Source: Pseudomonadota bacterium
Lineage (GTDB): Bacteria > Desulfobacterota > Desulfobulbia > Desulfobulbales > Desulfocapsaceae
Direction: 5' to 3'
Assembly: GCA_018821785.1 (NCBI GenBank)
Contig: JAHJLI010000106.1
Location: 1-64,000 of the forward strand
DNA: 64,000 nucleotides
How positions within the stretch are numbered: position 1 is the stretch's first letter; the number at the start of each line of letters is the position of its first letter. Below the pieces are notes generated by a model. That model searched no databases and was not told where the DNA came from. It worked only from the letters and a program-made list of their open reading frames with translations. Both the position numbers and the translations under genes were made by a program. Of this stretch, positions 1 to 64,000 are shown piece by piece.

Positions 1-2145
1 ATGGGAAAGGATTACGAACTCTATTACCTCCGGGCGAAAAAAGAGTTCGGGGTGCGCTTTGTCCGCAGTCGCCCCCATGATATCCTGAGGAACCCCGGCG
101 CGGAAACTCTCACTCTTACCTACAGTTCTGAAGAGAGCAGCAGCAACCTGAGCGAAGAATTTGACATGGTAGTGCTCTCCACCGGTTTTCGGGTAGCGGA
201 TGACGTTCGGGAACTGGCGGAAAAACTCGGACTTGAACTGAATGCAGGCAGTTTTCCAATAACCGATGCATTCAATCCGGTGGCCACCTCGGTACCGGGG
301 ATCTACGTCGCCGGTGTCATCCAGTCACCAAAGGATATTCCTGAGACCATGATCCAGGCCAGTGCCGCTGCCTGTATGGCCGGCAATGATCTGGGGGCGG
401 TTGACAAGGTCGAGCGGGAGAAAGAAATCCTGCCGCTTGAGTTGGGGGTAGTCGGAGAAGACCCCAAAGTTGGTGTCTTTATCTGTGATTGCGGTGAGAA
501 CATCGGCGGAGTCGTTGATGCCGGGGCCCTGGCAGATTTCGCCAAGACCCTTCCCCATGTTGCAGTTGCCGAGTTGAAAGGGCATGGCTGCAGCCGGGAA
601 TCGATGCAGCAGATTCAACAGGCCATCAAGGATGAAAAGCTCAACAGGGTCGTAATCGGTGGCTGTTCACCGCGGACCCATGAAGCCAAATTCCAGGAGG
701 TCATTCGTAAGGCTGGTCTGAATAAATATCTTCTTGAGATCGCCAATATTCGTGACCAGGCCACCTGGGTACATGCCAACAGCCCGCAAAGGGCGACAGA
801 GAAGGCCAAGGACCTCATCAGGATGGCGGTCGGCAGTGTTGTGTGTTCACAGCCGCTGGTTGATCACAGTCTGCCGATGAACAAAGACGTCCTGGTCGTC
901 GGCGGCGGCATCACCGGAATGACCACGGCATTGCAGCTTGCCGACCAGGGTCTGAAGGTTTATCTCGCCGAGAAATCTATGAAACTTGGTGGGACGGCGG
1001 CAAAAATCAGGAAAACCCTCGAGAAAGGCGACGTCCAGGCTTTTGTCAAGGATCTGGTTTCCCGGACCGAAGCGCACGACAATATCCAGGTCATCACCCG
1101 TGCCCTGATCGTCGATCACAGCGGTATGCCAGGGATGTTCAAGACCGGCATGCAGACTGGCAAGCAGATGTTCTACCGGCAGATTGAACACGGCGTCACC
1201 ATTCTTGCAACCGGTGCCCTGTCGAACAGGCCGGCCCAGTATCTACTGGGTGAGTGTGCCGCTGTTTCAACCCAGCTTGACCTGCAGAATACCATTGAAG
1301 AGCAACCCGAGGCAGTCAAGGCCTGGGACAATGTGGTGATGATCCAGTGTGTTGGTTCACGAACCGCTGAAAATCCTAACTGTTCAAGGATCTGCTGTCA
1401 AAGTGCCATCAAAAATGCCCTGCGGATACGCGAGCTGAACCCTGATGCCCGCATCTTTGTTCTGTATCGTGATATGCGGACGTATGGCTTCCAGGAAGAG
1501 TATTATCAAAAGGCCCGCGAGCTCGGGGTAATTTTCACCCGCTACAGCCTTGACAATCCTCCGCAGGTTGAAACGGCTGGGAGCATGGTCGACGTCACCT
1601 TTACTGATCTGATTCTCGGTCGAACGCTCACGGTCAGTGCCGATCACCTTTGTCTCAGCACCGGCCTTGTGGCCGACGAGGACTCCAACAACGAGCTGGC
1701 TATGATCTTCAAGCTGCCGCGAACGACTGACGGCTATTTCCTCGAAGATCATGTCAAGCTGCGCCCTGTCGACCTGCAGGTGCCTGGATTTTTTGTTGCC
1801 GGCACAGCCCATTCCCCGAAACTCATCGGTGAGAGTGTGGCCCAGGCCCTGGCTGTTGCCTCCCGGGCCAGGACAATGCTTGCCAAAGATTCGATTAATC
1901 TCGGCGCAAGAGCTGCAAGAGTTGACCGTAACAGCTGTGCAGCCTGTCTCATTTGTGTGCGATCCTGCCCCTTCGGTATCCCCTTTATTAACGCCGACGG
2001 CTACTCGGAAATTGATCCGGCCAAGTGCCATGGTTGCGGGATGTGTGCCTCGGCCTGCCCGGCCAAGGCGATTCAGCTCATGCAGTTTGAAGACGATAAA
2101 ATACTTGCCAAGCTGGAAGAACTTTTTGAAAGGAATATTGCATAA
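1..2145 (+). CDS. hdrA: HdrA-like heterodisulfide reductase subunit A, tandem-module, 5' truncated by window edge
   Basis: C-terminal part of one HdrA module (DMVVLSTGF...PGIYVAGVIQSPKDIPETMIQA), then a second module (VGVFICDCGENIGG, VVGGGITGMTTALQLAD) and a C-terminal 2x[4Fe-4S] domain (CAACLICVRSCP, CHGCGMCASACP). Confidence 0.9.
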   Translation: MGKDYELYYLRAKKEFGVRFVRSRPHDILRNPGAETLTLTYSSEESSSNLSEEFDMVVLSTGFRVADDVRELAEKLGLELNAGSFPITDAFNPVATSVPGIYVAGVIQSPKDIPETMIQASAAACMAGNDLGAVDKVEREKEILPLELGVVGEDPKVGVFICDCGENIGGVVDAGALADFAKTLPHVAVAELKGHGCSRESMQQIQQAIKDEKLNRVVIGGCSPRTHEAKFQEVIRKAGLNKYLLEIANIRDQATWVHANSPQRATEKAKDLIRMAVGSVVCSQPLVDHSLPMNKDVLVVGGGITGMTTALQLADQGLKVYLAEKSMKLGGTAAKIRKTLEKGDVQAFVKDLVSRTEAHDNIQVITRALIVDHSGMPGMFKTGMQTGKQMFYRQIEHGVTILATGALSNRPAQYLLGECAAVSTQLDLQNTIEEQPEAVKAWDNVVMIQCVGSRTAENPNCSRICCQSAIKNALRIRELNPDARIFVLYRDMRTYGFQEEYYQKARELGVIFTRYSLDNPPQVETAGSMVDVTFTDLILGRTLTVSADHLCLSTGLVADEDSNNELAMIFKLPRTTDGYFLEDHVKLRPVDLQVPGFFVAGTAHSPKLIGESVAQALAVASRARTMLAKDSINLGARAARVDRNSCAACLICVRSCPFGIPFINADGYSEIDPAKCHGCGMCASACPAKAIQLMQFEDDKILAKLEELFERNIA

Positions 2146-2600
2146 TGGAAAATTTTGAACCGGTGATAGTGGCTTTTTGCTGTCATTACTGTGCATATAC
2201 GGCTGCCGATATGGCGGGAAGTCAGAGGCTTGCCTATCCCGCAAACGTCAAGATTATTCGAGTCCCCTGTTCCAGCAAGGTCGATGCCCTGCACCTTGTA
2301 AAGGCCTTTGAAAAGGGGGCAGATGGTGTCTATGTGGCGGGCTGTCTGGAAGGTGACTGCCATTTCAAGAACGGCAATGCTCGAGCCGCTCGCCTGGTAG
2401 AAAATGTGCAGAAGTACTTGGACGAGATCGGCATAGAACGAGAACGACTCGAGATGGTCATGATGTCTGCCGGAATGGGCTATCGCTTTGCCCAGGCTGC
2501 TACAGAAATGACTGAAAAGATTCGGAAGCTAGGCCCCAGTCCGATTCATGTTGCCTTGGTCGGTAAGGAAAACACTTCGCAGCTTACCGGTATAATTTGA
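2145..2600 (+). CDS. mvhD: MvhD/FrhD-type hydrogenase delta subunit (hydrogenase iron-sulfur subunit)
   Basis: CCHYCAYTAADMAG...GADGVYVAGCLEGDCHFKNGN; abuts hdrA. Confidence 0.9.
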   Translation: MENFEPVIVAFCCHYCAYTAADMAGSQRLAYPANVKIIRVPCSSKVDALHLVKAFEKGADGVYVAGCLEGDCHFKNGNARAARLVENVQKYLDEIGIERERLEMVMMSAGMGYRFAQAATEMTEKIRKLGPSPIHVALVGKENTSQLTGII

Positions 2601-2617
2601 GAGGAGAGTGAAAGATA

Positions 2618-3286
2618 ATGATCACTGCAGAACGAAAACCTTTAGAAGAGCTCATTGAGTATCTCAAACCCTTTAAACGAGTACTCCTGGTCGGTTGCAA
2701 CGAATGTGTGACGGTGTGCGCTGCCGGAGGCCGGAAAGAAGTCGGTCTTCTCGCCTCGGGTTTGCACATGGCAATGTTGAAGAGCGGCACAAATGTCGAA
2801 ATCCGTGAACATACTCTGGAGCGCCAGTGTGATCCGGAATACGTAAATGAACTTGTGTCGATGATCGATGGTGTCGATGCGGTCATGTCCATGGCCTGCG
2901 GTTGTGGCGTCCAGGAAATTGCCCGTCGCTTCAAGGACAAGCCAGTCTTCCCTGCGGTCAACACCAAATTCATGGGGGCTTCAGAGAGGCAGGGGGTTTG
3001 GAGCGAGAGATGTCAGGGCTGCGGCGACTGTCTCCTCGGACAGACCGGGGGCGTTTGTCCCATTGCCCGATGTGCCAAACAGCTGATGAATGGTCCCTGC
3101 GGCGGTTCAACTGGCGGGCATTGTGAGATCGGTGACGACGTAGACTGTGCCTGGGCACTGATCTGGGAAAGGTTAAAAGCACTTGGCCAGGAAGAGCGGT
3201 TTGTTGAAATCACCCCGGCAAAAGACTGGAGACCGGGCGGAGGCGCTGGCCCAAGAAAGATCATCAGAGAGGATTTGGCAGAATGA
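2618..3286 (+). CDS. metV: Methylenetetrahydrofolate reductase C-terminal/zinc-binding domain protein (MetV-like)
   Basis: Cys-rich C-terminus CQGCGDCLLGQTGGVCPIARCAKQLMNGPCGGS; overlaps the metF start (ATGA). Confidence 0.85.
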   Translation: MITAERKPLEELIEYLKPFKRVLLVGCNECVTVCAAGGRKEVGLLASGLHMAMLKSGTNVEIREHTLERQCDPEYVNELVSMIDGVDAVMSMACGCGVQEIARRFKDKPVFPAVNTKFMGASERQGVWSERCQGCGDCLLGQTGGVCPIARCAKQLMNGPCGGSTGGHCEIGDDVDCAWALIWERLKALGQEERFVEITPAKDWRPGGGAGPRKIIREDLAE

Positions 3287-4206
3287 GAACTGAAAGCAGA
3301 TTAGAAAAGATATTGGCAGCAGGTCACTTGGCGGTCACCTCGGAATGTGGTCCGCCGCGGGGAGCTCTGCCCGATAAGGTGCGGGAGAAGGGCAAGCATC
3401 TTGAAGGTATTGTCGACGCAGTCAATGTCACCGACAACCAGACGGCGATGGTGCGCATGTCGAGTCTTGCAGCCTCGGTCCTCTTAAAGCAGGAGGGGTT
3501 GAATCCGCTCTTCCAGATGGTCACCCGTGACCGTAACCGTCTTGCTATGCAGGCCGATATCATCGGCGCCTACTCGCTGGGCATCGATACGATGCTCTGC
3601 CTTTCAGGTGATCATACCAAGTTCGGCGACCATCCGATGGCGATGAATGTCCACGACATTGATTCCATCCAGCTTATACAGATGGTCAAGGGGATGCGCG
3701 ACGAAGGAAAATTCCAAGGGGGAGCCGAGCTAAAAAATCCACCGCGGATGTTTATCGGCGCAGCCGCCAATCCCTTCGCCGACCCTTTTGAACTGAGGGT
3801 TTTGCGCCTGGCTAAAAAAATTGCCGCCGGGGCTGATTTTATCCAGACTCAATGCATTTTTAATGTAGATAAATTCGAGAAATGGATGGAGCAGGTTTGT
3901 GCCCGAGGTCTGCATAAGAAGTGTTATATTCTGGCAGGTGTGACCCCGATCAAATCGCTTGGGGCTGCCCGCTATATGAAGACCAAGGTGCCGGGCATGG
4001 ATGTGCCGCAGGAGATTGTGGATCGGATGGCCTCAGTTCCCAAGGAAAAACAAGCGGAAGAGGGAGTCACCATCTGTGTCGAAACTATTGAACGACTGAA
4101 AAAGGTTGAGGGTGTTGCCGGTTTCCATATCATGGCCATCGATTGGGAAGAAAAGGTCAAGGAAATCGTCGAACGGGCAGGGCTCTTGCCCAGACCTCAG
4201 GTATAA
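3283..4206 (+). CDS. metF: Methylenetetrahydrofolate reductase
   Basis: MetF family signature regions (VTSECGPPRGA, NVTDNQ, LCLSGDHTKFGDHP, GADFIQTQCIFNVDKFEKWM). Confidence 0.92.
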   Translation: MRTESRLEKILAAGHLAVTSECGPPRGALPDKVREKGKHLEGIVDAVNVTDNQTAMVRMSSLAASVLLKQEGLNPLFQMVTRDRNRLAMQADIIGAYSLGIDTMLCLSGDHTKFGDHPMAMNVHDIDSIQLIQMVKGMRDEGKFQGGAELKNPPRMFIGAAANPFADPFELRVLRLAKKIAAGADFIQTQCIFNVDKFEKWMEQVCARGLHKKCYILAGVTPIKSLGAARYMKTKVPGMDVPQEIVDRMASVPKEKQAEEGVTICVETIERLKKVEGVAGFHIMAIDWEEKVKEIVERAGLLPRPQV

Positions 4207-4255
4207 AAAAACTGGAAGAACAAAATAATTAATAATATCCGAGGAGGATTATGAC

Positions 4256-4639
4256 ATGAGTGACAAAAAACTCATCCTGGTAGTAGATGACGATACGGAT
4301 CTGGTGGAAATGGTCGCCATGAAACTTGAGAGTAAAAATTTCCGGGTTGCCAAGGCCTATGATGGGGTTGAGGCCATGGCGAAAATCAAGGAAGAGCGGC
4401 CTGCTCTGATTATCCTTGATGTGATGATGCCGAGGAAAGATGGCTACACTTTGTGTGATGAACTGAAAAATTCAGACGAATACAAAGGTATTGTTGTTAT
4501 CCTGCTGACTGCTGTCACCGAGGCGATCTCCTCGACTAACTACACCCATATCGGCGGCAAGACTACTCTGGCCGATGATTTTATCCCAAAACCCATCGAT
4601 ATGGACAAACTGATGGAGATTGTCGAAGATAGTTTGTAA
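4256..4639 (+). CDS. Single-domain response regulator (receiver only)
   Basis: LILVVDDDTDLVEMV...LIILDVMMPRKDGYTL...FIPKPID; SD GGAGG upstream. Confidence 0.92.
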   Translation: MSDKKLILVVDDDTDLVEMVAMKLESKNFRVAKAYDGVEAMAKIKEERPALIILDVMMPRKDGYTLCDELKNSDEYKGIVVILLTAVTEAISSTNYTHIGGKTTLADDFIPKPIDMDKLMEIVEDSL

Positions 4640-4654
4640 AGACAATCCTGCCTA

Positions 4655-4690
4655 AGATCCTCCGGATCTTTCCGGAGGATCTCACCTTTT
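4655..4690 (+). terminator. Intrinsic-terminator-like hairpin after the receiver gene
   Basis: Perfect 11-bp stem AGATCCTCCGG-atcttt-CCGGAGGATCT (4655-4682) followed by caccttttg. Confidence 0.7.
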
Positions 4691-4735
4691 GTATGCCGGC
4701 CACGAGTGGACGATTATTTTTCAGGAACTGCCGCA

Positions 4736-5284
4736 ATGAAGATCAGTATAGGTGGAATAAAGTTCAGTGAGGAACTTGTCCATGTTACCCATAGGGCCCT
4801 TTCCACCAATGACAGATCCTATGTTGATCTTATAAAGCGTATTGCCGAGAAACGCATCAATATGCCATTTGTCTGCAGCGGTGGTCTTGGCGCTGCCATG
4901 CACAACACATTTTGCGTTGCCGCCGATGACTTCCTGATAGTTGCTAGGCTTTTCGACACTCCTCCAATTCTCTGTGAGCGGGCAGGTCAGCAGCTATCCT
5001 CCCGCCTGTCTCTTGTCGATCAACTGCAGATTATTCATGGGGTCGGCACCTTGACCCTTTTTCCGCACCGCCGGAGCCTGACCATGTTGGGTCAAATTAT
5101 TGATATATTAGGGCAATATGGAATAATCATCCATAGTCTTTGTACCTCAATATCGGCCATTGCCATTAATGTCGATTACCAACTTCTCGATCAGGCGGTC
5201 GAAGCACTTGAGAAAATTGTCGAACTGCCGGAAAATCATGCCCCGTTCCGTCCGGAGTTCTCCGTCAGACAGATCTCCCCCTGA
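4736..5284 (+). CDS. ACT-domain-like protein (aspartokinase regulatory-domain-like), no catalytic domain
   Basis: ACT-like beta-alpha-beta pattern (LTLFPHRRSLTMLGQIIDILGQYGIIIHSLCTSISAIAINVDYQLLDQAVEALEKIV); the track also allows a GTG start at 4706. Confidence 0.6.
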   Translation: MKISIGGIKFSEELVHVTHRALSTNDRSYVDLIKRIAEKRINMPFVCSGGLGAAMHNTFCVAADDFLIVARLFDTPPILCERAGQQLSSRLSLVDQLQIIHGVGTLTLFPHRRSLTMLGQIIDILGQYGIIIHSLCTSISAIAINVDYQLLDQAVEALEKIVELPENHAPFRPEFSVRQISP

Positions 5285-5310
5285 TCTACCGAGATTTACT
5301 GGGATAACCA

Positions 5311-5808
5311 ATGGAAACAATAGCAGTCTACTGGGAACCGAAAATCCGTATCTATGGTCTGACCTCAGAGACCGGCCTGTCTTTGTATACCGTATGCTTC
5401 CCCATTGAAAGACTTTCATATTGGGGTGGTGTGGTTAGAAGTCTTGGGGAAAACGGCAGCGAGTTTCAATTAGTTAACCTGCAGCGGACATCGGTTGAAA
5501 CATTGCAGCTCTGCCTTTTGCCGGCGTGCGGTGACGGGTCTACCGATGTTCACCGGTTGCTGGATAAAGGTTTGGAAAACGAAGATACCTCTTTTTTGCA
5601 GGTGGTCACGCCGGTTGAATTGATATACCTGCATGGGCCGCATTTCCAGGATCGTTACGGTATTGCTGAGGCGGCTTTTTCGCCCCTGTATAAAGCCGAT
5701 ATTCCCATTCTTTCGGCTGGCTGCGCGGGAACCAGTGTCTATATCGTCGTCCATAAAAACAGGGTTCTTGAGGCGGTGCACTGTCTTTCCGAGACATTTG
5801 TTCTCTGA
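5311..5808 (+). CDS. Second ACT-domain-like regulatory protein
   Basis: LIYLHGPHFQDRYGIAEAAFSPLYKADIPILSAGCAGTSVYIVVHKNRVLEAVHCLSE resembles an aspartokinase-type ACT. Confidence 0.55.
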   Translation: METIAVYWEPKIRIYGLTSETGLSLYTVCFPIERLSYWGGVVRSLGENGSEFQLVNLQRTSVETLQLCLLPACGDGSTDVHRLLDKGLENEDTSFLQVVTPVELIYLHGPHFQDRYGIAEAAFSPLYKADIPILSAGCAGTSVYIVVHKNRVLEAVHCLSETFVL

Positions 5809-5901
5809 TCGTGTACCCTGCCGAACGCGGCCGCAGAACGATGAAGGTCAGGTCGACGACAATTACGCAATATTAATGCGTTAATCCGTATTTATCTGTT
5901 C

Positions 5902-7470
5902 ATGGTGGGTCGATGTGCATTATGCAACTCTCGGGAAACGAAAATGACAGACATTGAAAAGGGGAGCGATTGGCGCCTGCGGGTGTTCGATTCGATGTCT
6001 TTTCCGACAGTGATCTTTAAACCGGATAAGACGATTGTCGCCGTCAATAAAAGGTATCTGGAAAAGCTCGGGGTAGAAGAGTCTCTGATTCTTGGAAGAT
6101 CATGTCAGGTGGTTAACCTTGAATATTATCCGGAGCAAAAGTTCCCCTGTAACAGTAACGGTGAATGTCCACTTACCAAAACGGTGAAATGTCGCACCGG
6201 TCAGACTGTGCTCCTCAAACACACTGATCAGCATGGCCACCTCGGGTGGGAAGAGCGGGTCTTTTCCCCTATTCTCGGAGTCACAGGCGAAGTTGATTAT
6301 GTTATTGAAAGTATTCGAGATGTCAGCCGGGTTAAAAATCTTGAAAAGATGTACAGCGGCATCAGGGAACTCATTGATCGGGTGGTTCAGAGTTCGGTGA
6401 GCGGCATTATCGCCGCCGACCGGCGGGGCCGCATAATTATGATGAATAAGGCCGCCGAAGTGCTTTTCGGGCACTCCGCCTATTATACCGACAATGTAAA
6501 TATCGAAAACTTTTATCCGCCGGGTGTTGCCAGGGATATCATGGTGAAGTTGCGGGATGAACAGATAGGAGGACGGGGCAAGCTGCCAATCACCAGGGTC
6601 AATATCCGACACAAAGACGGAACGGATATTCCCGTGGAAATGACTGGGGTTATTATCTACGAGGACGGCATGGAGACGGCGACGGCCGGTATCTTTAATG
6701 ATCTGAGGGACAGGCTGGATGTTGAGCGCCAGCTGAAGGATGCCCATGCTCAGCTCATCCAATCGGAAAAACTCGCCTCCCTTGGCCGACTTGCCGCCGG
6801 TGTCGCCCACGAAATCAACAATCCGCTGACGAGTATCCTGTTGTACGCCAGTCTGATGCGGGAGAAACTGGAAAAAGATCACCCGCTGGAAAAAAATCTC
6901 ACGTATATCCTTGAAGATACCGAGCGCTGCAAGGAAATCGTCAAAAACCTCCTGGCCTACAGCCGGCAGACCAACCCAACGCGTAATTATTTTAAACTCA
7001 ACGACGTCATCGATGACAGTTTGCGGCTTATCCGCGACCAAAAGCTGTTTCTGCATATCAAGGTGATTGAAGATAAGTGGCCGCAACCTCTCCTCGTGAA
7101 TGCCGACAAGAACCAGCTCTGCCAGGTGCTAATCAATCTGATTATCAATGCCATTGATGCCATGGAGGGAAGGGGAGTGCTCACTTTGCATACATATGAG
7201 GACACGGTGAGAGGGAAGGCCTTTCTTGAAGTGACTGACACAGGTGGCGGCATTTCCGAGGATGATAAATCGAAGATTTTTGATCCGTTTTTTTCAACGA
7301 AGGAACTGGGCAAAGGCACGGGTCTTGGTCTCAGCATGGCATACGGGATGATGGAGGAAAATCACGGTCGTATTTTTGTGAAAGAAACCTGCACACAGGG
7401 AACAACATTTGCTTTGGAGTTGCCTGCAGTACCGTTATCCGAGTTAATTTTGTTTGATTCTATTGGTTAG
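5902..7470 (+). CDS. PAS-domain sensor histidine kinase (start may be 5944)
   Basis: PAS regions; His[26 protein letters not shown]; HATPase [12 protein letters not shown]...[20 protein letters not shown]. Confidence 0.93.
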
Positions 7471-7482
7471 TTGGAGAGAGTG

Positions 7483-8958
7483 ATGAGCAGCAGTGTTGTT
7501 GAGGATGGAACGGAAAAACCACGGATTCTTGTCATTGACGATGAGCCACGGATACGCGAGGCGTGCCAGATGGTCCTTGAGGAAATGGGTTTCGTGGTAG
7601 CACTTGCTTTGGGGGGTGAACAGGGATTGGCTATGATAAAGGAAAGGCATTTCGACATCATTCTTGTTGATTTGATGATGCCGATCCTTTCCGGCTTTGA
7701 CGTTCTTTCCCAGGTGAGGGAAAATCATCCGGATACGGTTGTCATCGTCATTACCGGGTACGCAACTGTCGAACACTCAATTGAGGCCATGAGAAAGGGT
7801 GCATTTGACTTCATTCCAAAACCCTTTACCCCGGATCAATTGCGAGCCGTGGTCAGCAAATCAATCAAATATACCCGTGCCCTGCAGGATATCACCGATA
7901 CGAAATCCCGGTTACGAGTGATGGTCAACCGTTTGATGGACGGGGTCATGACCACAGACAGTGAAAAGAGGATTGTTCTGACCAATCCAGCCTTTTTACA
8001 CATGCTCGGCTATCATGGGGAAAACGTGGTCGGCCGTTTGGTGGATGAAGTTTTGCCGAATGAAACACTTGTTCGAATGATCGACGCGGCCCTTCTCATG
8101 CCAAGGGATACCTTCACGGAAATCGTCCAGGAACTCTGTTTCGAAGCTCGTGACGGGCAGAGTGAGAGAATTTTAAGTGCCCGTTGCGCGCCGTTTCGTG
8201 GTAGAACCGGCGTAAATCTCGGGGCCATCACAGTTCTTCATGATATTACCGCGATCAAAAAGATTGAACGTATGAAATCAGATTTTGTCTCGATGGTCTC
8301 ACACGAGATCCGCAGCCCGATGAACTCTCTGCTGATGCAGATGAAAGTGATCCTTGACGGACTGGCCGGTGAAGTAACTGACAAGCAAAGGGAAATCCTC
8401 GAACGTGCCTCTGGGAAGATTCAAAGTCTGACCGCTATGGTGAGCGAGTTGCTCGATCTGGCTCGTATTGAAGCTGGGTTGATCACCGACGAAAAAGAGA
8501 CAATAGACATGCAGGCCCTTTTAGTTGATCAGGTAGCCTTTCATCTAGCTGCTGCCCAGGCAAAAAATATCAGCCTTCAATTGGAACAGCTGCCAAACTT
8601 GCCGACTATCCAAGCGAGCCGTCAAGGCATGGAAGAGGTTTTTACCAACCTTATCACTAATGCTATCAAATATTCTCCTCGAGATGGTCGAATAACTTTA
8701 TCTGCGACCAAAGATAATGAGTATCTCACCGTAACGGTTCAAGATACTGGATTTGGTATCCCGGAGGAAGATATGGAGGAAATTTTTGCCCGCTTTTTCA
8801 GGGTGAAGGACAGCAATACTCGGACTATTCACGGGACTGGGCTTGGGCTCGCCATCGTTAAAAGTATCGTCAATGCCCACCACGGTAGTATTAAGGTGGA
8901 GAGTAAGCTGGGACAGGGAGCCGCTTTCAGCGTTTTGCTGCCGATTTCAGGCGAGTAA
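7483..8958 (+). CDS. Response regulator-PAS-histidine kinase hybrid
   Basis: N-terminal REC (ILVIDDEPRIREACQ...DIILVDLMMPILSG), PAS, HisKA FVSMVSHEIRSPMNSLLMQ, HATPase GTGLGLAIVKSIVNAHHG; ATG at 7483 with GGAGAG SD (track uses TTG 7471). Confidence 0.92.
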   Translation: MSSSVVEDGTEKPRILVIDDEPRIREACQMVLEEMGFVVALALGGEQGLAMIKERHFDIILVDLMMPILSGFDVLSQVRENHPDTVVIVITGYATVEHSIEAMRKGAFDFIPKPFTPDQLRAVVSKSIKYTRALQDITDTKSRLRVMVNRLMDGVMTTDSEKRIVLTNPAFLHMLGYHGENVVGRLVDEVLPNETLVRMIDAALLMPRDTFTEIVQELCFEARDGQSERILSARCAPFRGRTGVNLGAITVLHDITAIKKIERMKSDFVSMVSHEIRSPMNSLLMQMKVILDGLAGEVTDKQREILERASGKIQSLTAMVSELLDLARIEAGLITDEKETIDMQALLVDQVAFHLAAAQAKNISLQLEQLPNLPTIQASRQGMEEVFTNLITNAIKYSPRDGRITLSATKDNEYLTVTVQDTGFGIPEEDMEEIFARFFRVKDSNTRTIHGTGLGLAIVKSIVNAHHGSIKVESKLGQGAAFSVLLPISGE

Positions 8959-9303
8959 CCGATCTTGTTCGTTAAAAGAAACGGCCTCTTGCGTTTTCAG
9001 TTGAAAACTCGAGATAAACTCCGCCCAACCCAATGGAGGGTGTTGAATTTCCACTCCGAAGGTGTTCTGAAAAACTGTTCGAGAAGTCCATTTAGGTGTG
9101 ACACTCATCTTGAAATTCTTGCCTTGACCAAAGACAATGAGGCTGATTCTCTTTATGTCGGGGCTAATGTTTGGTGGCAGATTGTCCAAGCATAGGCCGA
9201 ATCTGGAGGCGTCGGAAATCTCGCCCCGAAAATATCCGACACCATCAGAGGCGTAGTAATCGAGATTGTTCATCACCATGCGGGGATGTCTTCTTTTTTC
9301 CAT
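8947..9303 (-). CDS. PilZ domain protein
   Basis: MEKRRHPRMVMNNLDYYASDG...ISDASRFGLCL; start set at MEKRRHPR; convergent 12-bp overlap with the upstream kinase gene. Confidence 0.7.
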   Translation of the reverse strand: MEKRRHPRMVMNNLDYYASDGVGYFRGEISDASRFGLCLDNLPPNISPDIKRISLIVFGQGKNFKMSVTPKWTSRTVFQNTFGVEIQHPPLGWAEFISSFQLKTQEAVSFNEQDRLLA

Positions 9304-9584
9304 TTTCGATCCTCCTTTGGTTGGGTGGTCCGTTCGTTGGGCCATTTTTTGTTCTGTTGGTAAATTGGTCTAGGAACGGGGCAGAGAGTAGTCTTTGGCA
9401 AGCCCGTATCAGGCCAAGCCCACCTTTTTTCCAATAGCCTTCGATTGCAAGGTTATCTTTTAGGGATTTACGTCTTCTCATGAGTATCACTTTTGGAAGA
9501 GTATAGAACTATAGATCTTACAAATTTCTTACAATAGAACTATCAAGCAGGTGTTGCGCTAAAGATCCAAAGTATTTCCCCGTT

Positions 9585-9893
9585 TTATCTCTCAGTTTCC
9601 TCCCAACCGAGAATACCCCCTTCAAGAAAACGTACCTTGGGATTGCTTTCCTTAAGGGCGAGGGCAACCGATTGGCTTACCGAGCCACCTTTGACGCAGT
9701 AGACTACCAAATCTTCATCCTTTGGCAGTGTCTTGCTCCATGTTGCTACGTTCTCAGGGTCCTGCCAAACGGCACCGGCGATTGTTTTCGGTGATTGCTC
9801 AAAATCGGCCTTCCTTCGTACATCAATGATACGGATATTAGAATTTTTAGCAAATTCAGCTTTTGGCTCTGCTCAAGTTATTGCTGCAGCCAT
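9585..9893 (-). CDS. Rhodanese-like sulfurtransferase with in-frame TGA at codon 7 (selenocysteine/readthrough or nonsense allele)
   Basis: Manual reverse-strand translation: MAAAIT*AEPKAEFAKNSNIRIIDVRRKADFEQSPKTIAGAVWQDPENVATWSKTLPKDEDLVVYCVKGGSVSQSVALALKESNPKVRFLEGGILGWEETER-stop; AAGGA SD upstream of ATG 9893; active-site Cys intact; no ATG/GTG/TTG between the TGA and the rhodanese core. Confidence 0.75.
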
Positions 9894-9929
9894 ATTCTAT
9901 TGTCCTTTTTATCATATGTTAACATAATG

Positions 9930-11255
9930 TTATAGGCAAACAAGGTACCAAAAAAGACCAGCACTGCCAGCCCCGCCTATTATAGAAATGATGCCGACTT
10001 TGTAAAACTGCATCAAAGAAAATGAAATGGTGGCGACAATTGCCGAAAACCAGGAAAAACCCTCTGCCGGGAGGAGAACATGGGTGCCGAACCAGACGCC
10101 CAGATTAAAAACAACGCCTACCACGGCCGGGGTAATAGTGGCCAGCGCGGCAGACATTTTGCTGTTGCCGGCCAGTCGTTCGATATACGGGGCCCCGAGA
10201 AAAATAAAGAGAAAGCTCGGGAGAAAAGTGAAATAGGTGGCAACAAGAGAACCGGTGACGGATCCGAGAAAGGGTCCAAAGTTTGTTGGATGATTAAAGC
10301 CAGCTAGAAATCCGACAAACTGCACAACCATGATAAGCGGGCCGGGTGTCGTTTCGGCAAGCCCCAAACCATCCATCATCTGCAGACTGGTAAGCCAACC
10401 ATATTGCTCAACGCCTGCCTGGGCGATATAGCCAAGCAGGGAATAAGCGCCGCCAAAGGTCAGAAAAGCAGCCTTGGTGAAGAAGAGGGCCTCGGTGGCA
10501 AAGATTGATTCCGGAAGGAGATAATGAAGTCCAAGAAAAGGTATGCCCCATAAAGCAATGAAGACCGCCAAAAGCATCGCGGTTCTGGAAAGAGAAGGGT
10601 AAGCACTGTCGTGAGCGGTGGTCCTCTCAACCGAGAAGGACGTTCCGTCTGGTTTTTTACCAGGTAAAAAGAGATTTGGGAAAAATTGGCTGCCAACAAT
10701 TCCGATTATTCCAACCGAGAGAATGAGGGCCGGGAAAGGGAATTTAAGGAAATAGGTAACGAGAAAGGATATTGCGGCAATTGCGATCAACAGATTGTTT
10801 TTTAGTGATTTTTTGCCGATTTTGATCACTGCCGCAAGGACTATCGCAAGTACTGCGGCTTTCAGTCCGGAAAATATTGCCGCCACCCATGGCAGGGAGC
10901 CGAAAGTGATATAGATAAAGCTGAGAGCAAAAAGAATAAATACCGAAGGCAGGACAAAGAGCACGCCAGCAGTAATTCCGCCGCGGGTTTTATGAAGAAG
11001 CCAGCCGATATAGGTGGCGAGCTGCTGGGCCTCTGGTCCGGGCAGGAGCATGCAGTAATTGAGAGCATGCAGGAAGCGGTCATTGCTTATCCATTTTCTT
11101 CGATCAACCAGTTCCTGGTGCATGATAGCGATTTGGCCAGCAGGGCCGCCAAAACTAATCCAGCCGAGTTTCAGCCAGAAGAGAAAGGCTTCTTTGAAAG
11201 AGGGTGTGACCTGTTCAGGTTCTATGATTTTTGTGTTGGGATCTGAAGGAGTCAT
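9930..11255 (-). CDS. chrA: Chromate transporter, ChrA family (two-domain)
   Basis: FLFWLKLGWISFGGPAGQIAIMHQELVDRRKWIS...LNYCMLLPGPEAQQLATYIGW; second half FFTKAAFLTFGGAYSLLGYIAQ...GLAETTPGPLIMVVQFVGF. Confidence 0.95.
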   Translation of the reverse strand: MTPSDPNTKIIEPEQVTPSFKEAFLFWLKLGWISFGGPAGQIAIMHQELVDRRKWISNDRFLHALNYCMLLPGPEAQQLATYIGWLLHKTRGGITAGVLFVLPSVFILFALSFIYITFGSLPWVAAIFSGLKAAVLAIVLAAVIKIGKKSLKNNLLIAIAAISFLVTYFLKFPFPALILSVGIIGIVGSQFFPNLFLPGKKPDGTSFSVERTTAHDSAYPSLSRTAMLLAVFIALWGIPFLGLHYLLPESIFATEALFFTKAAFLTFGGAYSLLGYIAQAGVEQYGWLTSLQMMDGLGLAETTPGPLIMVVQFVGFLAGFNHPTNFGPFLGSVTGSLVATYFTFLPSFLFIFLGAPYIERLAGNSKMSAALATITPAVVGVVFNLGVWFGTHVLLPAEGFSWFSAIVATISFSLMQFYKVGIISIIGGAGSAGLFWYLVCL

Positions 11256-11348
11256 ATATTTACCATGAGTTTATTGAGAAGCTGGTATCGTCTTGCAGAA
11301 AAACAAGGCAGAAACGACCAGTTGAGTTGTAATTGTTGATTATCCTTG

Positions 11349-12356
11349 TTAGTTGATTTCTGTTAACGAAAGATATAGTGCTTCAAAAACCTCAATACCC
11401 TGTTCAAGTGTCTCGTTGTCTGACAGCGCTTTTTTGCGGATGCCTCTCAGCAACATTTCAATACCTTGGATTTCAGGTGCCGAAAATTTTTCATCTTTTA
11501 TGTCTATGTTGTGGACAATTGCGGCAAGAGCGTTGAGTCCATTGGCGGTCAGACCAAAACTTTTCAGCAGTACTTCGAAGGTGCATAAATCTTCGAAGTG
11601 GGTGAAATCTCCATAACGAACGTCAAACGCGACCTCGTTTGCGCCTTTCAGATTCTTCAGATCACCCTCATCCCGGAAGACAAAAGTCGCTTGCGGGTCG
11701 ATGAAGCGTCGAATCAGCCATGCGCAGGCCATTCTGTCGACAAAAGGTCTCTTGCGTGTTACCCATCGCAGGTTGGAATATTTTTCAATTTTTATTCCCT
11801 TGGATAATACATTCCCGGCAAATGTCCTTGTTCCTTTTTTGATTGCGGTGAGCGTCTCCAACTGGCCTTTTAGGGCCTGGAGCCGACCTACCAGACTCTG
11901 ACCCGATTCCGACTTAAAAAAATCGCGGTTGTGCACTGTGTGGAAATCGGCCTGGATCTTTTCAAACTGTCTGAACAGGGAGATGGATTTTTTGTCTTTG
12001 CCGCCCTTGCGCAGGTTGTCAATTCTACCGGATAGTTCATCGATCTTTTTGCCAACTTCCTGGTACTGCAGGTGCCGCTGCTCATTGAACAATGCTATGA
12101 TCTCCTGCTGCTGCAAAGGTTCTATGGTCTCAGTGGTGACAAGAAGTCCTTCTCCTTTAAGTCCGGGAAGTTCGGCAAGCATCCATTGAAGGGCTTCATG
12201 GTTGTCTTCAAGGTAGGGAAGGACGTAAACCCCGCCCTTCAATTGAACCGCCCCGGTTTTTTGTAGTTTGCGCCAAATCTTTACCCGGTTTTTCACCGGG
12301 GTTGCCGGGATGGAATAAAAAAACAGCAGCCATTTTAGGGTCTGAAAACCTTGCAT
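11349..12356 (-). CDS. chrB: Chromate resistance protein ChrB-like
   Basis: N-terminal ChrB region (LFFYSIPATPVKNRVKIWRKLQKTGAVQLKGGVYVLP) and C-terminal domain (WVTRKRPFVDRMACAWLIRRFIDPQATFVF). Confidence 0.9.
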   Translation of the reverse strand: MQGFQTLKWLLFFYSIPATPVKNRVKIWRKLQKTGAVQLKGGVYVLPYLEDNHEALQWMLAELPGLKGEGLLVTTETIEPLQQQEIIALFNEQRHLQYQEVGKKIDELSGRIDNLRKGGKDKKSISLFRQFEKIQADFHTVHNRDFFKSESGQSLVGRLQALKGQLETLTAIKKGTRTFAGNVLSKGIKIEKYSNLRWVTRKRPFVDRMACAWLIRRFIDPQATFVFRDEGDLKNLKGANEVAFDVRYGDFTHFEDLCTFEVLLKSFGLTANGLNALAAIVHNIDIKDEKFSAPEIQGIEMLLRGIRKKALSDNETLEQGIEVFEALYLSLTEIN

Positions 12357-12603
12357 GTCGAGGTGTCCCGTCCTTTTAAAGAAGGTGGTGTTGGTGTATC
12401 AAGTGTTACATAAATAATTAGCAATTGTTGCATATTGTGTCAAGGGCATCCTCTCAAGAAGCCGAATATCAAAACGAAAAGAAAAACTGAAACTTACAAC
12501 GGCTTTGAATTTTTTTTACTCTGAATTTAAGATAGCCTGGATCAAAAAATACGAAGAGAATCGGAATGGTAATGATCAAGAATTTCCGCAAAATAACGAA
12601 ATG

Positions 12604-12870
12604 TCACTTCTTGCTTGGCAGGACTGGCAGTTGTTCTTCCAGCGCCGGGGAGGAGGTGTAGAATTTGGCCTCTTTGTCAGAGAGTTTGCCCTGTTTCATC
12701 AGGAGCCGGATCTCCTCTACATTTACAGTTCGAGGTTTTCCGATGGATGCGGATGTCGTGGAATCTTGCCACAAGCCTCTTAGTTCATTGCAGCGGTGCA
12801 GGGACAGGGTAAAAATCACCAGTGCCATTGTACCAACTGCAACGAGGTATGCCGCTTCAATTTTTCTCAT
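12604..12870 (-). CDS. Small single-TM protein at the 3' end of the AmmeMemoRadiSam operon
   Basis: MRKIEAAYLVAVGTMALVIFTLSLHRCNELRGLWQ...RTVNVEEIRLLMKQGKLSDKEAKFY; start overlaps the end of the upstream gene by 14 bp (coupled). Confidence 0.65.
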   Translation of the reverse strand: MRKIEAAYLVAVGTMALVIFTLSLHRCNELRGLWQDSTTSASIGKPRTVNVEEIRLLMKQGKLSDKEAKFYTSSPALEEQLPVLPSKK

Positions 12871-15800
12871 GGCGGCACCTGTCACATTGCAGACAATCCA
12901 GGTCCGTTTGCCGGTGAACACCCATATCGCATAAGTCGGGCCTGGTTTTTGGGAGGAAACGACGGAGAAGGCGAATTCCACCTAAAAGGGCCAGAAAAGC
13001 ACCGGCTGGGCAGAGGTTTCGGCACCAAAAACGCCTGAAAAAGTAAGAGAGGACGAGAAGGCAGAGGGCGAGGATAATCACCATTCGGTTGCCCGCCGCT
13101 CCAAAAATGGTGATGAGCGGGTCGGCGTCAAGTACAGTTAAATCACGGGTCAATGCGAAAAGGAGTATGAAGAGTAAGAGTACGATATACTTGCAAAAAC
13201 GTCCATAACGCCACACCTGTCTTTGTGGGTCTGGAAGGATTTGTGTTGGTCGGAGATCACCGATTAATTCCTGAATTGCGCCAAAAGGACATAGATATCC
13301 GCAATAGACATTGCCAAACAGCACAACCATTCCAGGGACGACTGCTATGAGGAAAAATGCGCTACTGACAATCTCCAAGGAAAAATTGCCTGAGAGGAGT
13401 GCCATGACCTGCTGAGATGCGTACTGGTGATTAAGAACTATCCCAAACAGCACCAAAGATACTGTCAGAATAAGACGTCTCGTCCAGCGACCAGGCCGAT
13501 AACGCGCGGCAAGGACAACAAAACTCCATACCACAAACGCTGCGAATTGCCACGGTGGACCTGCAGAAAAGGAGGTGGTCACATCCCCCTGAGCAGGTCG
13601 ACCGAGTACGACCTCGCCGAAACCACTCGACGATCTGGTGATCGTTTTCAAGATGGCAGCGGATGACATCGTAGCCCCGGACACCGCATCTATTCCTTGT
13701 AACCCATTGGCTGTGAACAGCTCTTTTTCTTTTAAGGTTTCCAGCCAGCCGCGTAGAAATGCCAGATAAGCTGGAGTTTCGTTCGATGGGAGGATGCGAA
13801 AATTTTTCAGAACGCCGAGGTCATCTATCCAGATAGCGAGAGGGATCTCCCCACCATAGCCCCTGACACCTCTTGCTAGCGGTGTCGAAGGGAAGAGGTA
13901 TCCACCGGGCACAAGGTAGTAGATAAAGGTCGTGCCATCCGTAAGAGTTGCCTTCTGTTCCTGACGCTTGAGGGTGCCGGCCATTTCGGCTGCAGCGGCT
14001 TGAAAGTTTTCAATCTCATGGTCACTCTGCGTTAAATGGAAACCTTGGGAAACAAGCATGGAAAATGCTCCGACCCCCACAAACAGGTATCCGAAGGGTC
14101 GTCGGTTTCTATCAAACCAGTCGCGAATTACGGTAGAAGCGGCTTCTTGTCGGGCAATCAGGGACATGAGATTGATGACGATCACTGTGGTGATCAAGAC
14201 CAAAAATGACGCCCTTGTTCCCAGAAGAGGCAATAATATAAGGCCGGTGGCCAAAGCACCCACAGCTCCGCCAACATGATCCAGCAATTCCAGTCGTCCG
14301 GCCGCGGCCTCTACCCCGTATCCACTTGTATTCAAACACCTTGCCGCAACTGGAAAGTACAACCCGGAGAAAACACCGACAGTCGTGAAAAACACACCCA
14401 GAGCTAACCGTGAAGCCTCGACAGGCGATTGGAAAATAAAGATTAAGAACAATATCGTCTCGCAAGCAGTTATGGTCAAAATGATCTGGGGAATGGCAAT
14501 TCTTCTCTGCAGCAGGAGTCTTTCACAGGCAAATCCACCTAGTGCCGAGCCAAGCATGAACAAAGATGAGATCAGCCCAATATCGAGGAACAGGGATCCA
14601 AATCGAACCTGATAACAAAACATGAGGACCACCGTCGCAGACATGCCGACCAATCCAGCCGTAAAAAGCATGGCTTGGATCTCAAAGAGATTCAGAGATC
14701 TTTCTTTTTTTTGTGCAGATGCTGACAGGAGTGAGTTCCTCAGGTAAGAAAAGCGCAGCAGGCCGTAGAGAAAAATCCCGACATGGCAGATCCACGTTCC
14801 ATTGTCGACCAGGAATACCGCCGCCCGGGCGACGGGGCCCAGCCCCGCACGGCGGAGGGTGAGCAGCATGTCAAAGAGGAGGGCCTTCGGGTGGTTGTCG
14901 GTATTCTCTAGGAGATTTTTTCCATATTTTTCTTCAGCAGAGCGGTACCTGTCTTTCTGAAAAGCGATGCGGTCTTGTTGAAAGGCGGCGAGCAAGCCTT
15001 CTTTCGGATAGAGCTGTGAGGAGCCTTCAACTGCTGCAAAACCTTTGGCCAGAACCGAGGGCGACTCGCTGAGGATATCTTCCGTTGCGGCAAAAAAAAA
15101 GCTCTCATCGCCAGGTTTTAACGCCACCCGGGGGAAAACCGATGACAGCGTTGTGAGTGTCGAAGCACCGGCCAAGACACGTTCGCCACTGAGATAATTG
15201 GCTCCACCTGATACCCTGACAGCACAGATCCCGGCAGGCGCGAGAACGTTTTTTACAAGGGCGAAGAAGGCCTTCGAAAAATAGCGGTTGAGGACAAGGG
15301 TGGTTGCCTCTGGGAGATTGACGATCACAAGATCAAATTTTTTCTCGGTCTGTTGCAGGTACGCTCGCACCTCTATCTGGGGAGCATTCACATGGCCGAC
15401 AGAATTTCGAATCTTGTTTGGCAATACATCAAAGATCTTTTTTGGAAACTCTGGATCGGGGTACAGCCAAACAACGTCATGAATCTGAGGAAGTACCTTG
15501 AGCCGACTGGCAATCGCAGGACCGCCCGGACCGACGATGAGCACATTTGCAGCAACAGGGTTCTGTGCGATCGCCCAGGCGGCGACTTCTGAGGCATGCT
15601 CCTTTTCGGGAAGGGCTTCAATCACGCCCCCTTCAGTCATGACGATGAAATCGCCATCTCGTTCACCATACAGATACTGCGATTGGGCGGTGATGAAGCT
15701 GCCTTTATAGGTATCGACCGGGAGCAACCGGCTCCACTGGGAGCGGGCCGCATGGTTCGAAGCGAGGTCACCGATTATTCTTATGGTAAACAATGCCATC

Positions 15801-16423
15801 ATCGCTATGCTTGCAACGAGGCACCACCGCAGCAGACTCATCCGATCCGGTATATACCGAGCAAGCAGCGCAGTGCAAAGCACCAGTGCCGCATAGAGAA
15901 AGACCTTTTCTCCTGGCATCCCAAGAACAAGGAGCCCTGTAACAAAAAGCCCGCCGACGAATCCTCCGAAAGTTTCCAGTATATAGACACGGGCAACAGG
16001 CAGGGCAAATGTCCCCGCCACCCAGGTGCAGGCCATGGAAAAAAGAAATCCGGTAAGAAAACTTGTTGGGGCGTTGGCGAGAGAGGCAAAAACCAGCAGC
16101 GACGGGAGAGGCACCAGCACAAATGACTCAAGACCAAGGATTGACCTGGCCCTGTAAATCAGCTGGTGCTGGATGAAAGAGGCCGGGAGATAGAGCAGCG
16201 GAAAGAAAAGGAAATGGGGCAGAGCCGCAGGAAACCCCAAGGAAAAAAGCCTGCCGGCAACAGCACCAATGCCCACCCAGAGCAGCCACGACCCGAAGAA
16301 AGTTCCGACGGCGATTTCGTTGCCTTCAAGCGAAGAGAGAAAGTCGCGAAACAGCAGGGTTTGCGACACCAGAGCAAAGAATCCCAGTGCGGCAATGGGA
16401 ACTTCACTCGTCAGTCTTCTCAT
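12857..16423 (-). CDS. Multidomain membrane protein: spermidine-synthase-like MFS-type region + FMN-binding domain + NosR/NapH-like 4Fe-4S domain
   Basis: N-terminal TM helices; central Rossmann-like VLIVGPGGPAIASRL; second TM block; FMN-attachment-like DAVSGATMSS; C-terminal YCGYLCPFGAIQE, FWCRNLCPAGAF, CLQCDRC. Confidence 0.85.
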   Translation of the reverse strand: MRRLTSEVPIAALGFFALVSQTLLFRDFLSSLEGNEIAVGTFFGSWLLWVGIGAVAGRLFSLGFPAALPHFLFFPLLYLPASFIQHQLIYRARSILGLESFVLVPLPSLLVFASLANAPTSFLTGFLFSMACTWVAGTFALPVARVYILETFGGFVGGLFVTGLLVLGMPGEKVFLYAALVLCTALLARYIPDRMSLLRWCLVASIAMMALFTIRIIGDLASNHAARSQWSRLLPVDTYKGSFITAQSQYLYGERDGDFIVMTEGGVIEALPEKEHASEVAAWAIAQNPVAANVLIVGPGGPAIASRLKVLPQIHDVVWLYPDPEFPKKIFDVLPNKIRNSVGHVNAPQIEVRAYLQQTEKKFDLVIVNLPEATTLVLNRYFSKAFFALVKNVLAPAGICAVRVSGGANYLSGERVLAGASTLTTLSSVFPRVALKPGDESFFFAATEDILSESPSVLAKGFAAVEGSSQLYPKEGLLAAFQQDRIAFQKDRYRSAEEKYGKNLLENTDNHPKALLFDMLLTLRRAGLGPVARAAVFLVDNGTWICHVGIFLYGLLRFSYLRNSLLSASAQKKERSLNLFEIQAMLFTAGLVGMSATVVLMFCYQVRFGSLFLDIGLISSLFMLGSALGGFACERLLLQRRIAIPQIILTITACETILFLIFIFQSPVEASRLALGVFFTTVGVFSGLYFPVAARCLNTSGYGVEAAAGRLELLDHVGGAVGALATGLILLPLLGTRASFLVLITTVIVINLMSLIARQEAASTVIRDWFDRNRRPFGYLFVGVGAFSMLVSQGFHLTQSDHEIENFQAAAAEMAGTLKRQEQKATLTDGTTFIYYLVPGGYLFPSTPLARGVRGYGGEIPLAIWIDDLGVLKNFRILPSNETPAYLAFLRGWLETLKEKELFTANGLQGIDAVSGATMSSAAILKTITRSSSGFGEVVLGRPAQGDVTTSFSAGPPWQFAAFVVWSFVVLAARYRPGRWTRRLILTVSLVLFGIVLNHQYASQQVMALLSGNFSLEIVSSAFFLIAVVPGMVVLFGNVYCGYLCPFGAIQELIGDLRPTQILPDPQRQVWRYGRFCKYIVLLLFILLFALTRDLTVLDADPLITIFGAAGNRMVIILALCLLVLSYFFRRFWCRNLCPAGAFLALLGGIRLLRRFLPKTRPDLCDMGVHRQTDLDCLQCDRCRHEKN

Positions 16424-18027
16424 AGATCGCTCTCACTAAAGACGATGGCCTGAAAGACAGTAAACGATGCACCCTCCATCCAGGCATCCGCCGGTAGTCC
16501 GGCCTTCAGGGCGAGCTGCGAAAGCATTTCTTCGAGCCCCCAACCCTGTTCAGGGGCAACCTGGGGGAGAAACACGGCGCTTCGCCCGTTCTTTTGCAGA
16601 ACGACTCCGTCGCGACCGACAACAATGTCAAGGTAGGAGGCGACCGGCGTGGGCGGAGTGAGGGCGGAAATCTCAAAGGAGAGCTCACTGAATTCATTCT
16701 TGTGCACCGCCGAAAATCTGGAATCATGCACTGCCGCATCTATGGCGCGGTGCATGACCGCCTGGTATAGCGGTCGTACCGGCGTGATCTCGCCGATGCA
16801 GCCTCTAAGATTTTCATGCTTTTTCAATGTTACAAAGGCGCCCATGATCTGCTGCATTCCAGGGGTGATCTCTATGCCCAACTTCTCCGGTGTCGGAGGC
16901 ACCCCCTTGTCCAAATATTGTTGCAAAGTGCCTTTTGCCAGTGCCATGAGCCGGCTCTTATCATCCTGAGACAATCCGTGGCTCTTGGGAGCCTTTTCTT
17001 CTTTTACAATTGCCTCCCAGTTGCCGGTGACGGCAGCGCTCAGGTAACTGACCGAGGAGGAAAAATCGTGAGTCTTGGCACCGGAGGTTTCATAGTGTAA
17101 CAGCTGGATACGACTTTTTGCTGGAAGCATGGCCAGTAAGACCTCGATCGCCGTTTGGCCGCAGATGGTTGCACCTGTCTTCTGCACATAGGAAGCAAAA
17201 CCACGAGAGTTTTGCTCTTCAATCAGTTTGAAAGCCCCCATATCAAGTTTTTTCAAGTTTTCCGGTATATCTGCAGTGAAGGGAAGATAACCAAAATTGC
17301 TGCCATAATGGGTGAAGTCGCTGGACGCTACCACCAAAGTATCAGGGGTCAAATGACGCCGCAGGATGTCAGCGACAGCCTGGGTCGAAGCGCTGTCAAG
17401 CCTTCCGAGAACAATGGGGACAAAAAGGAACTCTCCCAGTCTTCGCTGCAAGGCCGGAAGCAGAATCTGGACGCTGTGTTCGCTTTCATTGGCGGCTGGG
17501 ATGACATGGAAGTAACGAGATTGTAACAGTTCCTGAATAAGATCTACATCAAGGGGCGTTTCAGCAAATGGCGTGGCATAGTGGGTCGCATCAGGAAGGC
17601 TGGCAGAATTTTGGAGAAGGACATGATGGGAAGGCCCGAGCACGATGACTCTGCGAATTTTTGCCACTTCAATCTGTTTGATGCCATAGGCGGCAGTTTG
17701 TCCTGACCACTGGAGTCCGGCGTGAGGCATAATCAAAGCGCAGACCGGAGGAAGAACCCTCTCGGGAACGTTGAGCATGTAGCCATCGATTGCCGCGGAC
17801 AGCTTGGCCGAATCGGCATCATACCAGGTGCCGGCAAAGGGTGAGGGGAAGATTTTTTTGTTGGCGGAAGTTTTATCGGTATCTTCCTGCGATGTCAGGG
17901 CGTTCTGCCCACCTTGCTGAGAAGGTGCAGATCCAACGTTTCCTGCGACTGCAAAAGGGGTTTGCTGAATAAGTGTCAACCAGATCACGAGAAAGAGAGT
18001 GATAACAAGATGTTTGTGCATCGTCAT
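16420..18027 (-). CDS. Exported MEMO1-AMMECR1 fusion (AmmeMemoRadiSam system proteins B+A)
   Basis: N-terminal signal-peptide-like segment; MEMO1 (GTWYDADSAKLSAAI, IMPHAGLQWSGQTAAYG, VVASSDFTHYG); AMMECR1 (LRGCIGEITPVRPL, DSRFSAVHKNEFSELSFEISALTPP). Confidence 0.92.
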   Translation of the reverse strand: MTMHKHLVITLFLVIWLTLIQQTPFAVAGNVGSAPSQQGGQNALTSQEDTDKTSANKKIFPSPFAGTWYDADSAKLSAAIDGYMLNVPERVLPPVCALIMPHAGLQWSGQTAAYGIKQIEVAKIRRVIVLGPSHHVLLQNSASLPDATHYATPFAETPLDVDLIQELLQSRYFHVIPAANESEHSVQILLPALQRRLGEFLFVPIVLGRLDSASTQAVADILRRHLTPDTLVVASSDFTHYGSNFGYLPFTADIPENLKKLDMGAFKLIEEQNSRGFASYVQKTGATICGQTAIEVLLAMLPAKSRIQLLHYETSGAKTHDFSSSVSYLSAAVTGNWEAIVKEEKAPKSHGLSQDDKSRLMALAKGTLQQYLDKGVPPTPEKLGIEITPGMQQIMGAFVTLKKHENLRGCIGEITPVRPLYQAVMHRAIDAAVHDSRFSAVHKNEFSELSFEISALTPPTPVASYLDIVVGRDGVVLQKNGRSAVFLPQVAPEQGWGLEEMLSQLALKAGLPADAWMEGASFTVFQAIVFSESDL

Positions 18028-18105
18028 ACCTCCTGTTAGATGGATACATAGTATGAAGAGTAGAAATTATGAGCATCGGTTGCGGTTCATTTGGGTAACA
18101 GAGCT

Positions 18106-18294
18106 TCAACCCGCCCATTTTCCCTGACGGCTGACACTTTCTTTGTCGAGAGGACGAACAGGTCCAGGATACTTTCTCCCACGCAAGGCTCTAACAACGC
18201 GGCTATCGCTCGTCTTTCGCATCCATATAGCAATCGGTACAGCAATGAAAGCGCACAGTGCCGTCACTTGCAATAAAAAACCTCTACGATTCAT
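18106..18294 (-). CDS. 62-aa small protein with Tat-like signal/anchor
   Basis: MNRRGFLLQVTALCAFIAVPIAIWMRKTSDSRVVRALRGRKYPGPVRPLDKESVSRQGKWAG; ATGA overlap with the radical SAM stop codon. Confidence 0.65.
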   Translation of the reverse strand: MNRRGFLLQVTALCAFIAVPIAIWMRKTSDSRVVRALRGRKYPGPVRPLDKESVSRQGKWAG

Positions 18295-19262
18295 AACCAC
18301 ACCCCGTATATCTCGAAATGGCAACGTGGACATCTGCCGTTTTCTATGTTGTTTTTTAGAACTTGAAATGCCCGGCGCTCGACCAGGAGGTCGCGACATT
18401 CCGGACAGAAGGTGTTTTCGCCGTCGGGTATCAGGATGTTGCCAAGGTAAACATAGTAGAGACCAGCATTCCTGGCAATCTCGCGAGCCCTGATCAGTGC
18501 TGCTGCCGGAGTTGGCGGCAGATTCTTCATTTGGTAGTTGGGGAAAAACCGCGAGAAATGCAATGGTATCTCTCGGCCCAGGTTCTGGACAATCCACAGG
18601 CAGAGACTGCGAATTTCCTTGTCGCTGTCGTTCAACGTCGGGATAAGAAGGTTGATCACCTCGATATGGATTCCTAGCGATCTGGCTGTAACCAGACTGT
18701 CCAGCACGGGTTGCAGCGTGGCGTTACAGATATCCCGGTAGAACTTGTCGGAAAGGGCCTTGAGGTCGATGCGCACCGCATCCACCTTTCGGCAAAGCTC
18801 CGCCCATGGCTCGCGGTTGATGTAACCGGCAGTAACTAGTGCGTTTTTCAGTCCTGCTTCCCGGACGAACACCGAACTGTCCACAGTATATTCGTAATAA
18901 ACGACCGGGTCGGTATAGGTGTAGGATACAGACCTGCAGCCATGTTCAACAGCCAACTTCGGAATCTCAGCCGGAAGAAGCTTGGAAGCCGCAACTTTCT
19001 CCGGATTCTGTTGAGAAATCTCCCAGTTCTGGCAGTTCTTGCAATGAAGATTGCAGCCGACAGTGGCTATTGAAAGGCTGGTACTCCCTGGAAGAAAGTG
19101 GAAAAACGGCTTTTTTTCGATCGGATCCACATGCACTGTACAAGGATATCCGTAAGTCACTGCAACCAGTTTGCCGTCGAGGTTCACCCGTATGCGGCAC
19201 TCACCACTTTGGCCGGGTTCCATAAGGCATCGTTTGGGACATAGATCACAGCGGATAATCAT
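18291..19262 (-). CDS. AmmeMemoRadiSam-system radical SAM enzyme
   Basis: CDLCPKRCLMEPGQSGECRIR; radical SAM motif CNLHCKNCQNWEISQ; C-terminal CPEC...CPRC zinc-ribbon-like. Confidence 0.93.
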   Translation of the reverse strand: MIIRCDLCPKRCLMEPGQSGECRIRVNLDGKLVAVTYGYPCTVHVDPIEKKPFFHFLPGSTSLSIATVGCNLHCKNCQNWEISQQNPEKVAASKLLPAEIPKLAVEHGCRSVSYTYTDPVVYYEYTVDSSVFVREAGLKNALVTAGYINREPWAELCRKVDAVRIDLKALSDKFYRDICNATLQPVLDSLVTARSLGIHIEVINLLIPTLNDSDKEIRSLCLWIVQNLGREIPLHFSRFFPNYQMKNLPPTPAAALIRAREIARNAGLYYVYLGNILIPDGENTFCPECRDLLVERRAFQVLKNNIENGRCPRCHFEIYGVWL

Positions 19263-19353
19263 TGTGGCGCCCGGGAGTTGGGGACAAGTGAGTTTTTACA
19301 ACGGTTTTCTCAAAAGCTATCCACTCATCCAGGGTTTGGCAACGCCACCGTTT

Positions 19354-21267
19354 TCAGCCCGAAGGACTCTCGCAGACACTGGTGTCGGGTGGGTAGAGAT
19401 CTTCGAGGATGAGGGTTGTGGTAACTATCTGCTCTTCTCTTTGCACCTTTATTACAATAGTGCTGCCAGCTGGTCCACGCAGAATATGACGCAAGGGGAC
19501 AGCCGGGTGGTTCGGGCCGACAGCTTGTCCGGCCAACTCGACAATGATATCGCCGGCAGCAAGGCCGGCCTTGACCGCCGGACTGTTGCTGGCGATATAG
19601 GAAATCATAGGCTGATTGTTTTCAGCTCGGCCGATAATCAGGCCGGATTTGTCACGCGGAAAGGTCACGTTGAAGCTTTTACCTTCTTCTAGAATTATTT
19701 TCTGCTGGGGATAGTTGAGAAAAAGATGAAAATGGCGCAGGGTGGAATTGCCGAGATTGCCGCCGACTTCGCCCAATGCAGTTGCCCCAACTCCTTTTTC
19801 AACGGGAATGGCAATGAGCGGCAGATGCAGCTGGAAACGGTCGATCTGCAAGCAACTGAATTGGATGTTAATTTCGCGGGAAACACCGGACAATCCCTGG
19901 CTGACAATTTCCACCCCTTTTCTCTCAATAAGACCGTGTTTTTCGGCAAAGGGGTAGTGAATTGAACTGTGGTAGGAGCCAAGATCAAAACTCCAGAGGC
20001 TTTTGAATTTGCCGTCGACGGTCACCGGTAGAGCAAAAGTCCGGTATTTCAGGGGAGCATCGACGGTCACTCCTGATCCCTTATATACAAAGGATTCAGG
20101 ATCGTGGAAGGTGACTTGTCGCAGGTCGTAATCGATTTCTACCACAAAGCGCGAAAGAAAGTCGTAACCGAGAATGCCGACCGTCACCGGTTCATAGCTT
20201 TTTGCGGCAAGACCTTTGGATACAAACAATTTTTGGCTGGCGAATTGGATAGAGCCGACCCGGTACTCGGGCAATTTGACGAAGGAGAGGTCAAATAATT
20301 CGCCAAAGCCGTATCCCCTGATACTTCCCTGGACATCAAGGCCGTGTTTTTCGGCGTACTCCTGGTCGATAACCGACATGGAGGCGCCACTGTCGAGCAC
20401 CCAATATTGGGTGTCGCCGCCGATGGTGACCGGTAGATAGATAAGATTTTCAATGAATTCAAAGGGGATAGTTGCCGAGGTGTCACCGTCACGAAAATGA
20501 TAGCCCTTCTCCTTTTGCGGCGGTAAAAAGAGTTTTGCATCGACACCTTGGTTACTGGTGTAGGAGGTGGTCCAGGTCTCTTCGGTTTTTTTCCAGGGAT
20601 GAAAGGTATTGTGCTGGTGAAAGGGCATGATGATGCCGTTAACCTCTTTGTAATCGTCGTAAAAGCTTTCAATCTCCATGTCCGGTTGGCGATAGAGGGA
20701 ACGGACCATGAATAGGGTTTGGCTGTCGAAGAAGAAGTGGCCAATATCACTGTTGATGGTGTTGCTGAGTACCACCTCGTAACAAGGTCGGCCTTTGACC
20801 TTGCTTATCCCGGCGAAGGTCATGGAAAAATTGGGCGATTGCCGGTCAAGGTGATCATATCGGTCGAGCAATACACTGATGCGCCTTCGTTTCAGGGTTT
20901 CCTCGTCCCTGACGATCAGCTGTTGTCCGTTGGTGTCATAGAACCAGGCAAACTCTCCACTATCACCCTCAATCTGAGAGATGATTGAATAATCTTCTTC
21001 GGTTCGATATTGCAGAGGCCTGTTTTCCCAATGATTGAAGGTTCCCTGCAGGCCGTCGTAGTGGACTCGGCCCTCGCTGTGGCTGTTGATGACGTTTTTG
21101 AGACGCTCCAGGCCACCGACCGCCGCATAATGGCGATGCATGATCTGATAGGGGTCGGAGAGGTCGATGATTTCTTCACTCGCAAAAGCCGGCAAGGTGC
21201 ATAGAAAGGAAAGAAGAATAAAGAGTATTTTGAATGACCCAGGAAAGTAACCCATTTTACGCTCCAT
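19354..21267 (-). CDS. Exported retropepsin-like aspartic protease with PDZ domain
   Basis: Signal peptide; YWVLDSGASMSVID (DSGA); second related domain LWSFDLGSYHSSIH; C-terminal PDZ (SYIASNSPAVKAGLAAGDIIVELAGQAVG). Confidence 0.82.
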   Translation of the reverse strand: MERKMGYFPGSFKILFILLSFLCTLPAFASEEIIDLSDPYQIMHRHYAAVGGLERLKNVINSHSEGRVHYDGLQGTFNHWENRPLQYRTEEDYSIISQIEGDSGEFAWFYDTNGQQLIVRDEETLKRRRISVLLDRYDHLDRQSPNFSMTFAGISKVKGRPCYEVVLSNTINSDIGHFFFDSQTLFMVRSLYRQPDMEIESFYDDYKEVNGIIMPFHQHNTFHPWKKTEETWTTSYTSNQGVDAKLFLPPQKEKGYHFRDGDTSATIPFEFIENLIYLPVTIGGDTQYWVLDSGASMSVIDQEYAEKHGLDVQGSIRGYGFGELFDLSFVKLPEYRVGSIQFASQKLFVSKGLAAKSYEPVTVGILGYDFLSRFVVEIDYDLRQVTFHDPESFVYKGSGVTVDAPLKYRTFALPVTVDGKFKSLWSFDLGSYHSSIHYPFAEKHGLIERKGVEIVSQGLSGVSREINIQFSCLQIDRFQLHLPLIAIPVEKGVGATALGEVGGNLGNSTLRHFHLFLNYPQQKIILEEGKSFNVTFPRDKSGLIIGRAENNQPMISYIASNSPAVKAGLAAGDIIVELAGQAVGPNHPAVPLRHILRGPAGSTIVIKVQREEQIVTTTLILEDLYPPDTSVCESPSG

Positions 21268-21878
21268 TACCGGACCATAACTTCAACCCGGCGATTCCTC
21301 GGTTCAGCAATGTTATCGGCTGTGGGGATGAGCGGGTTACCTTCGCCATGATAGATGATGGTCATATCTTCCCCGGTGACCTCTTCAGAGCGGAGGATAT
21401 TGTAGACCAGTTGGGCCCTTTCGAGCGAGAGTTTGCGTTTATATTCGTCGCGCCCTGTCCGGTCGGTATGGCCGATTACCGAGATATCCCGGGACTGGCG
21501 TTTCTTTATGGCTACCAGGATATTGTTGATCTGTTTTTTCGATTCATCGGTTAATTCGTTGGAATTAAATTGGAAATAAAGGATGAAACTTTCAGGCATA
21601 AGGGGATGCACCCGCAATGCGTCCTGAAAAACAAGTTGGGTTTCGGCTGCGTTGATTGGTGTAGGGGTGGAAGGTGCGGAGTTGCGGTCGCCGATGAAAA
21701 TAGCCTTTCCATCTTCAGTCAGAACCTCAGAGCCCTTTTCGGTAACAACCTTCAGAGCACCCACGGAACCGTCGTTTGTCGGACTGAGTACAACGAAATT
21801 TTCCTTGGTCCCGCAACCGGCCATCAGGATAGCTGCAGCGAGAACGATTACGCTTTTCCAGTTCATGTGTTTTTCCAT
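21267..21878 (-). CDS. OmpA-family peptidoglycan-binding lipoprotein
   Basis: Lipobox-like LMAGC; OmpA C-terminal ISVIGHTDRTGRDEYKRKLSLERAQLVYNIL...NRRVEVMVR. Confidence 0.9.
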   Translation of the reverse strand: MEKHMNWKSVIVLAAAILMAGCGTKENFVVLSPTNDGSVGALKVVTEKGSEVLTEDGKAIFIGDRNSAPSTPTPINAAETQLVFQDALRVHPLMPESFILYFQFNSNELTDESKKQINNILVAIKKRQSRDISVIGHTDRTGRDEYKRKLSLERAQLVYNILRSEEVTGEDMTIIYHGEGNPLIPTADNIAEPRNRRVEVMVR

Positions 21879-21949
21879 TCTCAGAGGTAAAGGGACTTAA
21901 CCCCTCAAAGGGGCATTGAAAAGAGGACTGTATTTGTTCTCTTTAATTG

Positions 21950-22417
21950 TTACTGAGCGTTTTCAGCAAACTTTGCCTTGAAGCTGGTATCCTCCTTCAG
22001 CATGCTGATTCGTCCGACCGGTGTATTGAGTTCCACGGCATATGGGGCAAGTTTGCCGAGCAATCCAGACTGGTAGACAAAGGTGCCGTGTTGCATATTG
22101 AGACGCATGGCATATTCATTTGTGGCCGGGGCAAAGGTGTATTTATCCATGGAAACCCGGCTGATCGGTCCCATGGAGATGAGGGTATTGTCTTCGAGCA
22201 GGATTCCTATTGCTCCGTCCGAGCCTGTAAGGATTGTGTCGCTCTGATAGATACGGTCATTAGGGAAAGCCGGTTTGGTCTTGCCATCTCTCTGGATGGA
22301 GACCAAACCACGAAGTCCTTTTACCTTGCCGATCACTTTTTGCTCGGCAAATGCCGGAAGGGGGAGGATACAGATCAGCAAAACAGCCAAGCAACAGTGA
22401 GAGGCAGTCTTTTTCAT
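21950..22417 (-). CDS. FecR-domain protein (exported)
   Basis: Signal peptide; GLVSIQRDG...DTILTGSDGAIGILLEDNTLISMGPISRVSMDKY. Confidence 0.85.
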   Translation of the reverse strand: MKKTASHCCLAVLLICILPLPAFAEQKVIGKVKGLRGLVSIQRDGKTKPAFPNDRIYQSDTILTGSDGAIGILLEDNTLISMGPISRVSMDKYTFAPATNEYAMRLNMQHGTFVYQSGLLGKLAPYAVELNTPVGRISMLKEDTSFKAKFAENAQ

Positions 22418-22469
22418 TGCAGTTCTCCAGAGTCAGGTACATCTTTGGCGCCGATTCACCCGTAGAAAG

Positions 22470-23867
22470 TTACAGTTGCTTGAGACTACTCGCGGCATAG
22501 CCTTTGAGTTTTCTGTGCGGGGCTTCCTTTGCCACCTTGCTGAGAGTCGCCTTGTACTTGCTCTGGCCTGATGCACCCAAAGCCTTGCACAGCCAGGACA
22601 AGGTGTCAATACGGTCATTGCGGTCATCGCCGCTCGCCTGATATTCTTTTAGCAACACTCTTTCCACAGCATCGAGCACCACCGTGTCGCGAAGTTTCGC
22701 TTTGACCATCAGTCGTGCCGCGTCTTTTTGTTCCTTGGTATTGTTTGATTCAATCATCCGCAAGTATTTTGCCTGTCCGGAAGTGAGCTGGTTGCTCTGT
22801 TGTGGAGGCGGCGGAGGAGGCGGAGGCGTGAAGGTTTCTTTTCGCACGGTTATAGATGGTTTTACAGGTGGCTCATCAGGAGTGGCACTGCTTGCGACGA
22901 GATTCATTGAGACGCTTCTGTCCTCATTTCTCGCAAGTGTAACCCATTCTCTGGCAGATTTAAAGCCGGTCGCAGTTGCTTCGATATGATACGGTCCAGG
23001 GTCGAGAACCATGCCCGCTTCGTATGTCTGGGAAATGTTCAAGATGCGGATTTTTGCGTTGGCCGGTGAAACATTGACGGTGAGTCGAGCTTTCTTGGGT
23101 GTTGTGTCGATCAAGCTTTTCACTTGCTGACTGTAATTAACGGATCCGGGGCTGGCCTCCTCATCTATCCTGGCGGTGCTGATTTTCTGCGCAATACTGG
23201 TGATGGTGACTTTCCCCGTTTCAATGCGCTCTACATCAAGGACCTCGCCGGTCTTGGGATGTTTTATAATCTGCCCCTCTTTGAAAACGATAAAACGCAT
23301 ACCTGTTTTTACACCGGTGCGTAAACCCAGGTCGAGGGTAACCGAGTCACCGCTCCGATTGACCACATAGCCAAAAAGGGGAAAGTTTTTGATGATTTTC
23401 CCCGACATCTCTATGACCATATCCTGCAGTTTGGCGGTGGCGACACTTTTAACATTTTCTGCAGCAATAATAGAGGCGCTTTCGACATCGATGATACGAG
23501 CGTTGATTTCGGTGACATCCCGAAACTTCATAACCGAGCCGGTAATGATAACCTTGACGCCGAGGAGCTTTCCTATCTGGGTGGCACTCGTGGCATCGAC
23601 GACTCCGGTCATCGCCAGCTGCTGTTCACCGAGAATTTTTTCCAGCATTCTTCTTTCGACAACGTCGAAGCGGCCTTCGCGGACCATGGCGGTGATGAAC
23701 CATTCAGCGACAATAGTTCCCATATCCTTGTTATCGAAGTTTTCCCCCTGCAGTTGGAAATCGAGCACGGCAATTTTGGTTTTGCTGAATTCGGCCGAGG
23801 CGCAGAGGGGAACAAAGAAAATGATTGCAAATAAAAACAAAATGTTGGTTAAACTTCTCATTCGCAT
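22470..23867 (-). CDS. CsgG/HfaB-like protein with PEGA-like repeat and polyproline linker
   Basis: KIAVLDFQLQGE...VAEWFITAMVREGRFDVVERRMLEKILGEQQLAMTGVVD...GVKVIITGSV; RLTVNVSPANAKIRILN; PPPPPPPP. Confidence 0.8.
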   Translation of the reverse strand: MRMRSLTNILFLFAIIFFVPLCASAEFSKTKIAVLDFQLQGENFDNKDMGTIVAEWFITAMVREGRFDVVERRMLEKILGEQQLAMTGVVDATSATQIGKLLGVKVIITGSVMKFRDVTEINARIIDVESASIIAAENVKSVATAKLQDMVIEMSGKIIKNFPLFGYVVNRSGDSVTLDLGLRTGVKTGMRFIVFKEGQIIKHPKTGEVLDVERIETGKVTITSIAQKISTARIDEEASPGSVNYSQQVKSLIDTTPKKARLTVNVSPANAKIRILNISQTYEAGMVLDPGPYHIEATATGFKSAREWVTLARNEDRSVSMNLVASSATPDEPPVKPSITVRKETFTPPPPPPPPQQSNQLTSGQAKYLRMIESNNTKEQKDAARLMVKAKLRDTVVLDAVERVLLKEYQASGDDRNDRIDTLSWLCKALGASGQSKYKATLSKVAKEAPHRKLKGYAASSLKQL

Positions 23868-23897
23868 CTCCTGGTCAGGGAATAGAAAATCTTCTCG

Positions 23898-25040
23898 CTA
23901 TTGTAAATTCAAGGCAACTCGATTGCCCGCAACATTGGTAACTACCAGCTTGGTCTCGTCAACTGCCTTGCTGTCGACTCGGTCACAAAAACTTTCGGCA
24001 CTTCCTTTAAAGAGAACTGAGAGTTCCAGCTTGCCGCCGCCGAAACTTCTCTTGGTAACCGAGACAACACCCTCGGTATCTTCCAGTACCTTGGCTGCGA
24101 TTTTTTGCAAGCCGTAGCTTTTCACGCCGGAGATGACAATGTCGTAAGTAGCGCCGTTGTTAACGGTATCCTGGAACGAGGTTACTATCGCCTCGAAAAG
24201 TTTTTTGTTCATCAGATTGGTTGCCGCTTTAGTGACTGCCTGGGATTTGGCAATATCGTCGGCGATATGGACCGATGCTCCAGTTGCCGATTTGGTTGCA
24301 ACAATGCGACCGTTTGAGCAGTTGACAACCCTTAAGGTGAGGCTTGCCTGGCCGGATTTCATGCCGGTGCCCTCTATTACCTCATTGGCCAGAACACTTT
24401 TTGTGACTGTCCCTACCACCACATATTCCGCGCCATTTTCCGCTCCAAGTTTGGCTGCTGCCACCGGGTCGCCTGCTATAGCCTTTTTTATAAACGGATC
24501 ATCTTTAGCCATCAGCGCTGCCGCCTGTGCCGGGTCAATCAGCTCAAAACCTTTGCCCTGGAGATAATCGATAACAGTACTTTCAGCATTTTGTCCCCCT
24601 TCTTCCTGGATGAGGACCATAGTTCGGGGTTTATCCATGGAAATAAGGAGAATCTTCAAGGCCATCAAATCGGCGGTAATCGAATCTAAAGAGACAATCG
24701 CACTGATTTTGACGTACCAGGTGTCTCCTTTTAGCTCTTCTTTAATGACGGTATAACTGCGAACAGAGCCGAAACTCTGGGTGATGACTTTGTCTTTTTT
24801 CAGCATGAAGTTCTCGACCTCGGTCTGAGAACTGAGTACAACCCCGATGCCTTCTTCGACCGCCGCTCTTTTTGCCTGTAAAAGGGCTTCTTGTTTGGAG
24901 GCACCGTATCCCTCTGCGGTAATGGTCTTGTCGCCGGTGACCTTGACTCCGGTGGCTTTTGTTCCTGTGGGTTGGGCTGCGAGTACCGTGCCTGGGATGA
25001 GAAGCAGAACGAAAAGCAATGCCAACAAAAGGTCTTTCAT
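23898..25040 (-). CDS. Exported FlgT/LPP20-like protein
   Basis: Signal peptide; AEGYGASKQEALLQAKRAAVEEGIGVVLSSQTEVENFMLKKDKVITQSFGSVRSYTVIKEELKGDTWYVKISAIV. Confidence 0.7.
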   Translation of the reverse strand: MKDLLLALLFVLLLIPGTVLAAQPTGTKATGVKVTGDKTITAEGYGASKQEALLQAKRAAVEEGIGVVLSSQTEVENFMLKKDKVITQSFGSVRSYTVIKEELKGDTWYVKISAIVSLDSITADLMALKILLISMDKPRTMVLIQEEGGQNAESTVIDYLQGKGFELIDPAQAAALMAKDDPFIKKAIAGDPVAAAKLGAENGAEYVVVGTVTKSVLANEVIEGTGMKSGQASLTLRVVNCSNGRIVATKSATGASVHIADDIAKSQAVTKAATNLMNKKLFEAIVTSFQDTVNNGATYDIVISGVKSYGLQKIAAKVLEDTEGVVSVTKRSFGGGKLELSVLFKGSAESFCDRVDSKAVDETKLVVTNVAGNRVALNLQ

Positions 25041-25439
25041 GCTTTGACTCCGATTTGTGGGGTTTATAGAACAAGAAACAGAAAATGAAGTTCTTAACTA
25101 ATGAATAGCATATGGTTTAACGCAAAAAAAAACAATGATTACCCGTTTTTTCAAAGAGAAAATTTTAGTCTTATTGATAGCACTTGTATCATTTTACCCG
25201 CGGCGCAGTGGTGGTGGCTTGTGTTGTGGAACTGGCATGAGACTGCATTTTGTCAAAATATTTGAAATTAGAGGCAGACTACAATGAAGTTGCGGGAGGA
25301 GAAGCGAAGGAATATACAGGGTGAAAAAAGTTTAAGAGCGTGGCTTTCCAAGAGTGTTTTGAGTTGGTTGTCAAGGAGTGTCACGGCCTGTCCAGATTGT
25401 CTAATTCGAACAGGCTGTTTTGGGTGAGCCTACAGGCGA

Positions 25440-25979
25440 TCAACCGACCAGACAATTCTGGTCTATCTGAAAGACCTGCATCATAATGGCGTGGTCTATC
25501 ATGCTGACCCCCTGAGCCAAGGCATCAACCATATCCCTCTCGTTCCAGCCATGTTCCTTCAGCTTGGCGATGTCTGCGGCGGTAATAGAGCCCGGCTTTT
25601 TCATCGAGCGGATAACAAAGACCAGCATGGCGCTTTCATGGGCTTCCAGCATCGATTTACCTGGATCGTTTTCCATTGCGTGGATGGTGTCATCGTTGTT
25701 GCCCAGTTTTTTCAGAAGATGGCGGTTGAAATCCTTGCAGTAAGCGTAATCGAGAGTGCAAGCAGCTAAATAGCGAATATGGGCAAGGAGAGCAAAGCTC
25801 AGTTTAGGATGTTTTCCGAAATAGCGTATTCGTTTTAGCTGGAGCTCAAAAAGTGCCGGGCTAACGCTGAGAAGTTGCATCGGTTGGGGGATGGCCCCAA
25901 CATTTTTCAAGAACATTTCATAACCTTCTCGGACTATTCCTTCTGCGTTTTCAGGTGCAACCGTTGTGATAAGTGCCAT
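25440..25979 (-). CDS. Carboxymuconolactone decarboxylase/AhpD-like protein
   Basis: LSFALLAHIRYLAACTLDYAYCKDFNRHLL (CxxxxxxYC-type pattern); start set at MALITTVAPENAEG. Confidence 0.65.
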   Translation of the reverse strand: MALITTVAPENAEGIVREGYEMFLKNVGAIPQPMQLLSVSPALFELQLKRIRYFGKHPKLSFALLAHIRYLAACTLDYAYCKDFNRHLLKKLGNNDDTIHAMENDPGKSMLEAHESAMLVFVIRSMKKPGSITAADIAKLKEHGWNERDMVDALAQGVSMIDHAIMMQVFQIDQNCLVG

Positions 25980-26100
25980 GATTTTATTCCTTTTGTCAAA
26001 GTATTGATGGAATGGTCGGTCGATAACGTGCAGCGACTGACCGTAATGAATCGTTGTGGCAAAATAGCAAAGAATCATGTATAAGTAAAATTAATATATA

Positions 26101-26111
26101 TGATAGTATCA
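26101..26111. promoter_or_regulatory. Candidate LysR-type operator between divergent genes
   Basis: TGATA-G-TATCA palindrome in an AT-rich divergent intergenic region. Confidence 0.35.
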
Positions 26112-26136
26112 ATAAGTATAGGTAATTTAAAAAAAC

Positions 26137-27093
26137 ATGCATAATCTTGAAATCAAACATCTCCGCATGCTCCGGGCTATTACCGAAAGCGGGAATATGA
26201 CCAGGGCCGCGGAAAAACTGAGTATTACCCAGTCAGCCCTCAGTCAGCAACTAAAGGACATTGAGGGTAAGTTGGGCGCTGATCTGTTCTTTAGAACCCG
26301 GAAGAAAATGATTGTCACAGAGGTTGGTAAGCAGCTCCTTGAAACCGCCACCCAGGTCATTGAAGCTTTGGATCTGGCTGAACAGGATATTTCCCGAAAG
26401 ATCTCCGGTGAACTGGGCGAGCTCAAGGTGGGAACACAATGTATTTTCTGCTATAAATGGTTACCGAAGGTGATGCACCTCTTTCAGCGCAAGTTTCCCA
26501 GTGTTGAGATTGAAGTGGGCAATTCAGTAGATCTGCAAAGAGAACTGGAAGACAAAAAATACGACCTGATCATCTCGGGAGTCGGGGCGCTAGGTAACAC
26601 CCATACCTCTGTACCTCTATTTCAGGATCAACTGGTGTGCATAATGTGGGCCGATCACCCACTTTCAGACTGCAGCTTCGTTCAGTTTGAGGATTTTCGC
26701 GGTAATAATCTCATTTCCCATGCCGAGAAGGGTACAAACCGCTTTTACCAGCAGGTGTTGAAAGCAAAAGGTATTGAGCCGAGAAAGATTATGAACGTCG
26801 GTGCCCCGCAGGCGATTATCGAAATGGTCGCTGCCGGCTTCGGCATCAGTGTCTTCCCACGCTGGGCGATTGCCGAAGCGCTGAAAACCTGGGCGATTGT
26901 CGCCCGCCCTATCACCCCGAGAGGTCTGCCCCTGATCTGGCATGCGGTCTATCTTACACACGATAATATCCCAATTTATCAACAGGAATTCATTAGAAGC
27001 ATCAGCAAACTGAATGTAACGGAGCAGACTATGCTGACCGGTCGACGGATGGGAATGGGGCCATCTGTTAAACGGGCCATTCTCAATAAATAA
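26137..27093 (+). CDS. LysR-family transcriptional regulator
   Basis: LRMLRAITESGNMTRAAEKLSITQSALSQQLKDIEGKLGADLFFRTRKKM. Confidence 0.95.
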   Translation: MHNLEIKHLRMLRAITESGNMTRAAEKLSITQSALSQQLKDIEGKLGADLFFRTRKKMIVTEVGKQLLETATQVIEALDLAEQDISRKISGELGELKVGTQCIFCYKWLPKVMHLFQRKFPSVEIEVGNSVDLQRELEDKKYDLIISGVGALGNTHTSVPLFQDQLVCIMWADHPLSDCSFVQFEDFRGNNLISHAEKGTNRFYQQVLKAKGIEPRKIMNVGAPQAIIEMVAAGFGISVFPRWAIAEALKTWAIVARPITPRGLPLIWHAVYLTHDNIPIYQQEFIRSISKLNVTEQTMLTGRRMGMGPSVKRAILNK

Positions 27094-27483
27094 GTCCCTC
27101 AAAAAAACAAATTATTTACCTTGTAAGGGCGGTCTCCTTTGATATTGGTTTTCAGCACCTTAAGTCACCCAGTATTTCTCTTATTATGGTCGAAATGAAG
27201 CTTAACCGGAGAGCAAGTTGCCAATGTGGAGGAGCGTTTTTTGTTTTTTCCAGGTTTCTGATAACACCCAGAGCAAACAGTAAATAATTGCATTTTCGAA
27301 AGGCTTTGGAAAAAATAAGTAAACGTGGTAAACGTGAGACAAAAATTACATTTCTGATAATGCTCCCTAGCAAATTGTGTTTTTTCGAGTTATAATCTTT
27401 CATCCGTATTAAAGGCATTTTCACTGTACGCGCGTAAAGTATTAACATCAGCTATCATCTATCATGGTGAGGAGGGGGGAGAA

Positions 27484-28692
27484 TTGAAACAAAAATTATT
27501 TTCATTTTTCATTATGGCACTTGTGCTTGTTTCTGTGAGTGTTGCAAATGCAGCCACCACTTTAGTGGAAATTGGTAGAAGTCCTTTTCATCAGCCGCCG
27601 CTGAAAACGAAAGAGGAACTTATTTCCATGCTGCAGACAAAAGCTCCAGAGGTTGCCAAAGGTTTTGCTTTGGCTGGTCGAAGTGACCTGTACGAACCTT
27701 TCATGGACCAAGTGACTAAGACGCAGATTGACCTCGTTCAGTTCCCGAAAGGTTCGCAGTTTGAGTGGATGTTCTACAAGAAAAAAGGCAAAGGAACAAT
27801 CCGCATCGTCAAGGACGTTACTTGGGGGAATGACAAACCATTTCCAGGTTTTCAGTTTCCTGTCGATAGGGATGGGATTCGCTACATTTTTGTCATTCCG
27901 CTTGGATGTGGTAACGTGGCATTGATGGGAGAGAGCAAGATCCCTGAGGTCGTCGTTGCACCACCGCCACCGAACAAGCCGCCGCAGTGTGGAATGACAG
28001 TTACTCCGACCAAGACCTTCTGTGGTGAAAATGTCACTGTTGATGCTCGTACTTCGACCGACCCAGATGGTGAAATTGCCAAGATGACTATTGCTTTTGT
28101 TGATGAAAGCGGCAAGGCTATCAGCCAGAAAGTGGTCGAGGGCAAGACTCTTATGAGTGAGGTTGCTGTACCATGTGGGACCAATACCCTCAAGGTGACT
28201 GTCGCTGACAATAAGGGGCTGGAAGCCAGTTCTCCAGCATGTGCCGTGCAGGTTACCGGGATGAAAAGAGTTCGTTTTCTAGCTGACCTGGGTTATTACC
28301 GTCAGTTTGATCCATCCAACTATGTGTTTGCAAGGGCCGGCATGGAATACAAATTTACTGAGCAGTTCGGATTGATTGGGTTGCTTGGTTGGGCTCCTGA
28401 AGTACATGGCAAAGATGGTGCATCAGCATTTCTTGCTGATTTGCTAGCCGAATTCAGCTTCTCCAGGTATTTTGTAGATTTAGGTGTGGGCGGATGGATT
28501 ACCAATGGCGATAGCGATCTGCCTGGGGAAAACAGCCAGTTGGATATGATTGCTGGGTTTGGCGCCAGAGTATACGGCGAACCGGAAAAATTCAACGCAT
28601 CTTTGTTCGTCGAAGCTCGCTCTGCTTTTGATGAGTTTGATGAGTTGGGGAGATATGGCCGGTTCGGTGTTGGAGTACGCTTCCGGTTTTAA
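27484..28692 (+). CDS. Exported outer-membrane beta-barrel protein with Ig/PKD-like domain (TTG start)
   Basis: Signal peptide; PKD-like FCGENVTVDARTSTDPDGEIAKM; C-terminal barrel-like strands ending GVGVRFRF (terminal Phe). Confidence 0.65.
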   Translation: MKQKLFSFFIMALVLVSVSVANAATTLVEIGRSPFHQPPLKTKEELISMLQTKAPEVAKGFALAGRSDLYEPFMDQVTKTQIDLVQFPKGSQFEWMFYKKKGKGTIRIVKDVTWGNDKPFPGFQFPVDRDGIRYIFVIPLGCGNVALMGESKIPEVVVAPPPPNKPPQCGMTVTPTKTFCGENVTVDARTSTDPDGEIAKMTIAFVDESGKAISQKVVEGKTLMSEVAVPCGTNTLKVTVADNKGLEASSPACAVQVTGMKRVRFLADLGYYRQFDPSNYVFARAGMEYKFTEQFGLIGLLGWAPEVHGKDGASAFLADLLAEFSFSRYFVDLGVGGWITNGDSDLPGENSQLDMIAGFGARVYGEPEKFNASLFVEARSAFDEFDELGRYGRFGVGVRFRF

Positions 28693-28752
28693 TGGGTAAC
28701 TAGCCTGGTCGCTGTTTTGCCGGTGATATGGGCCTTGAGTGTAAGCCAGTAT

Positions 28753-28799
28753 GCGGATATGCCGACAAAGATCTTGTCGTTGGCATATCCGCTTTTTTG
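28753..28799 (+). terminator. Intrinsic terminator
   Basis: GCGGATATGCC...GGCATATCCGC stem with inner ACAA/TTGT pairing, followed by a T6 tract. Confidence 0.88.
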
Positions 28800-28895
28800 T
28801 CGATTTGTTGACCGCGCCGCAAGCCTGCTGTAGTAGCCAATCGCCTATCGCTAAAAGCATTGCAAAGAACATTCAATCCTGTCATTGGAGGAAAT

Positions 28896-29303
28896 ATGGA
28901 AATAGGTGCGAAAGGGGAGTGTGTGTATGTTGTGCAGAAAGAGGATCTGGCTAGTCAGGTGGCACTCAGTCCCGAAGACAATTTTCCCGAGGTTTTCGCT
29001 ACCTCAAGACTGATTAGCCTTATGGAGATTGCGGCAGCTCGACTTATGAAGTCTTTGTTGCAGGCCGGCCAACTCTCGGTGGGTGTGAGTGTTGAGATCA
29101 AACACTTTGCACCGACTCCGGTGGATGAAGAAGTCAAAGCCGTGGCGATATTTCTTGGTCTTGAAGGCAAGATTTACCAATTTGAGGTGGAGGTGTTCGA
29201 TCGGGCCGGCAAGGTCGCAAGCGGCAGGCACACTCGTGCTGTTGTTGATTCAATTCGTCTCGTCGAAGGTGCCCGCTTAAGATTGGCAAAAGTTATGCAA
29301 TAG
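28896..29303 (+). CDS. Hotdog-fold thioesterase (fluoroacetyl-CoA-thioesterase-like)
   Basis: FPEVFATSRLISLMEIAAARLMKSLLQAGQLSVGVSVEIKHFAPTPVDEEVKAVAIF; GGAGGA SD before ATG 28896. Confidence 0.8.
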   Translation: MEIGAKGECVYVVQKEDLASQVALSPEDNFPEVFATSRLISLMEIAAARLMKSLLQAGQLSVGVSVEIKHFAPTPVDEEVKAVAIFLGLEGKIYQFEVEVFDRAGKVASGRHTRAVVDSIRLVEGARLRLAKVMQ

Positions 29304-29373
29304 CCGTTTTCTGCTTATATTTAATCATAAAAAACCTGAGAACAGAGGCACATCTTTCGAGAAGAGGTGCATT

Positions 29374-30240
29374 TTGAAGTTATTGCAAATAGATGAAAAC
29401 ACCTGTGACCAGGATGGATTGTGTGCTGCTATATGCCCCGCCGGACTTATAGGTTTTTCTCCGGGACAATTTCCTGAATCGGTTGCCGATGCCGAAGATG
29501 TTTGTATCCGATGTGGTCATTGCGTCGCTGTCTGCCCGAGCGGCAGCCTGAGTCATAGAGAGATGGCTGCTGCCCTCTGTCCACCAGTGCGCAAAGAACT
29601 TCTGCCGACGGCGGAACAGTGCGAACATTTTCTAAGAAACCGTAGATCGATACGCAATTTTAAACAAGAGTCGATATCTCGAGAGGAATTGCAAAGGCTT
29701 ATTGAGGTGGCACGTTACGCTCCTTCCGGTCATAATTCACAAGGAGTCAAATGGCTGGTACTCGGAAACAGAGATGATCTGCATCGTCTTGCCGGCATTG
29801 TCGCTGATTGGATGCGTGTTATGCTTGAAAGAATGCCGGAATTTGCCCGTTCATTATTCATGGACAAAACTCTTGCAAGATGGGATCAAGGTATTGATGG
29901 GATTCTTCGCAATGCTCCGACACTGGTGATTACCTTTGCTGAGAAAGACGACCGGATGGCTCAGACCACCTGCACTATTGCTCTCAGTCATCTGGAGTTA
30001 ACGGCAACTGCAATGGGCTTGGGATGCTGCTGGGCCGGTTTTTTTAATGCAGCTGCCAGTAATTTCCTGCCGTTGCGTGAGGCGTTGGCTTTACCTGTCG
30101 ATCAACAAGTTTTTGGCGCAATGATGGTTGGTCACCCAAGATTTGAATATCATCGCTTACCGCTGCGAACCCCCCCCGGAAATTTCCTGGCGACTTTAAA
30201 AGAGTCGAACTCCACTAGAAAAAACCAGGTTTCTGCATAG
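29374..30240 (+). CDS. Nitroreductase-family protein with N-terminal 2x[4Fe-4S] ferredoxin domain
   Basis: CDQDGLCAAICP, CIRCGHCVAVCPSG; nitroreductase RRSIRNFKQESISREELQRLIEVARYAPSGHNSQ; TTG start. Confidence 0.9.
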   Translation: MKLLQIDENTCDQDGLCAAICPAGLIGFSPGQFPESVADAEDVCIRCGHCVAVCPSGSLSHREMAAALCPPVRKELLPTAEQCEHFLRNRRSIRNFKQESISREELQRLIEVARYAPSGHNSQGVKWLVLGNRDDLHRLAGIVADWMRVMLERMPEFARSLFMDKTLARWDQGIDGILRNAPTLVITFAEKDDRMAQTTCTIALSHLELTATAMGLGCCWAGFFNAAASNFLPLREALALPVDQQVFGAMMVGHPRFEYHRLPLRTPPGNFLATLKESNSTRKNQVSA

Positions 30241-30345
30241 GATACCTGGGCTGGGGAGAAGAGTATTCTAGTGCCTGACTATTTGATTTATTTTCTGACG
30301 TTTCGGATGCCATGCGTGATTCGGCAGAATTTCATTTTGCCGTCC

Positions 30346-30375
30346 CTGTCAACCTTTGCGGTGACAGTATATAAT
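30346..30375 (+). promoter_or_regulatory. Candidate promoter/operator upstream of nrdJ
   Basis: Inverted repeat CTGTCA-N10-TGACAG directly upstream of TATAAT (30370-30375). Confidence 0.4.
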
Positions 30376-30641
30376 CCTTGCGACATGTGTCTTTTTTCCT
30401 TGAAAAATCATCTTTTCCGTGAATCCCTTCATTTTTATGGTTTTTTAAAAAACCACCATATGTTGTAGATTGGTGTTGAGCTAGCCATAAATGTGGGGTA
30501 TAAACACTCTGTGTGTAACACTCCGAGCCGAGTGTAAGGCAAGATTGCTTGAAATGTTTTTTTGCCGCTTTTTCGGCGCAATTCTCTGAGACGACAATCA
30601 CCCTTGTTATCTTTTCACTTTATTTTGATAAGAGGTCCTGA

Positions 30642-32813
30642 ATGACACCTGATTTGACCAAACAGGTTTTGACAACGACAGCAGAAACGGTTTTGGCCAG
30701 GAGATACTACCTGAAGGATGCTGCAGGCAATGTGACCGAATCCTGGGAAGCATTGGCCCGTCGGGTTGCAAATGCGGTTGCCGACGTTGACAGTCGGCAG
30801 AAGCACCATAAACAGCTCCGGGATGATTTCTTCAATATGATTTATAAGCTTGATTTTCTCCCCAATTCCCCATGCCTGATGAATGCGGGAACTGATCTTG
30901 GTCAACTTTCAGCGTGTTTCGTCCTGCCGATCGATGATTCTATGGACGGTATCTTTTCCGCGATTCGCAACGGTGCCTTGGTGCATAAGACTGGTGGCGG
31001 GACCGGCTACTCTTTTTCTCGTCTCCGTTCAAAAAATGCTTCGGTACGTTCGACCCAGGGCGTCGCCTCAGGGCCCCTGTCCTTTGCTGCCGTTTTTGAT
31101 GCCGCTACGGAAACCATCAAACAAGGCGGCAAGAGGCGTGGAGCGAATATGGGGGTTTTGCGCATCGATCACCCGGATATCATGGATTTTATAATCGCCA
31201 AAGCAGATCAGACCCGCTTTAATAATTTTAATTTCAGCGTCGGTATCACTGATGTGTTTATGCAGGCCGTAGAAGCGGACTCTGATTATGACCTGATCGA
31301 GCCGTCTTCCCGCGAGGTTGTCAAACGGTTGAGTGCCCGGATGGTTTTTGACAAGATAATTGATTTGGCCTGGCACAATGGTGAACCCGGTGTCCTTTTT
31401 ATTGACACTGCCAATCGAGACAATATGACACCACAACTTGGCGAATTCGAGGCGACCAATCCCTGTGGCGAACAGTGGTTGCTGCCCTATGAAAGCTGTA
31501 ATCTCGGATCGGTTAATCTGGCCAACTTTGTCAGCAAAGGAGCGATTGACTACAACAGGTTGAAAGAGGTTGTGCGTACTGCCACGGTATTTCTTGATAA
31601 TGTTATCGACTGCAATCGTTTCCCTATTCCCGAGATCGAGACGATGACGATGAAGACGAGAAAAATTGGGATGGGAATCATGGGCTTGCATGACATGCTT
31701 ATTCAACTGGAAACTCCTTATGCCAGTGAAGAAGGCCGGGTCCTGGCCAGCGAGGTCATGCGATTTATCCGAGATACCGCTGAGGAGCGATCCTTCGAGT
31801 TGGCCTCAGAAAAAGGACCTTTTCCTGCGTATGACCCTGAAGTTAATACTTACCGTCTACGCCGCAATGCCGCACTTACCTCCATTCAGCCAACCGGAAC
31901 GGTCTCGATGATTGCCGACTGTGCCTCAGGATGCGAGCCCTATTTTTCTATAGTTATGGTGAAAAATGTCATGGATGGGGATCGGCTGATTCTGGTCAAT
32001 AAATATTTCGAGAAAGTTGCAAGGGAAGAGGGTTTTTATTCAGCAGAACTCATGACCCAGGTGGCAGACAGTGGTACGGTAATGGGTCATCAAGAGATCC
32101 CCTTGCGATGGCAGGAAATATTCTGTACTGCCCAGGATATCCCGCCGGAGGATCATATCAAGATGCAGGGATGCCTGCAAAAAAATGGGGTAGACAGCTC
32201 AATTTCAAAAACCATCAACTTGCCCAACGATGCTAGCCGTGAGGAAGTGAAATTCTCATATATTACTGGTTATAATCTTGGTTGTAAGGGGTTAACCGTC
32301 TATCGGGATGGCTCGCGGGACAATCAGGTCCTCAACACATCCGATACTGGGGCTAAGGAAAAAACCGCTGTTGTCTCGGAACATGGACCGGTTAAACAGA
32401 TTCTGCCGGACACTCTCAATGCTAAACGCTACCGGGTCAAAGACCAGTATCAGAAGTCAGTATATATCATCGTCTGTTTCGATGAAAACGAAAAACCTAT
32501 GGAGGTTTTTGCAAAATTTCCCTTCGATAATCGTGTCGATTTGAAAGACAAATCAACAATGTGGACAACCACCTGTCGCCTTGTTTCTCTGGCTTTGCGA
32601 TTCAATGTGCCGATGGATGAAATTATCAAACAACTTGACAGGTCAAGCGGCCATATGCTAGATCTTCCGGCGCAACTTGGGAAACTGTTCAAATCGTTTT
32701 TGGCTGGAACTCAGAAAGGATTTTCCGCCACTTGTCCAGAATGTTCGGGCATGCTCCGCTTTGAAGAAGGTTGTGAAACCTGCTATGAATGCGGATATAG
32801 CAAGTGTTCGTAG
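30642..32813 (+). CDS. nrdJ: Adenosylcobalamin-dependent (class II) ribonucleotide reductase
   Basis: [55 protein letters not shown]-terminal [25 protein letters not shown]. Confidence 0.95.
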
Positions 32814-32948
32814 GAAATGTATCGAGTGCGTTACAGATTTTTCGTTCATAAAAGACAAAAAATAAAATCTGCGAAAGGTACTTATACTCCCTCTTGGGGG
32901 GGGTGGAAGGAATCCCGGTGATCGGGATTAAGGAGAGGGGGACGACAC

Positions 32949-33461
32949 ATGGCAAAGATCGGCAGAAATGACAAATGTCCTTGTCGAAGTGGGAAAAAAT
33001 ACAAACATTGCTGTGCACAGAAAGAGCAAGAGAATATTCAGCAACAGTCGGTAAACGTAACCCTGATGAGTGGGGTTAAAGAAATCCAGGCCGATGCCGA
33101 AAACAAAAAAAATCTGTGTCGGGAATTGGGCGTTTTTTTCTTTTTTTCAACAGCAGTTGGAGATGCCTGGCTTTTAGAAATGACCGAATGCGATTGCGTT
33201 CAGGTGGCCAGGAACGGTGTGGCCTTAGAGGCGCCCATCGATGAAAATTCTGAGGTTATCGAGATCAATTACAGCCACACGTTTGCCTTAGATAATAAGC
33301 AACTGGTAATCACCGCCTACGCAGATAAAAATACCCAAATCCTGACTGATGCACCAACTCGTGAACTGAGTGCTGCAATACGACGTATCAGGAAAAAGTT
33401 CTCAGGCGATCAGCTGCAAAAAGTTCATCTGCCGAACTCGGAAAATCTCGCCACCACATGA
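32949..33461 (+). CDS. SEC-C motif protein
   Basis: MAKIGRNDKCPCRSGKKYKHCC N-terminal SEC-C zinc-binding motif. Confidence 0.8.
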   Translation: MAKIGRNDKCPCRSGKKYKHCCAQKEQENIQQQSVNVTLMSGVKEIQADAENKKNLCRELGVFFFFSTAVGDAWLLEMTECDCVQVARNGVALEAPIDENSEVIEINYSHTFALDNKQLVITAYADKNTQILTDAPTRELSAAIRRIRKKFSGDQLQKVHLPNSENLATT

Positions 33462-33835
33462 GCAGGAAACTGCTTTCAGGACTACGAACAGTCCCCATGA
33501 TCTTAATCATGGGGGCAATTTTCATTCTCTCCGATCAACCTGGCGGCACCTTTTATCTGCCTCCTTTGCCGGGCATTGATAAGCTTGCGCATGCTGTGGT
33601 CTATGGGATGTTGGCGGTCACAATAATCTCTGCCTTAAGTACAAGTTTTAAAGAGAAGAAACCTCGAGTGGTTCTGGTGGGCACAACGGTTTTTTGCTTT
33701 TTCTACGGTATTTCTGATGAATTTCATCAGTACTTTGTGCCGGGACGGGTGTCGAGCGGTTTTGATGTTTTAGCCGACGTCTTTGGCGCAGTGGTGGTCT
33801 GTCTGTTTTGGGCTGGTTTGAAAAAATATCAGTAA
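33458..33835 (+). CDS. VanZ-family membrane protein
   Basis: FILSDQPGG...GIDKLAHAVVYGMLAV...YGISDEFHQYFVPGRVSSGFDVLADVFGAVV. Confidence 0.9.
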   Translation: MSRKLLSGLRTVPMILIMGAIFILSDQPGGTFYLPPLPGIDKLAHAVVYGMLAVTIISALSTSFKEKKPRVVLVGTTVFCFFYGISDEFHQYFVPGRVSSGFDVLADVFGAVVVCLFWAGLKKYQ

Positions 33836-33871
33836 TGGTAGTATAGAGCAGATGAGAATTTTCGAGTCTCC

Positions 33872-33900
33872 TTGAATTATTGAGTTCAACTCCTTATACT
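33872..33900 (+). promoter_or_regulatory. Sigma70-like promoter
   Basis: TTGAAT-N17-TATACT, about 60 nt upstream of the 33964 ORF. Confidence 0.6.
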
Positions 33901-33908
33901 GACACAGA

Positions 33909-33936
33909 GAAGGTACTTATCCCTTTTATCGGGGTT
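33909..33936 (+). promoter_or_regulatory. Conserved leader motif copy B
   Basis: GAAGGTACTTATCCCTTTTATCGGGGTT; 26/28 identical to the copy at 39696-39723 (reverse). Confidence 0.6.
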
Positions 33937-33963
33937 AGTTGATGTATATCTGAGAGGTGTGCG

Positions 33964-34239
33964 ATGATAGGCGAATCAAGCAGTATTTCCACCCTTGTAA
34001 ATAATGAAAAAAATGTCAGGGATTCTCCAGTTCAAAATAGGCGTCGGCAGGATGCAGTTGAAGAAGACGCAGAGCGAAGTTACGCTGATGTCACCTCGTT
34101 TTCTCCACAGGCCTTGGCATTAGCCAGAAATGTAGCCCCTCCGGGGGAATCTGCAGAACAGGAACAAGTGCAGCCGCAGGGCAGAGGCCAAGGTGGAGAC
34201 CCAAGCTTTCCCGTAAGGTCCCTTGATATCCGGATTTAA
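33964..34239 (+). CDS. Small hypothetical protein
   Basis: 91-codon ORF downstream of a good promoter and leader motif; low-complexity polar sequence with DVTSFSPQALALARNV. Confidence 0.5.
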   Translation: MIGESSSISTLVNNEKNVRDSPVQNRRRQDAVEEDAERSYADVTSFSPQALALARNVAPPGESAEQEQVQPQGRGQGGDPSFPVRSLDIRI

Positions 34240-34263
34240 TACCTTGTGAATTTTTTAAAGTGA

Positions 34264-35241
34264 CTAGCGGTTTTGCAGGATTTTTGCCATATCCTTGGCA
34301 AAATAGGTAATAATAATATCCGCTCCTGCACGTTTTATCGACAGTAGTGTCTCTTCCATCACTCTGTCTCCGTCGATCCAGCCTTTTTCCGACGCGGCTT
34401 TGATCATCGCGTATTCGCCGCTGACGTGGTAGGCCGCGATCGGGAGATCGAACTCTTCCCGCAGACGTGCGACAATATCCAGATATGCAACAGCTGGTTT
34501 GACGATAAGAATATCTGCACCCTCGTCGACATCAAGGGTTGCTTCTCGAAGGGCTTCCCGACTGTTTGCTGGATCCATCTGATAACTCTTGCGGTCGCCG
34601 AACTGCGGGGAGCAGTTGGCAGCATCCCGGAATGGGCCATAAAATGCCGAGGCGTATTTGACTGCATAAGACATGATCGGTATCGATTGATGGCTGTTTT
34701 CATCGAGCGTTGCCCTGATTTCAGACACCCTGCCGTCCATCATGTCTGATGGGGCGACCATGTCGGCACCGGCTTCGGCGTGGGAGAGGGCAGTCTTGGC
34801 AAGGATCTCAAGGGTGGCGTCATTGTCAACAGTATTATTGATCAGGCAACCACAATGACCGTGGTCGGTATATTCACACAAACAAACATCGGTAATAACC
34901 AGCAACTCTGGCGCCTTGTTCTTCAGTTCTTTGATTGCTGTCTGAATAATGCCGTTCTTGGCATGGGCTCCTGACCCAACCCCATCCTTTTTTTCCGGCA
35001 GCCCAAAAAGAATGACGGAGTGGACGCCAAGTTGCAAACATTCCCTGGCTTCTCCTGCCAACTGATCGACGGTTAACCGGAATACTCCCGGCATGGAGGG
35101 AATTTCCTCGCGCCTATTTTTCCCCGGCATAATAAAAAGGGGATATACGAATTGGTCGGCGGTGAGGTGCGTCTCTCGGATAAGTGCACGAAAGGCGCTG
35201 TTTCTACGAAGCCTTCTTGGTCTGTATTCTGGAAAAACCAT
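34264..35241 (-). CDS. hemB: Delta-aminolevulinic acid dehydratase (porphobilinogen synthase)
   Basis: [82 protein letters not shown]. Confidence 0.97.
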
Positions 35242-35266
35242 GGATACTCCTTTGTTTAAATCTTAA

Positions 35267-36634
35267 TTATTGTATAATATCAAGAGATTTTAATTTCTTA
35301 TGGAGGTGGCTTCGCTCAAGACCGACCTGTTCTGCTGTTTTCGAGATGTTGTTGTCGTTTTGCAGAAGTTTCCCTTGCAGATATTCTTTTTCAAAAAGCC
35401 TTTTGGCGGTTTTATAGTCAACGGATAACATGGCGCTCAGGTTGGTGTTGTTGCCGTTCGGCATGACGGTCTGGCCAGGATTTAGGAAAAGCCTAATATG
35501 GGTGGCGGTGATGGTCGGTTCCTGGCACATGATCGCCAGTCGTTCGACGAAATTCCGTAGTTCCCGCACATTTCCAGGCCACTGATGTGCCATCATTGCC
35601 TGATAGGCATCAGATGTGAATTCCTTGTTTTTCAAGCCCTTGTTGGCCAGGTGAGTGATGAGGGTTGTAACGAGCAGGGGGATATCCTCCAGGCGATCTT
35701 TCAGCTTTGGAACATGGATTGGAACGACATTGAGGCGCCAGAAGAGATCAGCCCGGAATTTGCCTGCCTCGATATCCTCTTCCAGGTTTTTATTGGTGGC
35801 GGCCAGCACCCTGACATTGACTTTGATGGTTTTATTGCCACCGACTCGTTCAAATTTCTGTTCCTGCAAAATGCGCAGGATTTTCGCCTGGGTGTTGAGG
35901 CTCATATCGCCAATTTCATCGATAAAAAGGATGCCACCGTCAGCCTGGTCGAATTTCCCCCTCTTACTGGTATGGGCACCGGTAAAGGAGCCCTTTTCAT
36001 GGCCGAAGAGTTCTGATTCAATCAGTTCTTCCGGAATGGCCGCACAGTTCACCTCAATCATCGGCTGGTCACTAGACTTGGAGGCGCGGTGTATTGATTG
36101 GGCAACGAGTTCTTTGCCGGTGCCATGATCTCCTCTGATTAAAACCCAGGCATCGGTTGGAGCTACCATCTCAATCTGTTTTTTCAGGGCCTGGATTGTT
36201 GCGGATTCTCCAGTTAGGTTCGGTTTTTCAGGGGAGCCCTGACGGAGCAGGAGATTCTCTTGCTCAAGCTTATAAAAACGTAGACCGTTGGAGATGGACA
36301 GGATGATTTTATCATAAGAAAGAGGTTTCTCGATGAAGTCAAAGGCACCTTTTCGCGTTGCTTGAACAGCTGTTTCGATGGTGCCATGTCCGGAGATCAT
36401 TATCACCGGCATGTTGTAACGTTCGCGGATCTTTTCAAGGGCGGTCATGCCATCCATGCTGTCCCCCAGCCAAATATCGAGGAGTACCAGATCAATGTTC
36501 ATAGATTCAAGCAGGTCGAGCCCTTCCTCAGCTGAAGAGGCAGCGATAGAGGAGAAGCCTTCATCGTCAAGAACTCCGGCCAGAGTTTCGCGAATGCTTA
36601 TTTCGTCATCTATTATGAGGATTCGTTTCTTCAT
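35267..36634 (-). CDS. ntrX: Sigma54-dependent response regulator, NtrX-like
   Basis: REC domain, AAA+ GDHGTGKELVAQSIHRAS, EKGSFTGAHTSKRGKF, C-terminal Fis-type HTH; downstream of an NtrY-like kinase. Confidence 0.9.
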   Translation of the reverse strand: MKKRILIIDDEISIRETLAGVLDDEGFSSIAASSAEEGLDLLESMNIDLVLLDIWLGDSMDGMTALEKIRERYNMPVIMISGHGTIETAVQATRKGAFDFIEKPLSYDKIILSISNGLRFYKLEQENLLLRQGSPEKPNLTGESATIQALKKQIEMVAPTDAWVLIRGDHGTGKELVAQSIHRASKSSDQPMIEVNCAAIPEELIESELFGHEKGSFTGAHTSKRGKFDQADGGILFIDEIGDMSLNTQAKILRILQEQKFERVGGNKTIKVNVRVLAATNKNLEEDIEAGKFRADLFWRLNVVPIHVPKLKDRLEDIPLLVTTLITHLANKGLKNKEFTSDAYQAMMAHQWPGNVRELRNFVERLAIMCQEPTITATHIRLFLNPGQTVMPNGNNTNLSAMLSVDYKTAKRLFEKEYLQGKLLQNDNNISKTAEQVGLERSHLHKKLKSLDIIQ

Positions 36635-36774
36635 TACTGTCAGTAGACGCGCAGGTTTAAGGCACATATCCCTTCAAGGGGTGGCACTGGAAAAAAATTG
36701 CTATTATCCGGGGAGCAGGGTGGTGAACTTTAACTGATAGCGGTTGTGTCGATGCTGCAAAAACGATTTGTATC

Positions 36775-39078
36775 TCAAGCCAGTTTCAGAAGTGGCAGTT
36801 CTATGATAAAAACCGACCCGGTTGGTTCATTGTCCTGTACCCGGATATAGCCATTATGGTCGGCGATAATAGTCGAAACAATCGCCAGTCCCAGCCCTGT
36901 TCCGGTTTTTTTAGTGGAAAAATAAGGTTCAAAAAGCTTCAGTTTGTTTTCCTTGGAGATGCCCGGACCATTGTCATAAACCTTGAGATAGACGTTGTCC
37001 TTTTCCTGGTCGAGTGAAAGCTCAATATCTATATTACCGCCATTCGGCAAAACCGCAACAGCATTGTCCAGTAGGTTGATCAGGGTGCGTTTAATCTGTT
37101 CCGCGTCAAAGCTGAAAACTGGAATGGGCTCTTTTTCCTGACATGTGAAGGTGATATTTTTATGTCCCTCCTGGTAAAGGAATAGGGTATTTTTCGCAAG
37201 TTTAAAGAGATCATCTGGAGATTTCTGCACCTTGGGCATACGGGCGAACTGCGAAAATTCGCTGACCAGCCGTTTCAATTCATCCACTTGGGTGATGATA
37301 GTGTTTGTACACTGATCGAAGATGCTGTTCTCTTCGTTAAGTATCTCCGGATAGCGTCGGCGTAAACGTTGGGCGGAGAGCTGGATGGGGGTGAGCGGAT
37401 TTTTGATCTCATGAGCAATTCTTCTTGCTACTTCGCGCCAAGCCGCCATTCGCTGCATTTTTTCAAGCTTAGTGAGGTTGTCAAAAACCAGAACAAAACC
37501 GACGGGCTTTCCACCTTCATCTTCGAGTCGTGTAAAATTGATCAGAAGAGAATAAGTTTTTCCAAGCACATTTAGTTTGAGGTGCTGTTCGACAGTGATC
37601 TTTCCGGTAACCTGCAACTCCTCTATAAAGCCACTGACGATTGACGCCTGGTAGGGTGGCAGGACGTCATGATATTTGAGTCCAAGGAACAGGAGTTTGT
37701 CAATGTTCAGCAACTTTTCGGCAAACCGATTGATTGTTGTGATCTTTCCGCTTTCGTCGAGGGAGATAACCCCGGCTGACACGTTTTGGAGGATGATCTC
37801 AGTGTAGCGTCGCCGCTGCTCTGATTCTTGGGAGCTTTGCTGCAGGGCAGTATGGGTTTCGCCGAGCTTTTTGTTGCTCGAGTTGAGATTGATGGTCATC
37901 TGGTTGAACGAGTTGACAAGAAGGCCCATCTCATCATTGGAATCCCGTTCCATAACAAACTCAAGATCACCATCTGCCACCCGCCGGGTGGCTACAACAA
38001 GTTTTTCGAGAGGCTCTGTGATGCCTCTCGATATATACAGACCGAACCAGATTGCGGCAAAGATGACCAGAAGGGTGACGATAAGCAGGATAATCAGGAG
38101 CCAGAACTTGAAGGGATCCTTGAAATGTTTCAATTGTCGATACCCGGTAATACCCTCGGAGATATTTGTCATGCGGCCCAATAGCTCGCTTTTAACCAAT
38201 AAGGAGGTTGCCAGGATTGCTTTGCCGAGTTGGCCTTTGCCAAGTTGAATTTCGGCGATGCAACTCACCAAATCACCGGGTTTCAGCTCTTGGATTATGG
38301 TTTCTCGGGCCTGTCCTGAGCGCACCCTTTCGAGAACTTCAACGGGTATCTTTGGAAGAATTGTGCTGCGTAACTGCGGGCCACGAACGCTGATTTCGAG
38401 GTTCTTGTCGTTGGTGATAAGGCTGAGACTGTCCGGGCCGTTAATGGGGTTGAAAGAGAGGATGTTCTCCAATGCTTTGCTGATGTCCTCAGGTGTATAG
38501 GAACTGATGTCGAGATTCTTCAAACGTTCATCAATTCCCTTGCTCATCAAGGTGACCTGGTCTTCTTTTTCGCGCAGCAAGGATTGGGCGAGTTTCAGGG
38601 ATTCGGTCAATGAATTCTCGATACTTGAATTAAACCAATAATCCATGCTGGTCGAAACAAATTGGAGGGCAACGAAAAAGAGCAGGATGGTTGGGATAAG
38701 TGTCAGGGAGAGGAAGGAAACGATAAGCTTGGTTTTGAGCTTGTTGCCGAGCCGGTTGGCACGCCGCTCAAACAGGAGTTCGGCCAGGTAGCGGAGCACT
38801 AGAAAGAGGACGAACAGCACCAGCAGGACGTTAATATTGATGAGGGCGAAAATAAGGATATTGTTGGCCAACGGGATGTCAGCCTCGCCTTTCACTAAGA
38901 GGCTTTGCAGCCAAACAAAAAAAGGGATGAGAAGCAGGCAAATGAAAATTACCCGACGGATGAGCTTTTTCTTCTGACGGAGCTGTTGCGCATCGTAAGG
39001 CTGTTTGTTTCCGAGTCTCTCTTCCTGGGCGGAGGTATTCATTTCAGCTATTAGTATTGAAATTCTATTGAATGCCAA
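36775..39078 (-). CDS. ntrY: NtrY-like sensor histidine kinase (start may be 39042)
   Basis: N-terminal TM helices, HAMP, PAS, HisKA WREVARRIAHEIKNPLTPIQLSAQRLRRRY, HATPase GTGLGLAIVSTIIADHNG. Confidence 0.92.
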   Translation of the reverse strand: MAFNRISILIAEMNTSAQEERLGNKQPYDAQQLRQKKKLIRRVIFICLLLIPFFVWLQSLLVKGEADIPLANNILIFALININVLLVLFVLFLVLRYLAELLFERRANRLGNKLKTKLIVSFLSLTLIPTILLFFVALQFVSTSMDYWFNSSIENSLTESLKLAQSLLREKEDQVTLMSKGIDERLKNLDISSYTPEDISKALENILSFNPINGPDSLSLITNDKNLEISVRGPQLRSTILPKIPVEVLERVRSGQARETIIQELKPGDLVSCIAEIQLGKGQLGKAILATSLLVKSELLGRMTNISEGITGYRQLKHFKDPFKFWLLIILLIVTLLVIFAAIWFGLYISRGITEPLEKLVVATRRVADGDLEFVMERDSNDEMGLLVNSFNQMTINLNSSNKKLGETHTALQQSSQESEQRRRYTEIILQNVSAGVISLDESGKITTINRFAEKLLNIDKLLFLGLKYHDVLPPYQASIVSGFIEELQVTGKITVEQHLKLNVLGKTYSLLINFTRLEDEGGKPVGFVLVFDNLTKLEKMQRMAAWREVARRIAHEIKNPLTPIQLSAQRLRRRYPEILNEENSIFDQCTNTIITQVDELKRLVSEFSQFARMPKVQKSPDDLFKLAKNTLFLYQEGHKNITFTCQEKEPIPVFSFDAEQIKRTLINLLDNAVAVLPNGGNIDIELSLDQEKDNVYLKVYDNGPGISKENKLKLFEPYFSTKKTGTGLGLAIVSTIIADHNGYIRVQDNEPTGSVFIIELPLLKLA

Positions 39079-39629
39079 TCCGTCGCCACATCCCCCCAGG
39101 AGAGAAAGGGCAGGACATCGTGGAGGCTGAGAGGCAAGGTTTTCTGGTAAAGTTCAGCGCGAATTTTAAGTTTATATCGATTGTCAGGAATGAGCTGTTT
39201 TAAAACGATAACTTTGGCACCGTTGAGTTCGTTGAGCACTTTTTGCGCTTCAGCCAGAGATTTGAACGACAAGACCTTGTTGTTGTCTTCTTCCAAGGTG
39301 ATTCGATAGTTCTCTTTGAGTGTGTCATAGCTCAAGACGTGTTGAAAAGTAAGGGTGATAACCTGCTCGTCCGGCCAGTTCTCAGCAGTTTTGTAGAGTT
39401 CAATAAAAAAGGAATATTTGAGAGCTATACCGCTATGCAGAATTGCTGTCATTTCCGGGGTGAAACTGTTCTCCAGGGTGCAAAAAATGAGGAGATGCGT
39501 ATCGGAGGTAGTGGCGGTTACCTCCTTGAAAATAGCTTTGCGCTTTGGGCCGGCTGCCGATCCAAGATCGGCGGCAAATAGCCAAAAGAGCTGGCAAATG
39601 AGACAAAACACGATGGATCTTAAAAACAT
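39051..39629 (-). CDS. DUF4390-like exported protein upstream of NtrY
   Basis: Signal peptide MFLRSIVFCLICQLFWLFAADLGSA; FFIELYKTAENWPDEQVITLTFQHVLSYDTLKENY; position upstream of ntrYX. Confidence 0.7.
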   Translation of the reverse strand: MFLRSIVFCLICQLFWLFAADLGSAAGPKRKAIFKEVTATTSDTHLLIFCTLENSFTPEMTAILHSGIALKYSFFIELYKTAENWPDEQVITLTFQHVLSYDTLKENYRITLEEDNNKVLSFKSLAEAQKVLNELNGAKVIVLKQLIPDNRYKLKIRAELYQKTLPLSLHDVLPFLSWGDVATDWHSIEFQY

Positions 39630-39695
39630 GGTTCGCTGTAATATGGTAAACGGACATGCCGTTTTCAGGCATAGATAGATGATTGCCGGTATATC

Positions 39696-39723
39696 AACCC
39701 CGGTAAACGGGATAAGTACCTTC
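39696..39723 (-). promoter_or_regulatory. Conserved leader motif copy C
   Basis: Reverse strand GAAGGTACTTATCCCGTTTACCGGGGTT, upstream of the DUF4390-like gene. Confidence 0.6.
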
Positions 39724-39963
39724 ACGAAATTTGTTTAGAAAAAACAAGAAACGAATTTCTAAGATACTAAACACCTGTCACGGGAGTGTGGTTGTGACCT
39801 GTTTTACAGTGGAGACCAAATTCTACGTGATTATTCGTCGCGACAGCTAGCGAAGTCAAGCATGCCGGTAATCTACCTGATCTTGCATTGGATGTCCACG
39901 TCTTGTTCTGCACTTCTTTTCACGAGGGGAGGTTGTGTCTTTCAAGATCTGGAGATTGTACGC

Positions 39964-40003
39964 TTGACAATTGCTGGGAAAGAAATTATTGTGCAAATGC
40001 ACA
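39964..40003 (+). promoter_or_regulatory. Promoter with overlapping palindromic operator
   Basis: TTGACA-N17-TATTGT (39964-39992) overlapped by TGTGCA-AA-TGCACA (39990-40003). Confidence 0.6.
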
Positions 40004-40071
40004 TTAAGGCGTTCCCGTTTAACAGGAGAGGATTTACCCAACATAAGTATCTTTGAAAAAGGAGTAACAAA

Positions 40072-40461
40072 ATGCGTGTAGCTATTCCGACCAACAATCC
40101 CGGAGGTCTTTCTGCCGAACGTTCTGAACATTTTGGCCACTGTGATCTTTTTACCGTGATTGAAATAGATGAGCAAAAGAAAGTTAAAGAAGTGACAACC
40201 ATTGCCAACGGCGGGCATGAGGCGGGGGGGTGTTTAGTTCCCGTGCAGCTTTTGCACGATGCGGCAGTTGAGGCGATAATAGTCGGTGGCATGGGCGCAA
40301 GACCACTGCGCGGCTTTGCCGATGTCGGAATAACTGTCTATTTTGCCGATCGTGGTACAATGAAAAGTGTCGAGGATGTGGTTGATGGTTTCGCTGGCAA
40401 TCGCCTGCCTGTTATGCGTGCCGATCAAGTCTGTAAAGGATCGGGAAATTGTCAGCATTGA
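40072..40461 (+). CDS. NifX/NifB-C-terminal-like dinitrogenase iron-molybdenum cofactor family protein
   Basis: MRVAIPTNNPGGLSAERSEHFGHCDLFTVIEID...AIIVGGMGARPLRGFADVGITVYF. Confidence 0.9.
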   Translation: MRVAIPTNNPGGLSAERSEHFGHCDLFTVIEIDEQKKVKEVTTIANGGHEAGGCLVPVQLLHDAAVEAIIVGGMGARPLRGFADVGITVYFADRGTMKSVEDVVDGFAGNRLPVMRADQVCKGSGNCQH

Positions 40462-40610
40462 TGGATTGATTTTTACTTCTGCAAACAGTATAAAAGACGC
40501 TAGACAGGGCGCTCCTGGTCGGCAGCGTCCTTCTACCATTTGAATGAAAAAAAACAATCCTCGAAAACAAGCTGCTCATGCCTTTGTGTTCAAGAGCCCC
40601 GGAGAGGTGT

Positions 40611-40904
40611 ATGTCGCCAAGACCCAAAAAAATAAGAAAGTGTCAAGGCCAGTTTTGTGGCAAATCCTTCAAACCGACCGGTACATCCCTGGTTTATCTC
40701 AAACAGATTCCTCTGCACTATGACGAACTGGAGGCCTTGCGACTCTGTGACAAAGAGGGGTTGACCCAGGAAGAGGCCGGCAAGAGCATGGGAGTCTCTC
40801 GCGGTACTATTCAGCGAATTATTACCATTGCCAGGCAAAAGACCGCTGAGGCGTTGACCGGCGGCCACGCTTTGGTGTTTGTCGATGAGGTGGAAAAGAT
40901 ATAG
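40611..40904 (+). CDS. DUF134-family putative DNA-binding protein
   Basis: MSPRPKKIRKCQGQ...LHYDELEALRLCDKEGLTQEEAGKSMGVSRGTIQRIITIARQKTAEAL. Confidence 0.92.
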   Translation: MSPRPKKIRKCQGQFCGKSFKPTGTSLVYLKQIPLHYDELEALRLCDKEGLTQEEAGKSMGVSRGTIQRIITIARQKTAEALTGGHALVFVDEVEKI

Positions 40905-40936
40905 CCAGGCTCGCAATCAATGGATCTATGCAGTCC

Positions 40937-42523
40937 TCAAATATTTTCTCGGGTTTTATTGAATGTGATTCCCGGCCACTTCTCCATAAAATATCTTAAC
41001 ATCCATTCACTTTGGGCGAGATAGGTGAGAAAACCTTCGGTGTCACGGGCTAAAGCCCCCTGGTTTTTCCGCTCGAACTCTTCGAAGGCCTTCTTGTCTT
41101 CACAATACACCCAGCGTGCCGCCTGGTAATCAACTGGTTCATAGATTGCCTTGACACTGTATTCGTTCTGCAACCTGGCCATGGTTACTTCAAACTGCAG
41201 TACGCCGACTGCCCCCATTATGTAATCCGAACCGATAAGCGGGCGAAAGACCTGGATGGCACCTTCCTCCGCCAATTGCATAAGACCCTTCTGCAAGGCC
41301 TTCATTTTTAATGGATCTCGGAGCAGCACCCGCCGGAAATGTTCTGGAGCAAAATTTGGGACACCGGTAAACTTCAAAGGTTCCTTGGGTGAGAAGGTGT
41401 CGCCGATTTTGATTGTCCCATGATTGTGGAGGCCGATGATATCTCCGGGCCAGGCCTCTTCGACGTTTGAACGCTCCTGGGCCATGAAAATAGTGGCATT
41501 TGCCAGGGTGATATCCTTCCCCAGGCGATGATGTCTGACCTTCATTCCCTTGGTGAATTGGCCGGAGCAGATGCGGAAAAAGGCTATGCGGTCTCTGTGT
41601 GCCGGGTTCATATTAGCCTGAATCTTGAAAACGAAACCAGAAAAATCTTCCTCTTCCGGATGCACCTGGCGACTGACCGCCTGGCGTGGTCCTGGTGGCG
41701 GAGCCATTTCGACAAAACAATCAAGCATTTCCCGAATGCCGAAATTGTTAATAGCACTGCCGAAAAACACAGGGGTTTGGCCTGCTTTTAGATATTGGTC
41801 GTATTCGAAAGGGTTGGCTGCGCCAGCGAGGAGATCGAGGTCTTGCCGCAGGTCATCGGCCTGAAGGCCGAGCAGTTCATCAACCTTTGGATCGTTGAGG
41901 TCTTCGATGAGTATGCTCTGGATATCCCGGGTATTTTGCCCGGGAGTGAAGAGGTGGAGGGCCTTGTGGTAAATGCTGTAAACCCCCTTGAAAGTTTTAC
42001 CCATACCGATGGGCCAGGATAGGGGAGTGCATTCAATCTGAAGTTTTTCTTCGATCTCAGCCATAAGATCAAGGGGTGATCTGCCTTCGCGATCGAGTTT
42101 GTTGATGAAGGTCATGATCGGGGTGTTTCGCATTCGGCACACTTCCATCAATTTCTCGGTCTGTGCTTCAACGCCCTTGCCGCTGTCGATGACCATCACC
42201 GCCGAATCAACAGCAGTTAAAACCCGGTATGTGTCCTCCGAGAAATCCTGGTGACCAGGTGTATCGAGAAGATTTATCTCATAGTCTCGGTAGGTGAACT
42301 TCATCACCGAGGTGGTGACGGAAATACCACGTTCCTGCTCGATGGCCATCCAGTCACTGGTAGCGTGCCGGTCCACCTTTCTTGATTTGACTGCTCCGGC
42401 CATATTGATGGCCCCACCGAAGAGGAGCAGCTTTTCAGTAAGCGTCGTCTTCCCCGCATCGGGATGGCTGATAATCCCGAAGGTTCGCCTCCTGGCAATT
42501 TCCTGGTTCTGTTGTTTACTCAT
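40937..42523 (-). CDS. prfC: Peptide chain release factor 3
   Basis: [53 protein letters not shown]. Confidence 0.97.
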
Positions 42524-42637
42524 AGCTGATGAAAATATGACTTTGATTTATGGAATGAACTTATTATAAGAACAGGCAGAAAAAAAGTGAGTAGAATATG
42601 TTCTTTTTCCGATAATGCAAACAGAAAACTTACACGT

Positions 42638-43714
42638 ATGAAAAATAAACGTAGGGTCTTGGTCACTGGAGGTTGTGGTTTTATTGGGGCCAATTTTGTC
42701 CGGCTGCTGCATAGCAGGTACAGCGATTGGCGGGTTGTCAACCTCGATAAACTGACCTATGCCGGTAACTTAAAAAACCTCGAAGGGATAAGTGAAGGCA
42801 GCGAATATCGCTTTGTTCGGGGTGACATCTGTGACAAAAATTTGATTTCACGGCTTTTTGCTGAGGAATGTTTTGATACCGTGGTGCATTTTGCCGCCGA
42901 ATCCCATGTTGATCGTTCAATCACCGGGCCGGGAACATTTGTCCGGACCAATATCGAGGGCACCTTCACCCTCCTGGAAGCTGCACGTAAGAGCGGGTTC
43001 GCAGGGAATGCCGAAGAAGGGGCACCGCCCTGTTTTCTGCACGTTAGCACCGATGAGGTGTATGGCTCTTTGGGTCAAACGGGCTATTTCACCGAAAATA
43101 CAGCATATGACCCGCGCTCCCCTTATTCTGCCTCGAAGGCCTCCTCAGACCATTTGGCAAGAGCGTATTTTCATACTTACGGATTGCCTGTGCGCATAAC
43201 CAATTGTTCTAATAATTACGGGCCTTTTCAATTTCCCGAAAAATTGATTCCCCTGGTGTTTAACAATGCCTTGAATAATAAAGCACTGCCGGTGTATGGA
43301 GATGGCAAGAATGTTCGTGATTGGCTCTATGTTTTAGATCATTGCGAAGCGATTGTCGAGGTACTTGAGAAAGGTCAGGATGGACAGTGTTACAATATCG
43401 GCGGTAATAACGAAAAACAGAACATAGAAGTGGTTACCCTTATCTGTGATCTTCTTGATAAAAAACTTGGCCTTGCAGAGTCGGGGCAGCCGCGACGGTC
43501 GCTCATCGACTTCGTGCCTGATCGTCTTGGCCATGACCGTCGCTATGCCATCGACGCAACGAAAATCAGAGAGCAACTGGGCTGGGAGCCACGGGTGAAC
43601 TTCGCTGAGGGTATGGAGAGAACAGTTGAATGGTACCTTGCCAATCAGCCGTGGGTCATCGACATCGTCAACGGGTCGTATCAGAAATACTATGCTGAAA
43701 TGTATCGCCTTTAA
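42638..43714 (+). CDS. rfbB: dTDP-glucose 4,6-dehydratase
   Basis: VLVTGGCGFIGANFVR, HFAAESHVDRSI, STDEVYGSLG, YSASKASSDHL. Confidence 0.95.
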   Translation: MKNKRRVLVTGGCGFIGANFVRLLHSRYSDWRVVNLDKLTYAGNLKNLEGISEGSEYRFVRGDICDKNLISRLFAEECFDTVVHFAAESHVDRSITGPGTFVRTNIEGTFTLLEAARKSGFAGNAEEGAPPCFLHVSTDEVYGSLGQTGYFTENTAYDPRSPYSASKASSDHLARAYFHTYGLPVRITNCSNNYGPFQFPEKLIPLVFNNALNNKALPVYGDGKNVRDWLYVLDHCEAIVEVLEKGQDGQCYNIGGNNEKQNIEVVTLICDLLDKKLGLAESGQPRRSLIDFVPDRLGHDRRYAIDATKIREQLGWEPRVNFAEGMERTVEWYLANQPWVIDIVNGSYQKYYAEMYRL

Positions 43715-43767
43715 GGTTCGGCCGAATAGCACTGTCACACCATAACTTGTTAAATACAGCATAAAAA

Positions 43768-44316
43768 ATGAAAGTTACAGCTACAGCGATTCCGGAAGTT
43801 TTGCTCATCGAGCCGAAAGTGTTCGGTGACACTCGAGGTTTTTTCTTTGAAAGTTTCAACCAGCGGCAGTGGCAAGAGAGTACCGGACTTGATCGCATTT
43901 TTGTTCAGGATAACCATTCCAGGTCTAATAAGGGGGTTCTGCGTGGGCTGCATTATCAGATCCACCAGCCCCAAGGCAAACTGGTGCGAGTGGTAATGGG
44001 CGAAGTCTTTGACGTGGCAGTGGATTTACGGCGCGCCTCCGCAACTTTCGGAAAGTGGGTCGGGGCGATACTGTCCGCCCAAAATAAAAAACAATTGTGG
44101 GTTCCGGAAGGGTTCGGGCATGGTTTTGTCGTACTTTCAGAAGCTGCTGAATTTCTTTATCGTACCACAGAATATTACGCGCCTGAGCATGAACGCTGCA
44201 TAATCTGGAATGACCCTGACCTAAGTATTGATTGGCACATCTCCGAGGCGCCGATCCTCTCGCTAAAGGATGCGGCTGGGGTTTCTTTTAAAAATGCCCA
44301 ACTATATGATATTTAA
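43768..44316 (+). CDS. rfbC: dTDP-4-dehydrorhamnose 3,5-epimerase
   Basis: EPKVFGDTRGFFFESFNQ, QDNHSRSNKGVLRGLHYQ, VPEGFGHGFVVLSE. Confidence 0.97.
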   Translation: MKVTATAIPEVLLIEPKVFGDTRGFFFESFNQRQWQESTGLDRIFVQDNHSRSNKGVLRGLHYQIHQPQGKLVRVVMGEVFDVAVDLRRASATFGKWVGAILSAQNKKQLWVPEGFGHGFVVLSEAAEFLYRTTEYYAPEHERCIIWNDPDLSIDWHISEAPILSLKDAAGVSFKNAQLYDI

Positions 44317-44319
44317 TTT

Positions 44320-44568
44320 TCATTCGAGGTATGGCCGGTTCGAACTCTTTCTTCTAAGGGTCGCGCCATCTGAGAGTCTAAAAACATCCGGATCCTCAGT
44401 TTTAAAGACTTCTTCGCCATCAATCGAATCGAGGTTGAGATTCTTTGAATGGTTGGTTTTTCCATAATAATGGGAAATAATATCCTGGCTTACGACAATT
44501 TTTCGTAATTCCTGTTTATCATTAATGACAGTAAAAGAGCCTATGAGCTCTTGCTTTCTTTTTTTCAT
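44320..44568 (-). CDS. Hypothetical small protein (weak)
   Basis: ORF with start at MKKRKQELIGSFTVINDKQ; no recognised domain. Confidence 0.3.
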   Translation of the reverse strand: MKKRKQELIGSFTVINDKQELRKIVVSQDIISHYYGKTNHSKNLNLDSIDGEEVFKTEDPDVFRLSDGATLRRKSSNRPYLE

Positions 44569-45071
44569 TGGGTTGTTACAAAGAATGAGTCTGGTGGTAA
44601 AATTGCCCAATATTGCAACCTCGGCGGCAAAATGTGACTACGAGGGCTTTATGTGGCTGGTCATGGTTGCAGTTCGACAAGATTTCCCTCTGTCTCCTGT
44701 GCAACAACAATCAATTATTACACTCATGCTTATGAGCATGGAAACGCATTATTGCTATTTTGTGCGGATTAGTCAAGTGCCATAAAAATATCTTAAATGT
44801 CTAAGAACATATACTGGTTCTGTGGCGGAAATATTGGAATTTTCTGAAATAACATTGTCAGCGACGAATACATTGTACAGGTTAATTTGTTGGAATAATA
44901 CATAATAAAATCAAGATATTTTTTGGAGCTGCGTTTATCTGTTTATAGAATGCTGGGTGGTTGTCAATGCAACGGGGAAAAGACTCAATCTTGTTGAAAT
45001 ATTGTTAAAAAATTGTAATTTCAATAATCCTTGTTGAGTGTCGCCACTCACACTATTATGCAAAATGGGCG

Positions 45072-45827
45072 CTATGTTGGGCGAGAATACAATGCGACAA
45101 GTGTCTCGAGATTCGTTTTGTGCTTCTCCTGGAGAAACGTTATAAAGCGATGGCAACAGGTGCTGAGAATTCGTTCTGACGGGAAGCCAATCCTTTCTAC
45201 AAATGCTATGCATTCAACAAATCGCCCAACATTGCAAGCAATGTGCGCATCACTGCCAAAGGTAAGTTTTGCTTCGTGGCGCCCCACCGCTTCTGCAAGG
45301 GAGGCGCAATTTTTATCACTTCCCGGTCGAGAGGTGGTGAAGGAAGAGTTATTTATTTCCACCAGGACATTATAAGCTCTTGCGGCTTTGGCGACCTCAT
45401 CAACCTCAATGGGGAAAATGGGGTTGCCGCCATGTGCGAAGACATCGATTTTTCCAGAGGACATGGCCTTGATGACAGCGTCGGTATGAATGCTTCTCGT
45501 AGATGGTTCGATCACTGGTTCGTGAAGACTTGCGAGAACGATGTCCAGATGGGGGTGAAGAGAGTCATCGATATCAAGTTCGCCTTTTTTGTTTATTATA
45601 TTTGCCTCGATGCCCCTGAGGATGCCAATCCCGTTCATGATTCGGGGAATCACTCTCATATTCTTGAAAAACCAGATATGCGGGCTCCCTGGCATGGCTG
45701 GGCCATGTTCGGTTATGGCGAGGAGTTTGATTCCTCGTCCCGCTGCGGCGGCGACATTTTCGCCAAGTGAACTGTAGGCGTGACCGCTGGCGATTGTGTG
45801 GGTATGACTGTCGACCTCAATGTGCAT
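45072..45827 (-). CDS. PHP-domain phosphoesterase (YcdX-like)
   Basis: EVDSHTHTIASGHAYSSLGENV, AITEHGPAMPGSPH, FAHGGNPIFP, LTFGSDAH. Confidence 0.9.
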   Translation of the reverse strand: MHIEVDSHTHTIASGHAYSSLGENVAAAAGRGIKLLAITEHGPAMPGSPHIWFFKNMRVIPRIMNGIGILRGIEANIINKKGELDIDDSLHPHLDIVLASLHEPVIEPSTRSIHTDAVIKAMSSGKIDVFAHGGNPIFPIEVDEVAKAARAYNVLVEINNSSFTTSRPGSDKNCASLAEAVGRHEAKLTFGSDAHIACNVGRFVECIAFVERIGFPSERILSTCCHRFITFLQEKHKTNLETLVALYSRPT

Positions 45828-46063
45828 GGGATGTGTGCTTTGGCTGCAAGATTTTCTTGGTTGGATCCTGATCATTTTCTGATATTTTACAGTGTGTGTG
45901 CGATTTGTCCAGAGGATCGGGTGAATTCATGGGGAGAAATGAGTTGGTACACTACTCTCATTCAATAGTGGAGTGGCAACTTTATACGTTTCTAGTTATT
46001 ATGGCGCACTGAGCTCTGGCGTGCCCGTCGTAATAGCAATTTATCAATACTCAAATTGAAGAC

Positions 46064-47308
46064 TTGAAGATGAAAAAGATTCACGTGACGCATCCGGTTG
46101 TGGAAATGGATGGCGATGAGATGACCCGTATTATCTGGCAATTGATTAAAAATAAACTTATTTTGCCCTATCTTGATCTGGATATTCGTTACTTTGACCT
46201 GGCAATAGAGGCACGGGATGCCACAGATGATCAGGTGACCATTGATGCCGCCAACGCAATAAAGGAGTTTGGCGTCGGTATCAAATGCGCGACGATTACT
46301 CCCGATGAAGGCCGGGTCAAAGAGTTCAAGCTGAAGAAAATGTATCAATCGCCGAACGGTACTATCCGTAATATCCTTGACGGCACCGTTTTTCGTGAGC
46401 CGATAATTGTTGAGAATCTACCTCGACTGGTAACCGCTTGGAAAAAGCCGATCTGTATTGGGCGTCACGCCTTTGGCGACCAATACAAAGCGACCGATTT
46501 TCTTGTCCGGGGAGCGGGAAAACTGACCATGACCTTTACTCCGGATGATGGCGGCGAATCCCAGCACTTTAAGGTGTATGACTTTCAGGGTGCTGGAGTG
46601 GCCATGGCCATGTACAATACCGATGAGTCAATCACCGGTTTTGCCCACTCCTGTTTTAATCAGGCTATTCATAAAAAATGGCCGCTGTATCTTTCTACAA
46701 AAAATACCATTCTAAAAAATTACGACGGCAGATTTAAGGATATCTTTGCCGATGTGTATCAAAACACATATAAACAGAAGATGGATGAGTTGGGTATCGT
46801 TTATGAACATCGACTAATAGATGACATGGTTGCTTCGGCCCTGAAATGGGAAGGAGGCTTTGTCTGGGCATGTAAGAATTATGATGGAGATGTCCAATCT
46901 GATACCCTGGCACAGGGGTTTGGATCCCTTGGGCTGATGACCTCAACCCTGGTTACACCTGATGGCAAAACCATGGAAGCTGAAGCCGCACATGGTACGG
47001 TCACTCGCCATTACCGGGATCATCAACAAGGAAAACCAACATCCACTAATCCCATTGCTTCGATCTTTGCCTGGACAAGAGGGTTAGCTTTCCGGGGTGA
47101 GCTGGATGACAATCAAGAGCTTATCGTTTTCTGTGAGAAACTTGAGGCGACATGTGTTGAAACGGTCGAGAGCGGTAAAATGACAAAGGATCTTGCGCTC
47201 TGCATTCATGGCAAGAACATGAAACCGGAACATTACTTGACAACCGAGGTGTTTCTTGACGTCCTAACCGAGAACCTGCGATTGAAGCTTGCCAGTTCGT
47301 TTCTTTAA
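46064..47308 (+). CDS. icd: NADP-type isocitrate dehydrogenase, eukaryote-like subfamily
   Basis: [16 protein letters not shown]-type N-terminus, [55 protein letters not shown]. Confidence 0.95.
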
Positions 47309-47425
47309 AAATGTTAAAGAGACAAGGAAATAGTAACAATTAGAGTAAGTCCTGCAGCCAGATCGTCACCACTGAGCTGGCTGTGAGATTTCTAGGGGTG
47401 CCGCCGAGGAAGGGCTGAAACATCA

Positions 47426-47848
47426 TCAACCATAAACCAGCGTTCCACCGGAATACCCTAATCCCCCAGCACAAGCAAGGCAGAGAAAATAGAAGAGAAA
47501 CATCATCGCCGGGCTTGCACCTTTTTTCTTCAGAGTGACAGATACACCCAAAAGAATGGTAAGCACTGTTCCAAGGATCATTTTAATAATGATAAACTTA
47601 TTCCATTCTCCTTGCTGCAGGTGGAGCCAATCAAGGACTCCGGCAGCAATAACCGGGCCTACTGCGAGCAGAGCAAGGACTGAACAGTGAAAGGCTGTTT
47701 CGCCCAGATCAGTATTTTTCAATATGAGACCGAGCAGGGAAAAGACCACCATGCCGATAATCATGCCCATCGGTACGTGGGTAAGCATAGGGTGAAGAGG
47801 ATGGGTAAACCCAACGGCTGCCAGAAATGAATAGATGCTTTCAATCAT
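47426..47848 (-). CDS. DUF2231-like membrane protein
   Basis: HPLHPMLTHVPMGMIIGMVVFSLLG...AGVLDWLHLQQGEWNKFIIIKMILG. Confidence 0.7.
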   Translation of the reverse strand: MIESIYSFLAAVGFTHPLHPMLTHVPMGMIIGMVVFSLLGLILKNTDLGETAFHCSVLALLAVGPVIAAGVLDWLHLQQGEWNKFIIIKMILGTVLTILLGVSVTLKKKGASPAMMFLFYFLCLACAGGLGYSGGTLVYG

Positions 47849-48003
47849 GGAATTCTCCAGTAAGATGAAAAAATAATGTTATTCCTTTTTGGGCGCGGGG
47901 GAACATCCCTGTATTGCCATTAAAATATTAGTAATCATTCCTGGTGTAAAAACAAAATCATTTTGCGCTTCTTATCTTTTTCTCCCATTCGATTATTTTT
48001 TTA

Positions 48004-48048
48004 AACCCTTAGCAAATATAAGTCATTTTTGAACATTTCCTAAGGGTT
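48004..48048. repeat. Inverted repeat, possible bidirectional terminator
   Basis: AACCCTTAG (48004-48012) and CTAAGGGTT (48040-48048), perfect 9-bp arms. Confidence 0.5.
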
Positions 48049-48114
48049 CTTTATGCTTCTAGCAGGATTACATTGACCATGACATTATTTAATAGCGGCT
48101 TCGGCGTTCAGTTA

Positions 48115-48438
48115 CTATTTGCCACTTTTTAGGAAGACGTAAATGTCTGCTGCATCTTGTTCAGAGATTTTTGATTCGGGAAAAGGCGGCATGATCGGCG
48201 CATCTTTTTTTCGGAGCTTTTTAACAAAGCTGCCGAATCCCATTTCTATACCGGCAATATTTGGTCCCCGGCCACCACTGCCCTTTTCACCGTGGCAGGC
48301 ATTGCAGTTGTTCATATTATACCATTTTTGCCCGTTTTCTGAGTTACCAGCGGGGGTTGTTCCGCAGGCTGAGAGAGCAAAAAGAAAGAGAAAGAGACCA
48401 CAGCTCACGATGATATTAGAACGACTGAAAAGCGTCAT
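48115..48438 (-). CDS. Small c-type cytochrome (lipoprotein-like)
   Basis: LFALSACG lipobox-like, haem motif CNACH, distal MPPFPESKISEQDAADIYVFLKS. Confidence 0.9.
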   Translation of the reverse strand: MTLFSRSNIIVSCGLFLFLFALSACGTTPAGNSENGQKWYNMNNCNACHGEKGSGGRGPNIAGIEMGFGSFVKKLRKKDAPIMPPFPESKISEQDAADIYVFLKSGK

Positions 48439-48553
48439 GCAACCCTCCTTGATGACAAGAAAATATTTAAAAAAGTAGCGAAGAGATCAATGTTCAAGCA
48501 TTTTGAATGCTAAAGAAGGATGCGGCAAATGGCAAGAACAATTTTATTTTCTT

Positions 48554-49834
48554 TCAGGGCTGAGCGGCAGGCCCAACAGCGATAATTTGGAGTTCTTTGA
48601 GTAGTTGGTTCCTGTTGTTTTCTGTTTGATTGAGGAGAATTGCAAAGGGAATAAGTGTGTCACCTTTCGGGAAGTAACCTGCAAAGCAGTAGACACCGGT
48701 AAGGGTACCGCTTTTCAACGGAATTGTCTCCCGTAAACTAAGGAGGGGGGCAAATGGTTTAAAGCGGTTTAAAATTTGGATGAAGGTGGATGGACTGATC
48801 CGGTTTTGCCTGGACAACCCGGCTCCCTCCATCATCACCAGGAGACCTATAGGAAGGCCAAGGGTGATGGTGCTATAATCGATAAAAGCTTGCCTTGATT
48901 TTTCCCAAGTGGCAGGCAGGCCGTAGGTGTAAATACCACACGCCAAAAAAAGCTGATTGGCTATGAAATTGTTGGAATATTTTAGACAATCCTTGATGAT
49001 TCCTTCCAGAGTTGCTTGACTCTTATGGATAAAAATAGGCTTAAGATTATTGGGTGTTGTCTGAGTTTTCCAAGGATGCCGTATGGTAATGCCAGCTTGT
49101 TGCAGTTGCGCCGAAAAAAGTTCTCCGGCATAACGAAGAGCAGATGGTTTCCCTGGCTTTGAAGGAAGCATGTCGATGTTCAGACGATGTAACCCGGGCG
49201 TAAGGCCGACGCTGATTTCTTGCATCAGGGGGAGGAACGGGGTCTGTGATTCACTTGAGCTGACCTTGCCCTTTTCGCCGACCAACAACGAAACGGCATT
49301 GAAGTTGACAGCCAGAGCGCCGTTTGGAGCATCGTAACTCTTTACAGAATTTTCCTCGCTTGCAGTTTCACCTCGTAGATCAAAGGCGGTGTCATCCAGG
49401 CAGATGGAAAGCAGTTGACGTATGCCCATTTGCGAGAGTTTCATGCTGATTTCTAGTACAATCTCCGAAGTAAGAAGAGGGTCGCCGTATCCTTTGATAT
49501 AGAGATTCCCCTGCCCATCAAGGAAAAAATGCGTTTCAAAACGATACTCAGGGCCAAGAAATTCCAAGGCGACCAGGCTTGTAAAAATTTTCATGATGGA
49601 GGCGGGAACAAAAAGATCATTTTCCCGGTATTTGTGCAGGCCACTGCCGTCTTCGATGATATATCCGCCGTTGTTGATCAGGTGCTGCTGGTTTTCCTGG
49701 GCACAGGCAGGCTGCGGGATAAAAATGCCGATTGTGCAAACCAGGAGAAAGAATTGCTGGAAAAAGGTGAGCATGCCAGGCATCCTTTTCAGGAGAAGCC
49801 GGTATATTTGGCAATTGTCCATATTCAATTTCAA
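48554..49834 (-). CDS. dacB: D-Ala-D-Ala carboxypeptidase/endopeptidase, PBP4 (S13) family
   Basis: SxxK (PASIMKIFTSLVAL), SxN (YSNNFIANQLF), KSGT motifs; signal peptide. Confidence 0.88.
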   Translation of the reverse strand: MKLNMDNCQIYRLLLKRMPGMLTFFQQFFLLVCTIGIFIPQPACAQENQQHLINNGGYIIEDGSGLHKYRENDLFVPASIMKIFTSLVALEFLGPEYRFETHFFLDGQGNLYIKGYGDPLLTSEIVLEISMKLSQMGIRQLLSICLDDTAFDLRGETASEENSVKSYDAPNGALAVNFNAVSLLVGEKGKVSSSESQTPFLPLMQEISVGLTPGLHRLNIDMLPSKPGKPSALRYAGELFSAQLQQAGITIRHPWKTQTTPNNLKPIFIHKSQATLEGIIKDCLKYSNNFIANQLFLACGIYTYGLPATWEKSRQAFIDYSTITLGLPIGLLVMMEGAGLSRQNRISPSTFIQILNRFKPFAPLLSLRETIPLKSGTLTGVYCFAGYFPKGDTLIPFAILLNQTENNRNQLLKELQIIAVGPAAQP

Positions 49835-52395
49835 GATTTGTCGAAGCTATCTGTGTCCATAGCCCGCCAAGCGGTTTTTAAAATCTTGGTTGCCAAGGTT
49901 TCTTCCTTGGTGAGGCCAAGGATCTGCGCCAGAGCCTCTATGGGCTTGATACCTGGCTGAGCGCTGACCCCCACCATCTCAAGTTGGACGGAAGCAAGAT
50001 CCGAGACATTCAAAAAAGTAATCAGGGGGCGAATGTCTATTTCGATTGTTTTTCCTTTTCTTGTCTTGGCAACAGAATATCTTTCACTGCTAAGGAATTG
50101 TCTAGTGCGTTCTTTCTCCTGCTCAGTGATTGTCCTGGCGAGAGTGAGAGTATACGAAGTGAGGAGGCTCTGCGGCACTTTACCGGAATGGGCTTCAATT
50201 TTCGTTATTGTAAGGCCCGGGACCAGGTTTTTGTTGAGCTGAGCGGCGGTGGAAGCACAGTTTTTCAAAGGCTTGGGGAGATCCATGATAAAGAATTCGG
50301 CCAGGCTCTCAGTTCCTGCAGCCAGGGCTGGGCCGAAAGAGATCTTGGGCGATGGGTTAAAGCCCTGGCTGAAATTGGTCTCGATATGAGTCCGGCGGAG
50401 GGTACGAAAGATTCCCTGCAGCATCTCCAGGTGACCGAGGTAGCAGATGTTTCCCACACGGGTGTAGTGAACGATATATTTGTAATGGCCCGCAGTTTGG
50501 CCTTTCTCATCGCCGCCGTTTTTTTTCGGTAAATTCACAGGTATTGATTGCGGCAGAGGAGTTTGGGTACGGTTGCAGACCACGGGCATGAGTGTTTTAA
50601 AATCACAAAGGCCACATTTTTGACAGGCGTGGTAGCGACAGTCGGGGGTGTATTCTTCTGTGGCCGCTTTCGCCAGCTCATCATGGAGGAACTGGTTGGT
50701 TACGCCGGAAGAGAGGTGCTGCCATGCCAGGATCTTTTCGGTCGGCCGAGTATGCAGGTAGGACTCCAAAGACAGCCCGCAGCTTTCAGCGGCTTTTTGC
50801 CAGCGGGCAAGGTCAAAATGCTCGTCCCAGCCATCAAAACGTGCCCCTTCGCTCCATGCTTTTTCAATAAGTTCTGCAAGGCGTCTATCACCACGGGAAA
50901 AGACACCTTCAAGAAAACTCTGGCGTGGGCCATGATAGCGAAGATTGCAGCCTTTGCTGGGAAGACTTCTTTTAATCTGTTGAATACGATCCATGCTCTC
51001 TCCCGGACTCAGCTGTCTTGCCCACTGGAAAGGTGTGTGCGGTTTAGGTACAAAAGTGCCGACACTGATGGTGATCTGTCTTTTACCCCGTCCGCCGCCC
51101 TTGCCGTGATCTGTGAGAATTTTTTTTGCCAGTTGTGCAATGGCAAGAATATCTTCATCTGTTTCACTCGGCAAACCTATCATGAAATAGAGCTTGATGC
51201 TCTGCCAGCCGGCGCTAAAGGCATCATTGCAGGTGGCAAGAAGATCCTCTTCGGTAATGCCTTTGTTGATGACCCGTCGCAATCTTTCACTGCCGGCCTC
51301 GGGAGCAAGAGTGAAGCCGGTTTTGCGAACTCTTTTGATCTGTTCCATGACAGAGGGGGTGAGGGTTCCGACCCGCATTGAAGGCATGGCGATGGAAATG
51401 TACCTATGGGAAAATTGATCCATGAGTGCAGGGAGAACCTGGTCCAGGCAGCTATAGTCACCGGTTGAAAGAGACAATAAAGCCAATTCTTCAAAACCTG
51501 AGTTGTCGATACCGCTTTCAGCCAGCTCCATTATCTGTTCCGGGCTGCGTTCCCTCACCGGCCGGTAGGTGATACCGGCCTGGCAAAACCTGCAGCCTCT
51601 GGTGCAACCGCGGGCAATCTCGATCCCCAGTCGGTCATGGACAATTTTGGCATTCGGTACGATGGGTTGTTTCAGATGTTCAATAGCGCTAAGATCTGAA
51701 AGGATTCTGCGACGAATGAGATCTTTTTTCCCAGCTGTTCGATGGATTGCTTGGATGTTGCCAAAGTCGTCATATTCCGGTTGGAAATGGGCAGGAATAT
51801 AGATCCCTTCAATATTTCCGAGTCGGTTAAGCAGGTCCGTTTTACTACCGCCGACTGCTTTATGCAATGACAGGATATGGCCTATTTCAATAACAGCCTC
51901 TTCCCCGTCACCTAGAAGAATAGCATCAAAAAAATCGGCGACTGGTTCCGGGTTAAAAGACCCGGCGCCTCCACCAAGGATCAGGGGGAAGGAACTATCC
52001 CGGTCTCGAGAATACAGGGGAATGTCTGAAAGGCTGAGGATTGTCAGGATGTTAGTGTAGCAGAGTTCGTAGGGCAGGGTGATACCGATCACATCAAAGT
52101 CTCGTAACGGGTGCGACGATTCCAGGCTGGTGAGCGCTTGATTTTTTTGACGCAGAATACGTTCAAGGTCGGTATCCGGACAGTAACATCGTTCCGCCAA
52201 GATTTCTTGCTGTCTGTTTAAAAGATGATAAAGGATTTGCAATCCTTGATGGGACATGCCGATTTCATAAAGGTCGGGAAAGACCAAGGCAAAACGGACC
52301 TTCGTGGATCCCCAATTTTTCAGAAACGAGTTGTATTCATGACCTAGGTAGCGGCCGGGTTTGGCAATTGAGGCAAGATGTGTTTGGTCGGTCAT
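49831..52395 (-). CDS. TIGR03960-type radical SAM protein fused to DUF2344 domain
   Basis: ARGCTRGCRFCQAGITYRPVRERSPEQI; C-terminal YIVHYTRVGNICYLGHLEMLQGIFRTLRRTHIETNFSQGFNPSPKISFGPALAAGTES. Confidence 0.92.
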   Translation of the reverse strand: MTDQTHLASIAKPGRYLGHEYNSFLKNWGSTKVRFALVFPDLYEIGMSHQGLQILYHLLNRQQEILAERCYCPDTDLERILRQKNQALTSLESSHPLRDFDVIGITLPYELCYTNILTILSLSDIPLYSRDRDSSFPLILGGGAGSFNPEPVADFFDAILLGDGEEAVIEIGHILSLHKAVGGSKTDLLNRLGNIEGIYIPAHFQPEYDDFGNIQAIHRTAGKKDLIRRRILSDLSAIEHLKQPIVPNAKIVHDRLGIEIARGCTRGCRFCQAGITYRPVRERSPEQIMELAESGIDNSGFEELALLSLSTGDYSCLDQVLPALMDQFSHRYISIAMPSMRVGTLTPSVMEQIKRVRKTGFTLAPEAGSERLRRVINKGITEEDLLATCNDAFSAGWQSIKLYFMIGLPSETDEDILAIAQLAKKILTDHGKGGGRGKRQITISVGTFVPKPHTPFQWARQLSPGESMDRIQQIKRSLPSKGCNLRYHGPRQSFLEGVFSRGDRRLAELIEKAWSEGARFDGWDEHFDLARWQKAAESCGLSLESYLHTRPTEKILAWQHLSSGVTNQFLHDELAKAATEEYTPDCRYHACQKCGLCDFKTLMPVVCNRTQTPLPQSIPVNLPKKNGGDEKGQTAGHYKYIVHYTRVGNICYLGHLEMLQGIFRTLRRTHIETNFSQGFNPSPKISFGPALAAGTESLAEFFIMDLPKPLKNCASTAAQLNKNLVPGLTITKIEAHSGKVPQSLLTSYTLTLARTITEQEKERTRQFLSSERYSVAKTRKGKTIEIDIRPLITFLNVSDLASVQLEMVGVSAQPGIKPIEALAQILGLTKEETLATKILKTAWRAMDTDSFDKS

Positions 52396-52586
52396 TGGAT
52401 TCCTATGGAAGATTGCCGATATAAAAGGGCGAACAGAGACAGTTTTTCTGACTATTCAACCAGGTAAGCCCCACCATTTACTGAAAATTCATTGACTTTT
52501 CAAGTAAGGATGAGGTATGCAATAAAGTTGTATCCTATCGTTCTGGATAAGCATTCGTTATAATATGTAAAAAAAGGAAGTGTCCG

Positions 52587-53573
52587 ATGAAATGGTTAGC
52601 ATCTCTTCTTGTTGTTTTGGCCGGGATGATTGTTGTATCTCCACCGGCAATTTCAGCGGCATCATCTGCAGCGGTAGTAATTAATTCAATTTCCCATAAC
52701 GTCGACTCTGACACAGAAGAGAAGTTGACCTTTCAGCTGAGTGCCCTGGCCGTGCCGAAAATATTTACCATGAAAGGCGACAATCCCCGTCTGGTCATCG
52801 ATTTTCCCAATAGTTCTTATGGCGGCAAAGGTGCTATCCCTCTTGCCGCTGGCAAGTTGGCAACGAATATCCGAACGGGTATACATCAGGCCCCCGAGCA
52901 GAAGATCAGGGTGGTTATTGATCTTTCCAGGGAGATTCCCGTCCGCTATACCAGCGAGTATTCCGAGACGGACAACACCCTCATCGTCCTACTTTCTCCG
53001 GACTTCCAGGAACTCCAATCCAAAGAAACTTCTCCTGTGGTAAAGCAAGAAACTGCTATGCTCCTTACAAAACCTCCTGAGATGGCGGCTACCAAGGAGG
53101 CAGAGGATAAACCGATACCTTCGATATTTCCCGTTCAGGAGCCGGAAAACAAATCAACGACTGTTGCAGCTCCCGTAACCCCTCCAACACCTGCAGCCAA
53201 GACTGAAAGTCCAAGACTTCTCGATGTCTCATTTGACGATTCCTCTAGCAAGGGTGAGATGGTGCTGTTCCATTTAACCAATTTTACCCCGCCAACGGTT
53301 TCCGCCGTGGAAAAGGACAATCCGAAAGTTTTCTGTGATTTTATCGGAGTGGAATTAGGGAAAACGGTAGAGGAAAATATTGCCGCCAAAGGCAAATATG
53401 TTGAACGTATTAACACCTCCAAACAGAGCAAACCTGACAAGATACGTGTAGTGCTCAATCTCACCCCAAACAGGGATTACGACTTGCAGCAGATCTTTTT
53501 TAAGAAGGACAATCTTTTTGTCTTGATAGTGAATGAACTGCCGCCGGAGAAGTCGGAAAAAAAGGTCAATTAG
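52587..53573 (+). CDS. AMIN-domain exported protein (two AMIN-like domains)
   Basis: Signal peptide; PRLVIDFPNSSYGG...IRVVIDLSREIPVRY and NPKVFCDFIGVEL...KIRVVLNLTPNRDY. Confidence 0.82.
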   Translation: MKWLASLLVVLAGMIVVSPPAISAASSAAVVINSISHNVDSDTEEKLTFQLSALAVPKIFTMKGDNPRLVIDFPNSSYGGKGAIPLAAGKLATNIRTGIHQAPEQKIRVVIDLSREIPVRYTSEYSETDNTLIVLLSPDFQELQSKETSPVVKQETAMLLTKPPEMAATKEAEDKPIPSIFPVQEPENKSTTVAAPVTPPTPAAKTESPRLLDVSFDDSSSKGEMVLFHLTNFTPPTVSAVEKDNPKVFCDFIGVELGKTVEENIAAKGKYVERINTSKQSKPDKIRVVLNLTPNRDYDLQQIFFKKDNLFVLIVNELPPEKSEKKVN

Positions 53574-53642
53574 TGCCATAGAAAAAATATTTGCCTGTTT
53601 TTTTAAATTTTTTCATGGAGGGACGTGTCCGGTTTGTCGGGA

Positions 53643-54464
53643 TTAAGGCATATGTTGCTGAATGTAACCCGGTGGAACTGGTAGGGTATACTGTTTTGCA
53701 TCGCCGGTTAGTCTGACATTGGAGAACTTGAGACGGATGTCGATACCATAGTCAAGTCCGGTAATGTTTATTTCCTGGGGTTGTTGGCATTCCCCCTGAT
53801 GTATCCAGTCGCCATAGGTTACTTCGGCAACGATTCTTCCCTCACCATTTTCCAGGATGCGGGAAAGGGGTAATTTGCTGACCGGTTCGAGCAGAAGGTG
53901 GCTCATCCCGGCTGGTTCGATTTTACTGTGATGAAAGGAAATCCACAAGCCCCTGCTGTTTTTGTCCTCGCGGATGGTGCTAATGGTATTGCCCGGTCGT
54001 AAGTTTCTCCCTGTGAGCCACTCTCCCCAAGGTCCGCCCAGTATTTCCGCAGGAATATCATGGCGGAGACCAAAGGATCGAATGCTACCAGCCAAATACT
54101 TTTGTTCAGGAACGCTGACTGCTTGATACGATTTCTGGTCTCCGGCGATGGCGAGAACAGTTTGGCCGAAAGGGTTGGTAACCACAAACTTGAAAGACCC
54201 AGGCATGGAAAACCGCAGATACCCCCCCAATGCCTTTTTTTCAAGAGGATCTGCATAGAAAAGGGCCAGATCGCCATCCAGGCTTTGGCCGCATGATCGA
54301 TTGTCCAAGATAAGGGAATCAACGAGTTGGCTGGTTTCGTTATACCTATCGCCATCAAGAGGGATGGTCCACGGCTTTCCGGCACATCCGGAAAAAGTCA
54401 AAGTTGTCAGCAGAATCAGACCTGGAGTCAGCCGACCGGATTTATTGCTGTTTATCAAGAACAT
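53643..54464 (-). CDS. LolB/DUF4292-like outer-membrane lipoprotein
   Basis: LTFSGCAGKPW lipobox; DGDLALFYADPLEKKALGGYLRFSMPGSFKFVVTNPFGQTVLAIAGD. Confidence 0.55.
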   Translation of the reverse strand: MFLINSNKSGRLTPGLILLTTLTFSGCAGKPWTIPLDGDRYNETSQLVDSLILDNRSCGQSLDGDLALFYADPLEKKALGGYLRFSMPGSFKFVVTNPFGQTVLAIAGDQKSYQAVSVPEQKYLAGSIRSFGLRHDIPAEILGGPWGEWLTGRNLRPGNTISTIREDKNSRGLWISFHHSKIEPAGMSHLLLEPVSKLPLSRILENGEGRIVAEVTYGDWIHQGECQQPQEINITGLDYGIDIRLKFSNVRLTGDAKQYTLPVPPGYIQQHMP

Positions 54465-56154
54465 CGATTTTCCCTTGTACTGCAGCTTTTTTCTTTTCAT
54501 CCTCAAACATAATCAAAGCCTTTCTGTATTGCTCAAGTGCTTCGGTGTTTTTGCCGAGGGCGCGGTATGCGTCACCTAGATGATCATGGATATGGGGATC
54601 ATTCGGTTCAAGTTCCAGTGACCGGTTGAGTTCCTTCACAGCTCTCTGGTAGTCACCGAGGCGATAGAATACCCAGCCTAAGCTGTCAACGATATACCCG
54701 TTATCCGGTTTCAAGGCAATCGCCTTTTCGATGTATTCGAGAGCCTCTTTCAGGCGGATATTTTTGTCGGCCCAGGTGTATCCAACGAAATTCAGGGCTT
54801 CGGCATGGTCCGGCTGCAATTCCAAGACTTTCATCATTTTGTTGATTGCCTGCTCTTCCATACTGTTTTTATCGAGCATCAGACCATAATCAAAAAACAG
54901 TTGAGGATTGTCGGGATAGATGGAAACTGCTGCCTCCAATAAAGCAATGGCCGCCAGATCTTCTTTTTTCTCATGGTAAAGTGCGGCAAGCAGGGCATAA
55001 AAGAGGGGCCTGCGGCTGGCCTCTTTGGCGATATGTTTTCTTAAGAGAGCAACGCCCTTATCTTTTTCACCAGATGCCTTGAAAATGCGAATTTGAAGAT
55101 AGACAGCATCCTCGAAGTCGGCACTGCCTGGCAGGATAAGATTGAGATGAGCAAGTGCCGATGGGTAATTCTCTTCTTTGAAAGCGAGGAGAGCGAGCAT
55201 ATAACGAGGTTCAGAATTTGTCGTTTCACTGGCTAGCCGCTCAAGAATGTCTTGAGCTTTTTGTACTTCATTTTTACGCAACAAAACTTTGCTTATAATA
55301 AGCTCAATATTTGCCTGATTTTTGCTGAACATACTAATATTCTTTAATTCCTCGAGGGCTTCATCATTGTTTCCCAAATCGAGAAAGGCTTGCACCCGAC
55401 TGAGTCCGGCCCGTTCATCAAAAGGATCACTTTCAGAAATAGAGGTATAGAGGCGCAGGGCATCGGCATGTTTTTTCAGATTGGAAAAAAAATTACCAAT
55501 TTCGTACGCCAGTTCCTTTGACCAGTTGATCTCAAGGGCCTTTTCATATTCTATTGCAGCTTCGTCGGCTTTATCAGTTTCTTTTAAAAGACGCGCAAGG
55601 GACAGTCGGGCAAAGTAGGATGAACCATTTTTTTTGAGCAGTTGTCGGAAGATTTTTTCTGCTTTATCGTACTTTTCCTGATGACTGTAAAGCAAACCGA
55701 GACGCAGGTGCACGTTCTCATTGTCAGAATCTCGCTCAAGTACCTGGTAATACAGTTTTATTGCCTCTTCTAACTTATCCTGTTGAATATATAGGCTAGC
55801 TAGAAAAAGCATGCTGTTGGTTTCTTCAGGGCGGTCGATAAGGGCTTGTCGCAGCCAGATTGCGGCCTTTTCATATTCGCCCATTTTTAATAGAAGTATT
55901 GGGATTTTATCTCTGAGATAACGAGCTGTTGGATCGCAAATCAGAGCTTTTTCATAGGCCTCAAATGCCTCGGCGTAACGCGCGGCAAATTCAGCATGGG
56001 AGCCCCAGAGAAAATAGAAATAGGAACAAGAAAGATCAACATCCGGTTCTTCCTTGGAAGGTTCGTTGACAACAGTGACTACCTTCTGGTAAACGGTGCA
56101 TGACGGGAGAAGGAGACAGCAGTAGAGTATTAAAAGGAATTTTTTAAAAATCAT
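54442..56154 (-). CDS. TPR-repeat lipoprotein-like protein
   Basis: LLLPSC lipobox-like; many TPR units (e.g. AIALKPDNGYIVDSLGWVFYRLGDYQRAVKELNRSLELEPNDPHIHDHLGDAYRALG). Confidence 0.92.
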   Translation of the reverse strand: MIFKKFLLILYCCLLLPSCTVYQKVVTVVNEPSKEEPDVDLSCSYFYFLWGSHAEFAARYAEAFEAYEKALICDPTARYLRDKIPILLLKMGEYEKAAIWLRQALIDRPEETNSMLFLASLYIQQDKLEEAIKLYYQVLERDSDNENVHLRLGLLYSHQEKYDKAEKIFRQLLKKNGSSYFARLSLARLLKETDKADEAAIEYEKALEINWSKELAYEIGNFFSNLKKHADALRLYTSISESDPFDERAGLSRVQAFLDLGNNDEALEELKNISMFSKNQANIELIISKVLLRKNEVQKAQDILERLASETTNSEPRYMLALLAFKEENYPSALAHLNLILPGSADFEDAVYLQIRIFKASGEKDKGVALLRKHIAKEASRRPLFYALLAALYHEKKEDLAAIALLEAAVSIYPDNPQLFFDYGLMLDKNSMEEQAINKMMKVLELQPDHAEALNFVGYTWADKNIRLKEALEYIEKAIALKPDNGYIVDSLGWVFYRLGDYQRAVKELNRSLELEPNDPHIHDHLGDAYRALGKNTEALEQYRKALIMFEDEKKKAAVQGKIDVLDKQQ

Positions 56155-56157
56155 ATA

Positions 56158-56793
56158 TCAGTCCATTGCAGCAACGAATGCGGGCTGTAACAGCTCAATC
56201 ACATGCCCAACGACCAAACGATGGACGTCATCTATTGACCCGGAAGCATCGATGTTGTGAATATATGGCCGTTTGATGGACGCAAAGATGGTCGCAACTT
56301 TTTCTAAGAATTCGCGTTGTTCAAAATTGTTCAGAGTTTCCCCTCTGCCGGCGGTGATTCGTGTATGACCTACGTCAAGATGAGCCTGAAAAAGTAAAAC
56401 AAGGTCAGGCTCAGGTGCAAAATCGTTGAGAGTAAGAATGGTTTCGGGGTTGAGACCAAGAGCACCCTGGTAGGCAGCTGTAGAAAAATAATACCGATCA
56501 CAGAGAATAATTTTACCCTCAAAAAGACTTGGAAGGAGAAGGTCAGCAACATGTTCTCTGCGGTCGGCCAGAAAGAGAGAGAGTTCATCCTCACGGCTAT
56601 ATTTGTTTCTATGGGTATACAAATCGCGAATTTGCATGCCATACGGACCATCGGTAGGTTCTTTGGTGATGATTATCGGATAACCTTTATCCTGCAGATA
56701 GCGCCCAAGCAGGTCCCGCTGGGTGGTTTTACCAGTTCCATCCGTGCCTTCAAAGACAATCAATTTCCCACGTGCTTGCGGGTGGTCGTTCAT
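56158..56793 (-). CDS. tmk: Thymidylate kinase
   Basis: LIVFEGTDGTGKTTQRDLLGRYL, ILCDRYYFSTAAYQGA. Confidence 0.96.
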   Translation of the reverse strand: MNDHPQARGKLIVFEGTDGTGKTTQRDLLGRYLQDKGYPIIITKEPTDGPYGMQIRDLYTHRNKYSREDELSLFLADRREHVADLLLPSLFEGKIILCDRYYFSTAAYQGALGLNPETILTLNDFAPEPDLVLLFQAHLDVGHTRITAGRGETLNNFEQREFLEKVATIFASIKRPYIHNIDASGSIDDVHRLVVGHVIELLQPAFVAAMD

Positions 56794-57806
56794 ATGCATT
56801 TTCTCGTTTTATCGTCAAATGTTTCCCGGTTTGTGCTTATTACTGCGGCGAGTCGGATGGCTTCGGCAAGGCTGGTATGTTTTGCCAAGCCTTTGCCGGC
56901 AATGTCATAAGCAGTTCCATGATCAACAGAGGTACGGACAATCGGCAACCCGAGGGTGACATTAACACCGTCTTCAAAGTGCAGGAGCTTGAATGGGATA
57001 AGACCTTGATCGTGGTACATGGATACCACAATATCAAATTCTCCCAAGGCGGCCTTGTAATATATGGTATCCGGAGGAAAAGGCCCGCTGACGTTTAAAC
57101 CTTGCTGTTTTCCGTAAGCAATGGCCGGGGCGATAAAACGTTTCTCTTCATCGCCGAAAAGCCCACTCTCGCCGGCGTGAGGGTTGAATCCTGCAACAGC
57201 AATACGCGGATGGAGAATATTGAAATCAATCATCATCGCAGTGTGACTGATACGGATCAGCCGAAAAATCTCCTCGACTGACAGAACTGTCGCCACTTCT
57301 CTCAGAGGGCGGTGAATGGTTACCAGGGTGACTTTCAGCTTGTTGCCTGCCATCATCATGGCGTATTCGCTGGTTTTAGTAAGGCTGGCCAGCATCTCGG
57401 TATGGCCGGAAAAGAGGTAACCGGCATCATTGAGTGATATCTTGGAAATAGGGCAAGTTGTTAGTCCCTGGAAAATTCCTTGGCGGGTTAAAGCCACTCC
57501 GGTCTCAATATATCTTGCCATGGCCATACCGGTTGCTGCATCAGGGCACCCCCAGACAAGTTTGTCCGGGGAAAGAGATGATGCCTGAACCACGGGGATT
57601 CCGTTAAGAGGGAGAGGAGTACCCGGCTGCCAGGTGACGAAGGAAGCAGCTAATTTGAGCTCCGCGGCCACTCGGACAAGGACACCCAGGTCACCGATAA
57701 TGACCGGCTGGATACCAGTGGGTATAGCGGCTTCAGAAAAATAGCGGGCAATAATTTCCGGGCCGATCCCGACGGGACAACCCATGGTAATTCCAATTGT
57801 AACCAT
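56790..57806 (-). CDS. pdxA: 4-hydroxythreonine-4-phosphate dehydrogenase
   Basis: ITMGCPVGIGPEIIARYF, GHTEMLA, AVAGFNPHAGESGLFGDEE, DTIYYKAALGEFDIVVSMYHDQGLIPFK. Confidence 0.96.
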   Translation of the reverse strand: MVTIGITMGCPVGIGPEIIARYFSEAAIPTGIQPVIIGDLGVLVRVAAELKLAASFVTWQPGTPLPLNGIPVVQASSLSPDKLVWGCPDAATGMAMARYIETGVALTRQGIFQGLTTCPISKISLNDAGYLFSGHTEMLASLTKTSEYAMMMAGNKLKVTLVTIHRPLREVATVLSVEEIFRLIRISHTAMMIDFNILHPRIAVAGFNPHAGESGLFGDEEKRFIAPAIAYGKQQGLNVSGPFPPDTIYYKAALGEFDIVVSMYHDQGLIPFKLLHFEDGVNVTLGLPIVRTSVDHGTAYDIAGKGLAKHTSLAEAIRLAAVISTNRETFDDKTRKCI

Positions 57807-57932
57807 AACGAATAGTGTACCGCGAAAAACGTATTATGCAAGCCAAGGCAAAATATCGGGTGGAATATTCTGCAAAACAAGAATCCCAGTGAGTAAAGCA
57901 TCAAAGGGTTGTGAAAAATGTAAGCAGTGGTA

Positions 57933-58355
57933 TTACTCTTGGCAAAGATCAAATGCGTCGGCAATAATTTCTATTTGAGTTCTTTGTCCAAGGCTCATAG
58001 CAATCGATACCACATCAAATCTTGCCGGGGCATCGAAAAGATTTCGCTCAGCCAGATAGTACTGGGCGGTTTTGCTGATTTGCCTCTGTTTTCTATTAGT
58101 TACTGCGGAAGCAGGAGATCCGTACATTTCACCCGTTCTGGTTTTTACTTCAACAAACACCAGTATATCGCGGTATTTGGCAATTATGTCAATTTCTCCG
58201 TAGCGACAGCGATAGTTTCTTGTCAGTAGGGTGTAGCCTTTTTTGCTAAGGAATTCGGCGGCAATATCTTCTCCATTTTTTCCAAGATTTTGCCGACTAT
58301 TCAACATAATCCTTAACTCCTCTGAAAGTCCTACGATGCGCCGGGCAAGGGCCAT
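57933..58355 (-). CDS. yraN: YraN/UPF0102-family protein
   Basis: GKNGEDIAAEFLSKKGYTLLTRNYRCRYGEIDIIAKYRDILVFVEVKTR. Confidence 0.93.
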   Translation of the reverse strand: MALARRIVGLSEELRIMLNSRQNLGKNGEDIAAEFLSKKGYTLLTRNYRCRYGEIDIIAKYRDILVFVEVKTRTGEMYGSPASAVTNRKQRQISKTAQYYLAERNLFDAPARFDVVSIAMSLGQRTQIEIIADAFDLCQE

Positions 58356-58977
58356 AGGTTGCTATCGCCAGACGGTGTTCGCGAGTAGGGTAGCCCTTGT
58401 TTTTAATAAAATTATAGACAGGGTACTGGTTGTGAAGGCTGGTCATAAGCCGGTCCCTTGCCACTTTCGCGAGGATACTGGCGGCCGCAATGGAGGCACT
58501 TTTCGATTCACCCTTAATGAGTGTTTCCTGGGCTATGGCCAAAGGAATGGTAAATTTTCCATCGACAAGGATGAAATCAGGAGGGAGGGAGGACATGTTT
58601 TCAACAGCCAACTTCATGGCTAAGAGGGAGGCCTGGAGGATATTGATACGATCGATGTGCTGTTCGGAAACTATGCCGATGCCAATTGCGGCATCCATCT
58701 CATAGAGCATTTTTTCGAGTGTCACTCTTTTTTCATGTCTCAGGATTTTTGAGTCAAGAAATACTGAGTGTGTGCAGTTGGTCGGTAGGATTATTGAGGC
58801 AGCGACGACTGGACCGGCGAGCGGACCTCGGCCGGCCTCATCGCAGCCGGCCACGCGAACCATTCCCCTTGCGTACAAAGTCCGTTCAAGACAGAAGTTA
58901 TCTCCACCTTGACTACAGTCGACAAGAGTTTTTTGCATCGTCGGACCACAAAAGTCGACACGGCCCTGAGCCATCAC
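58297..58977 (-). CDS. rnhB: Ribonuclease HII (start uncertain)
   Basis: VAGCDEAGRGPLAGPVVAASIIL, KSASIAAASILAKVARDRLM, YGPCPAHRRTFRGV. Confidence 0.95.
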   Translation of the reverse strand: MMAQGRVDFCGPTMQKTLVDCSQGGDNFCLERTLYARGMVRVAGCDEAGRGPLAGPVVAASIILPTNCTHSVFLDSKILRHEKRVTLEKMLYEMDAAIGIGIVSEQHIDRINILQASLLAMKLAVENMSSLPPDFILVDGKFTIPLAIAQETLIKGESKSASIAAASILAKVARDRLMTSLHNQYPVYNFIKNKGYPTREHRLAIATYGPCPAHRRTFRGVKDYVE

Positions 58978-59030
58978 TGACTGCCGAATATTAGACTGAG
59001 TCAGTGATGGAATTGCTGGGTCTAAAAAAA

Positions 59031-59384
59031 TTATCTTTGCAGAGTACGCTCACGGATACGAGCTGCTTTTCCGGTAAGATTACGGAGGTAGTAGAGACGA
59101 GCCCGACGAACCCTGCCTTTTGTAAGAAGCTCAATCTTTTCGATACGAGGATTATGCCGTGAGAAGGTTTTTTCCACGCCTACGCCATGAGAAATCTTGC
59201 GAACGGTATACGTTGCATTCATGGTGCCATGCTTTATTTTGATTACTACACCTTGAAAAACCTGTACACGTTCCTTGCTTCCTTCGATGATCCGGATATG
59301 CACTTTTACGCTATCACCAGGTCGGAAGTCGGGGTGGTCCTGCCGCATCTGTTCCAAATTGATTCTTTCAATTATTGTGCTCAT
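59031..59384 (-). CDS. rplS: 50S ribosomal protein L19
   Basis: [30 protein letters not shown]...[25 protein letters not shown]. Confidence 0.97.
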
Positions 59385-59451
59385 AACGTTTTCTATTAGT
59401 TGAAGTATATTAGGATGAAATCCAGTGGTTGAACTGTTTTTAGCCAATTTT

Positions 59452-60021
59452 TCATGATCCGAGCAGCCTGTCAAGAATAATTGAGGCGGCTGACCGCACC
59501 GAAAGATGATTGTAATCTGTTCCGCCCATTATTGGGGGCAGTGTTGTATCCGATAAAGCAATAATTTCTGGAGCGAGACCGTGGGCTGTGCCGAAAATAA
59601 GGAGAACAGGTTCCCTGTTTTTGATCCTCTCCGTCAGTTCTCTGTACCCAAAGGTCGTTTCCCGCTGCAGCGCACTGGTTGTAACCAGCATCGGCCGTTT
59701 GCCATATTTTTCTGTCAATTTGGCAATTGCCAACTCCAGAGATGCGACAAGACGGACAATGCTGAGCGCCTCTTTCCTGGTCGGGTTGTATGTTGACCCA
59801 TGGCCGGTTTCCCAGTGAGCCAGCAGTTCTTTTACCAGGTTTTGCTGATCTTCATATGGCGTTGCGATAAAATATTCTGCAACTCCATATGTCCTGGCGG
59901 TTCTGGCTATGTCGTGAATATCCAGATTCGTCACCGCCGAACCGATTGTTTCCGCTCTCTTGTTCACCACAGGATGATGTATGAGGACGATATTTAGTGT
60001 TGTTTCGCCCTGATAGGTCAT
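59452..60021 (-). CDS. SPOUT-class RNA methyltransferase (tRNA_methyl_4-like), trmD neighbour
   Basis: [38 protein letters not shown]...[16 protein letters not shown]...[23 protein letters not shown]. Confidence 0.85.
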
Positions 60022-60788
60022 TTTTCCTGGGTGTTTTCCTGAATCATTCGCACTTTTTCAAAGAGATAATGCCGTCGGAGCAGCTTTATTTCCATGGTGC
60101 TGAAGTTTTCCAGCTTTAATAATTCCGGTCGTCTTTCAAGTGTTCGGAGAACTGAAGCAATAAACCGATACGCCTCTATCATTTCATGATTGCCGGAAAG
60201 CAATTCGTCCGGTACAGCCTGGTCGTCAAACACCCTGGGTCTAGTATATTGCGGGTGTTTCAGCAGTTTTCTACTGAAGGTATCCTTCTCGGCAGAATTG
60301 CTGCATCCCAACACTCCGGGAAGCAACCTGGTAACCGAATCAATAATCACCAGAGCAGCCAGCTCACCACCGGTAAGGATGAAATCTCCTATGGATATCT
60401 CATCATCAATATATCCGGCGCGAAATCTTTCATCCACACCTTCATAACGACCACAAACCAGAACGAGCTGTCTCTCTTTCGTCAATTCTAAAGCAACTGC
60501 CTGATCGTATTGTCGACCTTGCGGCGTAAGGAGAATAACCCTGGCCCCTGGGAGACCTGCCTCACATCTGCTTTTCACCGCGCGCGCCAGTGGTTCTGGC
60601 TTCATCACCATACCTTCGCCACCCCCGAAGGGTCTGTCGTCGGTCATTGTCTGGGGATCATCAGCGAAATCCCTAATATTGACAATGTTGGTACTTATTT
60701 GTCCTTTTAGCCGAGCTCTCCTCAGAATCCCCTCTTTAAGAGGAGAATCGAAGAGATCAGGAAAAATAGTTAATATGTCAAAAATCAT
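60018..60788 (-). CDS. trmD: tRNA (guanine-N1)-methyltransferase
   Basis: [82 protein letters not shown]. Confidence 0.97.
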
Positions 60789-60807
60789 CCGGTGGTGTCA
60801 TTTACTT

Positions 60808-61371
60808 TCAATTACCAGAGTTGGAATTGATTTCTATTAAGCCAGGAGGAGGATTGACGATTAGACTTCCGGCAGATTCGCCAACCAGTATACTCTTGGT
60901 CACCGGGATAAGGATTTCCTCCTTTCCCGCTTTAATCACCAGTATATCCTGGGCACCATTAGTGAAAAGATGATCTACCCGGCCAATGGTGTTGCCCTCA
61001 AGATCGACAACCAATTTATCCTGATATTGATGCCAGTAGTACTCGTCTTCGCCAATTACCGCCAAATGCTTTCTTGCCAGAAGTACACCATAATCTTCTA
61101 CCTTTTCGGCCTGGGTACGGTTGGCGATTGATTCCAAATGCACAATCACGGCTTTGCCTTGAACACGTTTTTTTAAAATAGCCAGAGGGCAAGAAATGAG
61201 ACCGCTTCTGTCAATGAGAAGAACCTCACTGTACTCGGCAATATTCTCAGGTTGCCCTGAATAAAGAAAGATCTTTAACTCACCGTGCAGTCCGTGTGCC
61301 TTGGTGACTTTGCCAAGAAGCAGATACTCGTCAGCTGGGAAAACATAATCAAGGGTCATGCTGACAATCAC
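60808..61371 (-). CDS. rimM: Ribosome maturation factor RimM
   Basis: LLLGKVTKAHGLHGELKIF...YYWHQYQDKLVVDLEGNTIGRVDHLFTNGAQDILVIK. Confidence 0.94.
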   Translation of the reverse strand: MIVSMTLDYVFPADEYLLLGKVTKAHGLHGELKIFLYSGQPENIAEYSEVLLIDRSGLISCPLAILKKRVQGKAVIVHLESIANRTQAEKVEDYGVLLARKHLAVIGEDEYYWHQYQDKLVVDLEGNTIGRVDHLFTNGAQDILVIKAGKEEILIPVTKSILVGESAGSLIVNPPPGLIEINSNSGN

Positions 61372-61605
61372 TTATTCAACAATTTCAAGCCGGCACCGTT
61401 GATCATCCTTTGCCGCTGCTGCGGAAAGGAGAGAGCGCAACGCCCTTGCGGTGCGTCCTTGCTTGCCGATAACTTTGCCTAAGTCTTCAGGAGCAACGCC
61501 AAGTTCAATGGTAATAGTATCTTCGTCAACTTTGCTCGCGACTTTTACCGCATCCGGCTGATCAACAAGAGCTCTTGCGATAACAGCAATAAGTTCTTCC
61601 ATCAC
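61372..61605 (-). CDS. khpA: KH-domain RNA-binding protein KhpA
   Basis: ELGVAPEDLGKVIGKQGRTARALRSLLSAAAAK. Confidence 0.93.
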   Translation of the reverse strand: MMEELIAVIARALVDQPDAVKVASKVDEDTITIELGVAPEDLGKVIGKQGRTARALRSLLSAAAAKDDQRCRLEIVE

Positions 61606-61853
61606 TACTCTGCAGGTGTTGCGGCTTTCTTAATCAGGCTCTTCACTGTGCTGGTCGGAAGCGCCCCTTTGCCGAGCCAATCTTGCAGCTTGGTGTTGTC
61701 AAGAGTGATAGCCGCCGGATCCTTGCACGGATCATAGGTTCCTACCACGTCAAGAAATTTGCCGTCACGCTTGTTCTCGCTATTAGCGACGATGATACGA
61801 TAAAATGGTTTCTTCTTTTTGCCGAGTCGGGTCAATCGAATACGTACTGCCAT
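61605..61853 (-). CDS. rpsP: 30S ribosomal protein S16
   Basis: MAVRIRLTRLGKKKKPFYRIIVANSENKRDGKFLDVVGTYDP. Confidence 0.97.
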   Translation of the reverse strand: MAVRIRLTRLGKKKKPFYRIIVANSENKRDGKFLDVVGTYDPCKDPAAITLDNTKLQDWLGKGALPTSTVKSLIKKAATPAE

Positions 61854-61927
61854 TCCGGTAAATCCTCCGGTTAAAATTGGTCTAGTTTTATGTTCGTGAT
61901 GTTCTCTGCCGTTTCCGGGTCGAGACC

Positions 61928-63283
61928 TTACCTTTTTTTCATGCCTTTCGGCAATTTCCTTCTTTTTATCCCAGAGATAGCCCCGGGTTTTCCGCTTATT
62001 TTTTTCATCATTTTCAACATCTCCGAATAGCTTTTCAGCACTCTGTTGACATCACCAATAGCAGTTCCGGAGCCTGCGGCTATACGCATCCTCCTGCTGG
62101 TATTGATAATCTGATGATTTTTTCTTTCATGTCTGGTCATCGAACGAATGATGGCTTCGGTTTTTACCAGCTCTTTTTCATCGGGTTTGGGGACATCTTT
62201 TAATTGTCGAAGTTTGTTGATGCCGGGAACCATATCAAGGATCTTGTCCAGGGAGCCCATTTTCTTAATTTGCTGGATCTGGTCAAGGAAGTCTTCCAGT
62301 GTGAACTGGTTCCTTTGCAGTTTTTTGGCTATTTTATCGGCTTCTTCTTTATCTACTACCGCTTCGGCTTTTTCGATAAGCGTCAGTATATCGCCCATTC
62401 CGAGAATGCGGGAGGCAACTCGCTCGGGATGAAAGATTTCAAGATCGTCGAGCCCTTCGCCGATACCGACGAACTTGATTGGTTTGCCGGTAATGGTCTT
62501 AATGGACAGAGCGGCGCCACCTCGGGCATCACCCTCCATCTTCGTCAAGATAACCCCGGTGAGTTCTAGATCGGCATTAAATTTGTCGGCAACAGTCACC
62601 GCATCCTGGCCGGTCATGGCATCAGCTACAAAGAGAATCTCGGAGACATGCACTGCCAAACGGATCTCCTGCAACTCGTTCATCAATGCCTCGTCGACAT
62701 GCAGCCGACCCGCGGTATCGATGATGAGAGTGTCGTAGTCATGAAGTGTTGCTTCGTTCAGTGCCTGCAGACAGATATCGACGGGTTTTGTGTCGGGGGT
62801 CGATGGGTGGACCGGGACATCAATACGTGAACCAAGTATCTGTAGCTGCTCAATAGCCGCTGGACGGTAGATGTCTGCAGGAACCAAGTAAGGTCTGCGA
62901 CCTTTTCCCTGTAGAAGTTTGGCGAGTTTGCCGGCTGTAGTTGTTTTTCCAGATCCCTGCAGGCCGGCCATCATTATCACAACCGGCTGCCGACCGTCAA
63001 GCTTGATTTGCTGTGTCGTGCCGCCAAGGAGATCCACCAGTTCCTCGTGTACGATCTTGATGACCTGCTGGCCGGGTGAGAGACTTTTTGAGACTTCCCG
63101 ACCTATGGCTTTCGCTGTTACGTTAGCAACAAAGTCTTTAGCCACTTTGAAGTTGACATCGGCCTCAAGAAGAGCTCCACGTACTTCGCGCAAGGCATCG
63201 CCGATATTTTCTTCAGAAAGTTTGCCATGGCCACGGAGTTTTTTGAAAACACCCTCTAGCCTGTCGGATAAATTTTCGAACAT
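61928..63283 (-). CDS. ffh: Signal recognition particle protein Ffh
   Basis: MAGLQGSGKTTTAGKLAKLL, DTAGRLHVDEALMNEL, C-terminal M-domain. Confidence 0.97.
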   Translation of the reverse strand: MFENLSDRLEGVFKKLRGHGKLSEENIGDALREVRGALLEADVNFKVAKDFVANVTAKAIGREVSKSLSPGQQVIKIVHEELVDLLGGTTQQIKLDGRQPVVIMMAGLQGSGKTTTAGKLAKLLQGKGRRPYLVPADIYRPAAIEQLQILGSRIDVPVHPSTPDTKPVDICLQALNEATLHDYDTLIIDTAGRLHVDEALMNELQEIRLAVHVSEILFVADAMTGQDAVTVADKFNADLELTGVILTKMEGDARGGAALSIKTITGKPIKFVGIGEGLDDLEIFHPERVASRILGMGDILTLIEKAEAVVDKEEADKIAKKLQRNQFTLEDFLDQIQQIKKMGSLDKILDMVPGINKLRQLKDVPKPDEKELVKTEAIIRSMTRHERKNHQIINTSRRMRIAAGSGTAIGDVNRVLKSYSEMLKMMKKISGKPGAISGIKRRKLPKGMKKR

Positions 63284-63489
63284 AGTCTTTTAGTGCAATA
63301 CTCGGTTTCACCAGAGGTGGAATAGCCCAAGGGTGTTGGCTTTTCAATCAACACAAATACAATAAACAGGTCATCGCGTACAATTGACGCAAGTGATCCA
63401 ATGAAATGAAATTCAAAAGAGAAGAAAAATACTGCGTATTGATATGGATGTCAAGCAGGGAAAGAAATGACATCATAAAATTAGCTCAA

Positions 63490-63816
63490 TCACTCTAGAT
63501 TTCTGTTGCTAACAATCAGCGATTCCTGTCCCGATCGAGACTTGAACCCATATTGGAAGAGGTAGTAGATGATCGATGGCCAGACGAGAAGTACCATAGC
63601 AAGCCAAAGATATTTAGTGCCTTGCCTATTGAACCGGCGCATAAAAATGTCTTTCAGGACAATGAACATAAGCCCGATATTAACTGCAAAACCTATCAAA
63701 CTGGTCAGGATGAGGCGTTCAAGTCGGCGAAACTCTGGATACAGGATGATAATGGTAATAAGGCCAACAGCAAAAACTATGGCTAGAAGAGAATAGGCTT
63801 TTTCGAAAATGTTCAT
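63490..63816 (-). CDS. Small multi-TM membrane protein
   Basis: Three to four hydrophobic segments (LLAIVFAVGLITIIILYP, LIGFAVNIGLMFIVL, YLWLAMVLLVWPSIIYYLF). Confidence 0.6.
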   Translation of the reverse strand: MNIFEKAYSLLAIVFAVGLITIIILYPEFRRLERLILTSLIGFAVNIGLMFIVLKDIFMRRFNRQGTKYLWLAMVLLVWPSIIYYLFQYGFKSRSGQESLIVSNRNLE

Positions 63817-63822
63817 TTTCTT

Positions 63823-64000
63823 CTAAAAAGAAACTGTTTCTTTGAAATTTGAGATAAAGCGGACCTGCTCACGGTGGTTTTCAAGACTACGGAGGGCAGA
63901 CTCGTTTAATCCAAGAACTTCCGGGCATTTGATAAGACCGGAGAAAAGGGCCTTGACTATCTGGGGATCGAAGTGGCGACCACCTTCGCTCGACATGTTG
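63823..64000 (-). CDS. C-terminal end of an HD-GYP-type phosphodiesterase, truncated by window edge
   Basis: Manual reverse translation NMSSEGGRHFDPQIVKALFSGLIKCPEVLGLNESALRSLENHREQVRFISNFKETVSF-stop; HFDPQIV is typical of HD-GYP C-termini. Confidence 0.7.
   Translation of the reverse strand, partial: NMSSEGGRHFDPQIVKALFSGLIKCPEVLGLNESALRSLENHREQVRFISNFKETVSF

Follow-up and report, generated by a model that had tools for sequence, protein, structure and literature searches.

A five-gene AmmeMemoRadiSam operon of a Desulfocapsaceae bacterium with features of an exported radical SAM system and a predicted flavin electron feed

Results

Gene organization of the AmmeMemoRadiSam operon

A five-gene operon encoding homologues of Memo, AMMECR1 and a radical SAM enzyme, a widespread trio without an assigned function in the papers searched, appears to specify an extracytoplasmic version of this system equipped with its own membrane electron supply, although export was inferred only from sequence. 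The operon lies in a window of 64,000 nucleotides (positions 1 to 64,000 of contig JAHJLI010000106.1, assembly GCA_018821785.1). ORF calling confirmed the five minus-strand genes described in the initial annotation. These are the radical SAM gene (19262-18291, 323 aa), a gene for a 62-aa twin-arginine protein (18294-18106, ATGA overlap), the MEMO-AMMECR1 fusion gene (18027-16420, 535 aa), which is preceded by a 78-nt gap and an AGGAGG site, a gene for a 1188-aa membrane protein (16423-12857, ATGA overlap), and a gene for an 88-aa protein (12870-12604, 14-nt overlap). The operon is conserved in two congeneric genomes, in one of which it is cut by a contig end, and the pieces recur together in other families. 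Promoter and terminator scans were at chance level and could not define the transcript.

The radical SAM enzyme scored 373 bits against TIGR04337 (cut-off, 220), and its CxxxCxxC motif (C70, C74, and C77) was invariant in 11 aligned export-type members. There are at most approximately 11 in-frame codons upstream of its start, so there is no room for a signal peptide. The 62-aa protein contains a twin-arginine motif followed by a hydrophobic stretch (MNRRGFLL plus the hydrophobic stretch), which is kept in congeners, and a short tail ending in SRQGKWAG. The MEMO-AMMECR1 fusion has an N-terminal Sec-type signal peptide, a Memo domain (17838-17029; 185 bits), and an AMMECR1 domain with an RGCIG motif (16944-16438; 160 bits). 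The residues aligned to the iron/copper ligands H49, H81, and C244 of human MEMO1 (PMC11081632) are all kept.

In the 1188-aa protein, FMN_bind (13861-13640; 36.7 bits) and Fer4_5 (13366-12959; 55.5 bits) domains were confirmed. The former carries the flavinylation motif DAVSGATMSS (Thr 918), in which SGATMS matches the covalent FMN motif [S/T]G[A/S]TX[S/T]; the latter is a NapH/NosR-like region with two CX3CP motifs (C1041/C1045 and C1134/C1138). The GAT of the FMN motif and both CX3CP motifs were invariant in six proteins. Based on the positive-inside rule applied to stand-alone homologues, the FMN domain is predicted to be extracytoplasmic and the CX3CP motifs cytoplasmic, as shown experimentally for PceC (PMC5928378). 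The initial annotation described this protein as an FMN/Fe-S membrane fusion but did not report that residues ~1-770 form an MFS-like/spermidine-synthase-like membrane module. The spermidine-synthase-like domain (15640-15044) lies between two TM bundles, and the family topology suggests that it is extracytoplasmic. Its catalytic Asp is replaced by Asn and its ribose-binding acid by Tyr. Asp was found in only 7 of 54 family members, whereas the acid that binds the ribose of SAM was kept in 48 of 54 homologues but lost in the window protein and its closest relative. A like fusion (1189 aa) was found in the genome designated G433. A scan of genome contigs with the 1188-aa protein gave a single relative, which is the same contig as that designated G004. 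An AlphaFold model of residues 1-800, built from two sequences only, had a mean pLDDT of 36.7 and was not used for a fold search. The 88-aa protein has one N-terminal TM segment and a tail with GKLSDKEAKFY, and it recurs right after the FMN/Fe-S gene elsewhere.

Phylogeny and export signals of the radical SAM enzymes

The radical SAM family was split into a cytoplasmic clade (40 loci) and an export clade (87 loci in 39 family-level groups; 100% support), to which the window enzyme belongs. The enzymes linked to FMN/Fe-S proteins formed one group at 95% support. In the export clade, 79 of 87 enzymes carried a Tat-like N-terminus (69 strict RR/RK and 10 KR/RRxA variants), compared with 0 of 40 in the cytoplasmic clade. 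Tat signals were judged by motif and hydrophobicity rather than by a trained predictor, and since the seed alignment for the phylum search contained Tat-type members, the figure of 79 of 87 describes the loci sampled and not an unbiased census. The other 8 export-clade enzymes were exactly those of the FMN-linked loci, including the window. All 8 of these loci, which represent only 4 family groups, had a separate 44-68-aa twin-arginine mini-protein gene directly downstream, whereas no comparable gene was found in 77 Tat-type and 53 plain loci (Fisher test, 4e-13 per locus and 8e-6 by family group). A first profile search found the 62-aa protein only in the genus, and the distant mini-proteins and the counterparts of the 88-aa protein were found by position and motif.

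Every intact Memo beside export-clade enzymes had a signal or anchor (37/37), in contrast to stand-alone Memos (0/30) and the one beside a cytoplasmic radical SAM gene (0/1). Exported Memo-AMMECR1, as judged from sequence, is the rule for this branch. When loci were picked by the radical SAM gene only, spermidine-synthase-like genes were found in 39 of 94 versus 1 of 40 loci, and Memo/AMMECR1 genes in 44 of 94 versus 2 of 40 loci (both p<1e-6).

In order to examine whether the FMN/Fe-S protein is associated with AmmeMemoRadiSam genes elsewhere, neighbourhood conservation was analysed. FMN/Fe-S proteins of this subfamily occurred in 8 of 395 phylum genomes, and in 6 of them, including every full-length match, they sat beside an export-clade radical SAM gene. 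The other two were a contig-end fragment and one weak match. Fer4_5 proteins near some Tat-type genes were ordinary ferredoxin-type NapH-like proteins without FMN_bind and did not belong to this subfamily. These results support the interpretation in the initial annotation that an exported MEMO-AMMECR1 protein is linked to trans-membrane electron delivery, although that annotation lacked the Tat-signal relatives of the radical SAM enzyme and the second, cytoplasmic set in the same genome. A search for defence systems gave only a generic radical SAM match to a viperin model at 8e-4.

Discussion

We consider it somewhat more likely than not that the operon encodes an extracytoplasmic version of the AmmeMemoRadiSam pathway. 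In this model, Memo-AMMECR1 is secreted by Sec, and the radical SAM enzyme folds and gains its Fe-S clusters in the cytoplasm and then crosses the membrane by Tat. Because it lacks a signal of its own, the 62-aa mini-protein would supply one in trans and may keep the enzyme at the membrane. The Fer4_5 part of the large protein would take electrons on the cytoplasmic side and pass them to the covalently bound FMN outside, which would reduce the radical SAM cluster and/or the Memo metal site. The MFS-like/spermidine-synthase-like module may handle SAM or its products, and the 88-aa protein is probably an assembly or docking subunit. Consistent with this model, the host genome encodes TatC and ApbE. 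On the other hand, the export of the window enzyme rests on its association with the mini-protein, the direction and target of electron flow are inferred, and most Tat-type loci have no FMN/Fe-S partner, so that the conduit is not needed in general. Furthermore, no free SAM is known in the periplasm, and no exported radical SAM enzyme is described in the papers searched. It is possible, but rather doubtful at present, that a complete radical SAM reaction takes place outside the cytoplasm, with SAM or its products moved by the MFS-like/spermidine-synthase-like protein.

Alternatively, the radical SAM enzyme of FMN-linked operons may stay in the cytoplasm and the mini-protein may be its peptide substrate or messenger, modified inside and then exported to work with Memo-AMMECR1. 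The absence of a signal on the window enzyme and the short conserved C-terminal tails of the mini-proteins (KGDRxAG and PGKWAG), which resemble modified peptides encoded next to radical SAM genes, are in line with this view. However, the other members of the clade carry the Tat signal themselves and have no mini-protein, so a mini-protein substrate would be a special case. In addition, one mini-protein, from the genome designated G086, carries the GLKEAQFYK segment that precedes the core in many other radical SAM relatives and is missing from the tagless ones (p 2e-4), pointing to a split-off N-terminus. The mini-protein as a copy of this KEAxFY segment was supported only weakly for two other groups, and the tail of the window protein was not significant (p 0.17). 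This alternative seems unlikely.

Another unlikely alternative is that the conduit serves Memo or a quinone rather than the radical SAM enzyme, in which case the operon would be a periplasmic redox or metal-handling device and the radical SAM step a maturation event. The Memo metal ligands are kept, human MEMO1 binds iron and copper (PMC11081632, PMC9477392), and NapH-like flavinylated proteins serve several periplasmic oxidoreductases (PMC8238504). In contrast, Memo and AMMECR1 occur equally with Tat-type radical SAM genes that lack the FMN/Fe-S partner, and the presence of the conduit tracks the tagless type of radical SAM enzyme rather than a type of Memo.

It is very unlikely that the operon is a degenerate copy, with a decaying spermidine-synthase-like module, kept beside the working cytoplasmic set. 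Although the two acidic residues of this module are lost and the genome keeps a complete separate cytoplasmic set, the radical SAM cysteines, Memo ligands, FMN motif, and CX3CP motifs are all intact, the five open frames have translational overlaps, and the operon is kept in other species of the genus at about 75-89% protein identity.

Radical SAM enzymes generally appear to be confined to the cytoplasm, where SAM and low-potential electrons are present, and a widespread export branch with its own electron conduit would break that rule. It would also give a new handle on Memo and AMMECR1, which are conserved from archaea to humans and linked to human disease, since the exported version narrows the substrate to the envelope.

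Comparison with known systems

The FMN/Fe-S part of the large protein shares with the NapH-like flavinylated conduits NosR and PceC/RdhC (PMC8238504, PMC5928378) a predicted extracytoplasmic FMN_bind domain with a covalent-FMN motif, TM helices, and two CX3CP motifs predicted on the cytoplasmic side. Here, however, the partner is an AmmeMemoRadiSam set instead of a reductase, and the conduit is fused to a 770-residue MFS/spermidine-synthase-like module. Neither AMMECR1 nor radical SAM is mentioned in the main text of the flavinylation survey. This module resembles the long membrane-bound spermidine synthase-like proteins (PRK03612 type) in having its domain between two TM bundles, and homologues of ~780 aa were found in many of the 104 of 297 phylum genomes with a match. 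It is linked to export-clade AmmeMemoRadiSam genes, and aminopropyl transfer is unlikely because the catalytic Asp is lost in most family members. As in the Tat hitchhiker export of hydrogenases and formate dehydrogenases (PMC10924467), a folded Fe-S enzyme without a signal is found next to a twin-arginine partner, but this partner is only 44-68 aa and mostly signal, and such export does not seem to be known for a radical SAM enzyme. Finally, the operon shares the three families TIGR04335/04336/04337 with the cytoplasmic form of the AmmeMemoRadiSam system, with Memo and AMMECR1 scoring over their cut-offs and encoded two genes downstream of the radical SAM gene. It differs from that form in that Memo-AMMECR1 is one protein with an export signal, the radical SAM enzyme lies in the separate export clade, and membrane FMN/Fe-S and spermidine-synthase-like modules are added, while a cytoplasmic set of radical SAM, Memo, and AMMECR1 genes exists separately in the same genome.

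Organization of the operon and its flanking genes

ORF prediction and profile searches were performed to examine the five minus-strand genes proposed in the initial annotation. The five ORFs are real and were correctly placed. The profiles confirmed a TIGR04337 radical SAM enzyme (373 bits), Memo plus AMMECR1 in one protein, and FMN_bind plus Fer4_5 in the C-terminal third of the 1188-aa protein. The initial annotation, which described the 1188-aa protein as an FMN/Fe-S membrane fusion, was incomplete in one respect: residues 1 to about 770 match long membrane-bound spermidine synthase-like proteins (PRK03612), for which 104 of 297 phylum genomes have a match, mostly frames of about 700-800 aa. 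No promoter or terminator pattern exceeded chance, and a single transcript is therefore inferred from the gene overlaps only.

The next gene upstream encodes a 637-aa aspartyl-protease/PDZ protein; it ends 91 nt before the radical SAM gene and keeps that position in the genus. It belongs to a series of genes on the same strand (19354-25040, minus strand) encoding aspartyl protease/PDZ, OmpA-like, FecR-like (judged by eye), CsgG/FlgO and FlgT_N-type proteins, whose order next to the operon is conserved in genomes G004 and G001, and which possibly constitutes an envelope gene cluster. Directly downstream of the operon on the same strand (9930-12356, minus strand) are genes for a ChrB-like protein (11349-12356) and a two-domain chromate transporter (9930-11255). 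Genes of the same size (340 and 406 aa) follow the operon in G004, but were not seen next to export-type loci elsewhere. Another radical SAM protein (Radical_SAM_N2 plus DUF2344) is encoded at 49831-52395 on the minus strand and is unrelated to the operon.

A second, cytoplasmic set in the host genome

The host genome (G000) was found to contain a second TIGR04337 gene, a second Memo gene and a second AMMECR1 gene on three different contigs (C46, C237 and C48, respectively), and the second radical SAM and Memo proteins have no signals. Relatives with only one Memo mostly have the stand-alone kind, whereas those with two have, besides it, a fused Memo-AMMECR1 of ~500 aa like that of the window. 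Therefore, the window operon is an addition to the ordinary cytoplasmic system and not a replacement.

Phylogeny of the radical SAM enzymes and signals on their partners

A total of 141 loci (the window and 140 stretches around radical SAM or spermidine-synthase-like hits) were collected and annotated with profiles built in this study. A tree based on the radical SAM core alone had two sides with 100% support, a cytoplasmic side (40 members) and an export side (87 members from 39 family-level groups), and the window enzyme was placed on the export side. On the export side, 69 members have a strict RR/RK motif plus a hydrophobic region, and 10 more have close variants such as TKREFL or TRREAL; the cytoplasmic side has none. 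These proportions describe the sample, since the search alignment contained Tat-type sequences. The remaining 8 export-side members are exactly those linked to the FMN/Fe-S protein, namely the enzymes of the window and of genomes G004, G001, G139, G104, G067, G086 and G433. In G001 and G067, the link is partly cut by contig ends and was inferred from the near-identical neighbours. These 8 enzymes form one group (95%), although whether this group lies inside or beside the Tat-type enzymes was not resolved.

All 37 Memo proteins with an intact N-terminus encoded beside export-type genes have an N-terminal signal or anchor. In contrast, 30 of 30 stand-alone Memos in relatives, and the one linked to a cytoplasmic-type gene (locus L064), have none. 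When only loci picked by the radical SAM search were counted, the spermidine-synthase-like gene lay within 6 kb in 39 of 94 export-type and 1 of 40 cytoplasmic-type loci, and Memo/AMMECR1 in 44 of 94 and 2 of 40, respectively (both p<1e-6; the 94 includes copies left out of the tree). In addition, a DUF362 protein with a twin-arginine N-terminus recurs near export-type radical SAM genes (loci L170, L180 and related loci; cluster in 6 of 40 family groups). In loci L126, L130, L134, L136, L143, L155, L160 and L164, two radical SAM genes lie side by side, one of the Tat type and a second one of another subfamily (N-terminus AYEKLExEGKLAQRI) that also has a twin-arginine signal, and which is thus another putative exported radical SAM subfamily.

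The FMN-linked loci and the 62-aa protein

In family groups f26 and f45, the gene order is FMN/Fe-S protein, small TM protein (70-92 aa), radical SAM enzyme, twin-arginine mini-protein and Memo. In the window, the same parts are reshuffled and the FMN/Fe-S protein is fused to the spermidine-synthase-like one; a like fusion of 1189 aa was found in G433, which belongs to another family. The FMN/Fe-S subfamily is rare, being found in 8 of 395 phylum genomes at E<=1e-30. All full-length matches are next to an export-type radical SAM gene, while the match in genome G122 is a contig-end fragment and that in genome G435 is weak. The FMN attachment motif and two CX3CP motifs are invariant. The charge distribution in stand-alone homologues suggests that FMN is outside and CX3CP inside, which is the topology shown for the FMN domain of PceC (PMC5928378). 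ApbE and TatC are encoded in the genome.

The enzymes that lack a signal are exactly the ones with a separate twin-arginine mini-protein encoded downstream (8 of 8), whereas none of comparable kind was found in 77 Tat-type and 53 plain loci, where the few mechanical hits are unrelated frames. By family group, this is 4 of 4 against 0 of 39 (p 8e-6). The simplest reading is that the 62-aa protein of the window supplies a signal in trans, as is the case for hydrogenases and formate dehydrogenases (PMC10924467). In G086, the tail of the mini-protein contains GLKEAQFYK, the segment that precedes the core of many other family members and is absent from tagless enzymes (p 2e-4 by shuffling). On the other hand, the tail of the window's mini-protein showed no significant match (p 0.17).

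The spermidine-synthase-like module and the Memo metal site

Across 54 homologues of the spermidine-synthase-like module, the acid that binds the SAM-type ribose is kept in 48 and the second Asp in 54, while the catalytic Asp is kept in only 7. The window protein has Tyr for the ribose acid and Asn for the catalytic Asp. Aminopropyl transfer is therefore unlikely. Family-average hydropathy gave 7 TM segments before the domain, and positive charges were concentrated in even loops (17.7 against 5.2), which would place the domain outside; however, this is a crude method, and an AlphaFold attempt did not succeed for lack of sequences. A role of the module in moving or sensing SAM is speculation. 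In the Memo protein, the residues aligned to the iron/copper ligands H49, H81 and C244 of human MEMO1 (PMC11081632) are conserved.

Comparison with the known AmmeMemoRadiSam system

It is very likely that Memo-AMMECR1 is extracytoplasmic, and likely that the system as a whole works outside. Export of the window's own radical SAM enzyme through the 62-aa partner seems only slightly more probable than not, and the transfer of electrons from the conduit to the radical SAM enzyme is about as likely as not. An isoprenoid or other envelope substrate would fit the location, but this remains conjectural.

The Memo, AMMECR1 and radical SAM trio is known and named, with no assigned function in the papers found. 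No exported, periplasmic or secreted radical SAM enzyme was described in the papers searched, and the main text of the flavinylation survey mentions neither AMMECR1 nor radical SAM. Further genome contexts of Memo, with suggested nucleotide-base and isoprenoid modification, appear to have been described by Burroughs et al. 2019 (J Biol Chem), and prior notice of secreted Memo cannot be excluded. By sequence, the window operon belongs to AmmeMemoRadiSam. Compared with the trio as known, what appears to be new is the export branch of the radical SAM enzymes and, within this branch, the FMN-fed subtype to which the window operon belongs.

Follow-up and report, generated by a model that had tools for sequence, protein, structure and literature searches.

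A membrane protein with SpeE-like, FMN-binding and NosR/RdhC-like parts encoded among AmmeMemoRadiSam genes in a Desulfocapsaceae genome

Why should a single chain carry both a spermidine-synthase-like membrane protein and an electron-transfer module? The window analyzed here, a stretch of 64,000 nucleotides from a genome of the Desulfocapsaceae, encodes a protein of 1188 amino acids that raises this question. A preliminary description of the DNA had divided it into a membrane-bound SpeE-like domain, a covalent-FMN domain and a NosR/NapH-like module, and Pfam and NCBIfam matches together with the positions of motifs bear out this division. The gene and the parts of its product are as follows.

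12857..16423, minus strand: 1188-aa fusion, ATG start, no internal stops
Residues about 1-218: N-terminal transmembrane (TM) block
Residues about 231-470: SpeE-like domain
Residues about 543-756: TM block 2
Residues 855-928: FMN_bind domain, with T918 as the flavinylation-site residue
C-terminal part: RdhC/NosR-like TM segment, two CX3CP motifs (1041, 1134), four-Cys cluster at the end

The preliminary description had named three Pfam families for a domain search. In single-sequence searches FMN_bind (855-928, 36.7 bits) and Fer4_5 (matched twice, 55.5 bits) both exceeded their cut-off of 22, and Spermine_synth (354-400, window sequence alone) fell slightly below its cut-off of 22.9 with 21.0 bits. 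Among NCBIfam models, the N-half matched the membrane-bound polyamine aminopropyltransferase PRK03612 at residues 29-404 (43 bits) and the C-half matched the C-terminal part of NosR at 980-1153 (53 bits), each far under the equivalog cut-off. A profile of the C-half matched RnfG, NqrC and one isolated FMN domain. Alignment placed VLIVGPGGPAIASRL at 294-308, WLYPDPEF at 319-326, DAVSGAT at 912-918, CGYLCP at 1041-1046, CRNLCP at 1134-1139 and CLQCDRC at 1177-1183. DAVSGAT, which had been read as a flavin-attachment motif of the SGAT type, indeed lies inside the FMN_bind region and satisfies the flavinylation motif D-x-x-[S/T]-G-A-[S/T] (PMC12052999). From this ApbE-type motif and the two ApbE genes in the same genome, covalent attachment of FMN to T918 is predicted. 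AlphaFold2 modeling of the whole 1188-aa protein with two sequences gave a mean pLDDT of 32.

A merger of two genes by sequencing error had been named as one way in which the fusion might prove false. The reading frame is intact, however, and the same full architecture recurs in a genome of the same genus (G152, contig CAIQWD010000018, uncultured delta proteobacterium) at 75% identity and in a genome from another family of the phylum (G628) at 31% identity over residues 12-1184. These two and the window protein are the only three full fusions seen among 258 genomes from the class and 395 from the phylum, the remaining relatives matching one half; a scan of contigs with the single window sequence found one relative. 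Between the window gene and the 75% identical copy, dN/dS was 0.25 for TM block 1, 0.22 for the SpeE-like domain, 0.20 for TM block 2, 0.16 for the FMN domain and 0.13 for the C-terminal module, such that every domain of the fusion is under purifying selection. The two copies and this range of dN/dS values (0.13-0.25) across all domains argue against an artefactual merger and show the fusion to be real.

The neighboring genes suggest the context in which the fusion works. The gene belongs to a same-strand cluster with overlapping neighbors, comprising a radical SAM gene, an exported Memo+AMMECR1 gene and two small membrane protein genes.

12604..12870, minus strand: 88-aa protein with one N-terminal TM segment, downstream, 14-base overlap with the 3' end of the fusion gene
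16420..18027, minus strand: Memo + AMMECR1 fusion (AmmeMemoSam_B + AmmeMemoSam_A), 535 aa, apparent N-terminal export signal
18106..18294, minus strand: small protein of 62 aa, Tat-signal-like (MNRRGFLLQ...GKWAG), overlapping the radical SAM stop codon by ATGA
18291..19262, minus strand: AmmeMemoRadiSam radical SAM enzyme, 323 aa, TIGR04337 at 373 bits (cut-off 220)
19354..21267, minus strand: retropepsin-like + PDZ exported protein, an upstream neighbor conserved in the genus (G152, G148)

The Memo+AMMECR1 gene, which lies upstream and is separated from the radical SAM gene by one gene, overlaps the fusion gene at its start (ATGA) and matches TIGR04336 (Memo, 190 bits, cut-off 26) and TIGR04335 (AMMECR1, 156 bits, cut-off 99), so that all three AmmeMemoRadiSam signature components (TIGR04335/04336/04337) score above their cut-offs within the operon. 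Judged by motif, H102, H134 and C289 of the Memo part correspond to H49, H81 and C244, the iron ligands of MEMO1 (PMC11081632), and the AMMECR1 part keeps LRGCIG. The radical SAM enzyme has CX3CX2C and lacks an N-terminal signal. Counterparts of the 62-aa Tat-like protein occur in two genomes of the same genus (77% and 60% identity; dN/dS 0.13); no relative was recognizable beyond the genus, weak matches with E of 0.002-0.01 being judged chance. A counterpart of the 88-aa protein, which has no Pfam match, adjoins the gene for the FMN protein in G152, G628, G340, G268, G305 and G287. Whether the retropepsin-like + PDZ protein is a member of the system is uncertain. Elsewhere, the window genome also has a separate gene for AMMECR1 and another copy of the radical SAM gene. 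In having the three signature proteins, including a radical SAM enzyme with TIGR04337 and CX3CX2C, the operon resembles the known AmmeMemoRadiSam system; it differs in that Memo and AMMECR1 are fused and apparently exported and in having gained the SpeE-like, FMN electron-transfer membrane protein and two small membrane proteins.

The preliminary description had seen no partner system for the fusion; across many genomes, both halves, fused or apart, proved to be linked to AmmeMemoRadiSam genes. Gene order in G152 is the same as in the window (75-89% identity), and in G628 a radical SAM gene and an exported Memo+AMMECR1 gene stand beside the fusion on the other strand. Among 61 loci of N-half relatives, a set that is not random but consists of the hits of the class search and a selection of phylum-search hits, a radical SAM gene lies within 5 kb in 42, with Memo/AMMECR1 nearby as well in 30, and under a stricter test the radical SAM enzyme bears a Tat motif in 36. 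An AmmeMemoRadiSam radical SAM gene is missing from this distance in the other 19 (some contigs end early), three of which adjoin a different Tat-type radical SAM gene. In three N-half relatives (986-1031 aa), the SpeE-like membrane protein is fused to a CX3CP module, and all three are found beside a Tat-type radical SAM gene; the one protein of this type that was scanned has Fer4_5 and no FMN_bind.

Stand-alone versions of the C-half (FMN_bind + CX3CP, 392-417 aa) adjoin genes for a radical SAM enzyme and a membrane-anchored Memo in G340 and G287, the latter locus also having AMMECR1, and those in G305 and G268 give consistent partial views as far as the contigs reach. A C-half query found matches in seven of 390 phylum genomes at 1e-25, with a radical SAM gene near wherever the contig permits a view (the G323 contig stops next to the gene, which leaves the neighbors out of view). 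Close C-half relatives were found in AmmeMemoRadiSam contexts alone, which represent three lineages in addition to the window genus. Because almost every genome of the phylum (187 of 198) has TIGR04337, its presence alone means little, and it is adjacency and the fusions that carry the argument. Homologs of the fusion are mostly split, yet they are not without the functional association whose absence would have spoken against the preliminary description, since both halves keep their AmmeMemoRadiSam linkage. We therefore regard a link between the fusion and the AmmeMemoRadiSam system as highly likely.

What might the SpeE-like domain contribute? A profile of 12 relatives matched spermidine synthases in the PDB across the central domain (E 1.5e-37), which assigns the domain to the SpeE fold by profile. 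Spermidine synthases depend on a catalytic Asp and a ribose-binding acid. The column of the ribose-binding acid, where strand 2 ends, is Glu in 58 of 62 family members and Tyr321 in the window. The catalytic-Asp column holds Asn in 34 of the 62, N369 of the window included, and Asp in seven. The window protein therefore lacks both residues, and the earlier suspicions of an altered acidic ligand in WLYPDPEF and of a degenerate aminopropyltransferase-like domain were correct. An N379-R380 pair is invariant or almost so in the family, and the solved enzymes differ there. Because key residues have been lost, the domain is probably not an aminopropyltransferase; as judged from these columns, aminopropyl transfer is unlikely for the family and the window's member is degenerate beyond the rest of it. 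PRK03612 and the fused MFS-spermidine synthases (NF037959) likewise combine a TM block with the SpeE fold, but the window protein has a second TM block with conserved motifs, has lost the catalytic Asp and ribose acid and belongs to a family linked to the AmmeMemoRadiSam radical SAM enzyme.

We used family-averaged hydropathy profiles and positive-charge bias to predict the topology of the protein. Seven predicted TM segments precede the SpeE-like domain and a second block follows it. The charge bias is strong at TM2, TM6, TM9 and TM10 and modest at the helices on either side of the SpeE domain (28 vs 11 and 27 vs 15 sequences). From hydropathy and charge bias alone, the SpeE-like domain would lie outside the membrane; the FMN domain would then share this side, with the CX3CP motifs and the terminal cysteine cluster on the inner one. 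For PceC, experiment has placed the FMN domain outside (PMC5928378), in agreement with the charge bias seen here. RdhC/PceC proteins share with the window protein an FMN_bind domain, predicted outside in the latter, two CX3CP motifs and a comparable membrane module, with 23-27% identity to the C-half. The window protein differs from them in lacking an adjacent reductive dehalogenase gene among the operon neighbors checked, in its fusion to a SpeE-like membrane protein and in its terminal four-Cys cluster. The CX3CP membrane module is shared with NosR and NapH as well, and the FMN domain with NosR, but the window protein reaches only 53 of 1000 bits for NosR, far from an equivalog, and 37 of 213 for NapH; no nos or nap genes were noticed near the fusion. 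CGYLCP, CRNLCP and CLQCDRC are all present as first described, but the CX3CP motifs of NosR/RdhC are at most putative Fe-S ligands (PMC5928378). The likelier cluster site appears to be C1165-x11-C1177-x2-C1180-x2-C1183, which alignment finds in both distant fusions and not in the stand-alone C-half proteins.

A tree of 69 radical SAM enzymes groups those linked to the FMN module in one clade (94/92), in which Tat signals are absent. This clade consists of the window enzyme and those of G152, G148 (where the contig ends before the place at which the fusion would appear), G628, G268/G305/G340 and G287. Tat motifs are present on 46 of the 69 (typically SRRTFIK, SRRDFLK or NRRQFFL, a pattern such as SRRxFLK), a separate clade of 14 looks cytosolic, and CX3CX2C is intact in every one of the 69, the window enzyme and the Tat type included. 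In this sample, the Tat signal is lost where the FMN module is gained.

We propose, by likeness to NosR and RdhC, which are thought to serve periplasmic enzymes in a similar way (PMC12052999, PMC5928378), that the best reading of the fusion is as an electron conduit. Electrons from a cytosolic donor or quinol would pass the cysteine sites to FMN on T918, outside, which would hand them to the exported Memo-AMMECR1 partner, with its H/H/C metal site, or to another envelope component. The SpeE-like domain would bind, or provide a docking site for, a SAM-related nucleoside or a partner protein. Outward electron transfer by the fusion seems likely, and it is reasonably likely, if slightly less so, that the protein acts as platform and electron conduit in the membrane for an AmmeMemoRadiSam variant facing the envelope; that Memo-AMMECR1 is the direct electron acceptor is a tentative suggestion which may well be wrong. 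It counts against this reading that the radical SAM enzyme of the window has no signal and is compatible with a site of action either inside or outside. In addition, many Tat-type operons lack the FMN module and must be served by another electron source, so the system does not depend on the module in every case.

Alternatively, the radical SAM enzyme of the window genus might itself be exported, as a hitchhiker of the translationally coupled 62-aa Tat protein, with the fusion supplying electrons for SAM cleavage outside and the SpeE-like domain handling SAM or nucleoside products. The Tat signals on 46 of the 69 related enzymes with CX3CX2C intact throughout, the conservation of the 62-aa protein and its ATGA overlap with the radical SAM stop, the predicted outside location of the SpeE-like domain and the apparent signal of Memo-AMMECR1 are all consistent with such export. 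The whole FMN-linked clade is nevertheless without Tat signals, neither G628 nor G340 showed a Tat partner, and a supply of SAM outside the cytosol lacks explanation, so we consider this scenario rather unlikely. It is improbable that the C-half is a NosR/RdhC-type donor to some other periplasmic reductase and that its proximity to AmmeMemoRadiSam genes is incidental: relatives at 23-27% identity do occur in reductive dehalogenase-type operons of G128 and G129, but the close relatives were found only in the AmmeMemoRadiSam contexts described above, and neither reductive dehalogenase nor nos genes were noticed among the longer ORFs of the window.

A role of the operon in detoxification of chromate or metal oxyanions is suggested by ChrB and ChrA genes downstream of the fusion in the window and in G152, but about 250 bp lie between ChrB and the operon and neither gene was noticed beside the FMN-type loci of G628, G340, G287 and G268, which makes such a role very improbable. 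Scarcely credible is an active aminopropyltransferase making polyamine at the membrane under redox control; the match of the family profile to spermidine synthases (E about 1e-37) is offset by Asn and Tyr at the two key columns of the window protein, by the scarcity of Asp in the family (7/62) and by the near-invariant NR pair, which the enzymes do not share. On the counter-evidence given for each, we set aside roles in chromate resistance, in aminopropyl transfer and with a reductive dehalogenase.

Part of the neighborhood context may already be described: the 2019 work of Burroughs et al. on the Memo superfamily reportedly discusses Memo/AMMECR1/radical SAM neighborhoods. Our literature search, partial in coverage, found no description of the fusion or of Tat-exported AmmeMemoRadiSam radical SAM enzymes, and neither Memo nor AMMECR1 nor spermidine synthase is mentioned in the main texts of two surveys of flavinylation (PMC8238504, PMC11334425).

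With Tat signals on many of the radical SAM partners, the question arises whether radical SAM chemistry also takes place beyond the cytoplasm. We think it unlikely, but worth stating, that such chemistry is carried out by Tat-exported AmmeMemoRadiSam enzymes (exported directly or, in the window genus, via a small Tat escort), that a SAM-related nucleoside reaches them via a SpeE-like membrane protein and that, in the window, electrons are delivered across the membrane via covalent FMN in the same chain. Conservation of Memo and AMMECR1 extends from archaea to humans (MEMO1 and AMMECR1); to our knowledge, neither has a known primary molecular function. Dioxygenase activity was not found for MEMO1 (PMC11081632), and AMMECR1 is on a list of top-priority uncharacterized archaeal proteins (PMC6393860). 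A bacterial version that is exported, encoded in an operon and tied to a redox module would narrow the possible roles to a membrane site and, in this branch, to a need for electrons that cross the membrane, and the fusion locus may thus provide a new, testable handle on the relatives of MEMO1 and AMMECR1.

The genes bordering the fusion operons were as follows (L-numbers are loci of relatives, with locus-internal coordinates):

Window 9930-12356 and L032 5856-9446 (same-genus genome G152): ChrB and chromate transporter genes, after the operon in both genomes
Window 19354-21267: exported protein that combines a PDZ domain with two retropepsin-like stretches, encoded immediately upstream of the window radical SAM gene
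L099 5599-6984: rhodanese-like genes, after the G628 fusion (another family of the phylum) and its small single-TM protein

In G152 an additional MFS gene separates ChrB from the chromate transporter gene. The retropepsin-like/PDZ protein is approximately 80% conserved in G152 and in G148, another genome of the genus.

A second kind of fusion, joining a SpeE-like membrane protein to a CX3CP module, was seen in L040, L047 and L052 (986, 994 and 1031 aa), in each case adjoining a Tat-type AmmeMemoRadiSam radical SAM gene. In the one protein of this set that was scanned, Fer4_5 was present and FMN_bind was absent.

Operons with RdhC-like FMN proteins were located at:

L054 1601-4761
L054 7147-10287
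L048 8902-12085

The product of L054 3295-4761 matched the reductive dehalogenase model PF13486, and the other two Tat-signal Fe-S proteins of these operons (546 and 551 aa) did not.

A different Tat-signal radical SAM family, approximately 24% identical to the window radical SAM protein, adjoins SpeE-like membrane proteins, and neither Memo nor AMMECR1 was seen near its genes:

L037 11723-12802
L039 11556-12626
L043 4894-5976

DUF362 proteins with Tat-like signals are encoded beside radical SAM/Memo/AMMECR1 or SpeE-like genes:

L169 5278-6477
L107 12063-13070
L043 3916-4833

These DUF362 proteins are possibly a further component of the system.
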